From contig OX387194.1 in the NCBI GenBank assembly GCA_947561395.2, positions 17,594,048 to 17,658,047 of the forward strand: 64,000 nucleotides of DNA, given 5' to 3'. Positions 1 through 64,000 of this stretch are shown here, one piece after another. The translations under genes and the position numbers were made by a program. Below the pieces are notes generated by a model. That model was not told where the DNA came from, ran no database searches, and saw only the letters and a program-made list of their open reading frames with translations. Within the stretch, counting starts at the first letter, position 1, and each line of letters opens with the position of its first letter. The stretch is from Buxus sempervirens (Eukaryota > Streptophyta > Magnoliopsida > Buxales > Buxaceae).

Positions 1-2315
1 TAAGAAAGACAAAAACTAGAGTAAAAATAACTCAATTTTAAAATACAAACAAAAAAACAACCAGAGATGGGTAAGGGGATTAGGTTATGAACAGGGGAAG
101 GTATTAGGCACCCCTATTCATCCACACAAGGTGGTTGCCAGGTATTGTTCATGTTAAAAATAAAGAAAGCTTGCTTAATAAAGAAAAAATCATAAAAGTA
201 ACAAAAGTGTTTGGTTTTTTATATGAATATCCCGATTAATTCAGAACTTTCAATATGATTATGCCATTCCTAGGGTTTCATGATTGAAATAAAATTGAGA
301 TAAAAACAAAGAAAACCCATCTAAAGTATAACCTGAAAAACTAGCTTTAGGCTAAGCCGTTAAAAGGTTGAAAAACTACATTGAAATATATTGATGAAAA
401 CATTGAAGAGTAAAGTTCTTTAGGGTACAGATCTGATCCAGATCTCTCATTAGTTGAGAGATAGAACTCCAATCAACCCATGTTGATGAAAAAATGTCAA
501 AAGGGAGAGTTTAGACCATAGGATCCTCTCTCAAAATTGAAAATAAACCAAAAATCACTTTGGGAAGTAAAATAATGAATCAAAACCATCTAGGGTATAG
601 ATCTGGTCTAGGTTTCTCATTAATTAAGAGAATATGAGCCAGATTCACCCATATTGATGAAAAAACATCAAAAGGGGAGAGTTTGGACCATAGGATCCTC
701 TCTCAAAGATTAAAACAACTTCAAAATCATCTCATAAAACCCCAGAGGCTACTTTATGGCTTCTGATTTCAGATCTACCATATAGATCATGATAGATCCG
801 GAATCTTAGCCTAATATCACCAAAATCAAGAAAACAGTGATGTAGGTGCAATGGTGTGAAAAATCCCAACTGTAGGAGGAAAAGAGGATCTCATGCTATA
901 AACAATATGGATCCATAGGATTCTTCCAGATTTAGAATAAAACCATTAAAACATTAACAGAATAGTAAAAGCAACCACATATCATAGATTTTAGCAAATA
1001 GGGGCCTATCCTACGGATCCACCTGTTCTCTTTTCCCTTAGCTCTCTCTTCACGTTTTACGGCTAGAGAGGAGTCTTGGGGTACTTGGAGATAGGTTTGG
1101 GGATACAAACACAATCAATGGCCTTATTCTACAAAAAAGAGAGGAAAAGAACAGACTATAGGGTTCTATTCTAAGGATCCACCTGTTCCCTTTTCCCTAG
1201 CTCTCTCTTCACGTTTTACGGCTAGAGAGTCTTGAGGTACTTGGAGGCAGGTTTGGGGATACAAATATAAACTAGGCCTTATTCTAAAGAAATGGAAAAG
1301 ATTAGACTATCTCTAGAATTAAAAACAGAAAATAAAAGAGAAAAGGGACTTACCTGGATTGAGAAAGCAGAGAGGCAGGGGTTCCCTTCTTCTCTTAGAG
1401 CTCTTCAAGCTTCAGATTCTCAGCCTTTTGCTTGACGAGAGACCCTCTATTTATAGGCAAACCCAGGGGCATGGTTGGTCCCAGGGATATGCCAAAATAG
1501 GGTTCCAGAATGTTCCAATTGAGTTTCAAAGAAGGAGTTAAGGTAAATCAATTAAACAATGGAGGGTAAAAAAGGGGATTCAAATTTCCTAGATAGTGGT
1601 TTGAGTGTAAATAAGGCTAAGAAATCGAAAAATGATGAATTCACACGAAAAAGCTCGCGACCGCATATATGATGCGGTCGTGCCTTGATCGCATTTAAAA
1701 TGCGGTCACCACCAGTCCGCATTAAAAATGCGGGCATGACAGGTTTTACCAATTTTTAACAGTTGTTTGACCTGTTTCTGCACAGGCAATACTTATTTAC
1801 ATGTACTATCATTTAAGTAAATTTCCTTGTATTTTTTAATCTCCATTTACTTAAGATATTACATGTAAATAAGCAAACACCCACCCATTTGAATCCATTA
1901 AAAATAGTTCTAGAACCAAATTCCAAGTGAATAAAAAGTCAACTTTTCAGCTGAAGGATAAATTTTGGTTTTTCAGGTCCAATAAAAAAGATTTAACATG
2001 TTCATACCAAGGTATTCGTTGAGATTTAAAGGCTCAAAAAATTCATTTATGCAATAACATTGCTAAAAACCTGATTACTTGAAAAAATTATCTTGAAATC
2101 TTGCCTTAAAAAAATATTTCATTTTTGGGGGTCAAAAGTCAACAAAATTCAACCGGAAAAAGTTTGACTTTGTGCAAAAAATTGAATTTGGGCCTTTTCC
2201 TTTGTGGTTTTGGATTCAAATGGGTTAAGGATCTCAAACCCAAATTGAAAATTCCAATAAGATATTTCTCTCCTTCATGATTTTTCAAAAATCGTGCAAT
2301 TTTGGGGTGTCTACA
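1..2315 (-). mobile_element. LTR of Tat-like gypsy family (copy A), cut by window edge
   Basis: On the minus strand this reads from TGTAGACACCCCAAA at 2315 towards the window start. It shares blocks with three other copies at 6465-8307, 35927-37726 and 46035-47840: the block around GGTGCCTAACACC (near position 100), a twice-repeated leader hairpin (about 1030-1060 and 1200-1230), and a hairpin array at 1657-1740. Roughly 100 bp of its end lies outside the window. About 450 bp near 1780-2240 has no match in the other copies. No polypurine tract adjoins 2315, so it is a solo LTR or a 5' LTR of an element lying to the left. Its right flank AACGG would be the TSD, but the left partner is not visible. 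Confidence 0.8.
1657..1740 (-). promoter_or_regulatory. Hairpin-array module in LTR copy A (3 units)
   Basis: Three imperfect dyads follow one another with a 28-bp period. Each has arms of the type GACCGCAT and ATGCGGTC around a short AT-rich loop. The array lies in the U3 part of the LTR, before the transcription start expected from the related copies. The same architecture with different arm sequence recurs in the other copies and upstream of two cargo genes. Confidence 0.65.
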
Positions 2316-3729
2316 AACGGTCCTTCATATTTTTATATTTAACCGTTTTATATAACGGTTTTGAATATATTCATGTATAACCATTTATCTCAAGGTTCTC
2401 TTGTATTTTTCTTTGTACCATTATGCAATAATGGTACTGTTAGCAATTGTGTTGAACCATTTTGAGTTAACGGTTAAAAAAAGAAAAAAGAAAAATTTTG
2501 AGTTAACGGTTCTACAAAAAATTATTCAAATTAATTGAAATATCCAACGAGCTCTCTATTTATTACCTTAAAACATCTCTCTCAATGAGTTGATCCGCCC
2601 AAATTAACCTCGAAAATTGTCCCAATTCCCTCAAATTTAAGACTTAGCCTTTAATTTGAAGGATCTAGATCATACTTTGGCCATTATCCTTTGATCTTCT
2701 ATCCTCGCTTGTGCCTATGAATATGAAGCCTCTCCTCAGAAAATGCTACAAATTTTGGAGAGGAAGCTCCTACTTGAAGAAGTAAACTTTGCTTGTATGC
2801 ATCCCCCAAGGTTGCACTGGGTATGTGAGCCTGGTTTTGGAAGTTGCCACCACCTATTGAGTTTGGGTGTAGGTGGTCACTCAGTTCAAAATGGGGGGTC
2901 CATAAATTTGGGTAAGTGACCTAGTTATGGCTTGAGGAAGTCCGTAAACACCCTAGGTCATCCTGCCAAATGGCAAGTTTCTATGATTTGGTTGGACTGA
3001 TTCTTGGGCTTTAAAATTTAATTTATAGTGGGTCCATCGAAAAGCCCAACTCATGGTTTTGTTCTCGATTGAGCCCATTAGGAGACCCAATATTTTGGTT
3101 TGGCTCGATCATATTTTTGTTCTCTTTTTTTTTTTTAATAATATTTTTTCCCGTAAGAAACAAATTAATGATGACAAAATAATCCAACTCAATCAAGAAA
3201 AATAATCCTAAAAATAGAATAAAATGAAAAATTCAATCCCAAATGCAATTAACGTTGCATAAATAAAACAATCCTAGAACCAACATAAAACAATGTAACA
3301 AACTAAAATCCACACCCAATAAAAAAAACATAAAACATGCATGAAACTTTAAAAAATCTATACACATCCAGTTACGTAAAGAAACTCTCCTAAAGGACAT
3401 GAAATCTTGAACTAAAAAGAAATTGATGAAATAATCCAAAGAATGCATAGAATCAAAAGTGACATAAGCAAGTCTACTTATTAAATTAATTGAGTGAAAT
3501 GCAAATAACAAAGCTCTAAACCCCAAACACCATTATGCACGTGAGAGTACTGATTCTCGGTTCGGTTGGGTCCTTGAAACGCCGTAACCCTAATTTTTGG
3601 ATGGAAATATGCTGTTTGCGAACAACATCATGGTAATGCATGTAGGTAAATGCACGGCACGTGTTGTTAACCATTAATTTGAAGGAGGGAGACAGCATTC
3701 AAAGTACCAGAGCACTACCCTTAGATGTA
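2316..3729. other. Gene-free stretch; small AACCGTT inverted repeats
   Basis: Positions 2316-2510 carry several copies of AACCGTT and AACGGTT, including a short palindrome around 2340-2362, and look like a piece of a DNA transposon rich in subterminal repeats. LTR copy A was inserted here. From 2510 to 3729 the sequence is AT-rich with no coding potential, repeat or structural RNA that I can recognise. Confidence 0.4.
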
Positions 3730-3742
3730 TACTAGGGGACTG
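3730..3742. repeat. 13-bp target-site duplication, left copy
   Basis: The 13 bases TACTAGGGGACTG occur here and again at 4985-4997, directly flanking a poly(A)-tailed insertion. Confidence 0.85.
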
Positions 3743-4984
3743 TATAGACAGGAACACGGTTGTCTTTGAGAGTGAAAGACGGCGATTTCGAGGAGATATT
3801 TTGGGCGATTTCTTTTGGGCTCTCTAGGTATTATTCGGGTGTCAGGCCTTTTGGTTTACCTCCGAAGAGACGTCCGGTTTCCTCCTTCCCCCTAGCAAGC
3901 CACTCTCTCTAGTTGTTTTGCTTGGCGGTTTTGGGTCATCCCTCTGTCTTGCAGGTCGTTTCTTCTTGGGTTTTTCGCTGGTTTTGTTCTATCTCGACAA
4001 CCTGCTAGTTTTTGCTTATGGTTTCTTCTCCAATTGGGCTCCATCTCACCTCCTCGCCCTGCTCTTTTCCTTTGCTTACGTCTCGTTCCTTTCTTTCCTT
4101 TGTTCGGTTGTGTTTCCTTCTCCTTCTGGTAGAGTGTGGTGGTTCTTTCGAGGTGCTTCGTTGTGGGCACTAGACAAGAAGAAGGACAAAGCCATCTGCA
4201 ACAAGGTTTTTCGCCGAGCTATTGTTCGTTCAAGTTTGGTGGTTGCCAGTTTGAATCCTTCGTGGATGGCTGCGGAAATGGAGGATGATTCAGACGACCC
4301 TGATGGGGACGACAAGGGGGGTTGCAGATGTTTAAGCATTGGTGGATCATTAGATAATTCAACCCCCGTGTTCATCCTTTCCGTTGGTTTGCTTTTGTTG
4401 GTTGTTGGTTGCATTGGTCATATTGGGAGTGTTTGTCGATGGTTTTTTGTGGGTTTTTCCAGCCATGGGAAATGGATGGTTTTGTTGGAGCAGCTCCCTG
4501 TCGGTGGAATCAGATTTCGTGTGTCTTTTTTTGTTTCTGTTTCTGGGTGTTTTAGTTGGAAGGCTTTGTTGAAGGGAGATGTTGGTTTCTGTGGCATCTT
4601 TCAAACCCTCTACCTGTTGCATTTATTTACTAGGATGAGTATCGGTTCTCTGATTATTCTCTCACCCCTCATCACATCTTTGATGGTGGTGATTTTAGCC
4701 CCTTTGTTGGGATCTCTAATCTGTTTGTATACGGACCCTTCGTTAGACTTTGCCCCTAATTTTCAGGTGGTTTTATGTGGCTTCGGCAATAGGTCTGGCA
4801 TTTGGTTAAGATTTGCAACAGTTTGGTTGGGTTTTAGATGCCATGTTATCCTATATCTTCTCTTCTTTTTATGGTTTTTGTTTGATCTTTGTGTTATCCT
4901 GGCTATTGGCCAATGCTATTGTATTATTGTTATTTGTTAATGAAAGTGCATAGCCTGGCTAGCTCATCAAAAAAAAAAAAAAAA
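3743..4984 (+). mobile_element. Non-LTR retroposed insertion with poly(A) tail
   Basis: A 1242-bp insertion lies between exact 13-bp direct repeats and ends in an A-run (about 4970-4984). These are the marks of target-primed reverse transcription, as made by LINEs. No reverse transcriptase or endonuclease motif is visible, so it is either a non-autonomous or 5'-truncated LINE-type element or a retroposed transcript. A 340-codon open frame (3918-4940) runs through it on the plus strand. It is rich in Phe, Leu, Val, Gly and Trp and resembles no protein I know, so I do not call it a gene. The last bases before the tail read GCTAGCTCATC. Confidence 0.7.
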
Positions 4985-4997
4985 TACTAGGGGACTG
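4985..4997. repeat. 13-bp target-site duplication, right copy
   Basis: Identical to 3730-3742 and placed directly after the poly(A) tail of the retroposed insertion. Confidence 0.85.
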
Positions 4998-5360
4998 CAC
5001 GGAACTAGCCATTATAGTCTGGTCGTTAAACCTGTTACAATTCGTACTATCTTATCTCTTGTTGTCTCACAAGGCTGGACGATCAAACAGGTTGATATAT
5101 CTGATGCTATTCTTCATGGTTTTTTGAGTGATGAAGTCTACATGCAGCAACCCCAGGGATTCATTCATCCTCAGTACCCGTATCATGTATGCAAGCTTCA
5201 TAAAGCCTTATATGGTCTTAAACAAGCACCGAAAACATGGTACTCACATTTGAGTTCATGACTGATTGAGTTGGGGTTCTCTTCTAGCATGATTGACACA
5301 TCTCTATTCACTCTCCATACGACTCAGTTCACACTCTACGTCTTGATTTATGTAGATGAT
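4998..5360 (+). mobile_element. Base copia element, first fragment (reverse transcriptase)
   Basis: The plus strand encodes Ty1/copia reverse-transcriptase sequence, with blocks such as KPVTIRTIL, KQVDISDAILHGFL, KLHKALYGLKQAP and the start of the YVDD region. The piece stops where the 23-kb gypsy element was inserted and resumes at 28326. The upstream part of the copia element was not found in the window. It is an old, broken copy and resembles the Ale/Hopscotch type. Confidence 0.8.
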
Positions 5361-6212
5361 TGTAGATGCCTTTTCTGAACTCACATCCACGTGTCCAACG
5401 TAGTCTCCACGATGTTGAAACGCTAATGACGTTTCTTCAGATCTGGATTCTAAGTAGGAGAGGTATGTCCAAAGTTGGCCTAAACCACCGAATCAGCAGC
5501 CGCTCCCACACCGTTTCCGAACAGAAGAGGGGGTGGAGTCTACAAGACGTGACAGGTAGGCAATCGCTAGAATGAGAGACCAGAGATATTCAAATGCTCC
5601 TTCCGTATACCCAGCTAAAGAGCTCCTTTTATGGTGAAAACAAAGAAATCTGAAGGATTTAAAGAATTTCTAGTAAACTTGGAGAAGGTTGAGAGAAAAT
5701 AAGTGAAGTCTTGTTCTTAGATGAACAAGGGCTCTCATATTCATGGCAAGTGTGGGTCTCCAAGATTGTGACACTTGTCACGATCTGGGACTTTAGGCAT
5801 GTTTAATGTTTATCATGAATCTGGTCATAAAAATGTCTAGGTTCAGATAAGAATAAGAGATAATTATTATTTCTTAAATACAATAAATAATGGATCTCTC
5901 TTATTGGTACAGTGGGTCCCACATATTAGTATGTGAAAATATGTCACTTGATGTCTATATCATTCTAGGTTGGCATGCCAAAGCTCATCATTGCATGCCA
6001 ACGAGTCCCATGCCCGTATCCGCCATGCCTTAAGGACTGCCAAATAACCCTCCCTTAATGGGCTTTTGCCCAAGACGGAGATCTCCAATGCCAAATAAGC
6101 TTCATCTTTAATTTAAACAAATTATGTCACGTTTAATTATCATTTTTATAAGATAAATAATCCATGACAAATAGTATAGGTGACATGTCCAGTATAAAAA
6201 TGTTCATTTACA
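5361..6212 (-). repeat. 3' LTR of gypsy element 1
   Basis: An 852-bp repeat that matches 27438-28325 along its length. It starts TGTAGATGCC and ends in TTTACA on the plus strand. Preceded by TSD copy ATGAT at 5356-5360. Confidence 0.88.
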
Positions 6213-6226
6213 TTAAGCCCCCTTTT
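6213..6226 (-). promoter_or_regulatory. Polypurine tract of gypsy element 1
   Basis: Reads AAAAGGGGGCTTAA on the element's sense strand, directly next to the 3' LTR. This is where plus-strand DNA synthesis is primed and it fixes the element's orientation as minus. Confidence 0.75.
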
Positions 6227-6464
6227 GCATTTTGGCAATTTTCAAGTGCCAAAAGCAATGTTTACCAAAAAAAAAAAGAAGAAAAGAAAAGGTGCCAAAA
6301 GCAAAATACAAGTATATGGAGTATTTTGATAATTAGCAATATTCGACTAATTTTAACTTAAGAAATATGTCTTAATCAAATTAACTGTTTCAAGGTCTTA
6401 CCAAGACTATGACAGGTTAGTGGCAAAGTTTGACACAAATTCTAGTTAAAATTAGTACAAGAGG

Positions 6465-8307
6465 TGTGAGACATGGAAAATCAATTCGATGACTTCCTGA
6501 TCCTCACACGGGCTTAATAAAATCATGGGAGTTGCAACCATTCTTTTTAGGTGTGAATGGTCACCAAAATCACAAAATAAAATACAAAATGAAAACTAGA
6601 GTAAAAATAACTCTATTTTAAAATAAAAATAAAAAATGAAAAATAACAAAAGAAACCAGAGCTGGATAAGTTGATAGGATTATGAATAGGGGAAGGTGTT
6701 AGGCACCCCTATTCATCCACACAAGGTGGTTGCCAAGTATTGTTCATGCTAGAAAGAAAGCTTGCTAAAAAAATCCAAATTAAAAATAAAGAAAAAGAAT
6801 AAATAAAAATGTATGGCTTTCTCCATAGGAATGATTCAATTAATTGTGGATCATTCCAATGAATATATACCATTTCTTGGGTTTCATGATTGGGTAAAAT
6901 CAAAAGAAAACAAACTTAGATTAAAAACAAAAAAAAAGGAAGTTTAGACTGTAGGATCTTCTCAGAAAGATTAAAATCCCTTTAAAACTGCCTTATGATG
7001 TTGAAAAATTAATCTGAACAATTCTAGGGTACAAATCTAGTCCAAACCTCTCCTTAATTGAGAGATCTAAACCAGATACACCCATGTTGATGAAAAACAT
7101 TAAAAAGGTAGAGTTTAAACCATAGGATCTTCTCTCAAAAATTAAAATGACTAAAAAATCATCTCATGATATTGAAAATGAATCTGAACCATATAGGGTA
7201 TAGATTTGGTTCTGATTTCCCATTGGTTGAGAGATCTAAACTAGATTCACCCATGTTAATGAAAAATATAAAAAATGGAGAGTTTAGACCATAGGATCCT
7301 CTTCCCAAAAAATTAAAATAATTCAAAAAATCACCTCATAAAACCCGAGAGGTTACTTTAAGGCTTCTGATTTCAGATCTACCATATTGACCATAATAGA
7401 CCCAAAATCCTAGCCTAATAATAAAAACATCAAAAAGGAGAAATTAATGTAAAAAACAAAACTTTAGGAGGAAAATAAGATCTAATCTATGAATAGCATA
7501 GACCCATGGTATTCCTCTATACTTCAACAATAAACAATCATATATCTTAAACAAAGTATTAAAAATAAATGAATCAAAGATTACAACACATAAGGGCCTA
7601 TCCTACGTATCCATTCCTGTCCTCCTTTCACCTAGAACTCTCTTCACGTTTTACGGCTAGAGAAGATACTTGAGGTACTATGATTTAGGTTTGGGGTTGC
7701 AATCACATACAGGCCTTATTCTACAGAAAGGGAGAAGATCAGAATAATCCTAGAAATTAAAACTAGAAAAATAAAAGAAAAGGAAAGGCATGCCTGGATT
7801 TCTAAAAGTAGAGAGACAGGGGTTCCCTTCTTCACTTGGAGCTCTTCAATCTCCAACTTCTGGCCATTTGCTTGAGGTGAGGCCTCCTATTTATAGACAA
7901 GAGCTAGGGCAAAGGGGGGTCCCAAGGGCAGACCAAAAATAGGTTCTAGAACGTTCCAACTAAGTTTTAGAAATTGAGTTGGAGTAAAATTGAGAACCAA
8001 AAGAGGGCAAAATAGGGAAGACGGGCCTCTTAGAGAGAGGTAAAAATAGTTTAAGGCTTAAAAAATGAATTTTTATGAAAATGCCCAAAAATATGCGCGA
8101 CTGCATTTGCATTGCGGACAAGCCTTGTCCGCATTTTCAACGCAGTCACGTAATGTCCGCAGATCAAATGCGGTCAAGGCTCGTCCGCATACCAAATGCG
8201 GACAGCACAGGTTTGACCAATTTTTCACCTTTTTTGACCTGTTTCAAATCCCAATTAAATATTTTTCTTTATTTTCTCATTTTGTAGTGCAATTTGGGGT
8301 GTCTACA
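6465..8307 (-). mobile_element. Solo LTR, Tat-like family copy B
   Basis: A 1843-bp LTR with ends TGTAGACACC and CTCACA on the minus strand, flanked by exact 5-bp duplications AGAGG (6460-6464 and 8308-8312). There is no internal region, so it is a recombination relic. It carries one copy of the leader hairpin block (about 7640-7670), where copies A, C and D have two. A hairpin array lies at 8097-8208. It is nested in gypsy element 1 close to that element's 3' LTR. Confidence 0.9.
8097..8208 (-). promoter_or_regulatory. Hairpin-array module in LTR copy B (4 units)
   Basis: Four dyads with a 28-bp period and arms of the type GTCCGCAT and ATGCGGAC. Same place relative to the LTR start as in copies A, C and D. 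Confidence 0.65.
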
Positions 8308-8312
8308 AGAGG

Positions 8313-8565
8313 TTTATACAACTCTAATTGCTAGGGTTATACTCCAACTCTAACTCATATAGGATTAGATTTAATTACTTAAAGATAGAGTTGGATTAGG
8401 GAATTAGAGTCCCTATCAAACAAGGAACCTTAAATCTATAAATACTTGTCCTCATTCTTAGTTCCAGACTTTGTGATAATCAAATCTTTGCAACAAACTT
8501 TGGTTTCAATTTTTAGGTATTTAAAAATTTTACTTTTCTTAACTCTCTTTCTCCTACGTCCTCTA
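8313..8565. other. Internal 3' region of gypsy element 1
   Basis: Non-coding remainder of the host element between two nested LTRs. A plus-strand TATA-like CTATAAATAC at 8436-8445 could have served the antisense PMD gene before the long LTR was inserted between them. That link is speculative. Confidence 0.35.
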
Positions 8566-9673
8566 TGTAAGCACCTCATTTTTGCGCTTCCGGAAAGCCA
8601 GAAATGCAAAACCCGGCTAAAAAGCCAAACCCTGAGGGGTGGAAAGTTGACATTTTAGTCAGATAAAATTTGGCCACTTTGCTTTATCTCAATGGATAAA
8701 GAATCCCGACACGAGTCCAACGCAACTGGGTTTGCAGGAATCGGAGTCCGGATGAGGGTTCTGCGGGCAGTCAAACTTGAGGAAGAGCCGAGTTGACTTT
8801 CCCTTGAATTCCGTGCCAAGTACCTTGCTCTATTCCATTGGATAAATAATCTCGACACGGTTCCAACACAACTGGGTGTGCAGGAATCGGAGTCCGAATG
8901 AAGGTTCTGCGGACAGTCAAACTTAAGGGAAGGCCAAAAGTTGACTTTTCCTCGAACCCCGTGCCAAGTGCTCAGCCCTATGTCATTAAATAGAGGGCTC
9001 CGATACGAGTTCAACACAATTGAGTTTGCTCAAATCGGAGTTCAGATGAGTAAGATATGAGCTGTCGAAGTTTCCGAGCAGCTGTCGAAGTTTCCGAGCA
9101 GCAAAGCCGGAAGCTGCACACGTGGCAGGCAGCAGAGCAAAAAGGTCCCAGGGATTAAATCTGTAATTACCCAAATCAGTGAAAAATATCTCAATGGTAA
9201 AGCTGCAGATATCCAAGGGTATCAGGGACTAGATCCATAAGCATCAAAACTTGAGAAAATATCCCAGGGACCAATCTGTAAATATCAAAAAGTATCAAGG
9301 ACTAAATCTGTAAATATCCAAAAGTATCAGGGACTAAATCTGTAAAAATCCAAAGTTCCAGGGACCAATCCGTAAATATTAGGATTTGATCATGATTGCT
9401 GTCCCCTATGGGCATGCATGGGCATCACCCATGCATGCCACCCCTCATACATCTCTCTCTCCCTCTCTCTCCCACATGGGCATCATCACCATCATACATG
9501 CATGCATCATGCATACTTTTTCTCTCTCCCCCCTAATGATTAATGTTCCCTATGCATGCACCCCCCCATGCATCATGCATCATGCATAAGCATGCATCTC
9601 TCTCTCTCTCTCTCTCTCTCTCCCCCCATGCATGCATCCCCCATGATCACCCATGCATCATACACAAGCATAC

Positions 9674-9730
<57 letters not shown>

Positions 9731-12286
9731 GATGGTTGCCCCCCCATGCATGCATGCATATCCTATCACTCCATTATAAAAGAGCCCAAGCCCCCATACG
9801 TATGGGGTTGGAGCTCATTTTTTCCTTCTCTCCCACAACTCCCATCTCCCTCTCCCATCTCTCCCAAGCTCACCCCACAACCCTCCCCATTGGAACCTCT
9901 CTTCCCTTCACCTCTCTTTGCCCTCATACCTCCTAAATACCCTCTTAAGACTAGTCTACCTTCCTTTTTTTTCTCTTCTTCTTCATTCTCACCCAAGCAA
10001 GAGGAGGAAGAGCTGCTGTTGGTGGTGAAGAAGGAAGCTCCAGCAGCCGTCCAAGCTCCAAGGAGGCTCCACACACATTCTATAAGGGTTTGAAACCCCA
10101 AGGTGAGCTCTCCATGTTGTTTTGTTTAACATATTTGAATATGACATGATTTGAAGTATATTGGATTTCATGATGTTGTATACCTGCTGTTGGGGGGTAG
10201 GTTCATGCTTGCTTTCCTTATTTTCATCATTTGTTTTACACCATCACAAGGGTGTTGTTCCCCTAAGGTAAGATGGGTATTTCGGTTGAACTAAAGGAAG
10301 GATGAGAGCCCCTTTTTTTTAGTTGGTTTTAGGCATTCTAAAATTACTATTTTCATCTAATGTAAATGGTATCGTTCTCTTATTTGATGGGGGAGGGTGT
10401 TCCCCTTTAATTTTATCTCATGTAACCCTCATGTGATCCCCCTTCCCATCCTTTCTTTGGATCATTTTCTTGTTAATTAAGTAGGTTAGATTAAGGTGTG
10501 GAGCATGCTGAATTTTTGTCTTGCTATTCTAACCTACATGAGCATGATTGGTTGTAAATATGCATATAGCTATCCCCTCATTCTTCATCATTTAAGGCAT
10601 ATGTGATGTTACTATATGATTATGCCTCATCCACCGTCTTGCATGATTGATTTGCTATGGTTTTTTACCCCTTTCAAATCACCAATTAGGGCCTCATGAG
10701 GTCACTTTTACTTATTTTGGTGCATGTCCTACACCATGTTTATTTCTTTATCCATTAGAAGCATGTCTAGGCTCTTCATGTGTGTCATTCCTTGATGTGA
10801 TTTTCAAATATAGATGAAGTTTTTTACCCTTAAACACAACAAACACACACATGCATCTTGATAAGAAACTCATCATAAAAGGCATGTTTCTCTATTCTAT
10901 TTCTTTTATGTTTTGATTGTTGTTTCTTTTTTATCATGAGATACCCAAAACAGGGATGCTTGATCCCTGTTTATGTGCTGGTCTCAGTACAGGAGAAAGG
11001 GAAGAGGAGGCCTCCACCCATCCCCCTTTGGGTTTAGTTTTGAAAGTCCCAAAGGAGAAATAACACGGCTTCACGTGAACCAATGTGGGCCTCCCAAGGG
11101 CCCACATAACTTATAGAAGACCCCTAGGGAGCCCAGGAACCCACCCCAATGGCCAAAGCCCGAAAAGGCCATTTTTGAGGTGATCTGGCAACTCAGGGCG
11201 GATCACCTATGGCCTGTGTGTATCCGGCAACTAAGGCCGGATACACACAGAAATGCAATTTTATGTCTTTTTGGGGTTCCTTGCCGAATTTTATGATGGT
11301 TTGAACCAAACCAAGTGGACCAATAGGGTTTCCGGGTCACCCGGAAACCCAACTTGGGACCTGGACCACCGGTCCAAATTGGAAACACTTGTGGGCCTTC
11401 CAACGGGGCCCACCAAGCCCGATAAATCACAAAGCATGTAAATAAGCAAGTCAAATAAAATGAACCGATTGAATCGGATGGGCCAAACCCAATGCGGCCC
11501 ACCCGAGCCTTGATGTGAGGAATGATGTTTAAATTGTGTGGTTTGGCCGAGACCCAGGGCAAGGGCCTATCGGGCCCACCAAAGCCCACGAACCAAACCA
11601 AGGGTGGGTTTAAACCCTAACTTCATGGGATTCGGGCATTCAAGCCCAAAACTGGACTACGGGCCCCAAGCCCAATGTCCAAAAGACTTTGGCAAATATA
11701 AACAAGATAAATTAAAAATGCTTTGGCATCCACCATGGGGGCCCACTCAGGGGCCCTCAAATCAATGCAGACCAACCTTTTTACATGAAAAATACTTAAA
11801 CTCCAAATGGGACAATTAAGTAAAAATCAACTCATTAACCTAAGCCCAAAGGGTCTCCTAGGGCTAGACAGAGGCCCACCAGAGGCATGTGGGCTTAGCC
11901 AAGCCCACCAAGATAACCGTGGGTCTTCCAACGGGGCCCACCCAGTCAGACTCAGACAACTTAAGTTAAGAAAGATAAAATCAATTAAAGGGACCCGCAC
12001 CACTCTGGTGGTCCCGCCAGACTTAACCAAAATTGCCTATCGGATTAGGAATCGGGTGAGACCAAAGTAAGCTGACTCAAACCAGGGAACCCACGGGACC
12101 CGTCATCCGACGGGATGGACTGGGGTGTCTACGGACTTCCCCAGACCACAACCGAGACCCCACTTAGAATCTCAAGCCGCAGACCAAAGCCCAGTATACA
12201 AGATTAGGCACCCAGGTGTCCGCCTGCACCCCATCAGGCGGTGGCGACTCCGAATTCCCCCGTGCCGCGTTTCCCACGCGCGCACA
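8566..12286 (+). mobile_element. Long solo LTR of another gypsy family
   Basis: The left end TGTAAGCACCTC and a right end at GCGCACA near 12286 define a plus-oriented LTR of about 3.7 kb. Inside are a ~145-bp tandem duplication (about 8690-8980), repeats of the phrase GGGACTAAATCTGTAAAT (9290-9345), CATGCATG-rich DNA, a (CT)n run, and a TATA-like ATTATAAAAGAG near 9773. A block with GTGGCGACTCCG near 12240 precedes the end, as GGCGACTC does in the copy A-D family. The flanks CTCTA and CTCTC match at four of five bases, so the exact right end is uncertain. Confidence 0.55.
9385..9780. repeat. CATGCATG-rich and (CT)n microsatellite tract
   Basis: Palindromic CATGCATG clusters alternate with pure CT runs (about 9598-9622 and 9675-9726). 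Open frames crossing it are made of repeated Ser-Leu or Arg-Glu and are not genes. It lies in the presumed U3 of the long LTR, just before its TATA-like box. Confidence 0.8.
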
Positions 12287-12371
12287 CTCTCTTCCTCTTC
12301 TTTCATTTTCTTCTCTCCCTCTCTCCTCTTCTTTACGTGCAGGTGCAGGCCCCACTTCCCTCCTTTTTCCT

Positions 12372-12417
<46 letters not shown>

Positions 12418-13010
12418 TCGTCCCTTTTCGATTGTTTTTTTTAATATAAAAACGCACTGGGCATCCTATGCTTGGGCGCACAACATGCAACCCCCCATCC
12501 CCATTCCTTCTTCTCTCCCTTTCTGTTTTTTTTTCTTAAAGGGCAGGCGTGTTGGGCAAGGCATGGGGTGTGCCATGGGCCCGGCGCTTGGGCCAGCACT
12601 CGGGCCTGGCGCCTTGGGCTAGCCCTTGGTCATGCGCCTGGGCCCGGCGGCTTGAGCCTAGCAAGGTGCGCGCCTGGGGTTTGCTCCTAGGCATGCTCGT
12701 GCCTTCTAGGCACACCAACACCCTATTTGGCCTTTAATGTGTAAAAAAAAAAAACTGATTTTTGGCCCAATTTTAGTACGTTTAACACCTTTTTTTTTTC
12801 TTCTTTTCTTCTCTATTATTATTATATGCTTTTTTTTATTTTAAATTTACTCATGCACATCATTCTTTATTATACGTCTAACATAGATTTGTCTCTTCTT
12901 TCCTTTTGAATAGGTGCACCAAAAAAACACTTTTCAAGGGTTTAAAGGAAGCAACAAGGCAAATACATGACAGGCAATCGGGCAGACATGCAGGATTTCT
13001 GCTGCGCCCA
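12287..13010. other. Non-coding internal region of gypsy element 1
   Basis: Contains a pyrimidine tract with a (CT)n run at about 12376-12415 and a G/C-rich stretch at 12545-12700 with repeated GGGC and GCGCC phrases. It belongs to the region between the host element's 3' LTR and its antisense PMD gene. No gene is supported. Confidence 0.45.
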
Positions 13011-13019
13011 TGAAACTCA

Positions 13020-13520
13020 TCAAACTCATGACTAAGTTTGTGCCCAAATCCGTGCCCGCAGGGCCACAAGTGGGTTTGGGCCTGGCTTGACCTTATGAAT
13101 TTGTGCTCGTAGGGCCAAGCGTGTTCGTGCTTGGATCCGTGCCTGCAGGGCCACAAGCGGATCCCAGCCTAGCCTGACATGATGAACTCATGTTCACAGG
13201 GCCATGTTGGTTCATGCCCGAATCTGTGCCTGCAAGGCCACAAGTGGGTTCGGGCTTGACTTAACTTTGACAAACTCGCACCCACTAGAAGCGTGTTCGT
13301 GCTTGGATCCATGCCCGTAGGGCCATAAGCGGATTCCAGCCTTGCTTGACATGACGAACACATGTCCACAGGGCCAAGTGTGTTTGTGCCTAGATTCGTG
13401 CCCACAGGGCCACAAGCGGATTTAGGCTTGGCTTGCTTAGATGAACTCGCGCTCGCTGGAAGCGTGTTCATGTTCAAATCCGTGCCCACAGGGCCAGAAG
13501 TGGATTTGGACTCAACCAAT
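13020..13520. repeat. Tandem array, ~86-bp unit, about 6 copies
   Basis: The phrase CCGTGCCCGCAGGGCCACAA recurs, with small changes, near 13050, 13136, 13224, 13310, 13396 and 13481, a spacing of 85-88 bp. The units also share GTGTTCGTGCTTGGATC. The array lies directly upstream of the broken antisense PMD gene of gypsy element 1. Open frames crossing it follow the repeat and are not genes. Confidence 0.8.
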
Positions 13521-13728
13521 TGGGTGTATGCCAGGATTTGTCTTGACTTTGGATGGAAAATACCCTTCTCTTTTCTTCAGCTTTACCTTAATCATTATTG
13601 CTTCTTCTCTTCCTTTTTTTTTTCTTTTTAGCCTTGCCTTCATTATTATTATTACTTTTTTTTTTATCATTCTCTTGTAGTGCTTGTCATACCTTATATC
13701 TGTGTAGTTACTCTATTTTCTAGCGACA

Positions 13729-16700
13729 TGGAGACTTTTGGCGATCTTCCTCCTTTCGACAAGGCTTCTCATCATTGTCTAGTTCATGACAAGTTTTGGT
13801 AGGCTTCCTCCTTTCCAGGGCATGCTGACGAGCCTTTTGGTGACGAGCTGATCAGCACTTTCTAGAATTGCACAACGGAGGATACATCCATTTCCATTGA
13901 CTCCATTTCATATTTTCGACTGGAGAGAGGTGACTTTTCTCCTTGCAGTGTGGATTTTATCTCTCATACTCGTCCTGCTGCTTATTGGGCAGATTGGGTG
14001 AAAGACATACTTTGTGACAACCATCACGGAAGCACCCTTAAAGATGCTGGCATCCTGGATACTATCCGCTTTAGCACTCATGCTCAAATTGGCATTGATC
14101 AAGCCGGCTTGGACCACCTTGTCTACAGATGGAGCCCCCAGGACCAAACTTTTATTACAGGGTTTGGTGAGATTGTGCTGTCTTTAGAGGATGTTAGGAA
14201 GTTGTCAGGCTCGGAGATCGTAGGAAACAATGCTCTGGGAGACTTGAATCCTTCCCTCAAAGCAAAAGAAGAAGTTTTGGAGAAGAACTCAGTAGATACG
14301 CGAAAGGGGTCTGCCTTCAAACCTAGTCCGAGTTCTTTTGAAAAGTGGCATACATTTGACGGATGGCTACATTATTACTGGTAGGAGACAGGTCCCGTAT
14401 ATGATAATGGAGAGTTTGAAATTCGTATTGGTGAGGGCCAAGGCAGCAAAGTGTACTTAGAAGCGTTTGTTGCTTTTTGGCTCTCAAGATTTCTGCTAGA
14501 GTCAGTTTCCCGTGGGCGAGTACATACACGTCCTTATCCTATTTTTGTCTTCCTACCCCAAGGTCGGTGTCTTAGCCTGGCGCCACTCTTCCTCAGTAAT
14601 TTATACCACCATCTCGACCTCTTGCATAGCGCATTAGCGAGTGAAATTCATCCTCCATGGGTTTAGTCATTCATCCACGTCTTCTTCTTTCAAACTTGGC
14701 TATGACTGGGTATCAGAGATATGTAACAGAACATCCGTTGCCCTCACAAACTTTGATAGAACTCGGCACAAAGGGGACAAGGTTAAAGAGTTTGCCCTTA
14801 ATCTTATTCTTCCTAGGGATTGGAGGTGGATTGCTGCTAATCCCCGTAATGATGTTAGTCTTTCTTCCGTCTTCGATTCTATTCTGGAATTCACCTTTCG
14901 CCCATACACGACGGCAATTGATGGGATTAACAAGCCACTATGTCTATTTTGGGGAGCTGAAACCATTGCTTTTAGTAAGTGGGATAGCATCTCTCGTCAT
15001 GAGAGAGAATATGTCTGCATTGCGTTGTCCTACACATTGCCATGCTTGGAGAGTCACGATAGCAAGTCTTCACTTTCAGTTTACAGTCCTCATCGTTTTT
15101 CTTGTCAATTTAGACTTGACCAAGCGGTTCCTAGGCATCAACTGAAGACTCCTCCAAGAAGTGCAGGTGAGTGGCTTCGTATTTTTCATTACCTTCTTGA
15201 GAGCCGCAGTTTTCAAACTCCTTCCCAGGTCCATTCACTCTTTGGTGTGACTTGGATGAGTTGGAACTTTTTGTTCAAAGAGAAGCTCCACAAGTAACGT
15301 CTCAGGGTAAATCATGTGCTAGGGGTGATGATGACGTGCCTAGGCTGGGTGTGGGATGAGAGTGGCTGAGATTCCAAATATGGTAGAGCTATCTATTGTT
15401 CCTTACATATCTCCAGTTCCATCTATTCTTGCTGCTTTGCTTGTTTATATATTACTTTAGACGTAGTATCATACTATTCTTTGACTTGGGGCTTCTTCTT
15501 TTTCTCCTTTTTTTTTAATTATTTCCTCATACTTCTAGATTTGTAGGAGGGGACTTCGGCTACTCCTCTACGGTAGCTTCCCAGGCCCCAGCCCCCTAGA
15601 GGAGTAGATGAGGCATCATTTATTGGGGCTAGTCGTGGCATTAGTTCCTACATGCCTATGTTGTCCGAAGATGCAAGTGAGCATGTCGTGAACTTTTGTG
15701 GATATCTAGTATCTCTTTCAAATGTTAGCATCATGAAGGAGATATTTGCGCACTTTGGTGATATCTCCAGCTCATGTTTGTATTCTGGTCGTAGAGTTTG
15801 AGGAGCCAACTTTTCTGCTTATGTCGGATTATTCAAAGTATGTGTCGTACTAGTATCAGCACTTTGACGAGGTCCCTCCTTTCGTCTTGGATCGAGACTA
15901 TCTCCTTTATGAAATCTTTTGGCTTCCAGTTAGCGTGGCTTATCGACCGCTTAGACGCTATGAGCATGTACTTTCATTCTTCTTGTCTTCTTTTTTATTT
16001 CTTCATACTTCTTATCTCTCATTTTCTTTTGTTTGGGAATGTGGCTCCTATTATACTTGCTGGTTAGATCAGTGCCATATACAATCCCTTTGGTTCCTTT
16101 AGTCATAGGGAATGTGGCTCCTATCAGGCTGGTTAGATCAGTGCCATATACAATCCCTTTGGTTCCTTTAGTCATAGGGAATGTGGCTCCTATCAGGCTA
16201 GTTAGATCAGTGCCATATACAAACCCTTAGCTTTAAGGTACCAATCTCATGCACTTTGTCATGCTAGGCTATGTAGAGAATGTCGCTCCTGTCAGGCATA
16301 TTAGCTAGATCAGTGCCATGCACAATCCCTACCCTAGGGCATCAAGACTTGATGACATGCTCTATGACGGTTGTCTTACCTTCTCTTATCTTATTTTTGA
16401 TCTTGTAATAGATACTTGGATTCCGACAAGAAATCTCTTGACTTGCAATCCGAGTTGGCACAGCTACGGTGGCGTCAAGATGAGATATCCAAGAAGGTTT
16501 CTATAGCGGATGAGTAGCTTCGTTTGGCCGAGCGTTGAGTTTTTTTATTGTTGAGCCGATTTGGAGAAAGTTAAAGAAGAAGAAAGAGCAGCTCGAGAGA
16601 GGGGAGATGCAATTGTAGCAGAGCTAGTTCACTTAGATACTGAAGCGTCAGCCTTGCAGACATCTTCTTTTTGTCTTCCAAATAGTTTAGCATAGGGTTT
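13729..16700 (+). pseudogene. Antisense plant-mobile-domain gene of gypsy element 1, broken
   Basis: Read on the plus strand, opposite to the host element's pol. The clearest part is 13950-14384, where the protein carries a run like RWSPQDQTFITGFGEIVLSL followed by a KLSG motif. That is the conserved core of plant mobile domains (the 'aminotransferase-like' domain of MAIN/MAIL proteins and of transposon-borne PMD-C proteins). Further PMD-like sequence follows at 14451-14666 and 14641-15297. The gene sits between the integrase end (16855) and the 3' LTR, the same place as the cargo of the second large element in this window. It is clearly decayed, with several breaks. Confidence 0.65.
16030..16335. 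repeat. Tandem repeat, 69-bp unit, about 3-4 copies
   Basis: The phrase GGTTAGATCAGTGCCATA recurs near 16062, 16131 and 16200, and a weaker copy lies near 16300. It is within the 3' part of the decayed antisense PMD gene, probably in a former intron or tail. Confidence 0.8.
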
Positions 16701-16854
16701 ACTAATTTTTCTTAAGGATTTCTTGTTTCTCCATTTGTTCTTTCTATTTCTATCTTTTACATAGGAAACTTTGGAATACATTCATGTTTTTGGAAATAAA
16801 TGAACTTTTATTTTATTGACTTCTCTAAAGGAAGAAATTACATAACTAGGAAAA

Positions 16855-18110
16855 TTACAGCTTCAGCCACTTTACATTTATTGGGTTGTATAGGATTTCA
16901 TCATTCAGGTGAGCTAGACGATAATATCCAGAGTCTGCCTTTTCTCTTATGATATAAGGCCCTTCCCAAGTGGCTTCAAATTTTGATGCCAAGAGCCCTC
17001 TTCTAACATGTAAATTAGCTCGTAAAACTAATTGCCCCTTGTAAAGAATGCGTGGCCTAACCATTCTATTATATGCTCATGTCAAGCGATGTTGGTAGAC
17101 TTGGCTTCAATTTGCTGCATCTTGGCGGCTTTATTCCAATGCTTCTAACTCAACATGCCTTTCCTCTTCATACTTCTCACTGGCAACATCATGTTTAAAT
17201 GCAGTAGCTAGTTTTGATGACTCAACTTCTATCTTGGCAGGTAGGACAGCTTCCATTCCATAGACTAAGGAAAATGGTATCACACCAGTGGCCGAATGAA
17301 CTATAGTCCTGTAAGCCCATAATGTCATAGGCAAATTTTCGTGCCACTTCTTTTGTTTATCATGAACCATTTTGCTTAGGATTCGGATGATCATCTTGTT
17401 TGTTGCTTTAGCTTGTCCATTGCCTTGAGGATAATGTGGAGTTGAGTGCTGATGTTTGATCCCATACCTTTCCATCAATGCTTCAATATATTGATTTACA
17501 AATGGGATTCCATTATTAGATGTAATTATGTGGGGGACTCCAAATCTGCAAATAATATTCTCTTTGATGAATTGGGCAATGGCTGTCCCTGTTGCTTTTC
17601 TAAGTGGCATGGCTTCTACCCACTTGGTGAAGTATTATGTTGCCGTGATAATCCAGTTATGTCCAGAGGCTACAGGATTAATTGGTCCAACCAGGTCAAG
17701 CCCCCATATATGGAAAGGCCATGGTGTGACAATACTTTTCAGTGTTTGACCCGGCACATGAATCAAGTGACCATGGGTTTGGCATTGATGGCACTTCTTG
17801 ACGAAAGCTACTGAATCCGATCTTCATGGTAGGCCAATAATACCCCAGCGATAGCAGCTGTTGAAACAATCTTTTCTTGCCTTTGTGGCTTCCACACTCT
17901 CCAAAATGTACTTGCCCCATTAACTCTTCTGCCTCGGCTTGGGAGACACATCTCAAAGGACATCCATTGGTAGCCCATCTAAATAACTTGCCATCTTCCA
18001 TGAAAAATCTAACTGCCTTTTTCTTCATTCTTACAGCTTCGTACTTGCCAGCTGGAAGGAAGCCATGCGTCAGATAGTCAATGTAAGGCCTTTCCCATTC
18101 CATTATTCAG
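16855..18110 (-). mobile_element. Integrase region of gypsy element 1
   Basis: On the minus strand, in coding order: a zinc-binding segment with HFGECGSHKGKKRL and GYYWPTM (17696-18103), a catalytic core with IICRFGVPHIIT, HSTPHYPQGNGQ and LVYGMEAVLP (17131-17610), and a C-terminal segment with KFEATWEGPYII (16855-17064). These are standard Ty3/gypsy integrase blocks. The region is broken in several places. Confidence 0.85.
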
Positions 18111-18820
18111 TCCAAGAACATGCATTCAGCAGGATCAGGTGGCACTCCACATTCTCAGCAAGACGATTCGTATTCTGCCGAATCACGCTCCATCTTTGGC
18201 CTGTAAAAGCCTGCTCGCTGCATGCTACGATAAAGTGAGACTTCACTCTGAATTCCACAAGACGTTGTCTGGACTTCGGTAATATAATTCGCCATCATAG
18301 CTCACATAATTTTTCAGCTTCTTGACGTCTGTTGAGCTCTTTTCCTTTGTTGTAAGAGCATGTCGAATTGTAGTTCTCCAACCAACTGTGTCAAACTCTT
18401 CATCAAAATCTTTCTTCAATTCAAGCCATGTTGTGAGATGAGTTCGACGTAAGACTTTGATGTCTACTAATTATCTTGGTATGATGAGCTTGGTGCAAGT
18501 GTGGCTAAGGCGTTAGCATGACTATTCCCTACTCTTCCTGTGTGGTTAAAAGTCACCTCATTAAATTGTTTAGCCACTTTCTGTGCAGTGGTACGATATG
18601 GCAGTAAATCTACCTCCTTCACAGCAAAGTCGCCGTTCATCTAGCTGATGACAAGGTTGGAATCTCCTTTGACTCTTAAAGATTTTACATTTAAGCTTTT
18701 GGCGACGCTAAGTTCAATGAGAAGTGATTCATACTCTACTCGACTGTTAGAGCAAGGAAAGTCCAATTGGTATGAGAGAGAGATACTCTGCCTATCAGGA
18801 GTCACAAAGACTACTCTGGA
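18111..18820 (-). mobile_element. Second RNase H region of gypsy element 1 (distal half)
   Basis: The minus strand at 18641-18841 shows LSYQLDFPCSNSRVEYESLL and RVKGDSNLVIS, the signature of the archaeal-type RNase H that Tat-lineage elements carry in addition to the ordinary one. Its other half lies at 23331-23551, beyond a nested solo LTR. Broken. Confidence 0.75.
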
Positions 18821-19575
18821 TGTAAGACCCCGAATTTTCACATAACATTTAGGGCATAAATAAATAAAAGAAAATATAAGTTTAAAATATAGTGGAAATA
18901 AAAAGTGGAAATTTAGAGGATTAGTAACCTAAATAATTAATAATTGGTTAATAAAGGAGAATTTCCAAGTTAACCTAGGAGGGTAAAAAGGGTATTTTGG
19001 TAAATTTCCAAAAGGGCAAATTATGAATTAAATCATTAAGTAATAATTAGAATTAGAAAATAGAAGAAAATAATGTATTGAGTTGAGTTTGAAATTAAAT
19101 AGTAATAATTAAAGCATAAAAGATGGAAAACGGAAATTAGGTAAATATGTTTAATTAGTGTCCTTAATTTGGAGAAAAAGCAACTTAATAAGTGTTTAGG
19201 TAATATTTAGGAATTAAGTATTTATTATGCACGAGAATTAGTTAGAAGGAGGAGTTTAGATAGCAAGGGGCTTAATTGGTATAGTACTAGGAGAGAATTA
19301 GAAGGTGGAGAAAAAGTAGGAATTAATTAAAAGGGAAATTTGCAGAAACACCCCTGAGGTTTCTGACAAATACAATCAGACCCCCTCAAGTTTAAAATCG
19401 ATCACTTACCTCCCTTCATGTTTACGCAATATACACCCACACCCCGTACTGTCAACTCAGCACTAACACCGTTATCTTAATGGACAAAAAAGACTAAAAC
19501 ACCCTTTAATATTGTTGGAAATTTGGAATGTTTTGCTTCTTCTATTCGTTTGTGGATTGCTTAGATCTGTACCGA

Positions 19576-19920
19576 TGTTTTCGGTGATGAAAAGGAGATC
19601 CTGCTTGAATTTAAAGGTAATGTTTCCGATGATCTATTAACAGCTTGAATTCATGGGATCCCAATCAAAAACCTTGCCAGGTTTATAGTGGCGTGTTCTG
19701 CAATCCTGGAGGGAATGTGGAGAAGATTGTATTGTAGAACAAGTCTTGTAGGCGTGTTGACTAGGAGCTTGTATAGAAATCGATTCACCGACAACATACC
19801 GCTGGAGTTTGCAAATATTGGGACATTGTGAAGATTAATTTGAATAGTAGTGCATTACCTGGTCTGCTTCCGCACTTTTTCGGTGATTTGCAGAATCTTC
19901 GGTTGCTGCATCTATAGCTT
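19576..19920 (+). pseudogene. Captured fragment of an LRR receptor-like kinase gene
   Basis: In changing frames the plus strand matches the N-terminal ectodomain of the LRR receptor kinase family represented by Arabidopsis At1g12460. It has DEKEILLEFKGNVSDD (near 19588), a stretch with YSGVFCNPGGNVEKIVL (near 19690-19745), and NRFTDNIPLEFANIGTL (near 19777-19830). The order and spacing agree with the family's signal-peptide-proximal region followed by the first leucine-rich repeats. An in-frame TAG follows IVL, where the family has a Trp, and the frame shifts after the last block, so no receptor can be made. The fragment is continuous, with no visible intron. Parent gene not in this window. 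Confidence 0.7.
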
Positions 19921-20620
19921 TTCTCTTCCTTACTGCCTATCTGCAACGCTCTTATTCTTAAGTTAGTTCTATCTATAGATACTGCCTCCAATCTCTCATT
20001 TCCTTCATAAACAACTGTATTTTGTTCTTCATCTTCGTCGAAATACCAAATCTGGTTTCCGTGAGAACCTCACAAAACGCTCCCCCACTTCCAATTCTCG
20101 TTCTAATTAAAAGACAATCATAACTATCAAAACTACAAAATCCAGCTCGAATACAAAAACCCAAACACGAATGAGATCTCTTTGATGACAGGCATAGCCA
20201 TGACAAAATCAGAAGTAGTGTTCAAACACTCAAATCGATAGGGTTGACATAGATTGAAAAACGATAGAATGGTCCGATGCACATAGCTCAGCGAGAAGCA
20301 AATCTTGAGGGATTTGATTATCCAGACCTCAAGGGATTTGATTCAAGCATTCGAATCCATTGGAAATTGTCCAACCCTCGAGGGATTTGATTTTCTTCAA
20401 TAGTCTCAGTGATAGTATTCCTTCATAGATTTATATTTCTCCCTTATAAATTACATATCCTTGAGAACAAATTTTTAATGGGGACGTTGCAGTGCGGATT
20501 CCAGAATTCTAGAGCCTAGAGCTTTTGGATCTCAGTACAATTTTTTCACAGGGATCACCCTCTTTGATATCCTTAGGACTGAAAAATCTCAATAAAAATT
20601 TTTTCACCGTACACAGAAGG
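19921..20620. other. Rest of the Pack-MULE interior
   Basis: No convincing gene. A minus-strand open frame of 77 codons (19973-20206) includes IRTRIGSGGAFCEVL and may be another captured exon, but I cannot identify it. Confidence 0.3.
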
Positions 20621-23330
20621 ACGTTTTAGTCTTTTTTGTGCATTAAGGTAACGGTGTTAGCGCTGAGTTGATGGTAGGGGGTGTGGGTATACATTGCGTA
20701 AATGTGAAGGGAGGTAAGTGATTGATTTGGAACCGAGGGGATCTGACTGTATTTGTCAGAAACCTTAGGGGGTGTTTCTGCAAATTTCCCTAATTAAAAA
20801 GTGTGTGATACTAATTTAATCTCTCTAGGGTTGGTCTATTTAAAAGAGGATTATTAGGGTTAGTTTAGGACTTTTCGTACTCAATATAAATATAAGAAAA
20901 AGGGGTGGAAAGAGAGAATTTTCATGTGGGAAAGAATGAGAGAAGAGAGAAGGAAGAAAAGGAGCTGTTGCAGAGATGTCTGACCAGCCACCATCAAACC
21001 ACGTTCGGGAAAAATCCAGCCGTTGGATCGACCTCAAATTTAGAAGTTTGGTTCATGATTGGTAGAACTACAACCTGAATGGTGGAGATTTAGATTGGAG
21101 AACTCTAAGTGGGTGCGAAAAATAGCAGAAGTTGGAACAGAATCAGGATTTCAAGAAAGAATGGATTTAGTGTATTGAGGCAAGTAGCAACCCCTTGAAA
21201 ACTAGAGGAATTGCATGGTTTTAGTTTTTTTGATTTAATATCGTTTGATTTGATTAGTCGGAAATGAATTTACAAGGATTCGATTGGTTTTATTCGTTGA
21301 GTTTTGCGTTCTTGAAGAAATTCATAAAAGTATCAAAGCACATAGATTTGATTTTGTAGATAATCATAGAATGGTAATTAATTGACTCAAATTAATCTAA
21401 GGTGTTGTAGGTATGATTTAGAATATTAGGAAATTAATTTAGAACAATAAAACCCAAAGAAATAGCACAAAAATCAAAAATTAGAGAAAACTGAAGAGTT
21501 TGCCGGAATTGTACAGATGCCTAGTGATCACCTAGGCGACCTGTACAAAATTCACAGAAATTGGGGATTTTAAATATGACTAAATGTATAATAATTTTTC
21601 TAATAATTTAATCATTGTATTATCTTCATAATGGTCAAATTGAAACATAAGAAATGATTAAATTTAATTTTGGTATAAAAATAAATAAATAAGGTTAATG
21701 AATGTAAACAGGTGTAAGATAGATTGAGATTCTTGGGAACTAGTAATGTGAACTAGGCTAAGCTTATATTTGGGATTTAAGTCATCTGTCAAACTTTATT
21801 TTAGGTCTGTGGAATGTGCTGGAATTGAAGAATAACAAAAAATATAAAAGTTAATACCTTAGGTTGTAAGTATAGAACTTGGATCTTAATAAGAGGATAA
21901 TTAACGAAATTTTAGGCAAAGACATAAAGAACCTTGCTTGTGCTAAAAAATATGAAAATTTATCTGTCTGGAACCTTTATAATTCTATTTTCCACCATGT
22001 TTATATTCATGAATTTTATTTTGGATATATTTTGGGAATTGAGATTTTCTCGAAAAGGTTTTGGTTTAAGAATCTTTGGGGTTTGAGACATGGATTTCAC
22101 ATGGAATTGGATATCTTGGCTAATGTTATGGTATTTGGATTATGGTATGGTGATTGTTCTTTTCTATTACGGTTGAGTGATATTGCTTCCTGTGGTTGAG
22201 TTGATACTAGCTTTTACGGCAGAGATGGGTAATCCTCTATTGTAGAGATATGTAATTCTCTACGTAAAGATGTGTAATCCTTTACGGTAAAGGTGTGTAT
22301 GCCTCCTACAATAGAAGTGTGTCCTCCCGTATATTTGTTTCCCGTGGTTCGTGTCTAGTTGGCATAGCTGAATATGGATCCATAGAATAAGCTAGATAGC
22401 GAAGGGGTATTTATTTTGGATTGTGTACTCCCATTTGCAAGCGTGCTTACTTTGCAAGTTAGTTTGCTCTAAAAGGTCCTATGTCTGTAGGGTCATTTAG
22501 AGCCTCGCTGGTGATTCCTGTATATGTGGATCAGCGGCCATCTCCATGTATTGATTTAGGGGCTGCATGCTGGTGGTTCATGCCAACTCTATTAAGTTTG
22601 AGCACAATAAGTCGATGGCTATGGCTCTTATCGTCAGAATAATATTCTGGTTTGAATGTCTTAGTAGCTTCGCTCATAAGAAGCACGGTGGCATAGCATT
22701 GAAGAGTGTCTTCTCAAAAACTTATCTTTCTTTGTGAGTCTTGCGAGGTCACATGTGGTTTTGTCTATGTTTTACCGCTTTTGTTGAAATCGTTTTCTTA
22801 AATACTTATTTTGCTTCACATGAGTTGTTTCATCGTTAACTTGACATTGTTGTTATTGTCTCCAATTATTGCTTATGTGTTGGTCTATTGTCTCCAATCA
22901 TGTTTGATTTGAATTTATTGCCTTTGCATTGATTAACTGTATACCTCATGACTATATTTCATAAATGAGACCATTTTTATTGCATGCACTTGTTACTTGT
23001 TGAGATGTAAATCTCACTCTTGTTTTCACCCATTTTTTAGGTTTGCTTAGAGAGATCGTCAAGATGGGGTAGAGAATTTATGGGTAGAATTGTAATTATT
23101 ATTATAGTCCACATCCTGAATAAATAGAATTTTTATTGTAAATTAATTTGAATTAAAGTGAATAAAATTGCCATGTTTCCCACCATACTCTAATGTAAAT
23201 ACAAATTTTAAATTCTGTATAAATATTAGATTGTTTTGACCCCATTTTACAGTAACACTCCGGGTTTGGTTGTTTAACCGGATTCGGGTTAGGTGCTGGT
23301 TTTGCATTGACCCAGGTTCGGGGCGTTACA

Positions 23331-25062
23331 CCGGCTCCTACACCTTTGGCAACTGATGACCCATCGAAGTACATTTCCCACGTTTCTTCATTTACGATCC
23401 CACAATCCATAGGCCAATCTTCTAAATCATCTTTGTCATGTCCTTCCTGTGTCTCTAATTCGCCATTACTAGCAACACTGGCTAGCAAGTCAGACACTGC
23501 TTGGCCTTTGATCGCCCTTGGTGATATACAAGTTATCTCATATTTAGACAACTACAAAAGCCATTTGGCAACTTTTCCAGATAGGCTTGGCCTAGAAAGG
23601 AGATAGTTGATTGGATCAGACCACATCACTAAGTGTACCGGATGAGATAGAAGGTAATGACGAAGCTTTTGTGCAGCATGGATGAGAGCTAAGCATTGCT
23701 TCTCAATCTTTGGATACCTCAACTTAGCACCATGTATTACATGACTAATATAGTAAATCGGACGCTCGTTGCCACTGTCATCGTCTTGTGCTAGTAATGC
23801 TCCAATAGCTGTCTCAGTTGCAGCAAGATACAAGCATAGAGGACGTCAAGCTATCGGCGCCATCATTGTGAGAGGAATTACCAATAATTGTTGAATTGTG
23901 CCAAAGGAACGCTCGCATTCTTTACTCCGCATAAATGATGCTTCTTTCTTTAGAAGTGCCATCAAGGGCACTGTGTGCTAAACCAAGCCTGGTAGAAACC
24001 TTCAAATATATGAGACTTTGCCAAGGAACTACTTGAGCTCTTGAACATTTGTCGGCCTTGTCATCTTTTTTACTCCTTCGGCCTTGGCTAGATCTAGATC
24101 AATGCCATGTTTATGCATGACAAACCCAAGGAATTTTCCTGACGAAACTCCAAAGGCGCATTTCAAAGGGTTCATCTTCAAACAGTATTACTTGCATCGT
24201 TCGAATACCTTCTTCAAATCTCCCAAGTGATCTTCCTTTCTTCTAGACTTCACAACCAAATCATCAGCATAGTCTTCTACCTCTTTATCATCATGTCATG
24301 AAAAATAGTCGTCATGGCTCTTTGGTAAGTAGCTCCAGCATTCTTGAGTCCGAACGACATTACTGTGTAGTAGAAGTTACCAATTGGTGTTCGGAATGCC
24401 ATCTTTTCTGCATCTTCTACTGCCATCTTGATCTGGTTGTGTCTGCTAAACCCGTCCATGAATGAAAACATATCGTGCCCAGTAGCTAAGTCTATTAGTA
24501 AGTCCATGTTGGGCAGGGGAAACTCATCTTTGGGACAGGCTCTGTTCAAATCTTGAAAATCGACACAGCATCTAATTTGGCCATTCTTCTTTTTGATAGG
24601 GACAATATTGGCTAGCCAAGTTGGATGCTGTATAGGCTTGATGAAACTGGCGTCAAGCAGCTTTTCGATCTCGGTCTTGATTTTTACTTTAGTGTCAGGA
24701 TGAAATGTTCTAGGGGCTTGCTTGACGGGCTTAAATATATTGATAACATTAAGCTTGTAAGTAACGAGAGTTGGGTCAAGGCTAGACATCTCGAAATATT
24801 CCCAGGTGAAGACGTCTCGATATTTCTGCAACAATTGTATTAGTTGTTCTTTCTCCGCAAGTTCTAAACTCAAGCTTACAGAGACTAGACGATGCTGGTC
24901 CTCAGTCCCCAAGTTGATAACTTCAAGCTTTTCATTTTCTAGTTTATTATGATCTTGCAAGTATGCTGGGGCTTCAAGCAATTCAGAGTTTTCAACTTGA
25001 CATCTTACGTCTTCTGCTTGGGGTGGGGCTATCCTCTCGGCTTTGTCGCCGAAGGGCCCCAT
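23331..25062 (-). mobile_element. Reverse transcriptase and RNase H region of gypsy element 1
   Basis: Reading along the minus strand: WLANIVPIKKKNGQIRCCVD, then DLNRACPKDEFPLPNMD and MSFGLKNAGATYQRAM (24277-25062, reverse transcriptase), then a RNase H block with ERPIYYISHVIHGAKLRY (23552-23833), then the proximal half of the second RNase H with MYFDGSSVAKGVGAG (from 23551). Ty3/gypsy, Tat lineage. Broken in several places. Confidence 0.85.
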
Positions 25063-26110
25063 ACACCATCAAAATCTATAGACGTATCTTTTTTCAGGCA
25101 TTTTAATCCTGACGTGGCGATACTGAGAGGATGAAGATCATGATAGTGTTTATGGTAAATTGAGTTTGCCGTCATTTTCCCACGAACAAGTGACCTTTGA
25201 TTTTGACTTGGACACAGTGGGCTGTGTCTAAATATCTCTTCCTTTCTAGAGGTCGTCCAATCCTTGCAGGGACAATGCACGGATAGGTCCTGGTGTGATA
25301 ACAAGCTCTTCATGTGAATGCTCTTGAGTGCCTACTACTTGAATTTCGTCGTCCAAAAATGGGTCGATAGTTGCTGGGACGTGGACCTCTTTATTCCTCC
25401 ATTCTCCTTTGATGCACTGGTGGTCAGTTGAGGGGACTAACCTGAATTTTGTATCCAAGGTCTCCCAATTAATACATGATAGGTTGTCTCGGCATCAAGA
25501 ACATGAAGTTGGGTTATGCCCCTGAATGGGCCAATCTCCAGTTGTACATCTATGAACCCGACAGTCATCATTGATTGATTGGCAAAACCGCTAACCTCTA
25601 TAGGCTTTCACTTGATCTATGATGCAATAAAATGGATTAATCTCACCATTCTTAGTGATATTAAGTTGATCAATGATCTGGGATCAATTAAAGCTCGACC
25701 AACTTCCACTCCGTTGATTCTCGCTGTGACATAAAGTGGCTTATTATGGTCTTCTTTTGCAACGACCATGTCTTCTGGGTTAAAGATGATTATTGAGACA
25801 CTTTTTTCCAGGGAGAACCATTGGCATGAGCTATACTCCTTGGCGGCAACAGCAACTAAAGCTTTTGCGGCCTTCTTCTTCATGGCTTCAGTAAAGCCCA
25901 ATTCATCGAAGAATGTTTGAAATTTGACTAAATTTGCCAACTTTTCTTCTGCTACATTTGGCAAACTGGCTTTATAACCTCCGCTCTACCACAGTTCTTC
26001 TTCTAAATTATGTTGCCCATGAATCATGGATACGAGCTCCTTTCCTTTATGCTTTGGCAAGGGATTGACATGTACCTCAGCATCAGGTAGATCTAGCTCA
26101 CCAGCTCTCA
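25063..26110 (-). mobile_element. Protease-containing region of gypsy element 1
   Basis: The minus-strand frame 25617-25964 includes ARINGVEVGRALID, the position of the retropepsin active site in gag-pol of plant gypsy elements, and frames at 25246-25458 continue the linker to reverse transcriptase. Broken. Confidence 0.6.
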
Positions 26111-27333
26111 ATTGTAAGTTGAATATTCGCCTAAGGGACTAGCAGGTAGTGGTTGGATGAGTAGTGGTGCGGTGAAACTTACAGTAGTTAGGATTCCTCT
26201 TGTTAGCATCAGTTGGCAACTTTTCAACAAAAGACAGCTTGATAGCCCTATCTAATATCCATTGGTCAGAGATGGCCTCAACTTGTTCTAGCTTGCAAGG
26301 GAAGGGTGGCAGATCAATAAACCATTCCTTGTTGACTGGCTTCTATACCACATTTGTTGGTCGGTGCCACGTGATTAATGGACGTCGTGACTCCTCTGTA
26401 CGATGCTTTCTTTTAGTAGGCTCACCTTTACTGACGATGCTATACGACGTGCTGATTCAAGAAGTTTAGTAAAACTATCAAATCTTGATTTTCTAAGAAT
26501 GGCATGTAATCGTGGCTCATTCTACTTATCCAGAGTTGGAAAAGTCTTTCTTCAGTGATGGCTTCATGGCAATAAAGTGCCATGGTGTGAAATCTCTTGA
26601 TAAAGTCAATAATTCCCTTCGTTGACTTCTACTGCTCTCGGCTCAAATCAATGAGTGTCATCTTCTCCTCCACCAAGAAGAATTTTTGAAAGAAGACTTT
26701 CATCATCTCCTCCCATGTGTTAATACTGCTTTGCTCTAGATTCAAATACTAGGTGTAAGCTTTCTCTGATAAAGATTTAGAGAATTCTCTAAGCCACAAG
26801 TCCTTGTCATTGGCATGTGCACCAAGAGCATCGATAAATCTTGAGACATGTTACTTCGCATTGCCAGTCTTTACATTATAACGAGTGAACTTCGAGACCA
26901 TGTAGTCTTTCGGGTATGGCTTCTCAAGTATTGCAATAGGATATGGTGGGTGGTAGTCGTATGACAGATCTACATCTTCATGTTGGCTCCTTTCTCTTTT
27001 TAGCAAGCTTTCAAATTCTGCCATGGTGATATAATCACCAGACTTCACCTCTTCTTTACTAGCAACCGAGCTTGAGGGTATCTTCTGTTGCTTAGCATGC
27101 TATTCATCAATATGCGGAGGCTCCCCTGGTTGTTTGGTGTGGATAATGTGGAAGAGCTCCTCAACGCGTCCATTCAAATCATGAAACACCGCCAGTATTT
27201 GAGCCAGTTCTGAAGTAGTTTCTGCCGGTTTGCCGATATTCTGAGCAGATTGTCCTGGGTGTGAATTCGCACTCTCATCATGCGTTGCAGCTTGTTGATG
27301 TTTAGAACTTCCTCCAAATGCAACTAGTGCCAT
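26111..27333 (-). mobile_element. Gag region of gypsy element 1
   Basis: The minus-strand frames 26851-27048 (with LSYDYHPPYPIAILEKPYP) and 27100-27333 (Gln/Glu-rich, near the gag start) lie between the 5' LTR and the protease. This fits gag by position. Broken in many places and only loosely recognisable. Confidence 0.55.
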
Positions 27334-27415
27334 ATCACTTTTTCCACCTCACGTTCTTCTAGTTCCCGCCATATCGCCGATTCCTCGAAGATTTCTTTTG
27401 TTAGTGACTTTACCT

Positions 27416-27432
27416 CCCCAATGGAGTTGCCA
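27416..27432 (-). promoter_or_regulatory. Primer-binding site of gypsy element 1
   Basis: Reads TGGCAACTCCATTGGGG on the sense strand, five bases after the 5' LTR. It is of the TGGCGACTC...GGGG type seen in Tat-lineage elements, where the 3' end of a tRNA primes minus-strand synthesis. I do not assign the tRNA. Confidence 0.6.
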
Positions 27433-27437
27433 GAAAA

Positions 27438-28325
27438 TGTAGGTGCCTTTTCTGAATTCACGTCCACGTGTCTAATGTCATCTCCACGATGTTGAAATGC
27501 TGATGACATGTCTTTAAATCTTGATTCTAAGTATGAGAGGTATGTCCGATGTTGGCCTAAACCACCGAATCAGCAGCCGTTCCCATGCCATTTCTAAACA
27601 GAAGAGAGGGAGGAGTCGATAAGATGTGACAGGTAGGCAATGGGTAGAATGAGAGATGGGAGATACTCAAATGATCCTTCCATATACCAAGCTAGAGAGC
27701 TCCTTTTATGATGAAAACAAAGAAATTTGAAGGACTTAGAGAATTTCTAGTAAACTTGGAGAAGGTTGAGAGAAAAGAAGTGAAGTCTTGTTCTTAGTAG
27801 CTCAAGAATCCAGGATGCCCCAAATGAACAAGGGCTCTCATATTTATAGCAAGTGTGGGTCTCCAAGATTGTGACACTTGTCACGATCTGGAGCTTTGGG
27901 CATGTTTAATGTGTATCACGAATCTGGTCATAAAAATGTCTAGGTTCAGATAATAATAAGAGATTATTATTATTTCTTAAATACAATAAATAATGGAGCT
28001 TTCCTATTGGTACAGTGGGTCCCACATATCAGCATGTGAAAATATTTCACTTGACGTCTACATCATTCTAGGTTGGCATGCCAAAGCTCATCACTGCATG
28101 CTAATGAGTCCCATGCCCGTGTCCGCCACGCCTTAAGGACTGCCAAATAACCCCCCTCCATTAATGGGCTTTTGCCCAAGACGGAGATCTTTACTCCAAT
28201 ATGCCAAATAAGCTTCATATTTAATTTAAACAAATTATGCCACATTTAATTATCATTTTTATCGGATAAATAATCCATGACAAATAATATAGGTGACGTG
28301 TCAAGTATAAAAACGGTCATCTACA
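27438..28325 (-). repeat. 5' LTR of gypsy element 1
   Basis: An 888-bp repeat matching 5361-6212. It ends CATCTACA on the plus strand and is followed by the TSD copy ATGAT at 28326-28330. Confidence 0.88.
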
Positions 28326-29050
28326 ATGATATCATCCTCACTTGCTCTCATGATGCAGTTCTTGCACAATTTTTAACTACTATTAGCAAGGACTTTTTGG
28401 TGAAGGACTTAGGTGAGTTGAATTATTTTCTCAGCGTAGAGGCTACCAAACTGCCCAATGGTCTTCTTCTCAGCCAACATCGTTATATTTGTAGCCTATT
28501 GGATCGCACAAAGATTTCTCTTGCAAAGCCAATATTTTCTCCTATGTCCTCCTCAAACAAGTTAATGAAATTTTCTGGCAATCAATTTTTTGATCCAACA
28601 CTCTATCGTAGCACTATGGGATCATTACAATATTTATCAATCACTTGTTTGGACATTGCCTTTGTTGTTAATCATGTTTGCCAATACATGAAACGATCCA
28701 CTGATCAACACTGGATAGCTGTTAAGAGCATACTCCGCTACCTTAAATCCAAGGCTACCCATGGACTTCTTCTCCGACGTTGCTCTTCATTGTAGTTTCA
28801 TGCTTATTCTGATGCTTACTCTTTTGGGGGGGGGGGGGGGGTTGTCCCGATGACCGTCATTCTACTAGCGGTTTTACATCTATTTGGGCCCTAATTTGAT
28901 CTCTTGGAGCTCTAGGAAGCAACCCATAGTTTCTCGCTCAAGCACGGAAGCCAAATATCGTGCCATTGCCAATACCACTGTTGAACTCACTTGGATTCAA
29001 ATGCTTCTCAAGGAACTTGGCTTTCCTCGCACACATCCACCAATACTTTG
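28326..29050 (+). mobile_element. Base copia element, second fragment (RT end and RNase H)
   Basis: Continues the copia element cut at 5360. It has KDFLVKDLGELNYFL and LLSQHRYICSLLDRT, then SWSSRKQPIVSRSSTEAKYR of the copia RNase H. A run of about 17 G lies near 28825-28841. It is interrupted at 29050 by the second copia element and resumes at 38463. Broken. Confidence 0.85.
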
Positions 29051-29422
29051 TGTTGATTTATGTGGAGCCTGATCATACTAGACACCCAGAGACAGTCGTT
29101 GCGGATCAAGCTCTACGGTGAGCTCACAAGGGGTTGCCCTTGCCTGTAAGGTGGGGGTTTGGGGGCGGAGCCCCCGAGGCGAAAATTCACAGGAGGGTAT
29201 TTTGGGCATTTCCATTGTATTAGGGTTATATTTCCCTTGTTATTATTTTCTCCTTGTAAGTTTCTACCATTCAGAAAATATAGTGGACAGAACTAGTGGT
29301 CGTGGACGTAGCCCTATTCTGGGGTGAACCACGTAAAATCTCTATGTCTTCTTTTTCTTTGTTTCTTTATGTCGTTTTCTTTGCTTCTCATGATCTCTAA
29401 GAATCAAGTCAGATTCCTAACA
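29051..29422 (+). repeat. 5' LTR of nested copia element
   Basis: Begins TGTTGATTTATGTGGAGCC and ends CCTAACA. Matches 38080-38462, including the distinctive GGGGGCGGAGCCCCCGAGG hairpin (GGGGGCAAAGCCCCCGAGG in the 3' copy). Confidence 0.88.
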
Positions 29423-29424
29423 AC

Positions 29425-29436
29425 TGGTATCAGAGC
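29425..29436 (+). promoter_or_regulatory. Primer-binding site, tRNA-Met type
   Basis: TGGTATCAGAGC, two bases after the LTR, is the standard plant copia site complementary to initiator tRNA-Met. Confidence 0.9.
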
Positions 29437-29455
29437 TTTGGTTTGAGTGGGAGCA

Positions 29456-31243
29456 ATGGCCGTAGAAGACGGAATGATCAAGATTGAGAAGTTTGATGGT
29501 ATAGACTTTGGGTTCTGGAAGATGCAGATTGAAGATTACTTTTATGGAAAGGATCTATATCTACCTCTCATAGGAGAGAAACCAAAAGAGATGAGTGATA
29601 CAAATTGGGTGATTTTGGACAAAAAAGCCCTATGGGTTATTCGTCTATTGCTAACTCGCAAAGTTGCGTTCAAAATTGTGAAAGAGACAAGTACAACATC
29701 TATCATGAAAACCCTATCAGATATGTACGAGAAACCCTTTGCTTATAATAAGGTATATCTGATGCGACGTCTATTCAATCTGAGAATGGAAGAAGATGCC
29801 TTTGTGACAGAACATTTAAACGAGTTCAACACTGCCACAACTCAGTTAAGTTCTGTGGATATTGATTTCGAAGATGAATTCTATGGATATTGATTTCGAA
29901 GACGAAATTAGGGCTTTGATTCTTCTTTCATCTCTACCAGAAAGCTAGAATGGCACTGTGACAGTAGTGAGCAGTTCTGCAGGAAAAACAAAATTAAGTT
30001 TTAATGATGTGCAGGATCTAATTCTAAGTGAGGATATTCGCAGAAGAGAACTGAGTCAAACATTAGGACTAGCTTTGAACACAAAGACTAGAGGTAGGAT
30101 GACAGACAAAAAAAATGGCCATGCTAGATCAAAATCCAAACACAGAAGCAAGTCAAAATCCAAGAGTTCATCAAGGTGTTGGAACTATGGAAAACAAGGA
30201 CACTTCAAACATGAGTGTCAAGCACCCAAGAAGAAGTTTGACAAAGGTGAAGACAAGCAATCTTTGAATGTTATCAAAGAGATCAGTGATGCTCTTATTC
30301 TCAGTGTGGACAGTCCGTTTGAATCATGGGTATTGGTTTCAAGAGCATCGTTTCATTCTTTCCCACATAAGGATATCATGGAAAACTATGTTAGTGGTGA
30401 TTTCGGAAAGGTTTACTTGGCTGATGATGAACATTTGAGTGTTGTGGGAAATGGAGATGTTCGAATCAAGACCCCTAGCGGAGGTGTATGGCTACTGCAG
30501 AATGTGAGACACATTCCGGGTTTGAAAAGTAATCTAGTTTCTGTTGGGCAACTTGATGTTGAAGGGTATGCAGTATCCTTCATGGGTGGATTGTGGGAAA
30601 TCACCAAATGTGCCATGATAGTGGCTCGTGGAAGAAAGACGGGCACACTCTATATGACTACCAGTATCCGAGATACTGCTGCAATTGTAAACAAAGAAGC
30701 AGATTCAGATCTATGGCATTGCAGACTTGGCCACATGAGCGAGAAGGGAATGAAGGTACTCTGTTCAAAAGGAAAACTTCTGGGACTTAAATCAGTCGAT
30801 ATCGGTCTCTGTGAAGACTGTATTTATGGTAAACAGAAAAAGGTGGGATTCTCAAAGAGTGGCAGAACACTGAAGGCAGAAAAGTTAGAGCTAGTTCACA
30901 CTAATTTATGGGGGCCTGCTCCAGTTTCATCCCTTGGTGGCTCATCTTCTTATATTACCTTCATTGATGATTCAACAAGAAATGTATGGGTTTATTTTCT
31001 GAAAAATAAATCTAATGCTTTTGATGCTTTCAAGAAATTGAAATCCTTGATAGAAAATGAAACAGGTTTGAAGCTGAAGTGATTGTGATCTGATAATGGA
31101 GGAGAATACAATCTTACAGAATTCAAGGAATATTGTGCTATCAATGGAATTAGGATGGAGAAAACCCATCAAGGAAGCACCTCAGCAGAATGGAGTTGCA
31201 GAACATATGAGCAGAACTCTTAATGAGAAGGCTAGATGTATGA
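29456..31243 (+). mobile_element. Gag to integrase part of nested copia element
   Basis: The gag frame has IEKFDGIDFGFWKMQIEDYF (29447-29893). A CCHC knuckle CWNYGKQGHFKHEC lies near 30178-30219. The GAG-pre-integrase block LWHCRLGHMSEKGMKVL follows near 30712, then the integrase start with VHTNLWGPAPVSSLGGSSSY. This resembles the Tnt1/Tork group. Broken in a few places. Confidence 0.85.
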
Positions 31244-32257
31244 TGTAAGTGTGAAAACTCACACTCCTTATATGGCAAATGTTTGACAAATTATATCTTC
31301 TAATAATCTTCAAGATGTGCAGAATCAAAATATAAGTTCTGTGAATTTAATAAAGAGGAAGGTAATGCTGCCACACAGCTACCACGCCGCTAGTAGCTCA
31401 AGGAAATGTAAGGTTTTCTAAATAAAGAACATTTCGTAAAGGCACTTGCGAGGAACAACGCCGCTACCACTCCGCTGGCAGCGCATAAGTGAAATAGCGC
31501 TGTGAAAGTAAAGTACGCGCACCTGCGTCGTAAGGCGACGCCGACACGCCGCTGGTAGCGCAGAGCAAGATTGAAGAATCTAAAAATCAGCTGTGCACAT
31601 GCCGCGTTCCCTCCCGCTAGCAGCGCGCCCTTAACTGGGTCAATTTGGATTTGAGCAGGACTTGAGTTCGCTTCCAGTCGTCTACCCCGATCGCAAGGCG
31701 ACGCCACCAGCGCTCGATGCGATCTGAGTTTTCTTCTTTAAATAGACGAGCTGTATTTTTTTTGGAATGACTTTTTCTTTTGATCAATTCGATTTGGATC
31801 TTGAGGTGTTCGAGATTCAATCAATTCATCTTTAGACAGTCGGTGATCGAGTGAGGGGGAGATCTGAGAGAGATCTCCTGGAATTGAAGTTTGAGGATTC
31901 TTCTTCATTTCGGAACTTCATATGATCGTATGATCTTCTGGATTGGTGATCGAGCTTGTTGGATGCATAGGTGGATTCCTATTGCATTGGATCATCTCAG
32001 TGGACTCTGAGGTGATTGTTACGATCTGGATTGATCGTGAATTGCAGTTCAATTGTAAAGGTTAAGTGTGTTTTCCTTTGTAATTGATTTTCATTTAATA
32101 GTGGAGATTCTAAGGGTTAGTCGCCTCATATAGACTCGAGGTTTTTCCTGGATCTGGATTCAGGTTTCCTGTTTAAATTCTGTGTGTATGTTTCCGCATT
32201 GTTAAGATCATAATTGTTGTAGATCGAGGACCTGTAGAGTAGTCTCCTATTCTTTCA
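31244..32257 (+). mobile_element. Solo LTR of another copia element
   Basis: A 1014-bp insertion starting TGTAAGTGTG and ending TCTTTCA, flanked by exact 5-bp duplications TATGA (31239-31243 and 32258-32262). It has a TG start and CA end and no internal region. The right third (GACTCGAGGTTTTTCCTGG then a TTTCCGCATTG phrase) resembles Tork/Angela-type LTR ends. The left half carries several GCCGCTGGTAGCGC-like short repeats (31380-31620). It interrupts the integrase region of the host copia. Confidence 0.8.
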
Positions 32258-34234
32258 TATGAGGATTTATGCCGGGTTACCTCAGATGTTTTGGGCTGAT
32301 GTAGTTAACAAGGCAACCTTTCTAATCAACCAAGGACCTTCTGCACCTTTGGGTGAACGTATACCAGAGGAGGTTTGGAGCGGAAAGGAGGTAAATCTTT
32401 CTTTTCTGAAAGTCTTTTGTTGTGTTTCTTATGTGCATATAGATTCTACTGCTAGAAATAAGCTTGACGCTAAGTCTGTGAAGTCCACCTTCATTGGGTA
32501 TGGTGGTGATGAATTCGGGTATCGATTTTGGAATGATCAGAATTGGAAGATAATTTGAAGTAAAGATGTTATATTCAATGAACAGGTTATGTAAAAAGAC
32601 AGATTTGGAGCAGTAGATTCTGACAATGTAAGTGCTTAGGTTAAAGACTTTGAGTACGTAGAGTTAGAAGATATTACTAACTCTTATAAAAAGGGGAGTA
32701 CTCAAAACAATCAGGAGGTAGCAAGTCCACAAGCAGAATCCAGCACACCAGTTATTAAGCTTAGAAGGTCAACCAGACAACACTAAATTCGACAAAGATA
32801 TTCACCATCACTTCATTATTTGCTGTTAACAGATGGTGGTGAACTTGAAAGTTATGATGAAGCTTTGCAGACAGAGGATGCAAGCAAGTGGGAGTTGGCG
32901 ATGCAAGATGAAATGGATTCTCTAATGTCAAATAGGACATGGGAATTGACAAAACTTCCTAAAGGAAAAAAGGCCTTACATAACAAGTGGGTTTACAGGA
33001 TAAAAGAAGAGACTGATGGCAACAAACGGTTTAAGGCCAAGTTAGTTGTGAAAGGTTTTCAACAAAAGGAAGGTGTTGATTACACAGAAATCTTCTCACC
33101 CGTGGTGAAGTTAACTACTATCAGATTGGTTCTGGGAATTGTGGCTGCTGAGAATTTGTATCTGGAGCAAATGGATGTAAAGATGGCTTCCTCCATGGTG
33201 ATCTGGAGGAAGATATTTACATGAAGCAACCAGAGGGTTTCGTAGTTGAAAGCAAAAATGAGCTTATGTGTAAGCTGCGAAAGAGCTTATATGGTTTGAA
33301 ACAGGCCCCAAGACAGTGGTACAAGACATTTGATAGATTCATACACAAGATTGGCTTCTTGCAATGTCAAGCAGATCATTGTTGTTATGTGAAAAGGTCT
33401 GACAATAGTATTATTATTTTTCTTTTGTATGTATATGATATGTTGATTGCAGGGTCTTGCACTCAAGAGGTAAATAATGTGAAGAAAATGTTGTCAGAGC
33501 AATTTGCAATGAAGGATTTGGGAGCTGCAAATCGGATTCTTGGAATGCAGATTATAAGAGACAAAGTGACTGGTACCTTGAAGCTGTCACAGGCTGACTA
33601 TGTTAGAAAAGTCTTAAGCAAATTCAATATGCAAAATGCAAAGCCAGTAAACAGTCCTTTAGCTAGTCATTTGAGATTAAATAAAGAACAATCACCTACA
33701 ACCAAGGTGGAGTGTGCCTACATAGAAAGAACCCCCTACGCTTTAGCAGTTGGCAGTCTTATGTATACAATTGTGTGTACTAGATCAAACATAGCACATG
33801 CAGTGGGAGTAGTGAATAGGTACATGAGTAATCCAGGAAATCAACATTGGGAGGCAGTGAAATGGATCTTTCGGTATTTACAGGGTACCACAGATACAAC
33901 ATTGTGCTTTAAAGGAGGGGGCTTGAAATTGCAGGGTTATGTTGACTCTGATCTAGCTAAAGATGTTGATAACAGGAAGAGTACTATAGGGTATATTTAT
34001 ACCTTGAATGGTACTGGAGTTAGTTGGATCTCTCAATTGTAGAAAATTGTAGCTCTTTCTACAACAGAAGCAGAGTATGTTGCAATTACGGAAGCTAGCA
34101 AGGAGATGATTTTGTTACAAGGTTTCTTAATTTTAGGAAAGGGGTAGGAGAATAGTGTTTTGTACTGTGATAGTCAAAGTGCCATCAATCTTGCTAAAAA
34201 TCCAATATTTCATTCAAGAACCAAGCACATTACA
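32258..34234 (+). mobile_element. Integrase end, RT and RNase H of nested copia element
   Basis: Integrase end with RIYAGLPQMFWADVVNKATF (32259-32558). The RT follows with HNKWVYRIKEETDGNKRFKA, VVKGFQQKEGVDYTEIFSPV, LYGLKQAPRQWYKTFDRF and FLLYVYDMLIAG, then RNase H with DVDNRKSTIGYIYTLNG. Ends where the CACTA element was inserted. Broken in a few places. Confidence 0.85.
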
Positions 34235-34264
34235 CACTACAAAACGAAGATGAATAGAAGGTGA

Positions 34265-35310
34265 CCTTTTACCGGCGGTAAGGGAATTCCGCCCCTAAAA
34301 GCGCTTTTAGCAGCGGTAAAGACACTTTCCGCCCCTAAAAGTTAACCTATCCTTTTTCGTGTGGGAAAAACCTATGGCGCGAGTTTTTTGCGCGCTAAAT
34401 AGCCTTTAGCGACCGTAATTCTGGTCACTAAAGAGGGTTTTATTGGCGGTAGCTATATTACCGCAGATAAAAAGTTGGCGAGGCTAGCGCGCGAGTTTCT
34501 TGTGCCCAAAATATCCTTTAGCAGCGGGAATTCCCGTTGCTAAAGATGGTTTTACCAGCGGTAAAATAACTACCGCCGGTAAAAAGTTCGCGGGGCCAAC
34601 GCACGAGTTTCTTGCGCGCGAAATTTCCTTTAGCAGCGGGAATTCCCGTCTCTAAAGAAGGTTTTACCAGCGATAATATAACTACCGCCGGTAAAAAGTT
34701 GGCGGGGCCAACATGTGAGTTTCTTGCGAGCGAAATATCCTTCAGCTGCGGGAATTCTCGTCGATAATAATACTTTTAGCGGCGGTAGGATCCCTACCGC
34801 CCCTAAAAGGTAAGAAAAATAAAAATAATTTTTTTTTCTTGGAAAAATGGTTGGAAAAGAAAATTTGACTTTTAGGGGCGGTAAGCTACTGCCGCTAAAA
34901 GTAAAAGCGCGAATTTAAAATTTAATTCAACTTTTAGGGGCGATAAGCTACCGCCGCTAAAAGTAAAAGCGCAAACTTAAAATTTAATTCGACTTTTAGG
35001 GGCAGTAAGCTACCGCCGCTAAAAGTAAAAGCGCAAACTTAAAATTTAATTCGACTTTTAGGGGCAGTAAGCTACCGCCGCTAAAAGTAAAAGCGGGAAT
35101 TTTCCTGCGTGCGTAATGGGCTGAATTTTGGCTTGACTTTTACGGGTGGTAAGCTACCGCCGCTAAAAGTAAAAGCAGGAATTTTCCCGTGTGCATTATG
35201 GGCCGAATTTTGGCTTGAATTTTAAGGGCGGTAAGCTACCGCCGCTAAAAGTAAAAGCATGAATTTTCAAATTTAATTCGACTTTTAGGGGCAGTATGCT
35301 ACCATTGCTA
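34265..35310. repeat. Subterminal repeat array of CACTA element 1
   Basis: Many copies of TTTTAGSGGCGGTAA-like units and their reverse complement. In the part 34860-35240 they form near-regular inverted pairs spaced about 60-70 bp apart, separated by AAAGCGCRAA-like linkers. Confidence 0.85.
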
Positions 35311-35339
35311 AAAGTGTCCTTTACATATAACACCTGAGT

Positions 35340-35640
35340 CTCTTCTTCTTCAACTTGTCTCTTCTTTCTCTCTAATCTTCTTCAACTTGTCTTTTCTCTC
35401 TAACTAAAGGTATGTTTTCTCTTTGCAATCTAACTTGTCTTTTTCACTTTGTTTTACTCTTCTTTAAAACTTTATTCTCTCATTAACATATTGTTCTTTC
35501 TCTCTCTACAAATTTATTTCCTCATATTTTTTTTGCCCCATGATTTTGGCAAAGAGAATAGCCTCCAGGTCTCACTCTCTATCTCTCACTCTTTCTTTCT
35601 CTCTTTATCTCTCTTTCTCTATCTCTCTCTCTCTCTCTAA
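35340..35640. repeat. Pyrimidine-rich (CTCTTT)n core of CACTA element 1
   Basis: TCTCTCTTTC-type simple sequence. It corresponds to the GA-rich core of CACTA element 2 read on the other strand. The open frame at 35449-35640 is simple sequence. Confidence 0.8.
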
Positions 35641-36027
35641 ATCTCTGTTTCTATGCTGCCGTTCAGCAACAACCCAGCGACGGCTTCGTTTTTTTTGATT
35701 TTTTTAATATTACTTTTAGCTGTGGTAATTCCTACCAGTAAAAGTCATTTTATTATTTTTTTAAAAGCGTATTTACTGGCAATTATTACTATCGATAAAA
35801 GTGAGAAGGACTTAATTGAAAATAATTTTTAGTGGCAGTCAGCTTCCGTCGGTAATGATAGAGCAATAGCTGTGGTTGTTTTTTTACCACCGCTAAAACC
35901 TTTAGCGTCAGCATCTTTTGGGGCAGTGTAGACACCCCAAATTGCACTAAAAATGAGAAAATAATTGAAAATATTAATTGGGATTTGAAACAGGTCAAAA
36001 AAGTGTAAAATCTGGCCAAACTGGTCA

Positions 36028-36140
36028 TGACCGTATTTTGTTTGCGGACTAGTCATACCTGCAATTGATACACGGTCACGGCGTGCCCGTATTAATAATA
36101 CGGGCAGGGCACGACCGTAATATATATACGGGCACGGGGG
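36028..36140 (+). promoter_or_regulatory. Hairpin-array module in LTR copy C (4 units)
   Basis: Four units with a 28-bp period. The third is a perfect dyad, GCCCGTATTAATAATACGGGC with its centre bases shared. It lies about 100 bp from the LTR start and about 200 bp before the TATA-like box. Confidence 0.7.
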
Positions 36141-36333
36141 TCTTTGTGCGAATTTTACCTTTTTGATTTTTGAGCCTTATCTGCACCCAAATATCTCTCT
36201 TGGATAAGTGAATTCTCTTATTTATCTGTTCGAATTATCCTTGTGGATAAAGGATTGGCATGATCTTTTGTTTAACTCAAACTGAAACTCTATCTTGCCA
36301 AACCTTGGACCAACCATGCCCCTGGGTGTGTCT

Positions 36334-36345
36334 ATAAATAGAGGC
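36334..36345 (+). promoter_or_regulatory. TATA-like box of LTR copy C
   Basis: CTATAAATAGAGG lies about 410 bp into the LTR. Copies A, B and D have the corresponding TATTTATAG on their sense-reversed strand, so transcription should start shortly after this point. Confidence 0.65.
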
Positions 36346-37823
36346 TCTCTCCTCTAGCTAAAGGCCACGAAATTTTGAAGAATCAAAAGCTCCAAGAGAA
36401 GGAAAGGAATCCTTGCTGCTCTGCCTGCTCAATCTAGGTAAGTCCCCTATCCCTTTTTATTTTTTGTCTTCAATTCTAGATGTAATAGGATCATCTCTAT
36501 TGCTGTAGAATAAGGCCATATCTGTTTTTGTATTCCTAAACTTGTCTCTAAGTACCTCAAGGGTCTCTCTAGCCGTAAAACATGAAGAGAGAACTAGGGG
36601 AAAGGGGAACAGGTGGATCCCTAGAATAGAACCCCATATCTGTTTTTTCTTTTTCTTTTAGAATAAAGCCTTTGATTGTGTTTGTGTAACCAAACCTATC
36701 TCCAAGTACCTCAAGAGTCCCTCTAGCCGTAAAACGTGAAGAGAGAACTAGGGGAAAAGAGAACAGGTGGATCCGTAGGGTAGACCCCCATGTGCTCTAA
36801 TTTGTGAGATGTGGCTGTTTTGAATATCTTGATCATGTTTAATGTTTTTATGATATATCTGAATGAATAACATGAATCTATGATGTTTATAGCATGAGAT
36901 CCCCACTTTTTGCTAAAATTTGGATTTTTGCCACTTTTGCACCTACATCACTGTTTTCGTGGATTTTTGTGGTTTTAGGCTAGGATCTTGGATTTATCAT
37001 GATCAATATGGTAGATCTGAATCCAGAAGCCTGAAAGTAAATTCTAGGGTTTCATGATATGGTTTTTAAATCGTTTCTCCTTTTTGAGAGAAGACCCTAC
37101 GGTCTCAATTCTCCCTTTTTGGTGTTTTTAATCAATGTGGATATTTTTGGTTTTGATTTTCTGATTTAACGTGAAATTTGGGCTTTATCTATATCCTGGA
37201 CTATTCAAATTCAATTTTGAAATACTTTATAAAAATCATATTTTTCTAGATTTCTAGAATTTAGCTTGAAGCCAGATTTTTGGATTTTTCACTTTAAATT
37301 GATTTTATTTGATTTCATCTCAATTTTATTTTGATCATGAAACCCTAGGAATGGTATGATCATATTTGAATGTTCTGGATCAATCAGAGTATTCATATGA
37401 AAAAACCATATATTTTTGCCTTTTATGTGATTTTATGATTTTTATAGCAAGCTTTTTCCTTTATTTTAAACGTGAACAATACCTGGCAACCACCTTGTGT
37501 GGATGAATAGGGGTGCCTAACACCTTCCCCTGTTCATAACTTAATCCCCTTACCCATCTCTGGTTTTTTTTAGGAGGGATATTTTGCCCTAAAAATTGCC
37601 TTTTGTGCTTATTTAATATTTTGGTGTCCATTCTCACCTAAATTGAATGGTGGCGACTCTTTGTTTTATATAATCCCGTGTGATGATTGAGGAAATCATT
37701 AAATTGATTTTTTCCCATGTCTCACAGGCAGGAAGCCTTATCGTCGGTAAAAGTATTACCGGCGATAATTTTGTTTTTACTGGCGGTATCCTACCGTCGG
37801 TAAAAGCTTGTTATTTTGTAGTG

Positions 37824-38079
37824 ACAGTTGAGGTACCATTTCATTCGGTCTCTATTAGAAGATAAAGTATTGGCTCTTGAGAAGATTCCAGGAAGTAAAA
37901 ATCCAGTTGATATGTTAACAAAAACAGTCATTTCTAACAAACTGAAGCTATGTAGAGCTTTAGTTGGTTTGGGCACTTGATGATTGGGATCATTGTCACT
38001 GGTTTGTTTTTTTCGGCTATGTTTCTTTGAGGATTTGAAGCTTGAGAACTTGGATGAGATCAGTCTCTAAGTGGGAGAT
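37824..38079 (+). mobile_element. RNase H end and purine tract of nested copia
   Basis: After the CACTA, the frame continues with RNase H end sequence (KIPGSKNPVDMLTK near 37880-37920). A purine-rich AAGTGGGAGA (38070-38079) abuts the 3' LTR. Confidence 0.75.
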
Positions 38080-38462
38080 TGTTGAGTTGTGTGGAGCCTA
38101 ATCATATTGGACACCCAACCACAACCGTTGCGGGTTGAGCTTCGCGGAGAGTTCGTGGGAGGTTGTAAGGGGCGTTGCCCTTTACTCGTAAGGTGGGGGT
38201 TCGGGGGCAAAGCCCCCGAGGCGAAAATTCACAAGAGGGTATTTCGGGCATTTCCATTGTATTAGGGTTATATTTCCCTTGTTATTATTTTCTCCTTGTA
38301 AGTTTCTACCATTCAGAAAATATAGTGAACAGAACCAGCAGCCGTGGATATAGCCCTATTCTAAGGTGAACCACGTAAAATCTCTGTCTTCTTCTTCTTT
38401 GTTTCTTTCTGTCGTTTTCTTTGCTTCTCACGATCTCTAGGAATCAGGTCGGATTCCTAATA
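38080..38462 (+). repeat. 3' LTR of nested copia element
   Basis: A 383-bp repeat matching 29051-29422, followed by TSD copy CTTTG. Confidence 0.88.
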
Positions 38463-38709
38463 CTTTGGTATGACAATATTGGTGCCACTTATATGACCTC
38501 CAATCTAGCATTTCATGCATGCACCAAACACATTGAAATTGACTACCACTTTGTTTACGATCGAGTTATCGCAGGTACACTTGTAGTTAAGTTATTGTCC
38601 ACCCAAGATCAGGCCACAGAAATCCTAACCAAACCATTGTTACATCCTCGGTTCTCTCTTCTTCAGTCCAACCTCAACGTTCACTCCTCCCCATTGAGCT
38701 TGCGGGGGC
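38463..38709 (+). mobile_element. Base copia element, third fragment (RNase H end)
   Basis: Encodes YDNIGATYMTSNLAFHA, TKHIEIDYHFVYDRVIAG and STQDQATEILTKPL, the C-terminal end of copia pol. A TTGCGGGGGC purine-rich stretch ends at 38709 and should be the polypurine tract. Confidence 0.85.
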
Positions 38710-38895
38710 TGTTAAAGAAGATAAGATCAATCTCAACAACCTCAACCGTTTGAAGTCTACACACCATGAGGATAATGATCATGGAGGATAACCATCAGCA
38801 ACCACTAACAGTTGTAGATTATTCTTGTAGATACAATGTAACAATTTTGAGATTTTCTGTATTATTCAATATATATAATCATGTACACGATTGAG
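38710..38895 (+). repeat. Start of 3' LTR of base copia element
   Basis: Begins TGTTAAAGAAG directly after the purine tract. The right end is not certain because the 5' LTR is absent from the window. TTGTAGATACAATGTAACAA and an AT-rich stretch follow. Confidence 0.55.
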
Positions 38896-40860
38896 TTGGG
38901 GTAATTGAAAAAATCATCATCTTTCTCCAATTTGTTTTCACTACAGTCCTCTACTTTCAAACCATTTAATTTGCTACGAATTCCAAAATATTTACCATAT
39001 TTAGATCATCAGATGGAAACCATGGAAATAATATTGTTTAAAACTTGTACCTTGCATAAAGAGACTTCTACTTGGCTTCAAAAACTCACTTTGGTAGCAC
39101 TTTGGTCATTCCTGCAGGAGCTCATGCTCCCTGAAGCTATCAGTCGACGGTTCTCTTCCTAGCTCCCCTCCTCTGTGACTCTCTGTCAGCTCCATGGGCT
39201 CCCTCTAAGCTGGCCCCTTCCCTACCCTTTTGGTTTCCTCCGGATTTGCTTCTCTGTGAGCTCACTCTTAAGTTCTCTCCATGTCCCCCTCCTTGAGAAC
39301 TCTCCTATATTTATAGAGGAGAGTTGCTTAGAAGTCGTGGCACCTTTCGATGCCTTGAATGAGCGATCGGGCTTGAAGCCGAATTTGACACACGCCCATT
39401 GTCCTCATTAAATGATTTTTTTTTGTTCATTTATTTTCTTATGAACTTTTATTATTTTTATTATATATTACTATGATTATATTATTTTTATTTTTTGTTT
39501 TTTCTTTTACCAACAATCTCTCTGTTGCCACGTGACATACAAAAATCTCATGCATTTTGCCCTGTGGCAGCTGCAATATGTAAAAATTTATAAAAATGCC
39601 ATTGAGACTATTTCGGCCATATCTTTTTTATCCAAATTCTGATTCATGCATAGTCAATGGCGTTGGAATCCTCACGAATCCCTCTTTTCAATGGTGATGA
39701 AATTTATGACCAAATCAACTTATTTTGAAATCTCATTTTTGGCTCTTATTTCTGCTAGATTATGACTCTCAGCTCAGTAAGTTTTTATGTGCAAAATTTT
39801 GGTGCTTAAAGTAAGCATAATTTCTTTTAATTAACATAATTTCTTTTAATTAACTCTTAAAGAAGTCAATTAAAAAATTATATAAAAAAATGATTAGTTT
39901 GCCATCTCCTATCAATTATCTGTTAGTACATACCCTTGTAAGCAATAATATCAATTAAATATCGATAGAAAATAACATCCATGCCTTTAGCCAATAAGAT
40001 TAAGAGTTGTTCATTAAAGATGATATGTTGAAGCCATTAATTGCAGAAGATTTTGGCCGGGTATATAAATTTTGTTTGGATTCGTTTAACATGAACCAAA
40101 ATGATGAAGAATGATCAACCCAAAAGTTATTACACATATAAGAAAGCTAACTTTGGTAAAAAGTAAAGGTTGAGTTTAGTCTAATTAATCTAATTTCTAA
40201 TTTAGACAAGGCATAGGAGGTTACAAATCAAATTAAGAGAAATACAATAGCAATTACAAAATAACGAAATGCTTTATCCCTAGTAGTTTCGGTTAGTAAT
40301 ACTAGTGGATGGCACGTGCATACTATACGTGGGTGTAAGTGCATGCATGTAAGGTGTTATTAGTATATATTGAAATTATATGTCCTGTCAGACTATTTTA
40401 TTATGTTAAGACTTGATGGCACTATTTGAGCTAAGCTCATATTAAAAATATTTTGGTCATTCATATAATGCCGTCCTTTAAATATCCCTTACATGCTTAA
40501 ACCATTGCTTACAAGAGTGCCATTCAAAATATACCTAATGAAAGCTGTATTACCTAATTGGGCTAGGAAAGATTGAAGATCCTTCAATGCATAGTACCTA
40601 GGACATGAGAAGTATTTTTCTAGAAAAATCATCATGAAAAATAGAAACAAAAATTAAAGGACAAATACAGATTATATTTCCAAGCCTATGTATGCATGAA
40701 CATTGGAACTTCTTGTCAACTAAAATTTATTATTCAAGTCACTAATATATAGTAAAGGGAAAAATTAAACTTTTGTTTATTATCCATGTCTACATACATA
40801 CATGCATGCATGGAGGCTACAACTTCTTCTTAATTAACAACACAATGGTTAAAAGGAAAA
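38896..40860. other. Gene-free stretch with a possible LTR relic
   Basis: Positions 38970-39420 include a minus-strand TATA-like CTATAAATATAGG (near 39303-39315) set in an inverted repeat GAGAACTCTCCTATA/TATAGAGGAGAGTT. The sequence to 39810 has the feel of an LTR in minus orientation, but I could not find its ends. From 39830 to 40860 the DNA is AT-rich with no recognised gene or repeat. Confidence 0.35.
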
Positions 40861-40876
40861 ATATTGAAGCACATAC

Positions 40877-40884
40877 TTTATTTT
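40877..40884 (-). terminator. Poly(A) signal of the methyltransferase gene
   Basis: AAATAAAG on the minus strand, about 95 bp after the stop codon. This is the only canonical AATAAA in the expected range. Confidence 0.5.
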
Positions 40885-40977
40885 ACAAGTCCATACACAC
40901 TAGTATGGACATTGCAACTTCTTGTTGATCAACATAAACTAATAGCAAATGAAAGGGCTCTAATTCATAAAGCCATG

Positions 40978-43110
40978 TCATTTCTTCTTCATCAGAACAT
41001 GAGAACTCATCCATTCTTCACCATTGTTGTATCCAAATGTTTCTGCTGTCATAATACTGAAGAACCTCCAATACTTAGTCATTTTTCTAGCATCTTCCTT
41101 CCTTCCAGAGAATGTTTCAAGAGCAGTATCCGCATGAGCGTCCAGTCTCTTAAGCCACTCAATGCTGTAAGATATTTTAGTAATTAGAATACTGTTATTA
41201 TTAACCAAGAACCAAGAAAAGACAAGAATAATTAAAGTAATATTCATGTTCTCTCTCACCTAGTACGCTGATAATTTTTCCCACTCAAAGTCCAATGGTT
41301 CACAACAGACAAGTCATCCTGTCCAGCAAAAGAAAAAGTCCAAGATGAAGTTAAGGACCCTTATTTCCTTTAAACACCCCTTAAAAAGGGATGGAATGAA
41401 AATTTTTCAACTTATAATTAATGCAATATTAAGTACTTAGAATATATTGGGTATCTCACCTGAAAATACAGTAGCAAGTTGGCTGAAGGTACAAGTAAGG
41501 TTCCAGGAGGGAACATACATTCAAGGTGCCAATCACCTCCATGAATCTGCTATAGCATAATTTTTTGAGAAAGCTTAAATATTATATTTTTGATAATAAT
41601 AACATTCAACATAAGAAAGAAATTAACATGAAAATGAAAAAAATTAGCTGGAAATGTTAGCAGGAATTTGGATTAATTATTTCGTAAGTAACTTAGCGCA
41701 CCTCGCCATTATTAGCAAATGTTTTATGACATATATGTTGCACGAAAAGAAGCCCATCATTTGTCATCCATTTTGATATCCTTCTTAGAAGCAATCCATA
41801 GTTCTTCATATGCTGAAAAAAAAATAATTTAAAAGATGGTTGTCACTCCTTCCATTTTTATAATTAATTAATGCATTAATTCCATTAGAGAAAAGAAGTA
41901 CATATGTACCTCAAGAACCTCAACGATGAATACTCGATCAAAAGTATCGTCCATTTCATCCGTTGAAATATCCGCTAATATAGCCTTTACATTTGACAAA
42001 TTAAGAAGCCTGAAAGATTTTCATAATCAATTATTAAATAACAAAGACTATAATGTATTTTAATATCTTTTAAACAAAAATCAACATGTTTAGTTCAAGC
42101 TAATAAAAACATATAATCATACAAATGAAACAGACTTACTTGCTTCTTTGTTCCACGAACTCCTTTTGCGTGATCGAATTCGTAATCGCTGTAACATGAC
42201 AATTTTTGTATTTTTGAGCAATATATATTGTCACAGCTCCCCATCCACAACCAAGATCAAGAATACGCTGACCATCTTTTAATTGTGCCCTCTCACAATA
42301 TAGATCCATCATTGCTATCTCTGCTTCATCTATTGCCATTGATTCATCTTTGAAATAACAGCAGCTGTAAATATTGATTATACAATAGGTGAAAATTAGG
42401 TAAAATCTCATATTTTTGCAAATCTAATTTCATATATTTGTATCATTTTGTTTTGCTAACACCATTTAAGTTGAAAACAAAATAAAAAAGGATGAGATTA
42501 GCTCATCTATACTATCATATTAATGCCAACCCCATGTTTTCTGCCTGACATTTTATCAATAAGAAACAAAATGATGAACAGCATTTGCATAAATGAATCA
42601 AAAGGATATGATGGAGATAAGAAATGCTCAAAAAGAATTAACCTGACTTTTAAAGTACTCCCAAACACACTTTTCATCAAGGACATGGGCATATCATATG
42701 TATGTGAATTCAGAGAATCCACGTCACATGCAATGTTCATCTGCCGAAGAGCTGCATGGTGAATCCATTAATTCAGTGAAAATTTTTGAAACCATTGCTT
42801 CTACTTCCAACCCAGTAAAAATGAAGTTAATAGCAGCCTAGGTCTTTGAAAGACTTTGTCTTTCTATTTAGGGAAATTCTTTTGCCACCTGGCAATTACG
42901 GCTCTAAACTGCGTGAAGTTTAGAGAGAGAGAGAAAGAGAGTACATTTCACCAGTTTGAGCAGCTCAGCTAGTTGTTGGGCGTGGGTTGGCTTATAAGCA
43001 ACACGGAGACGTTTTGCACACTGATTCCTGAGAATCCGTCGGAGCTCATCGTCAGGAACCATCCCCTTCTGCATGAGATCGTTCACCATGTTTTTTTGCT
43101 CGGCATCCAT
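40978..43110 (-). CDS. Coclaurine N-methyltransferase-like protein, 8 exons
   Basis: Host gene for a SAM-dependent N-methyltransferase of the coclaurine/tetrahydroprotoberberine NMT family (cyclopropane-fatty-acid-synthase fold), likely cytosolic. Minus-strand exons with GT-AG borders: 43110-42945, 42751-42643, 42364-42140, 42009-41910, 41812-41702, 41546-41460, 41318-41260, 41164-40978. Phases join cleanly to 347 residues, against about 358 for Coptis CNMT. Visible marks: KPTHAQQLAELL near residue 40, CCYFKDES at 93-100, the SAM motif ILDLGCGWG at 126-134, YKNCHVTAITNS, and the E-x-x-E-H cluster (VEVLEHMKNYG, E197, E200, H201) that corresponds to the catalytic Glu/His reported for Coptis CNMT. 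FGYNNGEEWMSSHVL follows near the end. In alkaloid plants the family N-methylates benzylisoquinolines. Many other plants have homologues of unknown substrate, so the exact reaction here is open. The start is the ATG in CCATGG at 43110. The gene looks whole. Confidence 0.88.
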
Positions 43111-43963
43111 GGCGTCAAGTGTGTCAAAAAAACCAGAGAGACAGACAGAGGAAAAGCTGGACGCGGTGCAGCGAACGGCGATTCCTCTGAATTTGTGGAG
43201 ATAAGATCTTACATGATTGGCTCTCGTGATTTGTAAGGATGTTTCCGAAAGGAACTCTTTGCCACTAATTGAGACCTTTCTGGCAGAGAAAAAAGATGAC
43301 TACTAGCGAAAGAGTTATTATTAAATATTGTTATTATTTTTTCACACTCTTTCTTTCAAGGTTTAACTGTTTGGAGATCCGTCTAAGGCACGAAACGAAA
43401 TTGAGGCCATAATGGTAAAACGTCCATAAACGTATAAAAGTGAGTTTCGTTGGTTTCTTTTTTGAGGAAATTTCACTTGCGCTATTCGTAATTTCGTTAG
43501 ATTTCGACAAAATTTCAACTGTTTCGTCTATTTAAATAGGTAAACATAAATTTTTTTTTTTTTTAAAAAAAAAAAGTAGTAGTGTTTTGCCCATTTCGAT
43601 TGACATTTCGTTCTATTCTACCCAAGCCACTCGAAATATTGCTCGATTTGTAACAGAGCAAAATAACCCCATGAAATGTGTTACAAGGCTGTCGTGAGCG
43701 AAATATTGCTTGATATAGTTTTGCTCATTTCATTCTCCTTGAAGATCTTTACAAATACTTTAGTCTGGCAGCAAACAATACAATCTTCATTATTTTCTCA
43801 CTACAAAAAAAAAAAAAACAACAATTAAGAGTGGATAATTGCGGGATTTACAAGGGTGATTTTTTAAGAACTACCCCTAAAACTTAGGTTTTTCTCTGAT
43901 TGGCAAATATGTGATTGAGAGTCAAATTTGGATTCAATGGATCTGGTTCTTTCTTTGGGTCAA
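43111..43963. other. Promoter side of the methyltransferase gene, otherwise gene-free
   Basis: AT-rich. Contains a T16/A11 junction (43551-43577) that forms a simple dA/dT palindrome, scattered GAAAT and ATTTCG words (43430-43720), and CACTACAAAAA at about 43799, which may be a lone CACTA terminus without a partner. No gene supported. Confidence 0.35.
43213..43222 (-). promoter_or_regulatory. CCAAT-type box upstream of the methyltransferase gene
   Basis: AGCCAATCAT on the minus strand, about 105 bp before the start codon. No convincing TATA box is seen. The assignment is by position only. Confidence 0.3.
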
Positions 43964-44456
43964 TGTCACGACTCAGAACTAGGTCTGCCCCTCCAAGGCA
44001 GAAACCCATCCCAGACCATGGCAAGTGGGCCATTGTACTTGATAAAATGCGAAGGATTTAAAACTTTTCCTAGCTAACAAGTGCCAGTGATATACAGTTC
44101 ATACATGTGCGTATCAAAAGTGTGATTATATGAAGTTAAAATGTAATAAGTCCTAAGGACTTCAAGATATTTACAAAATGTGGGTGACTAATCACTCCTC
44201 TTAAATGTAAGGTTCACATGTCATAAAATATACAACTATCATATACAACAAAAATAAATGTTAAGTAGGTCTATACAAGTTTTCCTCTTTATACCCAATA
44301 ACTTTCTCCTTGCTTTTATCCCCCAGCCCGGTCCTTTACACCGGACGTCGACGGATCTGAAAAACAATATATAAAATAACTGTAAGAAGAATGTCTCAGT
44401 AAACAACACATGTATGAACGGTGAAAACACAGTTGATACAAATATCCTCGATAAAA
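43964..44456 (+). mobile_element. LTR fragment (TGTCACGAC type), cut by CACTA element 2
   Basis: Begins TGTCACGACTCAGAACTAGG, a start typical of chromovirus (Del/Tekay-like) LTRs. Near 44390 it has the phrase ATGTCTCAGTAAACAACA, common in the second half of such LTRs. The rest is lost beyond the CACTA insertion or outside the window. Family assignment is inferred from these two phrases only. Confidence 0.45.
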
Positions 44457-46034
44457 CACTACAAAAAAGGACACTTTTACCGGCGGTAGCTTACCGCCGG
44501 TAAAACAACAATTACCGCCGCTAAAACCATTTTCGGGGGTAACTCCTCTTGCCGTAAAAGATGCCGTCACTAACGCTTATAGCGGCGGTAAAAAACTTAC
44601 CGCCGCTATTGCTCACTCATTACCGGCGGTACCTTACCGCCTCTATTGGTATCACTCATTACCGGCGGTAAGTTACCGCCGCTATTGCCCATTCATTACC
44701 GGCGGTCGATTACCGCCGCTATTGTTACCACTCATTACCGGCGGTATTTCTGGCTTTTAGCGGCGGTATTTCCCGCCGCTAAAACTCATTTTAAAAAATT
44801 AAAAAAATGACATCATGTTTTTTAGCGGCGGGAAATACCGCCGCTAAAAATCATATTAAAAAATAAAAAAAAAATTTGCTGCTGTCCTTCAGCAGCATAC
44901 ATGCCGAGAGATGGAGAGGGAGAAAAAGAGAGAGAGAGAGAGAAGTAGAGAGGGAGAGAAAGAGAGAGAGAGAGAAAGAGAAGTAGAGATGGAGAGAAAG
45001 AGAGATAGAGAGAAAGAGAAGTAGAGAGGGAGAGATAGAGAAAGAGAGAAGTAGAGAGGAAGAGATAGAGAGAGAGAGAAGTAGAGAGGGAGAGATAGAG
45101 AGAGAGAGAAGTAGAGATGGAGATAAAGAGAGAGAGAGAAGTAGAGATGGAGAGATAGAGACATACCTTGAAGAAAAGAAGAGGTTCGGCGGGTATTTAT
45201 AGAGTCAATTTTTAGCGGCGGCATATAGATTACCGCCCCTAAACCTTATATTTTCCGCGCCCGCGAGTTGAATTCAATTTGAAAATCGCGCTTAAACTTT
45301 TAGCGGCGGTAATTACCGCCCCTAAAAGTACAGTCAAAATTGAAACGCGGGGAAAAGTCCTGCTTGAACCATTAGAAATGGTCTTTTAGTGGCGGTAACT
45401 GGCGTACCGCCGCTAAAAGTAATTTCTGGTTTTTTAATAAATGGCTTTTAGGGGCGGGAATTTGGTTACAGCCCCTAAAAATGGACTTTTAGCGGCGGTA
45501 ATACGGTTACCGCCCCTACAAGGAGCCTTTTAGGGGGGGTATATACCGCCTCTAAAGGTCCAACTTTGATTTTTCCTAAAAAATGAAACAGGTCTTTACC
45601 GGCGGTTTAACCGCCGGTAAAAGACGTGTTATCGGGTTATTACCGGCGGTTCCCAAAACCGCCGGTAAAAGGTGCACAATATTTCACCAGAGCAAGTTTT
45701 TTTTACGACGGTAATCGCTTTGGAGCCCCTAAAATGGACTTTTAGGGGCGGTAATACGGGTACCACCCCTAAAATGGACTTTTAGGGGCGGTAATACGCG
45801 TATCGCCCCTAAAATGGACTTTTAGGGGCGGTAATACGATTGCCGCCCCTAAACGGAGACATTTAGAGGTGGTATATACCGCCTCTAAAGGCCCCACTCT
45901 TGTAGCAGGAGATTTTTTCTAAAAAATGAAAAACTCCTTTACCGGCGGTTTAACCACTGGTAAAAGACGTGTTATCCGGTTATTACCGGCGGTTTTCAAA
46001 ACCGCCGGTAAAAGTTGCACATTATTTCACCAAG
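44457..46034. mobile_element. CACTA element 2, left part, cut by large gypsy element
   Basis: Starts CACTACAAAAAAGG and carries dense TTACCGGCGGTAA and TTTTAGCGGCGGTAA repeats (44475-44860 and 45210-46010) around a GA-rich core (44900-45165). It matches CACTA element 1 read in the opposite direction. Its other end lies beyond the large gypsy element and outside the window, so its TSD cannot be checked. No transposase is visible. Confidence 0.8.
44900..45165. repeat. (GAGAGA)n purine-rich core of CACTA element 2
   Basis: GAGAGAGAAGTAGAGA-type units repeat with a period near 30 bp. The minus-strand open frame across it (Ser-Leu repeats) is not a gene. Confidence 0.85.
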
Positions 46035-47019
46035 TGTGAGACATGGGAAAAAATCATTTTGAATGATTTCCTCAATCATCACACGGGATTAAATTAAACA
46101 AAGAGTCGCCACCATTCAATTTAGGTGTGAATGGACACCAAAATATTAAATACGCACAAAAGGCAAATTTTAGGGCAAAATATCCCTCCTAAAAAAAACA
46201 ACCAGAGATGGGTAAGGGGATTAAGTTATGAACAGGGGAAGGTGTTAGGCACCCCTATTCATCCACATAAAGTGGTTGCCAGGTATTGTTCATGTTAAAT
46301 TAAAGGAAAAAGCTTGCTATAAAAATCACACAAAATCACAAAAAGGCAAAAATATATGGTTTTTTCATATGAATATTCTGATTGATCCAGAACTATCAAA
46401 CATGATCATACCATTCCTAGGGTTTCATGATCAAAACAAATTTGAGATAAAATCGAATAAAATCAATTTAAAGTGAAAAATCCAAAAATCTGGCTTCAAG
46501 CTAAATTCTAGAAATCTAGAAAAATATGATTTTTATAAAATATTTCAAAATTGAACTTGAACAGTCCAGGATATAGATAAAGCCCAAATTTCACATTAAA
46601 TCAGAAAATAAAAACCAAAAATACCCACGTTGATGAAGAACACCAAAAGGGGAGAATTTAGACCGTAGGGTCTTCTCTCAATAATGAAAAACAATTTAAA
46701 AACCACATCATGAACCCTAGAATTTATTTTCAGGCTTCTGGATTCAGATCTATCATATTGATCATGATAAATCCAAGATCCTAGCCTAAACTCACAAAAA
46801 TCACGAAAACAGTGCTGTAGGTGCAAAAGTGGCAAAAATCCAAATTTTATAAAATAGTGGGGATCTCATGCTATAAATATCATAGATTCATGTTATTCAT
46901 TCAGATATATCATAAAAAGCATTAAAACATGATCAAAATATTTAAAACAGCCATATCTCACAGATTAGAGCACATGGGGGTCTACCCTACGGATCCACCT
47001 GTTCTCTTTTCCCCTAGTT

Positions 47020-47205
47020 CTCTCTTCACGTTTTACGGTTAGAGAGACTCTTGAGGTACTTGGAGATAAGTTTGGTTACAAAAACACAATCACAGGCTTT
47101 ATTCTAAAAAAAAGAAAAAAAACAGATACGGGGTTCTATTCTAGGGATCCACCTGTTCCCCTTTCCCCTAGTTCTCTCTTCACGTTTTACGGCTAGAGAG
47201 ACCCT
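47020..47205 (-). repeat. Duplicated leader hairpin in LTR copy D
   Basis: Two copies, about 155 bp apart, of a conserved block whose sense strand reads CTCTCTAGCCGTAAAACGTG then AAGAGAG. It can pair CTCTCT with AGAGAG around a fixed loop. The block is also duplicated in copies A and C and single in copy B, and it lies downstream of the TATA-like box, hence in the RNA. Confidence 0.6.
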
Positions 47206-47632
47206 TGAGGTACTTGGAGGCAAGTTTAGGAATACAAAAATAGATATGGCCTTATTCTACAGCAATAGAGATGATCCTATTACATCTAGAATTGAAGACA
47301 AAAAATAAGAAGGGATAGGGGACTTACCTGGATTGAGCAGGCAGAGCAGTAGGGATTCCTTTCCTTCTCTTGGAGCTTTTGATTCTTCAAAATTTCGTCG
47401 CCCTAAGCTAGAGGAATGAGCCTCTATTTATAGACACACCCAGGGGTATGGTTGGTCCAGAAGGATATAGCCTGGTCTTTAGGATAGAGTGAAATACAGA
47501 GATAATGCCCATCCATAGCCAACCAAGGTGGCTTCAGCGAATAAAACACTTAATTCGCTCGTTTAAAGATATATTGGACTTCAAATAAAGCTCGGAAATC
47601 GAGAGAAGGACAAAACTTGCACGTGACTTTAA

Positions 47633-47740
47633 TGCCCGTAAATGATTTACGGTCCAATGGTGACCGTATTGGTACTACGGGCGCGCCTGCCCGTAGATAT
47701 TTGTCGGGCGAGATCGGCCCGTGAAGAAAATACGGGCAAA
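47633..47740 (-). promoter_or_regulatory. Hairpin-array module in LTR copy D (4 units)
   Basis: Four units with a 27-28-bp period and arms of the type GCCCGTA and TACGGGC. Same position in the LTR as in copy C. Confidence 0.7.
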
Positions 47741-47840
47741 GCCTGTTCATTCTATTTTTAGGCTTTTTTGACCTGTTTTAAACTCTAATTACATGTTTTT
47801 ATTATTTTCTCATTTGGCAGTGCAATTTGGGGTGTCTACA

Positions 47841-47854
47841 GCTGCCCCCTCTTT
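47841..47854 (-). promoter_or_regulatory. Polypurine tract of gypsy element 2
   Basis: Reads AAAGAGGGGGCAGC on the sense strand, abutting the LTR. This is what marks copy D as a 3' LTR rather than a solo LTR. Confidence 0.85.
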
Positions 47855-48191
47855 GCTGGTAATTGGAACCAATTACAAGCAGAGAGCAAAAAGACCCACC
47901 AATTGCACCTTCTGAGATTTTTGTATAATCAATTGCACTTTGCAAGGATAAAATGGATGATTTTTGAAAAAAGAATTGATTGTGGAAGATTTGCTAAGAA
48001 ATCCCTCAGCTTAAGGGCCAAATCTTCCTCTCTCCTCTCACTGAGCACTTGTGGGCTATGAAGTGAGATTTGAGACAAAATTTTTTAAACAAAAGTGGGT
48101 AAGATGGCAATCCTTGCAACTTACAACTAATATCTACATTAATCTTTTAAAAATTGTGAGAAAATAATAAAAATATGCTGTTTTTTGCTTC

Positions 48192-48293
48192 GCCCGTATT
48201 GTGCTTACGGACAGACGCTGCCCGTAGAATGTTCACGGGCGACCGGGACCGTAGTGTTTTCACGGGTGTCTGATGCCCGTACTGATGTTACGG
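48192..48293 (+). promoter_or_regulatory. Hairpin-array module upstream of the antisense PMD gene (4 units)
   Basis: Four GCCCGTA...TACGG dyads with a 27-28-bp period, followed by TTACGGATTTTACT. It lies outside the LTR, 1.45 kb before the PMD start codon. It is followed by a likely 5' untranslated exon ending at a CAG/GTATGC donor (48692/48693); an intron would then run to the AG directly before the ATG at 49744. No clear TATA box follows. Confidence 0.6.
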
Positions 48294-49743
48294 ATTTTAC
48301 TCTTCTTCTTAAGCTCACGACTGCGACCATTTCTCCTCTGCTCGCACTGTGCCCTATTTCCTCCGCGACCGTGCTTTCTTCTCCGGTCCTTGCTTCTTCT
48401 TCTCCAAGCGTCCGACTTCATCTCCGACGACGTCCACCGCTTCCGGCGACTACTGTTCCCTCCGGTGATCTCCGATTTCTCTGGTGGCATTAACCTTCTT
48501 TTCTCCTTATTTCGAGCGACTGCCGAGACTTGCTTTGGCCATCTTTGAGTCAAGCTTCTTTATTGCCCGACCAGTGCACCTTCTCATCACTTGGGATTTC
48601 GTTCAAAGCATCCCCAAATATCCATTATCATCCGTGAGTGTGCTCAAAGTTTCAATTTTTACCTTGCCAATTCCTTATTTCAACCTAAACAGGTATGCTC
48701 CGACCATTGGCTTTTCTTGACTAACAGTCCATTGATATACATAATCCTTGCATGAACGATTTCATACTTTTCCTCAATTATGATCCCTTTTCTAAAACAT
48801 GCAACCTGCTCTTGATTATACAAACAATTCCCGAATCTTGATTGATTTCATGATTTATTGTCTGATATGTATGCTAATTCATGACTGCATTTTTCAGCTC
48901 CTGAGATGATACATTCTTAATCTGTGATGTTTACTGTATTGTTGTCTTTAGCTTGTCGCCTGACATGCTTTCATCAAATTTCTGATTCTTCTTCGCCATT
49001 GTTAGCATGTGAGCACTTTGATTCACAAGTATTGCAACCTAAATTTTTGTATCTATCCATGGCTTGCATTGTTTTGATTTTCCTGCCAGTTAATAAATCT
49101 TCAAAATTTTGCTTTTGCTGCATTGTTCAACATTGAATGATTCTCTGATTCTGAATAATGCTTTGAATAATCTCCCCCAAATTGTTGTATGTCCCAAGCA
49201 ACATGTATTCAATGAGTGATTCTTGAGGCATACATTTTGATGTATCTGAATAAATCCCCAAATCTCCCTGTGCCTCATTGCTATGACTTGTTGATTTTGA
49301 TCTGATCTCTTTTTATGCATACTTTTCATGGTTTTCATGAATTTACACTTGAATTAGCCAAGATTTGTAAGCTTTGGACTCTTGTTCATGTTATTTTAAT
49401 CATGCTTCGAAGACCCTGAAAAACAAGTAAAAATAGCCCATTAGATATCTTAGAAGCAAAATAAATTTCAATCTAAACTTTAACAAGCACTCTCTTTTCT
49501 TTCTCATTTTTCCTTTTGTTGTATAATACATAAGAAACACAATCAATTAAAATGGTAAGGTCTCCCAAATTTTGGAGCACTTGAATGTAGTTCTCTTTGG
49601 TCGGATCCCAATTTGGTTGTTCTTCTAAAGCATTTTCCTTATATCCTTCATTGTTCAATCCTACAAACAATTAAACTTGGTTTTAAACGAAAATCAAGTC
49701 ATTAAAAAATAATAATTAACCAACTCCCTGATTCGAACTGTAG
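48294..49743 (+). other. Probable 5' untranslated exon and leader intron of the PMD gene
   Basis: No protein is supported. A good splice donor (AACAG/GTATGC at 48692/48693) and an acceptor (CGAACTGTAG ending at 49743) bracket an AT-rich 1.05-kb stretch. The acceptor directly abuts the start codon, a layout common for plant genes with leader introns. Confidence 0.45.
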
Positions 49744-52633
49744 ATGGCCCGCCTTAGATCGGCTTCCCGAGATCCTGCAGATGAGCCTTCCTCCTCAAGG
49801 GTTAGGCGAGATCCTGCTGATGTGGCCTCGTCTTCGAGGACCGAGAGGGATTCCGATTCTGATATCCCAGATTTCCCTTCTGGGGATTCGCGTGAGGCGA
49901 CCCCAGAGGTATACTCTAACCTTTCTGCAATTTCCTATCCTTTCCCAAAATACATCTTCCTGATTCTTCCATTATTTTCTTTTAGCCGGCTGTTGAGGCT
50001 TTTGGCAGAGATAGGAGCCGTAGCAGACGCAGAGCTGGAGGCAGAGATGGAGGCCATGATGAGGGCCATAGAGGAGGCCGCAGAGGGGGCCGTGGCAGAG
50101 ATGAGGCCAGGACCAGGGTTGAGATCCCTGAGGAGGTGGCTGCCCAGATTAGGGATACCGATCTTCTGCATGGCTTGAGGACTCATCCCTCAGCATGCGT
50201 TAGGGCGGATATCCCTTTGGAGTATCCGATGTCCCATTATAGAGGGAGCTGGGCCAGCTTCACTAGATTTTTGAGAGCTTGCAGTTCGGCCTATCGTCGG
50301 GAGCTAGGCTTGTATGGTTTTGGTATGTTTATCACCATCCCGGACGTACGCTTGGATCGGGCCCTCATTGCAGCATTGTTGGAGAGGTTTTTTCCAGAGA
50401 CACTGAGCTTCCACTTCCCAGATATTGAGATTGGGATCCGGCCTTCTGATTTCACGCTCATCACCGGGATTAGGATGATCGGTGATGTTATTCCTGAGAT
50501 GACGATGCCAGAGGCTGATGAGATTGCTGGTTATCTTGGATATATTGTACTGCCTCCAGAGGCCTGGGATCGGGGGAGAGCGAGATTGTCTCTGACATGG
50601 CTGAGAGAGACTTTCGGGAGGAGGCAGTTTGGCCAGCTCGCTGCCGGTGACCATGTTTTTCCTTTCGCCTTCAGATTTCTTTTTCTGTATATGATGGGAT
50701 CCTGCTTCTTCCCTGAGGACACGACTTCAGTTAGTCCTTACTTCTTGAGTCTTCTGGGAGATCTGCAGCGGGCGAGGAGGTACGCCTGGGGCCCGCTCAT
50801 ATTTGGTACTATTCTGGCTGGCCTGCGCCGATCAGTGAGCGGCCTCTCTACCTCCAGAGGGGCTGGAGTTGGGTGCAGGTTCTTCTGGCCCTTCTTGCAG
50901 GTGAACCTTATTTCCCTTCTTTTTCTTTATCTCTTTCTTTTTATCTCTCCTTTTCTATTCTTTTGACTATTTTCTTCTTTCTTGCAGTTTTTTGCTAGGG
51001 TTTATATTCCCTATTTCCGCCCTACCTCTACGATACCTGAGGAGACGTATCCCATGGCACTTAGATCGTGTCATGTAGAGCACGACTCTGAAAAGAGTCG
51101 TCCCAGGTCCGCCCGGGCCCACTTAGACAGGTTGTACCGGTTTGAGGTAATCTTCTTTAATTCCTCTACTTCTTCTTTTCTTTTCTTCCTGGATCGCATA
51201 TCTGATGTCCTGTTCTGTTTTTCAGCTATTTGTCCCTAGGATGGAGGACATTCATGAGGTGCTGGCCCTGCAGGCATCCAGAGATGATGCATTTGTCCCT
51301 GACCAGAGACGACAGAGATACCAGTTCTTTATTGGGCAGCTGGGCAGCATCTGGTACTGTGGCGAGCGCTTCTTCTTTCAGCATGTGGGAGAGCCGCGGA
51401 TTCCTGCCATCCCGCCAGATACTACTCCTTCCTATCCTCCTATGCCTGTTGATCCTGCCCAGTTCTTAGATTGGACTGAGGCAGAGACATTATTAGAGGA
51501 GGGTGACTATGATGCCTGGTTCAGGCGAGCTTCAGTTGGGTGCCTCATGTCACCTATGCCTGTCCGTGGCGGAGTCACTGAGATAGGAGGGGTAGTGATT
51601 AGGTCCTACGACACCATGGTATGCCTTCTTCCTTTTCTGATCTTCTATATTTTATTAACATTTTTTTGACTTCTTTCTTTGCTATTTCAGGAGGCTCAGT
51701 TGGCAGAGATGAGGTCTCGCTATGCTGATTTAGAGCACCAGCATGATGCCGCGATCGCTGAGCGGGACGCCCTCTATATCACTATTTCAGATCTCCGGGG
51801 GCAGCTAGCCAGAGCCCAGGGCCAGGAGGGTCCATCTGATGCACAGGACCAGGCGGGTTCATCTGATGCACAGGACCAGGCGGGTCCATCTGATACTCAG
51901 GTTAATTTCTTCTTTTATTTCCATTCCTGCTTTTGTATTAGCCTATCTTGTTCTGACTGAATTTTTCTCTTTGTTTCAGGAGTACACAGCTGGCCCCTCT
52001 TCACCTGCTTCACCCGTGCCTATGCATTTCCGGGATGAGGTGTTTTCTGTGGCACGGGTGGAGTTTGTGACATCTCCCAGTCCAGTGGAGGTTCCTGCAG
52101 CAGAGCCCGAGGTCGAGGCTGATATTGTACCTGCTGCTGAGGACGTGCCAGAGTCTGCCCCAGTAGCTGAGACTGCTCCTGCTGCATCTGCTGATGTAGA
52201 TATGGATTCGGCTATGGACGCCGCTGTGGTAGAGCCTACCGTGGAGACTGCGGTGATGGAGGAGGCTACAGCTGAGCCTGAGGTTGATGCAGATGTTCTT
52301 GGGGCCTCTGTTCCTGCTAGTCCTGATATGGAGGATGCTGAGGTGACACATGCTGCTGTTGATCCTTCTGCGGATTCTTCCCGTACAGAGTCTGATCCCG
52401 ATTCTACGGGATATGTAGATACTTCAGGGTACGTCCCTCCTGATCATCCCACTGCTGGCCTTGTGCCTTTATATATGTGGCATGATATTCAGTCTGTTTT
52501 GAGCAGGATGAAGCGTAGCACGGCTCGCAATATTGTGCGGCATGTCTTTGAGCGCAGGCGATCTTCAGGCCGTGGTCGAGGCAGAGGACGAGGCCGTGGC
52601 CGTAGGGGCGGACCTGCATGGTCATTAGATTAG
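49744..52633 (+). CDS. Plant-mobile-domain protein, antisense cargo of gypsy element 2
   Basis: Encoded opposite to the host element's pol. Six exons with GT-AG borders, all introns 72-87 bp and phase 0: 49744-49908, 49986-50900, 50988-51146, 51226-51618, 51691-51900, 51980-52633, giving 831 residues. Residues 1-100 are Ser/Arg/Asp-rich and include an Arg-Gly run. About 100-400 is a plant mobile domain, with core FGMFITIPDVRLDRALIAAL, ETLSFHFPDIEIGIRPSDF and TLITGIRM. About 545-590 is a coiled coil, followed by short SDAQDQAG repeats. The C-terminal part is acidic and Pro/Ala/Val-rich, and the tail is an RGG-type run (GRGRGRGRGRGRRGG). PMD proteins of plants (MAIN/MAIL) act in nuclear silencing and genome stability, and PMD genes are known passengers of gypsy and Mutator elements. 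A role here in regulating or protecting the element is inference. It looks whole. Confidence 0.8.
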
Positions 52634-52836
52634 GATTCTTCCATGTACCTTTGTATTTTTTTGGCAAAAGTGATGTAAACATTCATGTATATAAAAGAAG
52701 TTTGATTTATTTCCATTTGTGTTCTTTCTTCTTTATTTACAGTATTTATTACCTGATGAATGTTAAACAGGGACAGGTGAAGCTTAGGAAAACCAATAAA
52801 ATTAAAAATTCCCATTTTTTTGCATTTTTTCGAAGG
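52634..52836. other. 3' end of the PMD gene and spacer
   Basis: AT-rich tail after the stop codon with GTATATAAAAGAAG near 52687-52700 and no clear AATAAA before 52797 (CAATAAAATT). It leads into the second hairpin array. Confidence 0.4.
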
Positions 52837-52966
52837 GACCGTATTTATTCTACGAGCAGGCTGTGCCTGTAACGTTACTACGGGCGCACTCTGCCCGTGA
52901 AGTTTTCACGGTCAGGCCTGTCCGTAGTTCCTATACGGGCGCGCCTTGCCCGTAGTATAATTACGG
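52837..52966 (+). promoter_or_regulatory. Hairpin-array module upstream of the DUF7745-like gene (5 units)
   Basis: Five units with a 27-28-bp period and arms CCGTA/TACGG or CCGTG/CACGG. It ends TTACGGAATTTACT, like the module before the PMD gene, and stands directly ahead of a TATA box. Confidence 0.7.
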
Positions 52967-52989
52967 AATTTACTGCCTTACGATTTTTT

Positions 52990-52999
52990 CTATATAAAC
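52990..52999 (+). promoter_or_regulatory. TATA box of the DUF7745-like gene
   Basis: CTATATAAAC, 24 bp after the hairpin array and 91 bp before the start codon, a good fit to a plant core promoter with a short leader. Confidence 0.7.
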
Positions 53000-53089
53000 T
53001 CCTAGGGAACATCATTGTGACACTTTTATTAATTGAAAAACTCCCTGAACACGTCTTTTCTCGCTTTCCTTGACTTCTTTGGCGCTTCC

Positions 53090-54891
53090 ATGGCTTCCCC
53101 TACGCCGCTTTCTCCTGCCGTTGAATCTCCTCCTGCAAGACAACCTGTTAGATCAAAACCTCCTAATCTTACCAGGTACAATATTGTGGATTCCTTTTAT
53201 GATAGATGGGTTAACTCCATGACCCTTGATGAGGAGATTCGTTGGGATTCCATCCACTTAGGGCACATCCTACACCTCCCTAAAATTCCCTTTAAGTGGG
53301 AAATCATTGAAGCTTTGATTGGCCACTGGGTACCTGAGCTGAATCTCTTCCGTTTTGATGATAAAGAGATGACTCCCACCATAGAAGAAATTGAAACCAT
53401 CCTTGGCCTAAGATTTTCTGAAAAAGTTATGAATCCACCCCTAAAGCTTAGTTATAAAAAAGAGGCTTCCACTTTTTTGGGTATAGGGAAGAAGGACTTA
53501 GGAAATTCTGATGCACTATTGACCTTGTCCAAGACCTTTTTGACTGAAAAACTTCTGAGGAGTAGTGACAAGGACCCTAGGTTTAATGCATTGACCCTGG
53601 TAGTGGTCAATCAGCTGCTTTTTCCACGGGGTGATGACCAGGTTGACTTGGCTCTCATCTCAGTTATATGTCAGGTTAGGGAACGCGAGAGGTTAGCCCC
53701 TATGATCCTAGCAGAGATATATCAGGCCCTTACTGACTGTTATTTCAAGAAGAAGAAACGCTTCCTTGCCTGCGCCCCTATCCTACAGGTAAAAAATATG
53801 CATATATATATATTTTTTTTATTCTTATTCTTTCCTTTCTTTTTCTTCTCTCTGCTTCTTCTTCTTCTTTTCTTTTTCTTTTCTTTCTTTTTTCTTTTTT
53901 TTTTCTTTTTCTCTTTTTCTTCTTTTTTTTTTCTTTTTCTTTTTTTTTCTTTTTTTCCTTTTTGGGAAATAAATTGAAATACTCCCTTTTTCTGCAGCTT
54001 TGGTTGCTTGACCATCTTAGCCAGGTTGAAGAAATAACTCGTCGCTTCTTTCCAAGATTGAAAGTTCCTGTTTTGATGAGCAATAGGGGATGTCCTAACA
54101 TCCAAGGTGGCAAGCAAGGCTGGTTCGCTTTCTTGGGTACTCTCCAGGATGATCAGGTGAGATGGCCTGGCACTTATCAGCCCACTCCAGAGACAGTGAT
54201 TAGCTTTAGGGATAAAAACTTTCTGGCCCTAACAGGCTTGAAATCTGCTGTTCTCTATCTTCCATTGAGGGTTCTTCGGCAATTTGGAGCGACCCAGGGA
54301 ATTATGATCCCCACAGGTTATGAGAGCTTTGTAAGGCCACTTACATCAGCCACCATGGGGCTAAATGCTCAATTAATGAAAGAGTGGTCCTATGTTTGCT
54401 TTCTGCGGGGTCCCGTCTTTTCTGAGTCCCATGTGAAGGACTATCTTTTTTGGATCAAAGAACAGGTGCAGAGTCATGCCCCAGTACCAGAGGATCCTCC
54501 TGCAGTTCTTCTTCCTACTTATGAGGACATTCTGGAGTCAGAAAGGGCAACCCATAAGCAGCTTCAACAAATATGGGTACGGGAGGCTCAAGAACTTAGG
54601 ATAAAAGTCCTTGTTCTGGAGAGGAAGCTTGAAGAGCAGAAGTCTGGCCGCATTGCCATGGAGAAGAAACTTGAAGAACAAAGGCAGGCTCGTCGCTTTG
54701 AAGTCCGAGTGATGCGGAAGAAGTATCAGGATTCCTTGGCCGACCTTAGGGCGTTGAAGATCAAGCTTTCTTTTTCTGATGAGGTCATCTCCTTTTTGAG
54801 TGATCCTGATGCAGAGGGTGCTTCTGGAATCATTGCAACTCAGGCAGCTAGGATTAGGGAGCTTGAGGAGCAGTTAGGGAATAGGGATTAG
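53090..54891 (+). CDS. DUF7745-like coiled-coil protein, antisense cargo of gypsy element 2
   Basis: Second cargo gene, on the plus strand, with its own promoter. Exons 53090-53788 and 53998-54891 are joined at phase 0 across a very T-rich 209-bp intron, giving 530 residues. The ATG at 53090 (in CTTCCATGGC) is preferred over an upstream non-ATG frame because it is the first ATG after the TATA box. Residues about 30-400 resemble the plant DUF7745 family, which is common in transposon-rich genomes: MTPTIEEIETILGLRFSEKV, the segment FPRGDDQVDLALISVICQV, and LWLLDHL at the start of exon 2. About 415-530 is a long charged coiled coil (RKLEEQKSGRIAMEKKLEEQ, RIRELEEQLGN at the end), suggesting self-association or binding to a partner. 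No catalytic motif is seen. Function unknown. The frame looks whole. Confidence 0.72.
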
Positions 54892-55865
54892 ATTCTTTTA
54901 TCTCTTTTTTTTTCTTTTTCCATTCATCATTTTTTCATACTTTTATACAAAAGCAAACTCCATTAGTGGAAGGATATTAGATTTAATTCAAAAATAGGTT
55001 TTATATTATTGGCCTCAGAATTCTCAGATGCTTATAAAAACAGAAGTTTTATGAAAAAGTATTTGATTTCTCATCACTGGCCAAAGTATAGTTTTTTTTT
55101 TTTTTTGAAAGCTGATCCAAAACACTTAATCACATATAATTAAAGGAATTAAAATCAGGTTGAATAATGAGAAGGGTAGTCCAAGCAATAGGGAGAGACC
55201 AAATCTGTCTACCCCGTGACCATTAGGATCATCCCCTAATGATTTTTCCTTCATGATTGGCCTTGCTAATCTGCTCAGTTTCCAGTGCTCATGCTGATTT
55301 GAAACTTAGACCACATGATCAACTCAACCCTTGATTCTTTTCTCTTTTTTTTTTCTTCTCTTTTTTTTTCTCTTTTTTTTTTCTTTTTGCCCTTCTTGCC
55401 CCTAGTGCCAATTACGGTTTTCACTAGGGTTGGCCTCTGTATTCCGTCATCACCAATCTTACTCTGAAAGTTGAATGAATATACTAAAATACCGAGGTCT
55501 TAATAATAGGACAAAACAAAGGCTAGGTTCGGTTTATGAAAGAAAAGGTATTAAAGGCTCAAAATTTTCTAAGTGTGAAAATGGGTCAACTGGACTTACA
55601 ATCATGGTGAATTCAATCCCATTCCCCTTCTTTTGTATTTGGCATTTATTTGCCCCTATTTTTTTCTTTTCTCTTTTTTTTTTTTTCAAATTTTTTCTTT
55701 TTTTGCCCCTATTTGCCTTGCCCTTATTGGCTTTGCCCCAGTATAAGGCTGTAAGTCCAGTTTGGGTTTAAAAAAAAATGAACAGGCTCAAATTGGTTTG
55801 ACTAGGGATTCAAATTTTGGGATATAAGGAACAATGGCCTCAGATCATTTCCTAGTAGTATTCAT
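54892..55865. other. Pyrimidine-rich spacer between cargo genes and pol
   Basis: Contains T/C tracts (55338-55392 and 55660-55710) and no supported gene. The cargo transcript and the element's own transcript converge here from opposite strands, so it should hold both 3' ends. Confidence 0.4.
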
Positions 55866-58800
55866 TCACGGAAAATATCTCTTTACTGCATCAGAATTAA
55901 TTGGCTCAGGAAAATCTTTCCCATCCATCTCTGTTAAGATGAGAGCACCCCCTGATAGGACCTTCTTGACTATATAAGGTCCTTCCCAATTTGGTTTGAA
56001 CTTTCCACGAGGATCTTCCAAAAAGGGTAAAATCTTCTTTAATACCAGATTTCCTTCTTGGAAAGTTCTGGGCTTCACCTTTTTAGTGTAAGCCCTAGCC
56101 ATCCTCTTCCGATATAATTGGCCATGACTAAGTGCCTTCAAACGTTTTTCTTCTATTAAATTGAGTTGATCATGCCTAGACTGTATCCATTTAGCTTCTT
56201 CTAATTCAGCTTCCATTAGCACTCTTAATGAAGTTATTTCCACTTCCACTGGTAAAACTGCTTCCATTCCATAAACTAAGGAGTATGGGGTTGCCCCTGT
56301 AGAAGTCCGGATCGAGGTTCTGTAAGCATGTAAAGCAAGTGGCAGCATTTCATGCCAATCTTTAAAACTCACTACCATTTTCTGAATAATCTTCTTTATA
56401 TTCTTATTCGCTGCTTCCACTGCCCCATTCATCTTTGGTCTGTAAGGCGCTGACTTGTGGTGGGTAATATGAAATTGTTCACACATCTTCCTCATGTCTT
56501 TGTTCTTAAGGTTTGAAGCATTGTCTGTTACTATGGCACTTGGCAAACCATAGCGGCAAATGATGTTGCGCTTCAAAACCTTAAGAACATGGCTACTCGT
56601 AATGTTTGCATATGAAGCTGCCTCTACCCACTTGGTGAAGTAATCAATTGCTACAAGTATAAACCTGTGTCCATTTGATGCCTTTGGGGAGATCATTCCA
56701 ATGACATCTATACCCCACATAGAAAAAGGCCACGGAGATGTCATACTATGTAATTCACTTGGGGGTGCATTCTTGTTATCCGCGTACACTTGGCATAAAT
56801 GACATCTTTTAACGTGCATATAGCAATCATGCTCCATAGTTGACCAGTAATATCCCAATCGCAGAATCTTCTTGGCAAGCATATGCCCATTCATATGGGG
56901 TCCACACACTCCTCCATGTACCGTTTCAACTATCCTTTCTGACTCAGTCTTTGCAACACATCTAAGTAGTATATCATTGTGTGATCTTTTGTACAACTGA
57001 CCACCACTTAGTAAGAACTGTCCTTCCAACCTCTGTATTGTTCTTTTTTCTGTAGAGGCGACATTTTCTGGCAAGCTCCGATCATTTAGGAAGTTCTTAA
57101 TGTCTTGAAACCATGGTACTTCTTCTTCTGGGGTTTCTTCTAGAACAAGGCAGTAAGCTGGTTCATCCCTGACTTCAATTTCCAATGGTCTAATATCAAC
57201 CCCTTCTGGCATACTGACCATTGAAGCCAATGTTACTAGAGCATCCGCAAACTGATTTTTGGCCCTTGGCATATAATTGAAGGAAATTCGAATAAACTTG
57301 GCGCCTATTTTTTCCAAATACTGGTGATAGGGGATCAATTTGTGATCCTTGGTTTTCCATTCACCAGTTGTTTGGAAGATGATAAGACTCGAATCCCCAT
57401 ATACGTCAAGTTCCTCTACTTCATGGTCTAAGGCTGCTTGCAACCCAATTATGCATGCTTCATACTCTGCTATATTGTTCGTGCATTGGAACCTTAACTT
57501 CACTACGATTGGGATATGTGCCCCATCTGGCTTGATCAAAACAGCCCCTATTCCATTTCCATTCATATTGGCGACCCCATCAAAAAACATTTGCCATGAG
57601 CTTTCACCTTCTTCTTCTTCAGCAAACAAGATTGCCTCATCAGGGAAGTTGGTCTTTAAGGGTTGGTATTCTGGTAAAGGGTGTGCAGCCAAGTGATCTG
57701 CAATGGCTTGACCCTTAATGGCCTTCTGTGTGATATAGGTGAGGTCAAATTCAGAGAGTAACAACTGCCACTTTGCTGTTCTGCCAGTTAAAGCCGGTTT
57801 CTCAAATAGATACTTCAAAGGGTCCATGCGGGATATCAATAAGGTGGAATGACTAAGGAAATAGTGCCTTAGTCTCTGAGTTGCCCTTACTAAAGCACAA
57901 CAAGTCTTTTCTAGAGGGGAATATTTTGCTTCATATTCTGTAAATTTCTTACTCAGGTAGTAAATCGCCCTCTCCTTTCTGCATGTATCGTCATGCTGTT
58001 CTAAGACACACCCCATTGATGTCTCCAAAACTGACAAGTATAAAATCAATGGTCTGCCTGGAGTGGGTGGTACTAGCACAAGTGGGTTCAATAAATACTC
58101 CTTTATTGTTTCAAAGGCTTCTTGGCAATCATTATTCCAGACTGTCGGGTTATTCTTTCTTAGAAGTTTGAAAATTGGTTCACAAATAGCGGTGAGCTGT
58201 GCTATGAACCGGCTTATGTACTGAATCCTTCCAAGAAAACCCCGAACTTCCCTCTCGGGTCTAGGTGATGGCATTTCAATGATGGCTTTAGCTTTAGCTG
58301 GGTCAATCTCAATTCCCTTTCTGCTTACTATAAAGCCCAACAATTTTCCTAATGTAGCCCCAAAGACACATTTCGCAGGGTTAAGCCTTAGACTGTATTT
58401 CCTAAGCCGGTCAAATACCTTCTTCAAGTTGATCAAGTGGTCTTCTTCTTCACATGATTTGGCTATCATATCATCCACATAGACCTCCATCTCTTTATGG
58501 ATCATATCATGGAATAAGGCTGTCATGGCCCTCTGGTAGGTTGCCCCAGCGTTCTTAAGTCCAAATGGCATGACAGTGTAGTGGAAGGTACTCCAAGGGG
58601 TGATAAAGGCTGTCTTCTCTTGGTCTTCCTTAGCCATCTTAATCTGATTGTACCCAGAAAACCCGTCCATGAATGATAACAGGCTATGTACAGCGGTGTT
58701 ATCCACCAAGATGTCTATGTGTGGAAGTGGAAAATCATCCTTTGGACTTGCCTTATTCAAATCTCTATAATCTACGCACATTCTGACCTTTCCATCCTTC

Positions 58801-59507
58801 TTTGGCACTGGCACTATATTTGCAAGCCATTCGGGGTATGTGGAAACTGCTAAGAATCCGGCTTGGAATTGTTTAACCACTTCATCTTTGACCTTTAGCG
58901 TCCATTCAGGTTTTAACCTTCTCAGTTTCTGCTTAACTGGCTTAGAGTCTGGTAGAATAGGTAGCCTGTGTACCACCATATCTGTGTCTAACCCTGGCAT
59001 ATCCCGATACGACCATGCAAACACATCTTCATAATCAGCCAAAAATTGTATCATTTCATCCCGCTGTACCTCAGATAGACATACCCCAATCTTCACTATT
59101 TTTGGGTCATCTTCGGTCCCTAGGTTTATTGATATGGTCTCTTCAATATTGGGTTGGACCCCCTTTTCATGACGCTTTAATTTATATGTGATTTCTTTTG
59201 GAACGTCGTCTTCTTCGTCCTCGGTCTCTTCTTCAACCCCCATTAGGTCAAAGTCGAGCTCAAGGTCGAAGTCATATTCATCCTGATCCAATTCCGTTTG
59301 CTTATATGGTTCATAAATGGTTTGGACCTTTTTGAAAAATTTATCTTTTCTAGAAAAAAATGAAAAATCTTTTTGTGTTTTTTGAGAGCCTTCTACAAAA
59401 TCTTTCCCTGAAGACGAAGGCTCATTAAAACCTTCAGGAAAAGGGCATTCCACTAATGGAATTTTTTTTGGAAGCCATGTCTGTTTGCCAAACAAACTCG
59501 GCTTCAA
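55866..59507 (-). mobile_element. Pol region of gypsy element 2 (RT, two RNases H, integrase)
   Basis: One continuous 1213-codon minus-strand frame. Residues about 225-400 are the reverse transcriptase, with WLANIVPVPKKDGKVRMCVD, MPFGLKNAGATYQRAM and the YVDD box at 343-346. About 480-620 is the ordinary RNase H, and about 690-830 the archaeal-type second RNase H (MFFDGVANMNGNGIGAVL, then CTNNIAEYEACIIGLQAAL). The zinc-binding HLCQVYAD region and a DDE integrase core follow (GIDVIGMISPKASNGHRFIL, KSAPYRPKMNGAVEAANKNI), with a GPYIV tail motif. The double RNase H assigns it to the Tat lineage. This part looks whole. Gag-protease and this part lie in different frames, which the Ogre/Tat group is known to bridge by removing a small intron. 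Confidence 0.92.
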
Positions 59508-60864
59508 AAGTAAGGGGAGTTTCCTCCCAATTATTCAGAATGAAAGAATCTGGGGCAGGGATACAAGCCTGTTCCTCAAGCTCAGCGTCTACATCTGAGA
59601 TCACCAGTACTGGGTGAGTTGCATCGCCTGCTTCTTCTGTAGGGCCAGTTCCAGATGGAACTTCTACTGCAGCCCAATCAATAAAAGGTAGCTCCTCTAC
59701 TACTTTTTCTTGGTTGCCTTCTGTCATGGCAAAGAATTCCCCTACGTCCTCAGAAAAGTCCTGCTCCTGTTCTGCCTGTGGCCCAGGCCCACTAGATGCT
59801 TGTGGAGGTGGAGGTGGAACATATGGTTGTACTGTTGAGGGTTTGGGTTTCTGAAATGGGTTGACATTGTAGTATGGAGGTTTAGACTGATCCTCAGGAG
59901 GAGACAGCTGAATCATGTGAGACAGCTTAGGAAAAGTTTCCCTGATGTGCGGGAATTTTATAGCTTCTATCTGCCCCTGTTTTCTCCACTTCCTTGGCTT
60001 GGACCCCAACCCTGCTCTGTGAACCATCTTCTTAACCTGTACTGGTTCTATCCTTCCTTGTAGGATAACCACCAGACCTTTTCCAGGGTGAAAATGGTAC
60101 TTTTCTAGCACATTTTTGACCATTTTTTCAGCACAGGTCAATTTTCCTTCTTTTTCCTGATACCCTCCAGGTATATAATTCACAGCTTCAAATTGAAAAG
60201 AGTGAAACGTCAACTTATCTGCAGTCATTTCCATGTTAATACAGGGTACATCAGGGGACCACATGGGGGGAACCAAGTTTTCGGCCAGGACGGTAATCAC
60301 CTTTTGCCCTCTAATGTACTTGACTCTTTGGTGGAGGGTAGATGGTATGGCCCTAGCTGTATGAATCCACGGCCTTCCTAGGAGTAGGTTGAAGGCTGCA
60401 GGTATATCCATCACTTCAAATGTGATGTTGAAAATATACGGTCCAATTGTGACCGGCAGTTCAACCTCCCCTAGGGAGTGTGTTTTAGAGCTGTCAAATG
60501 CTCTTATAATTCTTCCATTTTGCTTTATTTTGTTTCGCTCCAGATTGAGCTTAACAAAGGTTATCAATGGGCAGACATTGAGGGCCGACCCATTGTCAAT
60601 CAGAACCCGGGATATCATGCAACCCTTACTGAGCACAGCAATGTGCAAAGGATCCACATGATGGTATCCTGCTGGACTAATTTCAGTTTCAGAAAAGGTT
60701 ATGACATTATGGGATAAAATTTGACCAACCATCCGGCCTAATTGTTCTGGTTCAATGTTTTTAGGCACATGGGCCCCCTGGAGTATCCTTAACAAGGAGT
60801 CCCTATGTTTTTCAGAATTTAACAATAGGCCCAGTATTGAGATCTGGGCAGGGACTTTGTTCAA
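59434..60864 (-). mobile_element. Protease region of gypsy element 2
   Basis: A 476-codon minus-strand frame containing the retropepsin-like site VLIDNGSALNVCP followed by FNLLLGRPWIH, the two hallmarks of plant gypsy proteases. After these comes a Pro/Glu-rich linker. Confidence 0.82.
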
Positions 60865-63080
60865 CTGCTCAATGACATTGAACTCACTCTTTTTTATTAC
60901 CTTGATGAGGTCAGCAGCCTCACTGTTAGTTACCTGAGGGGTTTCTTCCCCTACCTTGGCCTTTCCTTTAATTTTTTTCTCCTTCTTTCTCCTTCTCTGT
61001 TTCCTTTTGTTTTTCTTCCACCCCTACACATTTTCCTGACCTCATCATGAGGTTCACTTCTTCCTTGCTTTCAGCTGCAGGACATGTAGTAGTAAATGTC
61101 TCACTGTAGCTCCATGGTACAGCCGATTCAATGTAGGAAGGCTTGGGGACGTTCACCACCAATGGGGGAAGTTTGGGCTTGGCGATGGAAGTCTGAGTAA
61201 TAGGAACATTAACAACCAATGGAGGAAGTTGTTTTGGTTGAGGGGTTGCAAAAGTGACTGATGCACTAAAGGGGTCACAATTTATGACCAGTGGTGGCTT
61301 AGACTGAATGGGTGGAGTGAAAGTGGATGGATTAATGACCAAAGGTGGCTTAGCGATGTTCATCTGGGCCATGAAGGATGAGACCCGGTCCAGAGATGAG
61401 CTAATGTTCTTTACAGCACTATCATTCCCCTTTGAAATCATATTTATTTCTTTGCTTTCACTTCTCCTGTCAAAATATACTTTGACCGTTGTCCCTATGT
61501 GAGCAATTAATTGAGATGGGTCAAAGGTTATTTTGTCAGAAGAGATGACTCCTATGACATTAGATGGGCCTGCCCCGTGATGCTGGGGCAGTGGGTTTTG
61601 TCCAATATCTATTCTTGGAGGATTGGGAGCCCCTGTATTGAAAGACAGGGTATTCTGGTCCAGTAAATCCTGAATGGCATGTTTCAAAGGCCAACACTTG
61701 TCAGTAGGGTGCCCAGGTGCACCCTACTGATAGTCACAAGTGGTGGAAGGGTCAAAATTTCTTCCCTTAGATGCATTTGGATTAGGCTCTCTTAAAGTGA
61801 TATACCCTCCTTGCAATAGAGTGGGCAGCAATTGAGAGGGAGTCATTGGAATAGGGGTGAAAACCCTATTTCTCCTTGCTGCAAAATAAGCATCCTTTTC
61901 CTCTTTGGTAAAAACCCTTTTTTTGGTCTGAAGGTGCTGCTGGAACATTAACCCTCATGGGGGCCTGTGATGACACTGGTGGGGTAGGAAAATGTGCAGG
62001 TACGTTGATTTGTATGGGCTTGTTAGGGCCAGATGGTGGCTGTACCATGTTTACCTCACCCTCCTTCTTGTTCCCATTCTTTTTTGTCCCGCTTCCTTTC
62101 TTCTGATTAAGGTCTTGCTGACTAACCATGGCAGAGTGGTCAATTATCTTACCTGACCTTATTCCATCCTCAATTCGGTCAGCCACCTAAACCAAAGCTG
62201 CAAAATTAGTGGTGGTCTGACCCACCAAGTGGCTGTAGAATGGTTGACCCAAAGTGCTTATGAAAGTAGAAATCATTTCCTGTTCTAGCATGGGTGGCCT
62301 GACCTGGGAGGCCGTCTCCCTCCATTTCTTGGCATATTGCCTTACAGTCTCATCCCTTCGCTTGCTCATTCTCATGACGTCGTACCTATCTGGCATGATC
62401 TCTGAATTGAACCGGTATTGAGCCAGGAAGGCATCGGCTAGGTCCTTCCATCTTTTGATCTTTCCATGGTCCAGAGTGGCGAACCATCTTAATGCGGTTC
62501 AAGTCAGGCTCCTTTGGAAAAGTTGGATCAAGATACCCTCATCCTGCCCAAACTGGCATAGGGCACCGCAATACAACTTTAGGTGGCTCATGGGGCAACC
62601 AGTGCCATCATACTTGTCGAAGTCTGGGCACCTAAACTTAGCCGGTAGGTTAACATTGGGGTATAGGCACAGGTCTTCAAAATTGGTGCCCCCAAAGTTG
62701 TTTACCCCTTTGACTTCCCTTAGTTCATCTTGGATCATTTCTAGCTTATGCATGAACTTTCTTTCCACCTCTTCCCTTATCCTTTGCTTTTCCTTAGCCT
62801 TGTTTGATTCAGCTGTCTCATCCCTGGTCAGTGTAGGTTCAGGGGTGGGTTCATAGACGGGTTCAGGAGTTGGTTGCACTGGAGGTGGAATGTTGACTGG
62901 GGGTGGAGGTGCAGGGTTGGATGTGGATGCCTGGTTCTGGGCCTGCATTTGTTGGGCCTGCACTTGTTGGGCCTGTACTGACAGTATGTTCTCTAGCATT
63001 CGGGCTAGTCCTGCCACTTGTTCTTGGAGTAGAAACATCTGGATGAGGAGCATCAACTTCATCTTCAACGGGATTCATGG
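60865..63080 (-). mobile_element. Gag region of gypsy element 2, broken
   Basis: The minus strand shows a gag start with MNPVEDEVDAPHPDVS (near 63077), a gag core with DLCLYPNVNLPAKFRCPDFD and KYDGTGCPMSHLKLYCGAL, then RQYAKKWRETASQVRPP. Pro-rich repeats of the PPLVVNVP type follow (61100-61360). The frame is interrupted in about three or four places. Confidence 0.8.
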
Positions 63081-63312
63081 CTCGAGCTCTTGATCTGGTT
63101 ACCGAAGCTATGATTGCAAATTTATTGGTACCTGGAAAATAAAAAGAAAATATCAGTGCCAATTTAGTCTCATTCACGTGTTTAGGAATGCCTATGTGCA
63201 AGCTGGGTGAACACGAGTTTGGATTATTTCTTTTTATTTGCTTCTTTTTTTTTTCTTTTTGAATTGTTGGAATATTCTAGGGCTTCCAACAGGTCCCACA
63301 AAAGAGAGAAAG

Positions 63313-64000
63313 ATCTGAAATTCAAAGGCTTTCAGAGGCCCGGGGGGTTTTTGAAAAAAGGTCTGAAATTCAAAGGCTTTCAGAGGCCCAGGGATATTTT
63401 TGGAAAAGGTCTGAAATTCAGAGGCTTTCAGAGGCCCGGGATTTTTGATGAAAGTCTGAAATTCAAAGGCTTTCAGAGGCCCAGGGATATTTTGAAAAAA
63501 GGTCTGAAATTCAAAGGCTTTCAGAGTCCCAAAAGTTCTGAAATTCAAAGGCTTTCAGAGGCCCAAAAGTTCTGAAATTCAAAGGCTTTCAGAGGCCCGA
63601 AGGAAAAAGGTCTGAAATTCAAAGGCTTTCAGAGGCCCAAAAGTTCTGAAATTCAAAGGCTTTCAGAGGCCCAAAAGATAAAGGTCTGAAATTCAAAGGA
63701 TTTCAGAGGCCCAAAAGTTCTGAAATTCAAAGGCTTTCAGAGGCCTAAGAGAAAAAGGTCTGAAATTCAAAGGCTTTCAGAAGCCCAAAAGTTCTGAAAT
63801 TCAAAGGCTTTCAGAGGCCCAAAAGTTCTGAAATTCAAAGGCTTTCAGAGGCCCAAAAGATAAAGGTCTGAAATTCAAAGGCTTTCAGAGGCCCGAGGAA
63901 TTTTTTGAAAAATCTGAAATTCAAAGGCTTTCAGAGGCCCAGGGTTTTTTTTTTTTTTTTTTTGAAAAATCTGAAATTCAAAGGCTTTCAGAGGCCCAGG
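63313..64000. repeat. Tandem hairpin repeat, 17 visible copies, in the 5' leader
   Basis: The core CTGAAATTCAAAGGCTTTCAG followed by AGGCCC is repeated 17 times to the end of the window, at spacings of 34 to 57 bp set by variable A/T/G-rich linkers. Each core pairs CTGAAA with TTTCAG around a 9-nt loop. The array lies upstream of gag, so it belongs to the element's untranslated leader. Open frames in both directions are by-products of the repeat. Confidence 0.9.

Follow-up and report, generated by a model that had tools for sequence, protein, structure and literature searches.

Repeated protein-binding sites are known between the LTR and gag of the Drosophila gypsy element, whose leader carries an array of Su(Hw) sites that insulate. 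In VANDAL elements (MULEs), VANC proteins go together with motif arrays (PMC5735166, excerpts), whereas for the arrays described here the binder is a candidate only. The gene23 system resembles the present locus in having antisense genes downstream of pol; the gene23 promoter lies upstream of the gene and the protein is nuclear, but the accessible part of its description contains no dyad array common to LTR and gene promoter and no PMD match. PMD proteins of clades PMD-A1 and PMD-A2 are carried, as here, by Ty3/Gypsy elements in many angiosperms, but the portions of PMC5418596 consulted describe no target DNA motif. The host's own PMD proteins MAIN and MAIL1 have a role in silencing, by a mechanism still to be worked out (PMC5418596, PMC7156037, in part).

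We analyzed a 64,000-nucleotide stretch of the Buxus sempervirens genome (hereafter, the window), which holds most of a Tat-like Gypsy element with two antisense cargo genes, together with further LTRs. The features are as follows, in window coordinates:

1661–1733, minus strand: U3 dyad array of LTR A, C type (CCGCA/TGCGG)
about 8101–8201, minus strand: U3 dyad array of LTR B; of its eight half-sites, two are degenerate (C type, arms mostly CCGCA/TGCGG, as in LTR A)
36031–36131, plus strand: U3 dyad array of LTR C, with T and C types mixed
46035–47840, minus strand: LTR D, 3' LTR of the 21.5-kb Tat-like Gypsy host element (start TGTAGACACCCC, PPT GGGGGCAGC)
47634–47737, minus strand: U3 dyad array of LTR D, four dyads, the third degenerate in the window copy
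48192–48294, plus strand: dyad array 5' of the PMD gene, four dyads
49744–52633, plus strand: antisense PMD gene with several exons (predicted start, ATG at 49744, and predicted exon structure)
52839–52966, plus strand: dyad array 5' of the DUF7745 gene, five dyads
52991–52998, plus strand: TATA box TATATAAA, 24 bp past the DUF7745 array
53090–54891, plus strand: antisense DUF7745 gene, two predicted exons (53090–53788 and about 53990–54891)
55866–59507, minus strand: pol of the host element, with reverse transcriptase and integrase domains flanking two RNase H domains
62499–63068, minus strand: part of gag, assigned from its position and its resemblance to a frame in relative L092

The host element has CCAAG at both ends, and its 5' LTR starts beyond the window, at window-equivalent 67506; the two LTRs align over 1742 bp with 13 mismatches and 3 gaps (99.08% identity). 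The pol domain order was RVT_1, RT_RNaseH, RVT_3, rve, which includes the dual RNase H of the Tat lineage, as reported across Tat elements (PMC9289625, in part). The reading frame at 50136–50966 of the PMD gene matched Pfam PMD (PF10536, E = 4e-17), and the first DUF7745-gene frame matched both PF24924 (E = 1.7e-20) and PF10536 (E = 2.7e-11). Against the curated Pfam PMD cut-off of 34.9 bits, the PMD gene (62.9 bits) and the first DUF7745-gene frame (43.7 bits) scored above and the second DUF7745-gene frame (16.4 bits) below. The Pfam matches of the cargo frames were only to PMD and DUF7745, and neither the PMD nor the DUF7745 cargo frame matched a solved structure up to E 1; the frame called gag had no gag match in Pfam. 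A further array upstream of gag, first predicted from relatives and then found, lies just outside the window (window-equivalent 64306–64434). An array between the 5' LTR and gag was present in the host element and in relative L092, and at the equivalent place in L091. The arrays before gag and in LTRs A, B and C were absent from the preliminary description of this locus.

The repeat unit of the arrays is a dyad, CCGYA-N7-TRCGG, with a period of 27–28 bp. The three arrays first reported, in LTR D and upstream of the PMD and DUF7745-like genes, were located correctly (47634–47737, 48192–48294 and 52839–52966), and their proposed 27–28-bp period was borne out, with dyad starts 28, 27 and 28 bp apart at PMD and 28, 28, 27 and 28 bp apart at DUF7745. 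The 24-bp distance given between the DUF7745 array and a TATA box is likewise correct (TATATAAA at 52991). Arms of CCGTA/TACGG separated by 7–8 bp had been proposed; the arms hold in the form CCGYA/TRCGG, but the gap was 7 bp in 49 of the 50 dyads of 12 arrays, as read by a chain finder limited to 6–8 bp. Neighboring dyads in these arrays were separated by 11 bp in 33 of 38 cases, and all 12 arrays began with a forward half-site, ended with a reverse one and contained a whole number of dyads. The spacing spectrum among the genome sites listed agreed, with 25 of 50 at 11 bp (4 at 10 and 5 at 13) and, in a hand count of the first 50 CCGTA-N0..30-TACGG sites listed, 44 at 7 bp. The window contained 17 relaxed dyads and 5 runs (at least two dyads, 26–28 bp apart), corresponding to the arrays of LTRs B, C and D and of the PMD and DUF7745 genes, while 200 first-order Markov sequences gave a mean of 0.175 dyads and no runs. 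These results confirm the observation of the arrays and show it to be larger than first noted.

Genome-wide, tandem dyads were far above control, as the preliminary description had proposed to look for: strict T-type arrays gave 24,212 matches (control, 9) and C-type arrays 4,004 (control, 1), whereas the same layout with A or G at the variable base stayed at chance (19 versus 14). The T and C types segregate, since mixed arrays made up only 5,467 of 33,683 matches. Raw dyad counts per strand (31,251 and 24,127) showed no excess over their reversed controls (32,774 and 49,273), which contain no CpG, so that only the spacing spectrum and the tandem patterns are informative. Coordinates of the C type alone hint at several array pairs within about 1 kb of each other. 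The arrays are not confined to the family of the host element; they occur in a second, probably LTR-type, family, in which the array lies beside the TATA box, and at many other loci. On a stretch with 44 array clusters, 16 lay 144–173 bp inward from an exact LTR start (shift control mean, 0.04); the other 28 had no exact LTR start nearby, and 16 of these were of a two-block type, of which one was read. The same stretch had 64 listed LTR starts, of which the 16 clusters account for a minority, indicating that many LTRs lack a strict array.

We compared copies of each array, taken as the best 30 BLAST matches per query and hence mutually related. CCGYR fitted 228 of 240 half-sites in the LTR D array, 237 of 240 in the PMD array and 257 of 300 in the DUF7745 array. 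Conservation of arms over loops was clear at PMD (0.8% versus 9.3% variation, P = 5e-5), weak at DUF7745 (1.1% versus 2.8%, P = 0.011) and not significant among the 30 copies of LTR D (P = 0.17). For CpG bases, variation at PMD was 0.6% for the 18 bases of arms, 20% for the 5 of loops and 21.5% for the 31 of flanks, and at DUF7745 1.5% (20), 6.1% (6) and 3.3% (14), respectively; at LTR D it was 0.6% for the 18 arm bases but 0% for the 4 flank bases. Of 19 LTR-anchored copies, counting that of the window, 17 had the PMD array where it was expected and two lacked it.

The promoter context differed among arrays. TATAAA followed a half-site within 40 bp in 29 of 30 DUF7745 copies; in LTR D the TATA box was about 200 bp from the array, and none was seen beside the PMD or gag array. 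Genome-wide, an array with a TATA box at 5–35 bp was found 3,563 times (control, 19) and at 65–95 bp 2,961 times (control, 46), in a distance control that is not clean, the far-bin counts being partly due to several dyads per array. Given how close the two bins are, nearness to a TATA box characterizes some families and is no general rule. A bacterial promoter scan upstream of DUF7745, not apt for a plant, returned nothing.

The arrays probably offer a row of tandem sites to a dimeric, sequence-specific DNA-binding protein, which would act on all the element's transcription units. The unit of each array is the 17-bp dyad, in which every CCG is preferentially preceded by GC or GA, and three to five dyads stand in file about every 28 bp. 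Such arrays occupy the U3, the interval between the 5' LTR and gag, and the region ahead of each antisense cargo gene, so that one factor could reach every unit. Once bound, it would act on transcription, as an activator or as an anti-silencing platform. A single common factor behind the U3 and cargo arrays is the natural reading. The cargo promoters had been proposed to be "derived from, or matched to" the U3. Matching stands, as the U3 of the LTR and the upstream regions of the two antisense genes have the same dyad array in common, and the PMD array is retained by most copies. Derivation is unsupported, because identity outside the half-sites was at chance in the registers tried, with nothing detectable common to the LTR and cargo arrays there; between the PMD and DUF7745 arrays, in-phase identity outside the half-sites was 18/48, many other registers being at least as high, and their ungapped alignment (115 bp, 65%) was carried by the half-sites.

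The boldest candidate for the factor is a cargo PMD/DUF7745 protein acting like VANC, and the main rival is a host factor. That the factor is a PMD/DUF7745 protein of these elements is quite possible but short of probable. A fuller version, in which a DUF7745/PMD dimer would recognize CCGYA-N7-TRCGG, activate or unsilence the LTR, gag and its own genes, and have split into T and C circuits by co-evolution, is tentative and on the whole rather unlikely.

Host factors are commonly used by plant LTRs, and the arrays could well bind a host transcription factor exploited by retrotransposons, the cargo proteins then having another role; we take this as a serious contender, although somewhat against the balance. 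That two or more LTR-type families have the arrays, and that they also precede gag, thus lying beyond the surroundings of the cargo, fits such a factor, but the partly segregated T and C half-site types are not obviously expected from a single one. No plant factor with GMCCGYA-N7 dyads is known to us, and a literature search on LBD factors returned nothing.

That the array is instead a silencing platform, or an insulator between sense and antisense units, appears improbable. Every half-site contains CCG, which offers CG and CHG methylation sites, the arrays sit between opposing units, and the leader array occupies the position of the gypsy insulator; however, the U3 array and the array 24 bp before a TATA box resemble promoter parts, and an element should not keep a site serving its host's silencing.

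Still less probable is that the dyads work by forming hairpins or cruciforms, at the DNA or the RNA level, the "hairpin module" of the preliminary description, of which the dyad array holds and the hairpin is doubtful. Five arrays folded as single-stranded DNA did beat shuffles (z −2.5 to −7.9), and in DUF7745 dyad 3 both arms have unusual letters but remain complementary (CCGTG/CACGG, 25/30 copies). Mismatches are nevertheless kept in several dyads, namely PMD dyad 2 (CCGTA/CACGG, 28/30) and dyad 3 (29/30), DUF7745 dyad 1 (CCGTA/TACGA, 28/30) and LTR D dyad 4 (CCGTG/TACGG, 30/30); the folds are unlike from array to array, and at DUF7745 the array precedes the TATA box. Retention of imperfect dyads in 28–30 of 30 copies fits protein half-sites better than hairpins. 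Covariation on the listed 33-mers gives no conclusion, because the single canonical orientation of the strings biases the shuffle. A functionless by-product of tandem duplication, which the regular 28-bp period might suggest, can be practically dismissed because of the arm/loop contrast at PMD, half-sites being constant while loops and spacers vary, both inside an array and from one array to another, and A/G variants of the same layout remain at chance.

If protein binding sites of this kind are indeed present, the element would carry a self-contained control circuit, with one site, several promoters and two antisense genes, and PMD proteins as array binders would constitute the first molecular activity for the PMD family. 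Because the site is short and exact and has tens of thousands of matches in this genome, a binding assay could test it directly. The Su(Hw) array resembles the present pre-gag array in its repeated sites between LTR and gag, and differs in having one site type at one place, a zinc-finger host protein and no antisense genes. The likeness to VANC/VANDAL extends, in the sections of PMC5735166 consulted, to a single short motif densely repeated in tandem at several noncoding positions, to motif variants, there also of C and T type, that mark subfamilies, and to proteins encoded by the element beside the arrays. The VANC21 motif YAGTATTAY is, in the same sections, arrayed in one orientation, whereas the present sites are two-sided dyads at fixed spacing in LTR retrotransposons. 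Here, too, a tandem motif array lies in noncoding parts of the element, but the motif is not confined to one element family. With these differences, the circuit, if real, would be a retrotransposon counterpart of VANDAL/VANC.

The arrays lie in a young Tat-like Gypsy element, in a sequence whose genes are of plant type. Coordinates follow window numbering, values above 64,000 falling on the same contig beyond the window end.

46035 to about 67506, minus strand: Tat-like Gypsy element
47634-47737: array in LTR D, the 3' LTR
48192-48294: array of the antisense PMD gene
52839-52966: array of the antisense DUF7745 gene, TATA box at 52991
64306-64434: five-dyad array in the gag leader

The LTR pair showed 99.08% identity over 1742 aligned bp (13 mismatches and 3 gaps), CCAAG was present beside both ends, and pol encoded a reverse transcriptase, two RNase H domains and an integrase. 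The DUF7745 and PMD genes were located between pol and the 3' LTR, oriented opposite to the element. The two are probably old duplicates, since the first DUF7745 frame also exceeded the PMD profile cut-off (43.7 versus 34.9 bits); the compared frames shared 23% identity. By pattern search, DUF7745 exon 1 was open in 19 of 30 loci (2 of these 19 shorter), and the C-terminal stretch of its protein, judged by eye, looked like a coiled coil. The PMD product closes with an arginine-glycine run, GRGRGRGRGRR (52540-52633); such runs resemble RNA- or DNA-binding tails. A literature search, mostly outside subscription journals, found no paper on DUF7745 by name. LTRs C and D were 88% alike and faced each other, and both contained a 109-bp direct duplication (in LTR D 46976-47084 and 47130-47238, copies 86% alike). 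TTACCGGCGGTAA-like repeats adjoined LTR C as well as LTR D at its outer end (34266-35926 and 44594-46034), and we take these to resemble CACTA subterminal repeats.

The preliminary description had placed arrays of CCGTA/TACGG dyads, repeated every 27-28 bp, in LTR D and upstream of both cargo genes, and all three proved real at those positions. The window contained 17 relaxed dyads and 5 runs, while 200 Markov sequences gave a mean of 0.175 dyads and zero runs. All 12 arrays from the window and four other loci (L091-L094, L094 entered with one of its two blocks) began with a forward and ended with a reverse half-site; therefore, the unit is a dyad, CCGYA-N7-TRCGG, with an AT-rich 7-base middle. 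The 7-8 bp claimed between the arms was 7 in 49 of 50 dyads and 6 in the remaining one (finder range 6-8), and the inter-dyad spacer was 11 in 33/38, 10 in 4/38 and 12 in 1/38 (finder range 10-12). This fixed dyad, with strict inner and looser outer spacing, has the look of tandem dimer sites. Read in order, 100 half-sites carried G (87), C (51) or A (36), C (94), C (94), G (99), T (79) or C (19), and A (85) or G (15). The host element bore one array each in the LTR U3, in the gag leader, and upstream of the DUF7745 and PMD genes. Five-dyad arrays slightly less than 3 kb past the U3 array in L091 and L092 pointed to the gag leader array, which was then found at the equivalent position of the host element; the following frame in L092 looked by eye like the window's gag, and the L091 sequence read stops ahead of any gag-like frame. 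The stretch that separates the gag frame from its leader array contained tandem repeats some 34-48 bp in size (TCTGAAATTCAAAGGCTTTCAGAGGCCC, 63309-63941), and related repeats appeared in L091 and L093.

Genome-wide counts over 676.5 Mb revealed 12,120 forward and 12,092 reverse matches to the strict T-type tandem CCGTA-N7-TACGG-N10..12-CCGTA (control: 2 and 7), 2,045 and 1,959 to the C type, CCGCA (control: 0 and 1), and 16,825 and 16,858 with any Y (control: 4 and 10), compared to 11 and 8 with a purine (A/G) in the variable position (control: 5 and 9). Matches overlap inside arrays and across both strands, so arrays are several-fold fewer. Subtracting pure T and pure C left 5,467 mixed matches. 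The cube roots of the pure-type fractions summed to about 1.39, where free mixing would give 1; thus the types cluster, as families of related copies would likewise. One minus-strand LTR start (C1:5002265) had two arrays nearby, the second possibly a C-type cargo promoter.

C1:5002099-5002159: mixed-type U3 array
C1:5003078-5003110: C-type array on the other side, at about 0.8 kb

Among the matches listed (first 8.14 Mb of C1), 100 T matches formed 44 clusters, 16 of which sat 144-173 bp inward from an exact copy of the 18-base LTR start (shifted control: mean 0.036, maximum 2). That start occurred 9,336 times in the genome and 64 times among the matches listed for the same 8.14 Mb, so many LTRs lack the strict array. 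By hand count, 16 of the 28 other clusters listed were paired blocks 84-134 bp apart. In one such stretch (L094, minus strand) a TATA box adjoined the array, and a similar pattern 12 kb off suggests an LTR pair of a second family. Confinement to one family, raised earlier, was not borne out in the genome search, with arrays also in this second, probably LTR-type family. Between its two blocks (L094, about 390-430) lay GGGACGCGTGTCCCGCCGTAC and a second ACGCGTGT; TACGG-N13-CCGTA occurred at 5 of 50 places among the matches listed, some between paired blocks. By strand, TATAAA followed a dyad at 5-35 bp in 1,762 and 1,801 cases (control: 11 and 8) and at 65-95 bp in 1,456 and 1,505 (control: 21 and 25).

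Across the 30 best copies per array, arms varied less than loops and flanks in PMD (0.8%, 9.3% and 10.6%; arm/loop P = 5e-5) and DUF7745 (1.1%, 2.8% and 2.9%; P = 0.011); the LTR values were 1.1%, 2.2% and 1.4% (P = 0.17). At CpG bases, variation in arms, loops and flanks was 0.6% (18 bases), 20% (5) and 21.5% (31) for PMD, 1.5% (20), 6.1% (6) and 3.3% (14) for DUF7745, and 0.6% (18), 6.1% (6) and 0% (4) for the LTR. CCGYR fitted 237/240 PMD, 228/240 LTR and 257/300 DUF7745 half-sites, one DUF7745 half-site reading TACGA in 30/30 copies. A search with an LTR query that contains the U3 array and excludes the PMD array gave 19 copies with their internal side still attached, and 17 of these kept the PMD array (window's own copy included; L087, in which dyads are present, left out).

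Array strands folded well in computation, and one DUF7745 dyad (CCGTG/CACGG) kept pairing with both arms altered. However, imperfect dyads mostly remained imperfect, namely CCGTA/CACGG in PMD (28/30 and 29/30 copies), CCGTA/TACGA in DUF7745 (28/30) and CCGTG/TACGG in the LTR (30/30), which speaks for a protein reading half-sites singly and against selection for hairpin pairing. Since LTR and cargo arrays showed no detectable similarity beyond the half-sites, the sites seem to be maintained by selection rather than recent copying. At one place among the matches listed (C1:9756849), a PMD-like array end was fused to a DUF7745-like TATA region, which suggests exchange between cargo promoters.

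Listed titles and abstract openings, those on extra genes and LTR repeats or palindromes among them, held no description of the module; with subscription journals mostly outside the search, this is weak evidence of novelty. That the putative half-site-reading protein is one of the element's own cargo proteins is a possibility we hold tentatively, leaning slightly against it. The cargo genes are themselves under the array, T and C types segregate, and the coiled-coil-like end of the DUF7745 protein would suit a dimer; the occurrence of arrays in the second family, however, counts against it. For Arabidopsis PMD complexes, the available part of the source does not show DNA binding, and its authors do not decide whether a motif in promoters is recognised by the MAIN/MAIL1/PP7L complex (PMC7156037). 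On the side of a cargo protein, VANC of VANDAL elements offers a precedent for an element-encoded protein acting on its own element (PMC5735166).
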